From: a virus
Length of the DNA: 20,311 nucleotides
Direction: 5' to 3' (one strand)
Virus record (IMG/VR): IMGVR_UViG_3300027839_000083
Coordinates: 1-20,311 of that record
Positions 1-20,311 of the stretch are shown here, piece after piece (the stretch's first letter is position 1; each line of letters opens with the position of its first letter). The translations under genes and the position numbers were made by a program. The notes under the pieces were generated by a model. The model saw only the letters and a program-made list of their open reading frames with translations, ran no database searches and had not been told where the DNA came from.

Positions 1-80
1 GCACATTCTGATAGGATGTCAAGCTAAAAATGATATTTATCAAAACTTTTTTTTGATACTCATTAATCACTGACATAAGT

Positions 81-109
81 ATAATAGCACTTGTCAACCA
101 CTATGTCAA
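81..109 (-). promoter_or_regulatory. Sigma70-type promoter firing leftward out of the window, with tandem -35 boxes
   Basis: On the minus strand a perfect -35 (TTGACA, 104-109) is separated by exactly 17 bp from TATTAT (81-86). A second TTGACA (92-97) lies inside the spacer, 12 bp from the first. Upstream of the -35 is a TGAAATTA-type AT-rich element also found at the other leftward promoters here. It points away from the gene at 242 and so probably serves genes left of the window. The core is nearly identical to the rightward promoter at 19892-19920. Confidence 0.75.
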
Positions 110-121
110 GGGTTAATTTCA

Positions 122-135
122 TATAAATATAAATA
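122..135 (+). promoter_or_regulatory. Two overlapping T4-type late promoter boxes
   Basis: Two perfect TATAAATA octamers overlap at 122-129 and 128-135. In T4 and its relatives this octamer is the whole late-promoter recognition element, read by the gp55/gp33/clamp system. They lie 107-120 bp upstream of the rightward envelope/virion operon. The stretch is very AT-rich, so one copy could be chance, but three copies in one leader (see 167-174) are more persuasive. Confidence 0.55.
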
Positions 136-166
136 ATATTCATTAGTTCTGATAATATAATATTTT

Positions 167-174
167 TATAAATA
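167..174 (+). promoter_or_regulatory. T4-type late promoter box proximal to the structural operon
   Basis: A third perfect TATAAATA sits 68 bp upstream of the ATG at 242, giving a short AT-rich leader. No -35 like TTGACA lies at a suitable distance, in contrast to the leftward genes. This supports late, structural-class expression for the operon at 242-4339. Confidence 0.6.
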
Positions 175-241
175 AATAGCTTTATATACTATAATAATGG
201 ATAGTTGGGGTCAAATACTACGGCAACGAGTCGAGGATAAG

Positions 242-1417
242 ATGAGTCTAATCAAAAAGTTATCTGCAATATCAGTTGCAGCTTTGATTATGTTGACTAG
301 CCATACTGCTCTAGCAGATCCAGTTCCTAACGATGCTGATGGATTATATGATAGTTCAAGTGTAGTAGACACTAATAATAATACGACATCTACAAGTACG
401 GTTACTTCTACCAATACTAATAATAACACTACAGCTATTACATCAACAAACACCAACACTAACACAAACACGAATACGAATACTAACGCAAACACCAATA
501 CTAACAATAATACTAGTACCAGCACCAGTACAAATACCAATAATAATGTATTGTCTGGTGGAACTACTAACACCAACACCAATACTAACAATAACGTTGT
601 ATCGGGTGGAACGACTAATACTAATACAAATAATAACGTTGTATCTGGTGGTACCACTAACACTAATACTAACAATAATGTTACGTCTGGTGGATTAAAT
701 AACACAAACACCAATACCAATACTAATACAAGTACTATTGATAGTACAAGTACTAATAATAATAACAACGTTAACACAAACACTAGCGCCATAGATCAAA
801 CGGTTAATTCGACTTCTAATAGTGATATAGATCAAACAGTTACTAGTACTAGTGACAATAAAAATGCTAATACAAACACTAATTCCAATACTAATAAGAA
901 TGATAGTACTAATAAGAATACTAATGATAATAATACAAAGGTTGATAGTAAAAGTAGCAACAAGAATGTTAATACTAACAACAGCAATATCACACAAAAG
1001 ATAATTTCGCCACCCCCAACAGCTATTGCGCCAACAGTTAATGCTGGCGGTATAGATACTTGTACGACCAGTATGAGTGGTGCTGTACAAACTCAGATAT
1101 TAGGTATGGCCGGTGGTACTCATATTAGAGATCTCAATTGTGAGAGACTAAAGAATGCTAAAACTCTTTATAATATGGGTATGAAGGTAGCAGCCGTTTC
1201 AATGATGTGTCAAGATGGTCAGGTTTGGAGAGCAATGCTAATGGCCGGAACACCTTGTCCCTTTAATGGTATGATTGGTGAAGAAGCCAAAGCAGCATGG
1301 ATTGCCCATCCTGAGTTAACACCCATCATTATCGAAGAAGAGAATGCAAGGAATGATACAATCAAAAGTGCTGTTATGGGCTTTAGTGGCATTGCTTTAT
1401 TGCTTTTGCTTCTCTAA
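242..1417 (+). CDS. Secreted Asn/Thr-repeat phage protein with C-terminal hydrophobic segment
   Basis: I chose the ATG at 242 because GAGG (233-236) lies 5 nt upstream; the in-frame ATG at 197 has no comparable site. The 391 aa product starts with a clear signal peptide (MSLIKKLSAISVAALIM..., probable cleavage after ALA-DP). About 230 residues of low-complexity Asn/Thr/Ser follow, including four copies of an NNNVxSGGTTNTN-type unit. The conserved C-terminal domain has paired cysteines and motifs such as NCERLKNAKTLYNMGMKVAA and MAGTPCPFNGMIG, which I recall from T4-like marine phages. The end is hydrophobic (SAVMGFSGIALLLLLL) and could be a membrane anchor. Its last 65-74 nt are shared with the start of the next gene. 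It could be a virion appendage or a host-envelope protein; function unknown. Confidence 0.8.
   Translation: MSLIKKLSAISVAALIMLTSHTALADPVPNDADGLYDSSSVVDTNNNTTSTSTVTSTNTNNNTTAITSTNTNTNTNTNTNTNANTNTNNNTSTSTSTNTNNNVLSGGTTNTNTNTNNNVVSGGTTNTNTNNNVVSGGTTNTNTNNNVTSGGLNNTNTNTNTNTSTIDSTSTNNNNNVNTNTSAIDQTVNSTSNSDIDQTVTSTSDNKNANTNTNSNTNKNDSTNKNTNDNNTKVDSKSSNKNVNTNNSNITQKIISPPPTAIAPTVNAGGIDTCTTSMSGAVQTQILGMAGGTHIRDLNCERLKNAKTLYNMGMKVAAVSMMCQDGQVWRAMLMAGTPCPFNGMIGEEAKAAWIAHPELTPIIIEEENARNDTIKSAVMGFSGIALLLLLL
541..700 (+). repeat. Tandem coding repeat, 42-48 bp period, Asn/Thr/SGG units
   Basis: Four units with the core SGG motif occur at about 554, 602, 644 and 686 (intervals 48, 42 and 42 bp). Each codes for NNNV-x-SGGTTNTN or a close variant. 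Flanking sequence continues as shorter AAYACH-type microrepeats (Asn-Thr). Third positions vary, which points to selection on the amino-acid pattern rather than a very recent DNA duplication. Confidence 0.8.
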
Positions 1418-3824
1418 TTCATACGCACAAAACTTAAACACTGGTACAGCTTGCCCGAACCTATATTCTGGTTCAACGCAACAGTATACGGTGCCTTCTG
1501 GCGTAACCTATTCGTCGGGTGTTATCTGTAATGAAACATCAATAGAGGATCTTCTTGGCTCTTCTATCCTTACTATAGATATTCCTAATGACTCTAATGG
1601 CAACCCTATCGGTGCGTATAATGTAGATACTGATACTTTTACTTTCAATAGTAATAGTGCTAATGTTGCACAAACAGCTACTTTTGCTATCAATGCAGCA
1701 CTGCAAGCGGCCGGGATTGGTATACAGTTTAGAGGGTTTAAATACGAATGGGAAATGATTAAACCAACTGCTAGTTCTATCTTTACAATTGGTGTGAAGA
1801 TTTATAGTAATACTAATGAAGGAATAGCGGGCGCCGGTTTAGTATATTCAAGTTCACATAATTATACTGGTACAGCATTTTCTGATTGGACTTCTAGAAA
1901 TAGTGGTGGTGCTGGTACTCCACCATTCAAATTCGTAGTAAAAGATGAATGGACAGTAGAAGCAAAACTGAATAGTGACTCTGATAATAACCAATTAAGA
2001 GGATTAAAGTATACTTGGACATATGAACCGGTTGTTGGTCATGAGAATGATTTTAGTACAACATATGTATACCCTGGTCAAGAAGCGGCCGAGCAATCTG
2101 ATTTTGATTATCAATGCTCAATTAATCCTCAATTTAACCCTGGTTGTCCTGGCTATACTGATCCTAGTATAAACACTGGTGAAACTACTACCGCAGAATT
2201 AAATACGGAAGAAGACCAGATTGCTACTTCGGGTATAACATCCGAGATAAGTAATTCTGCACTACAATCTGGTACTAACATCGATGGTACATTGAATACA
2301 GAAGTTGTTGATCTTGGCGTGATGCCTGAAGATGCTCCTTTGATGGACGGCACTGAAATGGACTTACAAGGAACAGATAGTATTATACTAGATATAGATT
2401 CACTAGAAATCGGAACAATAAATGAGATAACGGATATCACCAGTATGCTGTTAATAACACAAGAAGTAGATATGAATGATTCTATAATAGACCTGACTGT
2501 ACCACCTGGCGAGACTTTGAATCAATTAAATATAGAATGTCCTGATTGTGTTAATTTAGAAATTCTTGATATGCCAATGCCAATGATGGAAGAAATTCCT
2601 ATGTTAGAAGAAATGATTACTGCCTTACCAGATATAAAAGAACTAGGACTTTCCTCTATTATATTGCCGGCAGCAGGTGGTCCATCTATGCTACCAGAGA
2701 TATCTGAACAAGGTGAAGTATCTACATCTCTTACGGGAAAATTATCTACGGTGCCTGATCTTATTGAGTTAGAATTAGAATCTACTGCTCCTCCAGTACT
2801 TAATATAGCAGGACCATCTATTGAGCCAGGACCAGCAGCGGTATCTGTTACTGGAACAATTTCTCCTACTGCGTCTCTTCCACGGGCTTTAACAAGTATA
2901 CAACGTGACGCATTATCAGTAGCTTCTACTACTACATCAGCAGCTATTAATATTACATCTATACAATCTCGGGCAAGTATAACCAGTGGAGATAGTCAGG
3001 TAGCTTACAGTTCATCATCTGATGCATCTGGAACAAGTTCTAATAGTGGTAGTGATGGTGGTTTTAATATAGTTCAGAACAATGATGGTTCATCTAGTAG
3101 TAATGACAATCAAGCCGGAAATCAACAACAAAGTTCACAGAGTAGTGGCCAAGGTAGTAGTTTCACCAACGGAGATAGTAATAGTAATTCTAATAATGAT
3201 CCCTCTTCTAGAAATACCGGTTCTAATAATTTTGGTACATTATCAGATGGTAATATAAATATAAATTCAATAGCATCTGATAGTAGTATAGCATCATTAA
3301 ATCAATCGGGCCCACAAGGGGTATTCAGTACAGAAGATACAGGTGGTGCATCGAATGTTAATGAAGATCAATTAGCTATTGGTAATACTTCTGTTTCATA
3401 TGAAGAGTCTAACGAAATAATGTTTGGTGCCGTAGTTATACCACAATTAGATTTTACTATAAGAGAAATGATAGATAGTATTATTAAACGTATATTTGCC
3501 GACGCGGGTATGATTTCAGATACTAAATTGGATGAAGTATCAGAATCAGAACTTAAACAACAACAGAATATAGAAGATAACTTAGTGAAGGATGCATTGG
3601 GTGGTGTTACAACAGAAGATGCTCAAGCGGCTCTACTTGGTTATAATCCATTATTCAGATCTTATGTTGTACCACAGATATATGATCAAGTAGTATCACT
3701 ATATGAAACCAAAGACATATATCCCGATCAAACAACATATGATAATCCACATGCAAGATTCTTCAACGGAGCCAGCGATGTACTACATCGTCGTATGGTT
3801 AGACAACAATACGGAGATAAGTAA
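1344..3824 (+). CDS. Large secreted structural-type phage protein
   Basis: The product is 826 aa from ATG 1344, or 823 aa from ATG 1353. The GAAGAAGAG stretch at 1334-1342 suits either start. A signal peptide (SKVLLWALVALLYCFCF, cleavage near SYA-QN) leads into a region with two FRGFKYEWE/LRGLKYTWTYEP-like segments about 90 residues apart. A long acidic, Ile/Leu-rich part and a Ser/Asn/Gly-rich linker (about residues 550-650) follow. The C-terminus contains ALLGYNPLFRSYVVPQIY, DNPHARFFNGASDVLHRRMV and similar motifs that I recall at the ends of uncharacterised proteins of marine T4-like phages. The gene sits between the Asn/Thr protein and a membrane coiled-coil protein. A virion surface or envelope role is inferred, not shown. 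Confidence 0.75.
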   Translation: MQGMIQSKVLLWALVALLYCFCFSNSYAQNLNTGTACPNLYSGSTQQYTVPSGVTYSSGVICNETSIEDLLGSSILTIDIPNDSNGNPIGAYNVDTDTFTFNSNSANVAQTATFAINAALQAAGIGIQFRGFKYEWEMIKPTASSIFTIGVKIYSNTNEGIAGAGLVYSSSHNYTGTAFSDWTSRNSGGAGTPPFKFVVKDEWTVEAKLNSDSDNNQLRGLKYTWTYEPVVGHENDFSTTYVYPGQEAAEQSDFDYQCSINPQFNPGCPGYTDPSINTGETTTAELNTEEDQIATSGITSEISNSALQSGTNIDGTLNTEVVDLGVMPEDAPLMDGTEMDLQGTDSIILDIDSLEIGTINEITDITSMLLITQEVDMNDSIIDLTVPPGETLNQLNIECPDCVNLEILDMPMPMMEEIPMLEEMITALPDIKELGLSSIILPAAGGPSMLPEISEQGEVSTSLTGKLSTVPDLIELELESTAPPVLNIAGPSIEPGPAAVSVTGTISPTASLPRALTSIQRDALSVASTTTSAAINITSIQSRASITSGDSQVAYSSSSDASGTSSNSGSDGGFNIVQNNDGSSSSNDNQAGNQQQSSQSSGQGSSFTNGDSNSNSNNDPSSRNTGSNNFGTLSDGNININSIASDSSIASLNQSGPQGVFSTEDTGGASNVNEDQLAIGNTSVSYEESNEIMFGAVVIPQLDFTIREMIDSIIKRIFADAGMISDTKLDEVSESELKQQQNIEDNLVKDALGGVTTEDAQAALLGYNPLFRSYVVPQIYDQVVSLYETKDIYPDQTTYDNPHARFFNGASDVLHRRMVRQQYGDK

Positions 3825-4339
3825 TGACTGATCAAGAATTAAATATTGGTGGTGTAAAAGTAAAAGCTGGGGGAAAAGCAGGAAAGATCTTCCTATATGC
3901 AACTTTAGCCACATCAATCGTAGGAGGGTTATATGGAGGCTTTGAAGTATATAAAGACTACCAAGACATGAAGGCCAAAATTGAAAGTTATGTCGCTCCT
4001 GATCTTTCATCGATGAGAGAGAAAATTGCAGTAATGGAAGAGCAAGTAGTGAGTGCCCAAGGATATACTAGAGACATTAAAATAGATCTTAAAAAAGATA
4101 TACAGAGAATAGAGTTGAGAACTGAATCTACAGAACGTAGGGTTAAAGACACTCAACATGCAACCGATTCTACTTTGCGTGAAGTAGAAATTGTAAACCG
4201 CGAGTCTGAAAAAGATACCCGTGATCGTATGCGCGAAGCCGAAGATCGGATAGAAGCTTCTATGGCGAGATTAGAAAAGAAACTTAAAGAACAATTAGAA
4301 GAAGCACTAACCAATCCATTAAATAATATGAATAAGTAA
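3824..4339 (+). CDS. Membrane-anchored coiled-coil protein
   Basis: The 171 aa start overlaps the previous stop (TAATG), with GGAG 7 nt upstream, so translation is probably coupled. A short polar N-terminus precedes one membrane segment (IFLYATLATSIVGGLYGGF, about residues 22-40). About 125 residues of charged heptad-like sequence rich in Lys, Glu and Arg follow (MREKIAVMEEQV, RESEKDTRDRMREAEDRIEA). That suggests a membrane-tethered parallel coiled coil. No catalytic motif is seen. It is the last rightward gene and stops 5 nt before the convergent glycosyltransferase gene ends. A holin/spanin-like or scaffold role is possible but unsupported. Confidence 0.75.
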   Translation: MTDQELNIGGVKVKAGGKAGKIFLYATLATSIVGGLYGGFEVYKDYQDMKAKIESYVAPDLSSMREKIAVMEEQVVSAQGYTRDIKIDLKKDIQRIELRTESTERRVKDTQHATDSTLREVEIVNRESEKDTRDRMREAEDRIEASMARLEKKLKEQLEEALTNPLNNMNK

Positions 4340-4344
4340 TTAAT

Positions 4345-5349
4345 CTATTGTGATTCCACTGTTGGGAGAATGATTTCTTCTTTTTCATGTTCGATAATAG
4401 ACCGAAGCAATCCTTCCCATTCTTGAATTCGTAAATCCCAACTATAGAAAGTGTTAGTATACAATCGTTGGAATTCTAACTTAGTCTGCATATCATTTTC
4501 CCAAAAACCTTCAATTGCAGCATCTAATACTTGATAAAACATATGAGCATGTTGCATCTTATCTTCATCATAAGGATACATTAAAGCAAAGTTGGAAGTA
4601 GTTTCGGGCAAGGCAGCTAATGAAGGACATACAATAGCACAACCAGCACTCATAGCTTCAATAGCAGCTAGACAAGAAGTTTCTTGCCATGTGCATGGAT
4701 ATGCAAAGATATGTGAATTCTCTAGTGCTTTTCGTACTTCTTTATTTGATACAGATCCGTGGTAAGTAATATTATCATGATCACGGCATCGATCAAAAAT
4801 AGTTTTATATTCTTCGTCTCGTTGTTCCCAGCCATAGATCTTAAAAGAAGAGTATACGTCTAGATGGATTCTATCGCCCCATTTCTCAACCATTTTCTCA
4901 AAAACAGCCACGAGAACATCGAGGCCACGATGGGGAGTGGTATGATAGATGAGGCGTATTGGACCGTCCTTTGGTTTTGTATGATTAGGAATTGGTACAA
5001 TAGCATTCTTTAAAACAATTGACTCACTATATGGAATACTTAGCATCTTATGATAAGTGGCAAACTGCCAGTGGGAAACGAATACAAGTTTCTTGAATTT
5101 ATTTCTATTTAAGGGATTGCGAAGATGTTCTGATTCAGGATCTTCTGCTAGATCATGTAGCCAGAGAACGGGAATCTTGTCGGGATCAAGAGAACGAACC
5201 CTTGAAGGAATGATTTGAAATTTGTCTCGAATATCTTCAGGCAATTGTTCATGCAATGCTTTCTGCATCATTTCTGTGCCGCCCATGGCGTTCACATTCA
5301 TTTCATTCCGTTCGATATCATTTTCATTCATAACAATTTTCAATGACAT
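4345..5349 (-). CDS. GT4-family (GT-B fold) glycosyltransferase
   Basis: I prefer the ATG at 5349: it begins 2 nt after the upstream stop and has AGGGTGG upstream; an in-frame GTG at 5361 would add four residues. The 334 aa protein has an N-terminal GGTE motif, VFVSHWQF, a HRGLD segment at the start of the donor domain, and the family 4 E-x7-E signature (QETSCLAAIEAMSAG, about residues 222-236). GT4 enzymes are retaining transferases that often use GDP-mannose, UDP-sugars or related donors. The substrate is unknown. Together with the Gmd pathway and three other transferases further upstream, it suggests surface-glycan or virion glycosylation. It is the last gene of the leftward block and abuts the convergent structural operon. 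Confidence 0.85.
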   Translation of the reverse strand: MSLKIVMNENDIERNEMNVNAMGGTEMMQKALHEQLPEDIRDKFQIIPSRVRSLDPDKIPVLWLHDLAEDPESEHLRNPLNRNKFKKLVFVSHWQFATYHKMLSIPYSESIVLKNAIVPIPNHTKPKDGPIRLIYHTTPHRGLDVLVAVFEKMVEKWGDRIHLDVYSSFKIYGWEQRDEEYKTIFDRCRDHDNITYHGSVSNKEVRKALENSHIFAYPCTWQETSCLAAIEAMSAGCAIVCPSLAALPETTSNFALMYPYDEDKMQHAHMFYQVLDAAIEGFWENDMQTKLEFQRLYTNTFYSWDLRIQEWEGLLRSIIEHEKEEIILPTVESQ

Positions 5350-5351
5350 AT

Positions 5352-5645
5352 CTATATCCACCCTAACATTAATTTTGTTTCTTCAGGTACTGAGTCCATT
5401 GTAAATGGAGGATCAAATGTTGTTATTACATCTACTGTTTCAGCACCGGCATCTATACAAGCTTTCTCAATCATTACAATAATCTCATCTGCGAACCCGC
5501 ACCATGCACTAGTTAGCGTATGAGTTACTGTAACTTTGGGAAAGTGATCTATATCTATATCGTATATTAAACCAAGGTCATACACATTCACTGCGATTTC
5601 TGGATCATATACTTTTCGTAGCTGCTCAATTATTAAGTTTTTCAC
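5352..5645 (-). CDS. DUF59/MIP18-family (SufT/PaaD-like) Fe-S assembly protein
   Basis: I chose a GTG start at 5645 with AAGGA about 6 nt upstream, giving 97 aa. An upstream in-frame ATG (5720) would add 25 residues that merely translate the previous gene out of frame. The product matches the family throughout: DPEIAVNVYDLGLIYDI at residues 14-30, a TLTSAWCG motif with the conserved cysteine C49, and FDPPFTMDSVPEETKLMLG at the end. Cellular relatives (SufT, PaaD, MIP18) help deliver or mature Fe-S clusters. It overlaps the preceding repeat gene by 20 nt. The client in the phage is unknown. Confidence 0.85.
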   Translation of the reverse strand: MKNLIIEQLRKVYDPEIAVNVYDLGLIYDIDIDHFPKVTVTHTLTSAWCGFADEIIVMIEKACIDAGAETVDVITTFDPPFTMDSVPEETKLMLGWI

Positions 5646-5823
5646 TTGTATCCTTCTTTCGAGGAATATATACTTCATCAATAAAATCTGTAATAGGAGT
5701 AGGACAGATCTCTCGCACAACTTCTGTGTGGCCGTGGTCTACCGTCTCTAGATCTTTAAATACTTCGATCATATTCTTTCGAGGAACATATATTTCATCA
5801 ATAAAATCTGTTTTATCTGACAT
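5626..5823 (-). CDS. Small acidic protein with duplicated FIDE-Y-PRK motif
   Basis: This 65 aa protein is of unknown function. It holds two near-identical peptides, TDFIDEIYVPRK (residues 5-16) and TDFIDEVYIPRK (45-56), joined by a 28-residue linker containing VDHGHTEVVREICPTP. The repeat is 36/38 identical in DNA. It lies between the SH3-like gene and the DUF59 gene and overlaps the latter by 20 nt. The start has an AGG about 9 nt upstream, just after the previous stop. The short paired motif resembles a linear binding peptide more than a folded enzyme; that is inference. Confidence 0.65.
   Translation of the reverse strand: MSDKTDFIDEIYVPRKNMIEVFKDLETVDHGHTEVVREICPTPITDFIDEVYIPRKKDTSEKLNN
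5654..5811. repeat. 38-bp direct repeat pair within a small ORF
   Basis: Copies at 5654-5691 and 5774-5811 are identical at 36 of 38 positions and 120 bp (40 codons) apart, so both are read in the same frame. They encode the duplicated T-D-F-I-D-E-(I/V)-Y-(V/I)-P-R-K peptide. Such high DNA identity indicates a recent duplication or gene conversion. Confidence 0.85.
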
Positions 5824-5829
5824 ATTACT

Positions 5830-6093
5830 TTACCTATAAGTTGTTAAATTTTCCCAAGACTGTAATGAATCCCATCGAAATGATCTCCATCCACTATCTA
5901 ATTCATATACTGGTAAAACTTCTGCACTCTTTTTTAAGTTAGCTCCTTTAGGCATATTTATACTAGGAATTAAAGATTCTTTTAGGGTACACTTCATAGT
6001 GCGTGTTTCCCCATTCACTTTAGTAAACACAATTTCGACTGGGCCGTCTCGTAAGGCAGCGCCGATTAGATCACGATTAAATTCTTCTGACAT
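5830..6093 (-). CDS. SH3 beta-barrel-like (DUF2693-type) phage protein
   Basis: The 87 aa protein starts after a strong ribosome site (AGGAGAGATTT before the ATG). The segment VEIVFTKVNGETRTMKCTLK, a central LIPSINMPKG and the C-terminal LPVYELDSGWRSFRWDSLQS match the pattern of small phage proteins annotated as SH3 beta-barrel fold-containing (DUF2693). Function is unknown in the family. It sits downstream of the glutaredoxin and the 36 aa membrane microprotein. Confidence 0.7.
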   Translation of the reverse strand: MSEEFNRDLIGAALRDGPVEIVFTKVNGETRTMKCTLKESLIPSINMPKGANLKKSAEVLPVYELDSGWRSFRWDSLQSWENLTTYR

Positions 6094-6102
6094 AAATCTC
6101 TC

Positions 6103-6267
6103 CTATTCAAAACTAGTATGATTTTAATTAACTATTACTGAAAGTATGGTCAATAATAGTATTGTACCTAGCACATAGTAGTGGCCACCGTAAACAAAAA
6201 ATCTTGCTTGTAATTCGACAAGAAAATCAAACATTTTCGTCTATCTATCCAAAACTAGTATGGTTTT
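6103..6267. repeat. 23-bp direct repeat flanking the 36 aa ORF
   Basis: Copies at 6103-6125 and 6245-6267 match at 21 of 23 positions and are offset by 142 bp. The right copy is the 3' end of the glutaredoxin gene (HTSFG-stop). The left copy, in the same frame as the 36 aa ORF and just after its stop, reads NHTSFE-stop and looks like a vestigial copy of the same gene end. Confidence 0.8.
6124..6234 (-). CDS. 36 aa single-pass membrane microprotein
   Basis: This small ORF fills the only gap between the glutaredoxin and SH3-like genes. The product starts MFDFLVELQARFFVYGG and continues with one hydrophobic helix (YYVLGTILLLTILSVIV) to its end. The ATG lies 10 nt after the glutaredoxin stop; GGATAG overlapping that stop is a weak ribosome site. 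It is flanked by a 23-bp direct repeat (6103-6125 and 6245-6267). Many T4-like phages carry such tiny membrane proteins, but I cannot name a family. Confidence 0.5.
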   Translation of the reverse strand: MFDFLVELQARFFVYGGHYYVLGTILLLTILSVIVN

Positions 6268-6505
6268 CAACATAATCTGCTAAATCATCATAACCACCAA
6301 TATGTACTCCATCAAAGAAAATCTGTGGTACAGTCTTAACCCCAGGTAATCTTTCTCTCAAATCTTTCTTATATTCACTACGAATTTCGATATTATATTC
6401 TACTAGTTCTTCAAACATACCCGTTTCAATGTAGGTGTTAATTAAAGATTTAGCTTTAGTACAATAACCACAAAAATCTTGAGTGAACATTTCTACTTTT
6501 TTCAT
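6245..6505 (-). CDS. Glutaredoxin
   Basis: The 86 aa product has the length and all landmarks of a dithiol glutaredoxin: active site CGYC (C12, C15), the cis-proline segment KTVPQIFFDG (P60), and GGYDDL for glutathione-side contacts. Glutaredoxins reduce disulfides, including those of ribonucleotide reductase, so it plausibly serves the phage NrdJ further upstream. The ATG is preceded by GGAGAGAA and overlaps the previous gene's stop (ATGA). Pelagic and cyanobacterial T4-like phages often carry one. Confidence 0.93.
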   Translation of the reverse strand: MKKVEMFTQDFCGYCTKAKSLINTYIETGMFEELVEYNIEIRSEYKKDLRERLPGVKTVPQIFFDGVHIGGYDDLADYVENHTSFG

Positions 6506-6768
6506 TTCTCTCCACCGGCAAGACTCATTCGATAAGAGGCTTTTGGATCTCCGTATAGATCATTAGCACGAATTCGAATAAACTTCTTGTTAGTTTCCGC
6601 CGTATTGGGATTAGTGATAGTTACCCATGGATTCTTTAATGATTGCCAGGCTTTCATAATATCAGGCAAACGGTCTAACCGAGTACGATCACCCCTTACT
6701 GATTTCGTAATAGAACGTTTAACATTGGGTCGTTCGCCGTTAGAAACATTACCACTACTCTTTGCCAT
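6502..6768 (-). CDS. Conserved small basic phage protein
   Basis: This 88 aa protein starts 1 nt after the upstream stop with GGAG 7 nt before the ATG. The N-terminus (MAKSSGNVSNGERPNVKRS) and the segment TITNPNTAETNKKFIRIRA resemble a conserved hypothetical protein I recall from T4-like marine phages. It is basic and lacks membrane segments or catalytic motifs. It overlaps the glutaredoxin by 4 nt, suggesting coupled translation. Function unknown. Confidence 0.7.
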   Translation of the reverse strand: MAKSSGNVSNGERPNVKRSITKSVRGDRTRLDRLPDIMKAWQSLKNPWVTITNPNTAETNKKFIRIRANDLYGDPKASYRMSLAGGEK

Positions 6769-6769
6769 T

Positions 6770-6955
6770 TTATACTCCTATATGTTTTTTAATACGTTCT
6801 TGATTCAAGGATCTTAGTTTCTCTTCCCAAATAGCTATATTCTTTCTGTAATATATATCTGCATATACCCACCCAGATTCTAGTAATTTTTCAAACTCAT
6901 CTTGTTTAGCCCAATAGATCGAATGGTCGTTATAGGGATCTATAAGTGGGATCAT
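6770..6955 (-). CDS. Small hypothetical phage protein
   Basis: I set the start at ATG 6955 (61 aa, MIPLIDPYNDHSIYWAKQD...). The in-frame ATG at 7033 would translate 78 nt of the upstream gene out of frame and give an unlikely N-terminus. Even so it overlaps the upstream gene's end by 26 nt. Aromatic and charged residues dominate (GWVYADIYYRKNIAIWEEKL) and the C-terminus is basic. No family recognised. Confidence 0.55.
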   Translation of the reverse strand: MIPLIDPYNDHSIYWAKQDEFEKLLESGWVYADIYYRKNIAIWEEKLRSLNQERIKKHIGV

Positions 6956-7484
6956 CGATCCAGTTTGGTGCTTGGCGTTTTGTCCATTTTGCAAATCCAC
7001 TTTTTTCACCAATATAGTATCTCCGGTAAGCATCTACATAATGTGAACTTTTATATTTATCGGGCATAGTTTGTGGTATTGATGTTAAATTACCTCGACG
7101 TATATTAACTGGTATATAAGATAGTATACTCCTTAACCTATCATCTGTCAAGTGAATTTTATTGTATCGTTCAGTATATTCATTACATAGACCTTCAAAA
7201 TGAGAAAACAACCAAATATAATTACTAGTAGATTCTCGGGCCCAGGCCGCAGATGGATGATTGACGTGAGTAGCTTTATATAACTGAGACTCCATAGCAT
7301 TGGTTAGACGCCATCGCTGAATATTCCTACCGTTAGAAGTCTTATCTGTATACGATTCTCCATCTAATACTCTATGTGCAGTAGATAGCAATTGAGCCGT
7401 TTCTACAATCATTTTAACAACGTGTTTATCACACATCATTTGTGCTGATTCAAATGGGTCAGATGATAACGCAAAAATATTCAT
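6930..7484 (-). CDS. Conserved phage protein with CDKHVVKM motif
   Basis: This 184 aa protein begins at a TAATG overlap with the HAD gene. Its N-terminus, MNIFALSSDPFESAQMMCDK, continues HVVKMIVETAQLLSTAHR; THVNHPSAAWAREST follows at 72-86 and an aromatic C-terminus has AYRRYYIGEKSGFAKW. I recall this family as widespread in bacteriophages with no assigned reaction. Conserved Cys, Asp, His and Lys near the N-terminus and a second His pair suggest an enzyme or metal/nucleic-acid binder. A distant relation to T4 endonuclease V is possible but I cannot demonstrate it. Confidence 0.75.
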   Translation of the reverse strand: MNIFALSSDPFESAQMMCDKHVVKMIVETAQLLSTAHRVLDGESYTDKTSNGRNIQRWRLTNAMESQLYKATHVNHPSAAWARESTSNYIWLFSHFEGLCNEYTERYNKIHLTDDRLRSILSYIPVNIRRGNLTSIPQTMPDKYKSSHYVDAYRRYYIGEKSGFAKWTKRQAPNWIDDPTYRSL

Positions 7485-8074
7485 TACACACCATCCAGCA
7501 AGATATAATTATAGATCTCTTCCCAGTTCTTTAAGATTGGAAAATCTACCTTCTCATTCATATTAAATGCGTGTTCCATCAGTAAAGGCCTCATACCAAC
7601 TGCTAGACCATCATTAGCATTCTGTAATTTATCTTCTACCCAGAAATAATTAGAGTCTTCATAATATTTCTTCAGATAACCATCTTTATTAGCACCAGTA
7701 GGAAGACATTTGATATTACGGAAAACATTCTCGCCAAAAATCTTCGCTAGATTACGTTCACGTAACTTAGCAGCATACTTACTCTTGCTAAGGCTTGTCA
7801 CCACATCAAATACGTACCCATGCTTTTCATGCAGTAACTTAACATAATAAGCAGCGTCACGGAGTGCAGGTAGAAAGCCAATAGCAGCCGATTGATTAAA
7901 TTCTTTTACTAAAGCCCGACCCTTATCAGTCGTAATACCATATCGAGCACCAATATGATACTCACCTTCAGTGCCCGGTAATTTATAGAAACCCTTTTCA
8001 TTAATCCAACAATCAAAGGCGTACTCCCAATTTAGAAGTACGCCATCACAATCAACTACAATTACTTTTTTCAT
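7484..8074 (-). CDS. HAD-superfamily phosphatase (5'-nucleotidase-like)
   Basis: The 196 aa protein has the HAD signature: VVDCDGVLLNW with nucleophile D8 and acid/base D10, a TSLSKS motif II (T93), and YFWVEDKLQNAND as the acidic motif IV near residues 143-155. Cap-type sequence lies between motifs I and II. Similar phage HAD proteins are annotated as 5'(3')-deoxyribonucleotidases or generic phosphatases, which would fit nucleotide recycling; sugar-phosphate hydrolysis is also possible. Its ATG overlaps the stop of the 25 aa microprotein (ATGA), with GAGGAG upstream. It belongs to the transcript from the promoter at 8182-8210. Confidence 0.82.
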   Translation of the reverse strand: MKKVIVVDCDGVLLNWEYAFDCWINEKGFYKLPGTEGEYHIGARYGITTDKGRALVKEFNQSAAIGFLPALRDAAYYVKLLHEKHGYVFDVVTSLSKSKYAAKLRERNLAKIFGENVFRNIKCLPTGANKDGYLKKYYEDSNYFWVEDKLQNANDGLAVGMRPLLMEHAFNMNEKVDFPILKNWEEIYNYILLDGV

Positions 8075-8148
8075 TTCACTCCTCTTACACCAAAACCAGC
8101 AATCAACGCCATACTCATCAAGACACCAAACACATAAAATTCAAACAT
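8071..8148 (-). CDS. 25 aa hydrophobic microprotein leading the HAD operon
   Basis: This ORF lies between the promoter at 8182-8210 and the HAD phosphatase. Product: MFEFYVFGVLMSMALIAGFG followed by VRGVK, i.e. one hydrophobic helix and a basic tail. Its TGA overlaps the ATG of the HAD gene (ATGA), which favours translation, and GAGAG lies about 5 nt before its start. It could be a real membrane microprotein or a leader peptide for translational coupling. Confidence 0.5.
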   Translation of the reverse strand: MFEFYVFGVLMSMALIAGFGVRGVK

Positions 8149-8181
8149 TGCTTCTCTCTTTCATCATCATTCAGTATATAC

Positions 8182-8210
8182 ATTATAGCAAAAGACAGAG
8201 GGTTTGTCAA
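8182..8210 (-). promoter_or_regulatory. Consensus sigma70 promoter for the HAD-glutaredoxin operon
   Basis: Both boxes are perfect: TTGACA (8205-8210), 17-bp spacer, TATAAT (8182-8187) on the minus strand. The upstream element TTGAAATTA and flanks match the modules at 9144-9172 and 9413-9441. Transcription would start near 8175, upstream of the 25 aa ORF. Intergenic 8149-8243 holds nothing else I can see. Confidence 0.88.
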
Positions 8211-8243
8211 GGGCTAATTTCAATAATAACTATTTTTTTAATT

Positions 8244-8645
8244 TCAGCGATAGGGTCTCGGCGCATAATATCCACGTCCAGGCCAGGAATCTATGGGGAC
8301 ATAGTGACATGCAATACGTGGGCGATATCCATTCGGCGTCCAATCGGCTCCGTAAGTCATACATTTTTTAACATAACGTGGACGATATGGGCGCCGGGGC
8401 CCCTCAATACGTGGGCGATCGATAGGGAGATAACGCCGTGGCAGACGCCGTGGTCGGTCGGACCAGCGGCGTTGGTCCCGGTACTGAGGGAGACTATAAT
8501 CTTGAGTGGTACCCAAAATAGTTCCAAGCACTGTACCAATCACCAAAGGTCCTACCCAATCGTTTCGCTGATTACGGGCCTCGGCGGCACTAGCAGATGT
8601 AAGCATCATCCCGCCGACCGCAATTCCAATTAAAAGTTTCTTCAT
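8244..8645 (-). CDS. Exported Arg/Pro/Tyr-rich glycine-zipper protein
   Basis: The 133 aa product starts with a signal peptide (MKKLLIGIAVGGMMLTSASA, cleavage near ASA-AE). A Gly-rich hydrophobic stretch (WVGPLVIGTVLGTILGTT, about 30-47) looks like a glycine-zipper membrane segment. The rest is dense in Arg, Pro and Tyr (DRPRRLPRRYLPIDRPR and similar) with two cysteines. G+C content is far above that of the neighbours (38 of 60 bases in 8401-8460), suggesting transfer from another genome. AAAGGA precedes the ATG. Such basic exported proteins could bind anionic envelope polymers; function unknown. Confidence 0.72.
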   Translation of the reverse strand: MKKLLIGIAVGGMMLTSASAAEARNQRNDWVGPLVIGTVLGTILGTTQDYSLPQYRDQRRWSDRPRRLPRRYLPIDRPRIEGPRRPYRPRYVKKCMTYGADWTPNGYRPRIACHYVPIDSWPGRGYYAPRPYR

Positions 8646-8676
8646 AGTGAGTCCTTTAATTCTTTCTTTATGTTAT

Positions 8677-8862
8677 TTATGCTTTAGGCATCGGCTGCGT
8701 GATATCTCCCAAGACACAAGAGACCCGAGCATATGGATACTCTCGTTGAATGTTAGGGACAACTTCGCGGCATTGTTCGATTGTTGTTATTCCATATAGC
8801 TCTTCGGCATCCAGAGTCATCTCGACTCCGGTGAATAGAATAAGGATTAGAATCTTTGTCAT
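8677..8862 (-). CDS. Small exported protein with two cysteines
   Basis: The 61 aa product has a short hydrophobic N-terminus (MTKILILILFTGVEM) resembling a weak signal sequence. A small domain with two cysteines follows (TTIEQCREVV...YARVSCVLGD) that could form a disulfide after export. The ATG overlaps the upstream stop (ATGA), with GGAAG upstream. The pattern of a leader plus Cys-x(~18)-Cys resembles small periplasmic phage proteins I have seen, but no family name can be given. Confidence 0.6.
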   Translation of the reverse strand: MTKILILILFTGVEMTLDAEELYGITTIEQCREVVPNIQREYPYARVSCVLGDITQPMPKA

Positions 8863-9116
8863 CCCGCTTCCATCCGCCCGGCCGTTTTCGCCGCCATCGG
8901 GCTAACATACCCCTTGGCGTTTAGAATTCCCAAAGGTGTCTCACCCTTGAAGATACGAGCAAAATACTCGTCTGGAGTGATGTTAGCTTTCAAAAACTTA
9001 ATGAAAGCAGCTTTGCCGCCCCGCTTGAAACGGGCGACGAAGAATCTCTCACCACGATAGTGGTAGAAAACATACTCGCCGCAGTCTTCAAATTTGCTAG
9101 GAGTGAACATATTCAT
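8859..9116 (-). CDS. Conserved small phage protein (FVARFKRGGKAAF family)
   Basis: I start this at ATG 9116 (85 aa) because AAAGAG lies just upstream and the consensus promoter at 9144-9172 lies upstream of that. An open frame continues to an ATG at 9185, but those 23 residues are the promoter read as protein. The sequence FFVARFKRGGKAAFIKFLKA and ITPDEYFARIFKGETPLGIL matches a recurring pattern of small hypothetical proteins in tailed phages. It is basic and probably cytoplasmic. It leads a short operon with the 61 aa and 133 aa exported proteins. Confidence 0.65.
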   Translation of the reverse strand: MNMFTPSKFEDCGEYVFYHYRGERFFVARFKRGGKAAFIKFLKANITPDEYFARIFKGETPLGILNAKGYVSPMAAKTAGRMEAG

Positions 9117-9143
9117 GTCTCTTTTCACTGTTTCAGTATAGTT

Positions 9144-9172
9144 ATTATAGCAAAGAACGAAGGGTTTGTCAA
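9144..9172 (-). promoter_or_regulatory. Consensus sigma70 promoter, repeat-module copy 2
   Basis: TTGACA (9167-9172), 17 bp, TATAAT (9144-9149), all perfect. It lies between the 65 aa and 85 aa genes and would start near 9137, about 20 nt before the ATG at 9116. It belongs to a 66-bp module shared with 9397-9462. Confidence 0.88.
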
Positions 9173-9181
9173 GTGTTATTT

Positions 9182-9379
9182 TCAATAATCTTCGTTTCGA
9201 AACAAAAAATCTTCAAACTTCGTCTTCGCGGTCTCATCAACGAATCGCACGGAAACTAGAACTCGATTCAAAGTGAGATTCTTGATCTTACGAATGGTGA
9301 AGTTGAACGTCTTGGTGAACAAGATCACATTGTTGTTGAAAGTAGGGGCATCTAACGTGTAGCTGGCTGGGACTGACAT
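9182..9379 (-). CDS. Small hypothetical protein behind its own promoter
   Basis: Start set at ATG 9379 (65 aa, MSVPASYTLDAPTFNNNVIL...), downstream of the promoter at 9413-9441. The frame is open further up to 9454, but that part is translated promoter. The product has alternating polar/hydrophobic stretches (VILFTKTFNFTIRKIKNLTL, VLVSVRFVDE) suggesting beta structure, and no membrane segment. It sits alone between two promoter modules. Function unknown; possibly a moron-type accessory gene. Confidence 0.55.
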   Translation of the reverse strand: MSVPASYTLDAPTFNNNVILFTKTFNFTIRKIKNLTLNRVLVSVRFVDETAKTKFEDFLFRNEDY

Positions 9380-9412
9380 TGTGCTGATCTCTTTCTCTGT
9401 TTCAGTATAGTT

Positions 9413-9441
9413 ATTATAGCAAAGAATGAAGGAAGAGTCAA
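9413..9441 (-). promoter_or_regulatory. Sigma70 promoter, repeat-module copy 1
   Basis: TTGACT (9436-9441, one mismatch to consensus), 17 bp, TATAAT (9413-9418). It lies just after the KpsS-like gene stop at 9451 and points at the 65 aa gene. The slightly weaker -35 is the main difference from the copies at 8182 and 9144. Confidence 0.82.
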
Positions 9442-9450
9442 CCGTTAATT

Positions 9451-10470
9451 TCAATAATCTTCAACTTTTTTAAACGTCTCAGAGTTTTCTGTATCATAAT
9501 AAGTATGATACCAATGATCTAAAAATCTCTTATATCGATTGATATTAACTAGATCGGCTGTGTTATAAGCACCAGATAAGACATCATAATAATTCTTATT
9601 ATTAGCATTATATGTGACTTGATCGTAATCAGCGCGGCCAAACGTCACCACCTGTTTGCCATGTAGAATGGCTTCTAATCCTACACCACTGTTCACCGTC
9701 ACTACCATCTTAGCGTTCTCAATCAAATCATGAATGCTATAATCATCCACCCAAATATGAGAATGTCGATTAGCAACCTCTTTAATAGAAGCCATAGAAC
9801 CGGGGTTGACAGGATGACCCTTAATGACAACATGTTTACCCGTGCCTGATGCCCATTTCAAAACACACTCCAAAGTTTCCTCTACTGAGATAGAGCTATG
9901 ATATTTGATAGTCTCATCATGTGGGATTTGACAAGGAAAGAAAATATAATCGTACAGACGGCGTTTATGACCATCATTCTGTACATAATTCAATAGGAGA
10001 GGTTTCCTTTCTGGTTGTTCGAACTTAGAAGTGTTACTAAGAATTCTTTTAGCCATAGAATCATAGACATCAGATTTGCCTTGATCAAGTGTAGTAAAAT
10101 TATTTAGAGGATAAGATTTAGCAGTAGCACCCCAACCGTAAGGATCAATAGAAAAAATGGTAGGGATTACCATCTGCATATAATAGCGAATACGATCATC
10201 TAGAAGCCAGTTTTCTCGCATCTTATGTGGAATATAAATCATATCAGCGTCTGGGCTATTCTCTTTAACACGTTCTGGTGTAATCTGCCAAAGAGGTAGT
10301 TCGAAAATTTTAGTTTGATGGCCCTTACCAATATGTGTCACATTCAGCATTTCGATAAAATTCAACCAATGTTTCCTGATAGGTGCAATGGGTCCTCGTT
10401 CTACAGGCACTGGCCCTTCTTTAAACATTACATCCATTCTAGGCATATAGATATCAACTTGCACGATCAC
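9451..10470 (-). CDS. Capsule-biosynthesis (KpsS/LipB-like, PF05159-type) protein
   Basis: The track start is GTG 10470 (339 aa); a GTG two codons later (10464) has better spacing from GAGGAG. Motifs typical of the KpsS/KpsC capsule family are visible in the second half: FFPCQIPHDETI (about 177-188), VVIKGHPVNPG (214-224) and VTVNSGVGLEAILHGKQVVTFG (257-278). Cellular relatives are Kdo transferases that build the capsule lipid linker, but the phage substrate may differ. It overlaps the GT8-like gene by up to 17 nt. A role in modifying host surface glycan or blocking superinfection is inference. Confidence 0.78.
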   Translation of the reverse strand: MIVQVDIYMPRMDVMFKEGPVPVERGPIAPIRKHWLNFIEMLNVTHIGKGHQTKIFELPLWQITPERVKENSPDADMIYIPHKMRENWLLDDRIRYYMQMVIPTIFSIDPYGWGATAKSYPLNNFTTLDQGKSDVYDSMAKRILSNTSKFEQPERKPLLLNYVQNDGHKRRLYDYIFFPCQIPHDETIKYHSSISVEETLECVLKWASGTGKHVVIKGHPVNPGSMASIKEVANRHSHIWVDDYSIHDLIENAKMVVTVNSGVGLEAILHGKQVVTFGRADYDQVTYNANNKNYYDVLSGAYNTADLVNINRYKRFLDHWYHTYYDTENSETFKKVEDY

Positions 10471-11155
10471 GCTCCTCTAGATAATTTGTTTGTGTTTTCC
10501 GCGAACCTTTGCCGGTCCAGATAACACCTTCTTCTGTGAATTCCCAATCAATATACTTCTGCGGCATCTCCTTAAAACGTAAGCCAAGATTATTTGATCG
10601 AAAGTGTTCATGTACTTCCCACAAAGCTACTTGATCAACAAACCAAACTAACCCGTAATGTTCTATCTGTCTCTTTACAAACTCCATGAATATTCTTGCT
10701 TTTTGTGTTAAGTATACTGCACCAGCACCGACGTGAGTACCGGTGTTCTCCCAACCAACAGTACCAGGCAAAGGGTCTCTCAAGTATAGAGAGTAATCCG
10801 CACCAGCAAAATCTTCCCAAACAATAGGCTTACGTAAGAAACAATCAATATCTGTAATTAATATTGCTTCAGCCTTTAGTAACAATTCAGAGGCTTTGAT
10901 AAATCGATTACAAGAATAGAATGTTCTATCTGTTATATTAGATTTAGTATATGTAATCTTATAACTATCATCATCATGTAACATACGAAGTAGATTTAAA
11001 GGTTTGATTGCTTTTCCAGATAACAATAGTAAATCGCTATCTGGGTTAATGATATCTACCCATGGAAATACCCCTTGATTGATAGCACTATTGATAAACT
11101 GAACACCATGCTCAACAAAATACTTTTCATCACAACTAGCAAACAGATATTTCAT
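10454..11155 (-). CDS. GT-A fold glycosyltransferase, GT8-like
   Basis: This 233 aa protein starts at an ATGA overlap with gmd. It has a DxD metal/donor motif in a classic setting, ILITDIDCFLRKP (D102, D104). Further on are GAGAVYLT (143-150), VDQVALW (173-179) and a C-terminal WTGKGSRK that resembles the HxxGxxKPW-type loop of GT8 enzymes. The lack of a membrane segment fits a soluble transferase. The donor is unknown; a GDP-deoxysugar from the adjacent genes is a natural guess. Confidence 0.65.
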   Translation of the reverse strand: MKYLFASCDEKYFVEHGVQFINSAINQGVFPWVDIINPDSDLLLLSGKAIKPLNLLRMLHDDDSYKITYTKSNITDRTFYSCNRFIKASELLLKAEAILITDIDCFLRKPIVWEDFAGADYSLYLRDPLPGTVGWENTGTHVGAGAVYLTQKARIFMEFVKRQIEHYGLVWFVDQVALWEVHEHFRSNNLGLRFKEMPQKYIDWEFTEEGVIWTGKGSRKTQTNYLEERDRAS

Positions 11156-12126
11156 AGAATGTCAGACCAGTACTTGATCATCTCATCAAGCATAGTCTCA
11201 AAAGTATATGTGGGTTCCCAATTCAGAACTTTACGAGTATTGCTTGAATCACCACAAAGATACTTCAGTTCTTCTGGCCGCATATACTTTGGATTTTGAA
11301 CTACGTAATCTTTATAATTCATATCTAAACTAGAAAACACATAGTCACACATCTCTCTAACTGAATATGATTTGCCTGTAGAAACAATCCAATCATCAGC
11401 TACATCGTGATTAACAATTTTATGCATAGCACGGACATAATCATAACTATGTCCCCAATCACGACTACTATCCATATTGCCCATTTCAAGTTTATCCATA
11501 AAGCCTTTAGCAATCATTACAGCATTCTTCACAACCTTGTTAGTTACAAAGTTTGTACCCCTACGAGGCGATTCGTGATTGAATAGGACGCCATTTGAAG
11601 TCTGTAATTTGTATGCGTGACGATAGTGTCGAGTTAAATTGTATCCCAAAACTTTAGCACAACCATACGGGCTAACTGGGTTCATAGGTGTAGTTAGTCG
11701 TTGAAATCCATCATCGTCTACTGTATTACCAAACATTTCACTAGATGATGCTTGATAGAACTTAGCTTCAGGTACTACATTCTTATATACTTCTAGCATA
11801 TTAAGAACACCCAAGGCGTTTGTTTTAAGAGTAAATGATGGGATATCACTACTAATTCGTACTTGACTCATTGCGGCCAGATTATAGATTTCATCTGGTT
11901 TAACTTTATTCATAATCTTATACAAGGAATGCTCATCTAAGAGATCTCCATAATAAGTATTAATTTTATCATTAGTGTCTTTTAGTCTTGCACTTTGATT
12001 TTCTGCTACACTATGGCGTCTAACCACACCATGAACTTCATAGCCCAATTCTAATAGATATTCAGTTAGATAAGAACCATCTTGACCACTGATACCTGTT
12101 ATTAGAGCCACTTTCGCCTTTACCAT
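11152..12126 (-). CDS. gmd: GDP-mannose 4,6-dehydratase
   Basis: The 324 aa protein is an extended short-chain dehydrogenase with the Gmd pattern: ALITGISGQDGSYLTEYLLE (glycines 11, 14, 17), NLAAMSQV, YQASSSEMFG (S128-E130), catalytic Y154/K158 in PYGCAK, and FNHESPRRGTNFVTNK. Gmd converts GDP-D-mannose to GDP-4-keto-6-deoxymannose, the branch point to fucose, perosamine, colitose and rhamnose. GAGG lies 7 nt before the ATG. The start overlaps the end of the DegT gene by 65 nt. No GDP-fucose synthase is nearby; the neighbour is an aminotransferase, so perosamine is favoured over fucose. Confidence 0.93.
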   Translation of the reverse strand: MVKAKVALITGISGQDGSYLTEYLLELGYEVHGVVRRHSVAENQSARLKDTNDKINTYYGDLLDEHSLYKIMNKVKPDEIYNLAAMSQVRISSDIPSFTLKTNALGVLNMLEVYKNVVPEAKFYQASSSEMFGNTVDDDGFQRLTTPMNPVSPYGCAKVLGYNLTRHYRHAYKLQTSNGVLFNHESPRRGTNFVTNKVVKNAVMIAKGFMDKLEMGNMDSSRDWGHSYDYVRAMHKIVNHDVADDWIVSTGKSYSVREMCDYVFSSLDMNYKDYVVQNPKYMRPEELKYLCGDSSNTRKVLNWEPTYTFETMLDEMIKYWSDIL

Positions 12127-12826
12127 TTAGAAACCTCGCTTTCGATACATCAGGATAATTACGCCAATCACCACTATCTTCGTTCTCTTCTGGTATCTGA
12201 TCCATTAAAATAATACCACGGGCTGCATCTTCTGGTGTCATATAATAATGCCACCCCATATATTCGAAGGAATCTTCATCATACTTTCCATCTAAATTCC
12301 TTCCATCATACCTTACCTTCTTAATATACTCGTAATCGCTCTCTGTGTCAAGTAAAATCATACCTCCTTTGCCAATTGGTACTCTTTTTTTCAACTGAAA
12401 CGATACGATATGATAACCACCCTTATACATCCCTTTATTCCAGCGTGTAGCACCATCCCATACGTTATATGGTTTCAACTGATATATTCCAGACCATTCA
12501 CGTTCTTCAAATTGTAGATTAAACCCAGCCTGTAAGATTTGCATAGGAATTGAAACATATGTGTGATTAGGGATAGTAATATCTGCTAGAGATTTATGAT
12601 GTCTGTTTCTTTTTAAGCACTGTAGAGCCAAAAAGATACCATGAGAACAACAGTCAATAGCAACGGCATATCGGCTACCAGCAAACTTTGCCACCTTTTT
12701 TTCAAACATATCAACAACATCTCTAGGGTCTTTCCAATCATATCCTAACTCCCTGACTTGATCCAATTCTGGTCTTTGAAATTCTTTAGGCAATTGACCA
12801 ATAGGCCATGAATTATATTCTGTCAT
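12062..12826 (-). CDS. DegT/DnrJ/EryC1-family sugar aminotransferase, short form (perosamine-synthase-like)
   Basis: The 254 aa product aligns by eye with the large PLP domain of DegT enzymes: YAVAIDCCSHGIFLAL (cofactor phosphate loop), a VWDGATRW segment with the PLP aspartate (D124), and SFQLKKRVPIGKGGM, where K147 occupies the Schiff-base position. A retained lysine argues for transamination rather than ColD-type dehydration, where it is histidine. Typical family members are about 370 aa; the C-terminal small domain is missing here. The last 21 residues are encoded in the overlap with gmd and look non-homologous. GGAAG precedes the ATG. Likely reaction: GDP-4-keto-6-deoxymannose to GDP-perosamine (inference). 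Confidence 0.78.
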   Translation of the reverse strand: MTEYNSWPIGQLPKEFQRPELDQVRELGYDWKDPRDVVDMFEKKVAKFAGSRYAVAIDCCSHGIFLALQCLKRNRHHKSLADITIPNHTYVSIPMQILQAGFNLQFEEREWSGIYQLKPYNVWDGATRWNKGMYKGGYHIVSFQLKKRVPIGKGGMILLDTESDYEYIKKVRYDGRNLDGKYDEDSFEYMGWHYYMTPEDAARGIILMDQIPEENEDSGDWRNYPDVSKARFLNGKGESGSNNRYQWSRWFLSN

Positions 12827-13451
12827 TGATTTCTTCCATTACGAATTCATAACCATGTAAGATAATCTTAGGTCTGAATTCTGGTGTATAAGTAGAACGA
12901 ATAATACTTTTCAAATGTTCTTCAGAACAATCTAATGGTATTACTTGTAGATCGTCGATTTGTTTCATTTTATTAGCTTTCCCAGTCCACATATAATTTT
13001 CATTTTGTTCTAGTTTCATGGTAATATATTCTGCTTCATCTAATCCCATACAGAAATCGGAAAACAACTTTAGTAGATTTTCTTCTGTTTTTTCCCATAA
13101 ACTATCAACATTATCACTACTATCTATGTCAAAATATCTAACGTCTAATATTCGGCCGTTATCTATAATAGGCGTTATTAGATGAGCCGTAACACCAAAT
13201 TCTGTTTTATTATGATGGAGCGCAAGATTTACACTTCCCCGCCCAGGATATTCTGGTGGACCAGTATGAAAATTTATTGCTCCTATTTTAACACTATCAA
13301 TTTCTTCTTTAGATAAAATATTATATGTTCTATAACAAATGATATAATCAGGATAGGTATAATCATTATTTACTAATTCGTGTCCGTAAGTTTTAAGAAT
13401 GTTTCTTGTCTTTTGATTACTAGTATATAGTTTTATTTTCAAGATATGCAT
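12813..13451 (-). CDS. Sugar N-formyltransferase (WbkC/VioF-like)
   Basis: The 212 aa protein carries the formyltransferase catalytic triad in context: AINFHTGPPEYPGRG (N60, H62) and VTAHLITPIIDNG (D97), with N/H/D spacing close to that of ArnA. These enzymes move a formyl group from N10-formyl-THF onto a sugar amine or Met-tRNA. The short C-terminal part (IIRSTYTPEFRPKIILHG) fits sugar formyltransferases rather than the longer Met-tRNA enzyme. It sits directly before the DegT aminotransferase (14-nt overlap), whose product would supply the amine. The ATG at 13451 is only 1 nt from GGAG, so TTG 13442 may be the true start. It overlaps the GT11-like gene by 32 nt. Confidence 0.83.
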   Translation of the reverse strand: MHILKIKLYTSNQKTRNILKTYGHELVNNDYTYPDYIICYRTYNILSKEEIDSVKIGAINFHTGPPEYPGRGSVNLALHHNKTEFGVTAHLITPIIDNGRILDVRYFDIDSSDNVDSLWEKTEENLLKLFSDFCMGLDEAEYITMKLEQNENYMWTGKANKMKQIDDLQVIPLDCSEEHLKSIIRSTYTPEFRPKIILHGYEFVMEEINDRI

Positions 13452-14172
13452 ACTCCAGATTATTAAACTCTTGTATAAAATATTCTACGGTATCCCAATC
13501 AGTACTACTTACCATATTATTGGGATCGTTTTTTAGAATATAAAATTTTGAGTTAGGATTGAAATAAGCGGCCGATAAGGTATATGTCGTAAACGATGAT
13601 ACTACTTTATTTTCTCCAGTAGCAAGGGCCAGCCAATCGTTTACCGACGTTTCATTATCACTCAATTTCCAATTAGTATTTGAACTAACCAATGATTCAC
13701 AGAATGTACTATCATCACCTATAATATAACCACACTGTGATGAATCAAAATTATCCATATATTCTATATATTCTTTTCTAGAAATGAGTTGCCTATCTTT
13801 AGTCCTTGTATGTAATACATATTCTTTATTAAATGGTACAAAGGGATAAGATTTGAATTTCATAAGATCTATAATCGTTTCTCTGTACTTAACCATATTC
13901 ATAGCAGACTTCATATTAAAACAATTAGATTTGTGTGTTCCTATTTTATTCTTGATAATAGGGAAAGGACTGAAATCAAATAGTGCAGATAAGAAATCTA
14001 AATCTACTATATGATTGCCAGGGTTAGTATAAAACCACTTGTCATAATTGCCGAAGTTAAGGGTAATCTCAAGTTTCTCATTTGTTAAACCTTTATTCAA
14101 TGCGTCTGCATAGACATTAACAAATTGCAAAACTTGAGTACCAAGACCACCCCTTATATTATAATGATACAT
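13420..14172 (-). CDS. GT11/fucosyltransferase-like glycosyltransferase
   Basis: This 250 aa protein starts at a TAATG overlap with the cupin gene. It has the order of motifs seen in alpha-1,2-fucosyltransferases and related GDP-sugar transferases: an N-terminal RGGLGTQVLQF (residues 7-17; GGLGNQ-type), YVLHTRTKDR (118-127; compare HxRRGD), IIGDDS (150-155) and NDWLALATGENKVVSSFTTY (178-197; compare the DxxLM...STFSWW region). Several canonical residues differ, so it is a divergent member. The fold's usual donor is GDP-fucose; GDP-perosamine or its formyl derivative is a reasonable donor given the neighbours. Confidence 0.6.
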   Translation of the reverse strand: MYHYNIRGGLGTQVLQFVNVYADALNKGLTNEKLEITLNFGNYDKWFYTNPGNHIVDLDFLSALFDFSPFPIIKNKIGTHKSNCFNMKSAMNMVKYRETIIDLMKFKSYPFVPFNKEYVLHTRTKDRQLISRKEYIEYMDNFDSSQCGYIIGDDSTFCESLVSSNTNWKLSDNETSVNDWLALATGENKVVSSFTTYTLSAAYFNPNSKFYILKNDPNNMVSSTDWDTVEYFIQEFNNLEYAYLENKTIY

Positions 14173-14585
14173 TACTCTAAGAAGACCTTATCTTTCTCTA
14201 CACCTTGATATGGTCCAGTCTTATATTCATACACTTTAGCATCTTCTAAGATAGTATACGTATGACCACCCTCAAATGTCAAAGAAATATCACCGACTTC
14301 TAACTCATATTCTCCAAGCAAAGTATCATCAAGATCATAGAAATGTGCTTTGACACGACCTTCTAATACACACCAAGACTCTTGTGCGATAACTTCAGGC
14401 TCGGGTGCTTCTTTCCAGATATGCTTATGAGGCCGAAACGTTTTACCTGCTTCAAGCTTTAGGGCTGATACTTGAATGAATTGTTCCTCTGGTGCTACAT
14501 CTTCGCGTGTAGCTGCTAGATCATCCTTATAGTAAATCATATGTAATAACTTATTTTCAACAATATTCGAATACACTCTTAACAT
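14172..14585 (-). CDS. Cupin-fold protein
   Basis: The 137 aa protein has a single cupin barrel: FRPHKHIWKE gives the metal-binding HxH (H53, H55), WCVLEGRVKAHFYD and LEVGDISLTFEGGHTYTI (H108) complete the two conserved motifs. The C-terminus, YKTGPYQGVEKDKVFL, is like that of small cupins in polysaccharide clusters. Such cupins may act as sugar isomerases/epimerases or carbohydrate-binding proteins. GGAG 7 nt before the ATG is embedded in the end of the dioxygenase gene. It is flanked by PhyH-like and glycosyltransferase genes. Confidence 0.78.
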   Translation of the reverse strand: MLRVYSNIVENKLLHMIYYKDDLAATREDVAPEEQFIQVSALKLEAGKTFRPHKHIWKEAPEPEVIAQESWCVLEGRVKAHFYDLDDTLLGEYELEVGDISLTFEGGHTYTILEDAKVYEYKTGPYQGVEKDKVFLE

Positions 14586-14588
14586 CTT

Positions 14589-15455
14589 TCACTCCAATGG
14601 TAAATCTAATCTAATACTTCCATGAATAGCATTTCTAATATTTTCTTCGCTGGCATCTCCTCGACTATGAAATCCTGCTACATTAGCGATTACTAAGGTA
14701 TCTTCATCTACTTCTACGGGTTCTAACACATGACCCATGTCAGCTAGTTCTTCTTCACTTACTCTAAACGAACCTTCCATATGGTCTTTGCCTCTCCACT
14801 CTTCATAACTCTTTTCACAACAATCTACGCTTTGTTTATAGTACCACATCTGTAGTGCTTCGTTTGCATAACAACTATTTTTAACATAACATAGTGGTCC
14901 ATCATCTATAGTAACCTTTGCAGGAAACCACCAATACTTGATAGCAGGGAAATAGGTATCTAGATGAATTAGTTTTTGGTGGTCTTTTTCTAAGGGTTTG
15001 TTGTTTACTCTTTGAGCAAAAGTGTTATCTCGGTACTTTTTTTCTACTTCTCTTTCAGTACCACCAATTAGATCCCAGACGACAGGAAAGATTAATTCTG
15101 ATAGTTTATGTAGTAGTCGGCCCTTACTTCTATTCTTCGCTATAATATTATCATCGTTTTTAGATACACTTAAAGGATATTCTTCAAACTCTTTACCGAT
15201 ACGTCTACTATCAACTTGGGAACCGACGAAATTCTTATAGATCACAATACCATTCTTAAAGTATTCTTCTTGTACTTCTGAACGAGCAGCCTTTTTATCA
15301 TAATATTTACATTCACTCAATCGTTCAAAATGTTTAATTTCTGCTTGTAACTTACGATATAAGTGAAGCCCCTTCTTTGCCTTAATAACATCATTTAAAG
15401 GTGCTCTATCTAAGTTTTTATAAGAACTTTTATAGATCTTGTCCATCGGATTCAT
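14589..15455 (-). CDS. PhyH-like Fe(II)/2-oxoglutarate-dependent dioxygenase
   Basis: I chose ATG 15455 (288 aa) with GGAG 7 nt upstream; ATG 15491 would extend 62 nt into the nuclease gene. The facial triad is visible: LIHLDTYFPAIKYWW gives H164-x-D166, and IANVAGFHSRGDASEENIRN gives H263; R282 in GSIRLDL is a candidate for binding 2-oxoglutarate. This layout matches phytanoyl-CoA dioxygenase-type enzymes, which hydroxylate varied small molecules and are frequent in marine T4-like phages. Position beside the cupin and sugar genes suggests a carbohydrate or lipid-linked substrate, unproven. Confidence 0.78.
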   Translation of the reverse strand: MNPMDKIYKSSYKNLDRAPLNDVIKAKKGLHLYRKLQAEIKHFERLSECKYYDKKAARSEVQEEYFKNGIVIYKNFVGSQVDSRRIGKEFEEYPLSVSKNDDNIIAKNRSKGRLLHKLSELIFPVVWDLIGGTEREVEKKYRDNTFAQRVNNKPLEKDHQKLIHLDTYFPAIKYWWFPAKVTIDDGPLCYVKNSCYANEALQMWYYKQSVDCCEKSYEEWRGKDHMEGSFRVSEEELADMGHVLEPVEVDEDTLVIANVAGFHSRGDASEENIRNAIHGSIRLDLPLE

Positions 15456-15861
15456 TCCACTTCTCCACCCTCGATTTAAAATACTTACCATTTATATTAT
15501 CATTTATATAATCAGAAGACTCTAAAACATTTCTTTGGAACTGTATTTTAACTTCAGTATAATTCATCTCACCTTTAGTCTTATGTAAAGATAGTATTTC
15601 TCTTCTGAAATGCTCTTCGCCCAACTCTTTAACTAATGCTTTCAAGACTTCACTTGATCCATAATATTTTCGCCAATCACTCTCTATTTTAGATCGTCGT
15701 TTAGCGCCAGGTTTCTTTCGCATGAACCAAAATGTTTTACGACCTATGTATTTTCTACCACTATCATCAAGACAAGTTATACAATACACCATTCCGTAGT
15801 GTTTGTCAACCAAATTCTCATTAAATATTTCATCTTGATATATCCAAGGGTTAGTATACAT
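15430..15861 (-). CDS. Free-standing GIY-YIG nuclease (Seg-like)
   Basis: The 143 aa protein shows a GIY-YIG-type catalytic domain: YGMVYCITC (the GIY position), RKYIGRK (YIG plus conserved Arg), SDWRKYYGSS, FRREIL, and MNYTEVKIQF with the likely catalytic Glu (E103), then YIND. This is the arrangement of phage Seg/mobile endonucleases found between genes of T4-like phages. It lies 1 nt after the zinc-ribbon gene and overlaps the dioxygenase gene by 26 nt. It marks the border between nucleotide metabolism and the carbohydrate block. Whether it is still an active homing enzyme is unknown. Confidence 0.77.
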   Translation of the reverse strand: MYTNPWIYQDEIFNENLVDKHYGMVYCITCLDDSGRKYIGRKTFWFMRKKPGAKRRSKIESDWRKYYGSSEVLKALVKELGEEHFRREILSLHKTKGEMNYTEVKIQFQRNVLESSDYINDNINGKYFKSRVEKWNESDGQDL

Positions 15862-16020
15862 TTATTCCCATTCAATGTCTTCGTCTGGCCACTCCTCAAT
15901 TTCTTTAATATGAGTCACATCTTCCCCACAGAAGGGGCAAAATTCTACTATAGCTTCTTCTGTGTGCATAATATCAAATTCTACATCACACAATTTACAT
16001 TCAATAGTTTCAACTGTCAT
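15862..16020 (-). CDS. 52 aa zinc-ribbon microprotein
   Basis: This short ORF lies between nrdJ and the nuclease. A strong ribosome site (AAGGAG, about 8 nt from the ATG) supports it. The sequence starts MTVETIECKLCDVEFDI and contains two metal knuckles, CKLC and CPFCGE, 20 residues apart, followed by an acidic tail (EEWPDEDIEWE). It resembles small zinc-ribbon proteins common in T4-like marine phages. Acidic tail plus zinc ribbon suggests a protein-binding or transcription role; unproven. Confidence 0.78.
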   Translation of the reverse strand: MTVETIECKLCDVEFDIMHTEEAIVEFCPFCGEDVTHIKEIEEWPDEDIEWE

Positions 16021-16032
16021 ATAACTTACTCC

Positions 16033-18003
16033 TTATAGAATCTCACATCCACCAGCAGTGCAATTCAATTCTTGACTTGCCGTCGTAGTATCAGAAAATT
16101 CATAGTTTTTAAGCAAATCCCACGAAACTTCTGAAGGCATCTGATCCGACATGATTTCATATTCTTCTTTACTACAATCTTGATATGGCGCTTGTCTATA
16201 TATATGATCGCTGAAAGGTAAGAAAGAAACACCCGACATATAATCGAAATTATCATAACACCAAGAACCCACACGTAACCATTCTTCTTCCTTTACTGAA
16301 ATAGTAACAGAAGGTTTATGTTCACACCAATGATCTTGATAAACTTTCCACAATTCTAATTGTTCAATAGCTGTCATATCACTACGAAAAATAGCATTCT
16401 TTGGTGACTTCATAGGAAAAGAAAAGATGGCAGTGTGATCTGGTTTCGTTACATCATCTTCACAAGGGAACCCCATATCACGCATCATCATCGTAAGAGG
16501 GTCTTTTTTATCTCCACGAACCGTCCGTATGTAGTAAGGATTATGTCGTGCATGTATGCCACTGGCAGCATCAACAAGTTGACTAACAGTGCCAGAAGGC
16601 TTGACACAAGTAACTGAAACCGACTGAGGGATCCCAATCTTTTCAGCCCACTCTTTATTTGTTTCAATTGCAACATTTTTCAGTGTCTCCAAAACCTCTC
16701 TAGTCTTGACATATCCCCGTGAACTATCGGTCTGGCTAGAAAGGCCTTTCAAGCTGCCGCCATTTTTACCATTCGTTAATACATTATCCATGATACCAGT
16801 TAATGATACACCAAGCAAACGTTCTTCAGCACAATTCTCTCTCCACTTCTTTGATAGATAACGAAAATTAGTAAGGGTAGATTGATATGTACCTAGAATA
16901 GTAGCAAGTCGCACCTTTCGCTTTAATGCTTCTAGATTATCACTATCACGAATAACAACTTCGCTTAGATTACAAAATTCGCGATCACGTAGGATAATCT
17001 CAGAACAAGGATTAGTTCCAAACTCATGATCTACATTCCGGCGACCTGTTTTTTCTACTTGTTTCTTAGCAGAAGAACGATTGAATAAACCACGCTCTCC
17101 AGACTTCGAATCATATAGAGCCTTCCATTCATCCATAAAGATACCGATGTCTGGACGTTCTGTATAACAAGCTGAATTGTTTGATAGGGCTCTTTGTGGA
17201 TTGTGTTCCCACCATTGACCCGCCTTAGCATCTCTCATACGGTCATCATTTAAATTTGATAATGAAATAAGTGCTGATCTACGGACACCACCAACTACTA
17301 CAATTTCTGCAATTTTACATACAATATCATGGCATTCTAATGAAGTCAATCTACGACCATGTGCATTCTTAAAAATGTTTACTACAAAATGAAATAGGTC
17401 TTCTAAGGGTTCTGGACCAGAGGCTCTACCACCAAAGGTCTTCAATACTGAACCAGCAGGCCGAACTTTAGATACATCCCAACTTGGGACTTGACCTTGA
17501 TACAATAGAGCCATAAGTTCTTTTAATGATTTTGCCCAACCAATCTTTGAATCTGATACATTAATTACAATATCTGTATCATAGAAATCTTCTGCAATAA
17601 TAGGCAACTTAGAAACATGTTGTCTTTCTACTGAGAAACCTACACCAGTACCATTCATAAGAATGTATAGAAGTTCATCGAATGCTTGTACTCGATCAAT
17701 TGCTAGATACGAACAATTGTAACCAGCAACATTTTCTTTCTTTAGTGCTGGCCCAGCAGACATTAAACACCTCATGGAAGGCATTATTTCTTGATTTAGA
17801 ACAGCATTTTCTAGTTCTTCTCGTTCTTCTTTAGTAATTGTGTAATCATGTTTTTCCTTGAGATCTTCTACGAAAAAATCAAAGTAACGAGCAACGGTTT
17901 CAGGATAAGTCTCTCTTCGATTTTCATCCCAGATATAACGGGAATATCTACTTAAATGTATAAACTGTTGATACTCTGTTGGAAGATGATTACTATTACT
18001 CAT
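16033..18003 (-). CDS. nrdJ: Adenosylcobalamin-dependent (class II) ribonucleotide reductase, monomeric type
   Basis: The 656 aa protein reduces ribonucleotides to deoxyribonucleotides using B12. Key residues map onto the Lactobacillus leichmannii enzyme: C97 (GYNCSYL) and C344 (FCNLS) as the redox pair, C333 in NPCSEI as the thiyl-radical cysteine with E335 two residues later, and a C-terminal C648/C653 shuttle pair (NCTAGGCEIL). The 333/344 and 648/653 spacings equal 408/419 and 731/736 in that enzyme. No ATP-cone domain is visible. PSGTVSQLVDAASGIHARH is also typical. It overlaps thyX by 4 nt (ATGA). Phage dNTP supply would depend on host cobalamin. Confidence 0.93.
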   Translation of the reverse strand: MSNSNHLPTEYQQFIHLSRYSRYIWDENRRETYPETVARYFDFFVEDLKEKHDYTITKEEREELENAVLNQEIMPSMRCLMSAGPALKKENVAGYNCSYLAIDRVQAFDELLYILMNGTGVGFSVERQHVSKLPIIAEDFYDTDIVINVSDSKIGWAKSLKELMALLYQGQVPSWDVSKVRPAGSVLKTFGGRASGPEPLEDLFHFVVNIFKNAHGRRLTSLECHDIVCKIAEIVVVGGVRRSALISLSNLNDDRMRDAKAGQWWEHNPQRALSNNSACYTERPDIGIFMDEWKALYDSKSGERGLFNRSSAKKQVEKTGRRNVDHEFGTNPCSEIILRDREFCNLSEVVIRDSDNLEALKRKVRLATILGTYQSTLTNFRYLSKKWRENCAEERLLGVSLTGIMDNVLTNGKNGGSLKGLSSQTDSSRGYVKTREVLETLKNVAIETNKEWAEKIGIPQSVSVTCVKPSGTVSQLVDAASGIHARHNPYYIRTVRGDKKDPLTMMMRDMGFPCEDDVTKPDHTAIFSFPMKSPKNAIFRSDMTAIEQLELWKVYQDHWCEHKPSVTISVKEEEWLRVGSWCYDNFDYMSGVSFLPFSDHIYRQAPYQDCSKEEYEIMSDQMPSEVSWDLLKNYEFSDTTTASQELNCTAGGCEIL

Positions 18004-18698
18004 TTATTTTGTTCCTGACCCTCTACAACTGAAAATACCGAAGGAAACTCTTTACTTAAAATTTCCCAACAACTATCTGCGATTACACGATGTTCTTTTT
18101 GTGTGCCATTACCTCGTCTTAAACTACAATAATGTATCCAAGACCTCAACGATCCTTTCATATACATACAAGATTTAGTAAGACCTTCTGGTAGAATCTT
18201 TCTAGCTACTTCTTTAGCAATACCCATATTAAGAGCATGTTTGTAATGCTTCTTAGCTAGGATCAATACGTCTGTCTGCATATCTTCCCAGACATCTCTT
18301 GTTTCTTTGTCTACTGTCTCAATACTATTCTGTCTGTTTTTAGTATCTTGTAATCTTGCTTCTCCCCTAGTAAAATCGATTGCTTCTGCATAACGTTGAC
18401 TAAATTCTTGAAAACTAAATGAGCGATGTCTCAGAATTTGACGACCAATATCTCTAGTACATACAATTTCAATAGTAGCATCTACCATTTCAAAGATAGA
18501 CCAATGCGAATTACGAATACAATATTTTAATAGTTTAGCGCCTGTCTCCCTGTTGTTTTGATTGACTGGATTAGATACCCTAGCACAATAAGCAATAAGA
18601 TCTTCCGGTGTTTCTAAAGTGACTCCATATCCCGCATTGTCTTCATAGGGTCTTGTAATAGATTTTAATTTAGTACTAAATTCATTTGTCTCATTCAT
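18000..18698 (-). CDS. thyX: Flavin-dependent thymidylate synthase
   Basis: The 232 aa product has the ThyX signature RHRx7S: R90-H91-R92...S100, with R102 in FSQRYAEA. SHWSIFEMVDATIEI is typical of the N-terminal half, and ARKILPEGLTKSCMYMKGSL of the second. ThyX methylates dUMP to dTMP with methylenetetrahydrofolate and FAD. AAGGTGA lies about 8 nt before the ATG. It is paired with nrdJ by a 4-nt overlap, so dNTP synthesis genes are translated together. The residue pattern looks intact. Confidence 0.95.
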   Translation of the reverse strand: MNETNEFSTKLKSITRPYEDNAGYGVTLETPEDLIAYCARVSNPVNQNNRETGAKLLKYCIRNSHWSIFEMVDATIEIVCTRDIGRQILRHRSFSFQEFSQRYAEAIDFTRGEARLQDTKNRQNSIETVDKETRDVWEDMQTDVLILAKKHYKHALNMGIAKEVARKILPEGLTKSCMYMKGSLRSWIHYCSLRRGNGTQKEHRVIADSCWEILSKEFPSVFSVVEGQEQNK

Positions 18699-18706
18699 AT
18701 TTTATT

Positions 18707-18802
18707 TCACCTTTTGTTACTATTTTTCCTTCGATTTTTTCTTTTATTAGAACCGATTTTACGTCTACCCTTTCTGGGTCTATTCTTTGCTGGCCATGCC
18801 AT
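18707..18802 (-). CDS. 31 aa highly basic microprotein
   Basis: The ATG overlaps the primase stop (TAATG) and GGAGG lies 8 nt upstream, so translation is well supported. The product begins MAWPAKNRPRKGRRKIGSNK and continues with Arg/Lys/Asn to the end; roughly half the residues are Lys or Arg. Small KGRRKIGSNKRKNRR-type proteins are a recurrent feature of T4-like marine phages as I recall. Nucleic-acid binding is likely from charge alone. Confidence 0.7.
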   Translation of the reverse strand: MAWPAKNRPRKGRRKIGSNKRKNRRKNSNKR

Positions 18803-19806
18803 TAACATTTCCTCCATTCGCTAAATGCATTATGTGCTTTTAATCCTGAGTATGAGTTACTATATATAATCTTCTCAACATCGTATCCTATCTTAATCAT
18901 ATCATTTACATCTTTACCGTATATACTGCTTTTCCAGATACATATAGTTCTACCATTCTTAATCATACGCTCCATCAATTTACATAGTTGTTTATTTCTC
19001 GGTTGATTATCAAAGACATATATGGTATTATCAGGTAGAATTTTAGTAGCTTTTTTCATATCACTACCACTAACGGCTACACAATTAGGCAAGAATAAAC
19101 TATCAATAGGACCTTCTACACATATAATTTGTTTTTTAAAATTTACACGTTCATGACCAAATAACATAGGCTCATCTTCATCTAAACGAATAGTCATATA
19201 ACGTAATTTATTATTGTCCATTGCTCTCATAGTAAAACCAATAGATTTGCCCTCTCTATTGAAAAACGGTAATACTATTCTTTGTTCATTCGTTTTAATT
19301 CTACCTTCATACTGTTCTAATACTTCTGTTATACGAGAAATGTCTTCGATATAATATATATACTTCAACATATCTTTTGGTATTTTACGACCTATACAGT
19401 ATATCACACTCGGATGAGTTACATCTAGATCAGCAACACATTTAATAAAATCTGGTAATTCTGTAATAGATTTGGATTCGAATTTGGGAACAAAGTCAAA
19501 ATTATTCTTCAACTTCTTTTCTATATTTTTGTTGCCAAACTTTTCTAGTGAGTATTGCCGATATAGCGTAGTATCAAGTTTTTCTATTAGTCTACCAAAT
19601 CCAATGGACACACTACAGTTATGACATTTCATAACTAGACCGGCTTTAGATGTATAGAAATACCCTCTTGCTTTGTTTTTGTTTTTAGAACTATCTCCAC
19701 ACATAGGACAACGGAAGTTGGCCAAGAATGGATTATGACTCTTGACCTTGTACCGTTCAAGTTTTGATGAAAGCAAATTAGCGTATTTCGTATCAACCCA
19801 AAGCAT
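18802..19806 (-). CDS. DNA primase (T4 gp61-like, TOPRIM)
   Basis: The 334 aa protein has an N-terminal zinc ribbon (CPMC at 33-36, CHNC at 61-64) and a TOPRIM catalytic domain: IICVEGPIDSLF with E231, YVFDNQPRN with D266, and GKDVNDMI with D299/D302. Length and order fit the T4 gp61 group of primases, which make primers with the replicative helicase (gp41). AGGAG lies upstream of the ATG, behind a consensus promoter (19830-19858). It is the first gene of the leftward early block. Confidence 0.88.
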   Translation of the reverse strand: MLWVDTKYANLLSSKLERYKVKSHNPFLANFRCPMCGDSSKNKNKARGYFYTSKAGLVMKCHNCSVSIGFGRLIEKLDTTLYRQYSLEKFGNKNIEKKLKNNFDFVPKFESKSITELPDFIKCVADLDVTHPSVIYCIGRKIPKDMLKYIYYIEDISRITEVLEQYEGRIKTNEQRIVLPFFNREGKSIGFTMRAMDNNKLRYMTIRLDEDEPMLFGHERVNFKKQIICVEGPIDSLFLPNCVAVSGSDMKKATKILPDNTIYVFDNQPRNKQLCKLMERMIKNGRTICIWKSSIYGKDVNDMIKIGYDVEKIIYSNSYSGLKAHNAFSEWRKC

Positions 19807-19829
19807 TCTGTTCTCCTATTTAAGCTTAA

Positions 19830-19858
19830 ATTATATAGCAAAAAGTAGGATATGTCAA
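19830..19858 (-). promoter_or_regulatory. Consensus sigma70 promoter for primase and the leftward early operon
   Basis: TTGACA (19853-19858), 17 bp, TATAAT (19830-19835). The upstream side (TTGAAAAATATTTC) is related to the shared upstream element. Transcription would start near 19823, about 17 nt before the primase ATG at 19806. It stands back-to-back with a rightward promoter 34 bp away. Confidence 0.87.
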
Positions 19859-19891
19859 GAAATATTTTTCAACATTTCTGTCATTTTTTAC

Positions 19892-19920
19892 TTGACATAG
19901 GGGTTGACACGTGGTATTAT
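19892..19920 (+). promoter_or_regulatory. Rightward sigma70-type promoter with tandem -35 boxes
   Basis: TTGACA (19892-19897), 17 bp, TATTAT (19915-19920); a second TTGACA at 19904-19909, again 12 bp from the first. The 29-bp core differs from the promoter at 81-109 (other strand) at only three positions. A perfect inverted repeat (AGTATA/TATACT, 19935-19949) lies just after the expected start. Downstream is the 3' end of a minus-strand gene, so in this window the transcript would be antisense. Confidence 0.72.
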
Positions 19921-19957
19921 TACTATGTAGTCAGAGTATAGAGTATACTAAGTATGA

Positions 19958-20302
19958 TTAGAATAAGTCTTCAAAGGGTACTTTAGAGAGAAGGAAGCCC
20001 AATGCTACCGCCCCACCCATAACTAGATATCTCCACTTTTCTAATGCATCTACACGCCTCGACATTTCAGAAGCATGAACTCTTTGAGTTTTGTGTAAGT
20101 CTTTAATTTCTTCTAATATAGTATGATAGTGGCTATTGAATTCCTCATGTAGTTCATCTTTCATATCATCGATACGTTTATGAACTATTTCAATAGATTT
20201 TTCTTGAGTTTCTATTTTAGATTCCTGTACTGCTATGATTTTATCAAACTTATTCATTACATCGGTAATCTTTACAATAGTTGTGTCGTACTTCTCCAAC
20301 AT
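19958..20302 (-). CDS. Coiled-coil protein with C-terminal membrane anchor (5' end possibly outside window)
   Basis: From ATG 20302 it is 114 aa; the frame stays open to the window edge, so the true start may lie further right. About 90 residues of charged heptad-type sequence (KSIEIVHKRIDDMKDELHEE, LEEIKDLHKTQRVHASEMSR) are followed by a membrane segment (WRYLVMGGAVALGFLLSK). Topology is the reverse of the coiled-coil protein at 3824-4339, and no sequence similarity is obvious. Related phage proteins are described only as hypothetical; a membrane tether for replication or lysis is conceivable. Confidence 0.72.
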   Translation of the reverse strand: MLEKYDTTIVKITDVMNKFDKIIAVQESKIETQEKSIEIVHKRIDDMKDELHEEFNSHYHTILEEIKDLHKTQRVHASEMSRRVDALEKWRYLVMGGAVALGFLLSKVPFEDLF

Positions 20303-20311
20303 CTGTTGAAA

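Follow-up and report, generated by a model that had tools for sequence, protein, structure and literature searches.

Membrane-acting phage proteins encoded in the second frame of another gene are familiar from the levivirus lysis gene and phiX174 E, where one small lysis protein overprints genes for soluble proteins. In two-component spanin systems, the upstream protein, the i-spanin, is anchored by an N-terminal membrane segment; we know of no hydrophobic i-spanin tail within the overlap. Passages of a spanin survey describe overlapped gene pairs, in P2 and Jersey, that resemble the locus analysed here: they encode two phage envelope proteins, the start of the downstream gene lies within the upstream one, often in the +1 frame, and the export signal of the downstream protein is encoded within the overlap (PMC6139136). 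According to the same passages, public annotation often misses the overlapped start (PMC6139136). By the nature of the code, membrane segments keep their hydrophobicity when shifted to the +1 frame, a general property reported by Bartonek et al. 2020 (PMC7084103).

The window, by which we mean the whole 20,311-base stretch of virus record IMGVR_UViG_3300027839_000083, carries three genes, A, B and C, at its left end on the plus strand. In the large marine phage group to which this locus belongs, the encoding of the A anchor and the B signal on one stretch of DNA is real, old and selected. It is very likely that the C-terminal anchor of A (frame 0) and the N-terminal signal peptide of B (+1 frame, with its own start) are both translated from a single overlap of ~60–80 nt. 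The features of the locus are as follows.

242–1417, plus strand: gene A, with an N-terminal signal peptide, an Asn/Thr-rich low-complexity part, a four-Cys domain and a C-terminal hydrophobic helix.
About 1022–1300, plus strand: the four-Cys domain of A, placed by Cys positions and the family alignment.
1353–1417, plus strand: the A/B overlap, with B in the +1 frame (1344–1417 with the upstream ATG).
1370–1414, plus strand: hydrophobic C-terminal segment in the A frame, AVMGFSGIALLLLLL, which closes the modelled helix and is immediately followed by the A stop.
1368–1412, plus strand: hydrophobic core of the signal peptide in the B frame, VLLWALVALLYCFCF, as read from the sequence.
1413–1427, plus strand: end of the signal peptide in the B frame, SNSYA, which encloses the A stop codon and is followed by Gln at a type I-like cleavage site.
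1353–3824, plus strand: gene B, an exported protein with an N-terminal beta-sandwich and a conserved C-terminal stretch, separated by a long disordered part.
3824–4339, plus strand: gene C, a short N-terminal membrane segment followed by a coiled coil.

In the A frame, the protein ends in ...NDTIKSAVMGFSGIALLLLLL, with the stop codon TAA at 1415–1417. The same DNA read in the +1 frame gives M(QGM)IQSKVLLWALVALLYCFCFSNSYA followed by QN, and stays open to 3824, where the B stop and the C start overlap by 1 nt (TAATG). In many close relatives, B starts on Asn-Asp codons of A (AAT GAY), which coincide with ATG 1353 in the window. Hence, on sequence grounds, ATG 1353 is the most likely start of B (65-nt overlap), and ATG 1344 is a possible one (74-nt overlap). 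Hydrophobic tails and signal peptides were called throughout from hydropathy and simple rules. Opposite the Asn/Thr-rich stretch of A, the minus strand (211–792) holds a long Leu/Val-rich hydrophobic ORF that is probably a mere mirror of the A repeats.

A search with the four-Cys domain of A yielded 139 virus loci, 80 of which were kept, plus 11 phage records. An overlapping +1 ORF is present in 76 of the 80, representing 54 distinct overlap sequences, and the remaining four loci (L018, L033, L048 and L061) run off the contig. Additional scans using other members, together with one genome scan (21 loci), brought the A family to 582 loci, all matched by the core profile. Before counting, we removed 15 loci in which A is open, 37 with <360 nt after A and 97 duplicates. 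Of the 433 that were left, both A and B could be classified in 399, and B was not called in 34. We assigned loci to a hydrophobic-tail class if the A tail is hydrophobic and the B overlap is at least 30 nt; the hydropathy values of A tails leave a gap between 1.05 and 1.41. A hydrophobic A tail occurs in 152 of the 399 classified loci, and in all 152 the signal peptide of B overlaps it in the +1 frame. Two of the 34 loci without a called B have such a tail, and both have a signal-like +1 ORF. The other classified loci combine a hydrophilic A tail with a +1 overlap (113), have a +2 overlap (9), or have A and B without overlap (125). The existence of overlapping loci with a hydrophilic tail means that overlap does not force hydrophobicity. 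The original observation, that one stretch encodes two hydrophobic segments in different frames, is borne out, and the check on conservation in relatives that was proposed with it shows both frames open, hydrophobic and conserved.

The cultured phage HTVC115P, which is named in the published literature, has the same arrangement as the window. Four further isolates, CRP-207, CRP-810, ctXG6705 and ct7L0027, have the overlap with a hydrophilic A tail, and HTVC023P, HTVC033P, HTVC202P, Mosig, Baldr and MedDCM are without a long overlap. A B gene starting past the A stop, which had been named beforehand as evidence against the arrangement, does occur in the distant HTVC023P, HTVC202P and Mosig, but A in these phages has no hydrophobic tail. 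As a consequence of the overlap, public records of cultured overlapping relatives either list B minus its signal peptide or leave a gene out. Among the five isolates with a long overlap (phage records L083, L088, L090, L091 and L093), the public start of B leaves out the signal peptide in HTVC115P, CRP-207 and CRP-810, B is missing from the annotation of ct7L0027, and A itself is missing from that of ctXG6705.

How can one stretch of DNA encode two hydrophobic segments? In this arrangement, the second codon base of B is the third base of A, and the first base of B is the second base of A. Hydrophobic residues mostly have T at the second codon position, and a codon that ends in T or C is never a stop. 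The A frame therefore seldom meets a stop on its way through the signal peptide of B, since T at the second position of B is the third base of A; wherever B becomes polar, the A frame can meet one. This register confirms the earlier suggestion that pyrimidine-rich positions are the cause. In non-overlapping relatives, the A-type frame is open for at least 15 codons from the B start in 20 of 29 cases, as against 4 of 29 for the other frame; in the body of B, the same measure gives shares of 0.19 (A-type frame) and 0.38 (other frame). Hence, an upstream gene passes through the signal peptide as a rule in the A-type frame only. We also assessed the window itself by holding the A residues fixed and redrawing synonymous codons 20,000 times. 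The +1 frame was open in 12.6% of redraws, and just 2.0% of these open frames reached the observed hydrophobicity of B. Conservation is stronger evidence for the overlap than this chance test.

The same property of the code could make the A tail a by-product, if A simply runs into the signal peptide of B, the read-through comes out hydrophobic, and selection acts on B alone. Signal peptides of non-overlapping loci read in the A-type frame (n = 28) are stop-free in 75% of cases and hydrophobic (KD at least 1.3) in 25%, so that about a quarter of A-type read-throughs are hydrophobic without selection. Furthermore, with the B residues of the window fixed, 97% of open A-frame redraws are hydrophobic. 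The pattern of substitution points the other way. Across 46 pairs, the last 15 codons hold 83 isolated changes: 55 leave A unchanged and alter B (O/E 2.71), 19 are silent in B and alter A (O/E 0.87), seven alter both (O/E 0.21), and two are silent in both (O/E 1.17); none makes a stop in either frame. The second position of A is as conserved in the overlap as elsewhere in A (divergence 0.045 vs 0.046). The favouring of A-silent changes, the depletion of changes that alter both proteins, the conserved second position and the 113 loci that overlap with a hydrophilic tail make a by-product very unlikely, and the isolated-change counts largely refute it. Apparent stop-making changes in B, seen in a first substitution count, are best taken as artefacts of multiply changed codons, since they vanished once isolated changes alone were counted.

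Selection on the A tail in its own right is also reflected in divergence by codon position. For A positions 1, 2 and 3, divergence is 0.164, 0.066 and 0.220 in the overlap (42 pairs) and 0.087, 0.060 and 0.285 in A upstream of it; non-overlapping signal peptides, by B position, give 0.139, 0.075 and 0.241 (22 pairs). The overlap thus keeps the codon rhythm of A. The expected suppression of synonymous change in A is present, but it is modest, with third-position divergence falling from 0.285 to 0.220, or from 0.203 to 0.167. Mean hydropathy change in A is 0.32, as compared to 2.08 expected; in B it is 2.18, as compared to 1.88 expected, and hydropathy is not conserved site by site in the B signal peptide.

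Codon choice in the A tail indicates that the B frame is constrained too. All seven codon families examined avoid adenine at the third position (for example, CTN, 8% vs 38%; GGN, 1% vs 28%), with odds ratios of 0.03–0.26 and p values from 3e-10 to 0.002. In the hydrophobic core of B, 67 of 68 serines are encoded by TCN, vs 61% in the remainder of B, and isoleucine makes up 0.9%, vs 13.8% in non-overlapping relatives; these two signals carry some circularity, the class being defined via the hydrophobicity of A, and we gave them no weight on their own. Leucine codons in B run contrary to the simple expectation, with TTR at 47% in the core vs 58% elsewhere. For same-strand overlapping genes, two tests are whether both frames are open and conserved, and whether each is constrained beyond the other frame; we found both to be so here. 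The constraint is unequal, since the A tail is tightly held and the residues of B change freely while B stays open and signal-like. The hard evolutionary constraint originally proposed was overstated, the actual constraint being lopsided, with strong conservation of the A tail.

We infer from the sequence that both the A and B products are made. Among the 38 representatives of the hydrophobic-tail class, B starts with ATG in 34, and its N-terminus has a positive n-region in 36 and, by a simple rule, an AxA-like site in all 38. SD-like matches of at least 4 bases are found at 58% of B starts, vs 24% of random positions; by the same rule, L001, whose A is a 100% match to that of the window, has none. 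Structure around the B start falls below that of the coding background in the two classes with overlap (p = 0.0012 for the 38 hydrophobic-tail representatives; p = 0.007), and does not do so in the non-overlapping class (p = 0.58). It had been suggested that translation is coupled and that the two proteins may be brought to the membrane together. If B translation depended on A, through unfolding or termination-reinitiation, the overlap would be kept for that reason, and the B start does lie inside A in every member of the hydrophobic-tail class. We regard such dependence as doubtful: the start region is the less structured one, the overlap is absent from many relatives (125 of 399), and B starts 56–95 nt upstream of the A stop in the representatives, which is far for reinitiation. 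Low structure and SD-like matches fit independent initiation, and coupling gains no support from them. It is extremely improbable that B lacks an independent start and is produced as an A-B fusion by a programmed +1 frameshift. Such a mechanism would account for B being invariably in the +1 frame in this class, but the start codon is kept in the overlap, the n-region, the AxA-like site, the SD-like matches and the low structure all mark a start, and no shared slippery motif was seen by eye in the 54 overlap sequences.

To what extent has the overlap changed during evolution? We built a tree of 95 representatives at 82% core identity, including the 38 of the hydrophobic-tail class. This class requires seven changes on the tree, of which starred branches force at least four; with just 95 usable columns, most forks are weak. 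L327, L297 and L299, which are without overlap, sit amid relatives of HTVC115P, indicating that the overlap state has been lost or gained repeatedly. Comparing tail with overlap, the four independent contrasts on starred branches fall on average 3.6 the same way, 0 the opposite way and 0.4 without difference (sign test, p = 0.125, few independent contrasts being present in the tree). We tentatively propose, as a possibility rather than an expectation, that signal peptides and membrane anchors can generate one another by overprinting, and that the A family then fixed, and lost or regained, the overlap several times. An upstream gene running into a signal peptide would gain a ready-made anchor, and a start arising inside an anchor would gain a ready-made signal. 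The A-type frame would be stop-free and have few charged residues because hydrophobic codons carry T at the second position. The family offers a test ground for whether membrane anchors arise through overprinting of signal peptides, and a natural case for asking how one DNA stretch serves two membrane functions and how frames share selection. Related phages without the overlap, or with it and without the hydrophobic tail, provide a built-in comparison.

What might A, B and C do? A belongs to PHROG 20531, a family annotated as of unknown function. Its N-terminus is signal peptide-like in 37 of the 38 hydrophobic-tail representatives, and four cysteines are conserved in the family alignment. A 131-residue model of A (mean pLDDT 75.2, pTM 0.50) has a helix at 104–130, and a structure search of the PDB with it found nothing similar at E ≤ 0.001. 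The B model is largely disordered (mean pLDDT 51.5), so B was compared by structure over residues about 28–226 only. Its beta-sandwich, at about 55–226, precedes the disordered middle and the conserved C-terminal stretch, and resembles carbohydrate-binding modules and phage tailspike ends at the level of common arrangement only (best Z 8.0–8.3 over 112–149 residues). Relatives carry the annotation “putative carbohydrate binding”. A tblastn search of phage records with B found no relative at E 1e-3, and a scan of viral contigs found just one contig identical over B and one relative. In Pfam at E 0.1, A and B had no match and C had one far below the cut-off. In many representatives, though not in all, the gene after B encodes a C-like membrane coiled-coil protein. 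In L068, L079, L064, L524 and L526, the gene after B encodes a small secreted-looking protein with a common SKC...VYGNPTP motif that is not C-like.

Of 199 neighbouring ORFs, 110 were compared with Pfam and PHROGs; the matches include four to lysozyme, two to cell-wall hydrolase and three to class 3 lipase, along with several tail fibre families. The minus strand of the window carries sugar and surface-polysaccharide genes at 4345–15491 (glycosyltransferase, capsule synthesis protein, GDP-mannose 4,6-dehydratase, DegT-type aminotransferase and formyltransferase), a small phage protein with an iron-sulfur cluster assembly domain (FeS_assembly_P) at 5352–5720, and a B12-type ribonucleotide reductase gene adjoining one for flavin-dependent thymidylate synthase at 16033–18698. 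From anatomy and neighbours, a late envelope role for A, B and C is plausible. A would pass through Sec and then remain anchored by its tail in the inner membrane, its four-Cys domain lying in the periplasm. B would be released into or beyond the periplasm, where its carbohydrate-binding-like domain may act. Anchored A, exported B and the coiled-coil membrane protein C would together form a late envelope module, perhaps for lysis or surface change.

Among known systems, the spanins invite the closest comparison, and A-B(-C) could be a spanin-like lysis system. Lysozyme, peptidase or cell-wall hydrolase genes lie near the locus in several isolates and some metagenomic members, and C combines an N-terminal membrane segment with a coiled coil. 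We nonetheless consider this unlikely. A lipobox is absent from A in all classes, including the 37 hydrophobic-tail representatives with a signal-like N-terminus, and by a simple pattern is present in B in 3 of 38 representatives of the hydrophobic-tail class and 0 of 57 of the other three classes, unlike the lipoprotein partner of a two-component spanin. Nor does A, with a C-terminal membrane segment and no lipobox, match a unimolecular spanin; by simple rules, its N-terminal segment, the counterpart of the N-terminal anchor of two-component spanins, resembles a signal peptide in 37 of 38. Mosig, HTVC202P and Baldr have primase and reductase or terminase genes next to the locus. In overlapped spanin pairs, the downstream product is a lipoprotein, whereas at this locus the exported A has its anchor at the C-terminus and B is mostly without a lipobox.

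A literature search on the A-B-C gene set returned nothing, and one at the level of search results and the spanin-survey passages turned up no overlap of an anchor with a signal peptide. Unlike the levivirus lysis gene and phiX174 E, two exported proteins here share their anchor and signal only. In the parts considered here, Bartonek et al. 2020 provide proteome-wide statistics, whereas in this family both frames are constrained genes and a stop-avoidance rule was tested (PMC7084103). The A/B arrangement is a variant form of overlap between phage genes, and the code itself offers a simple reason for it.
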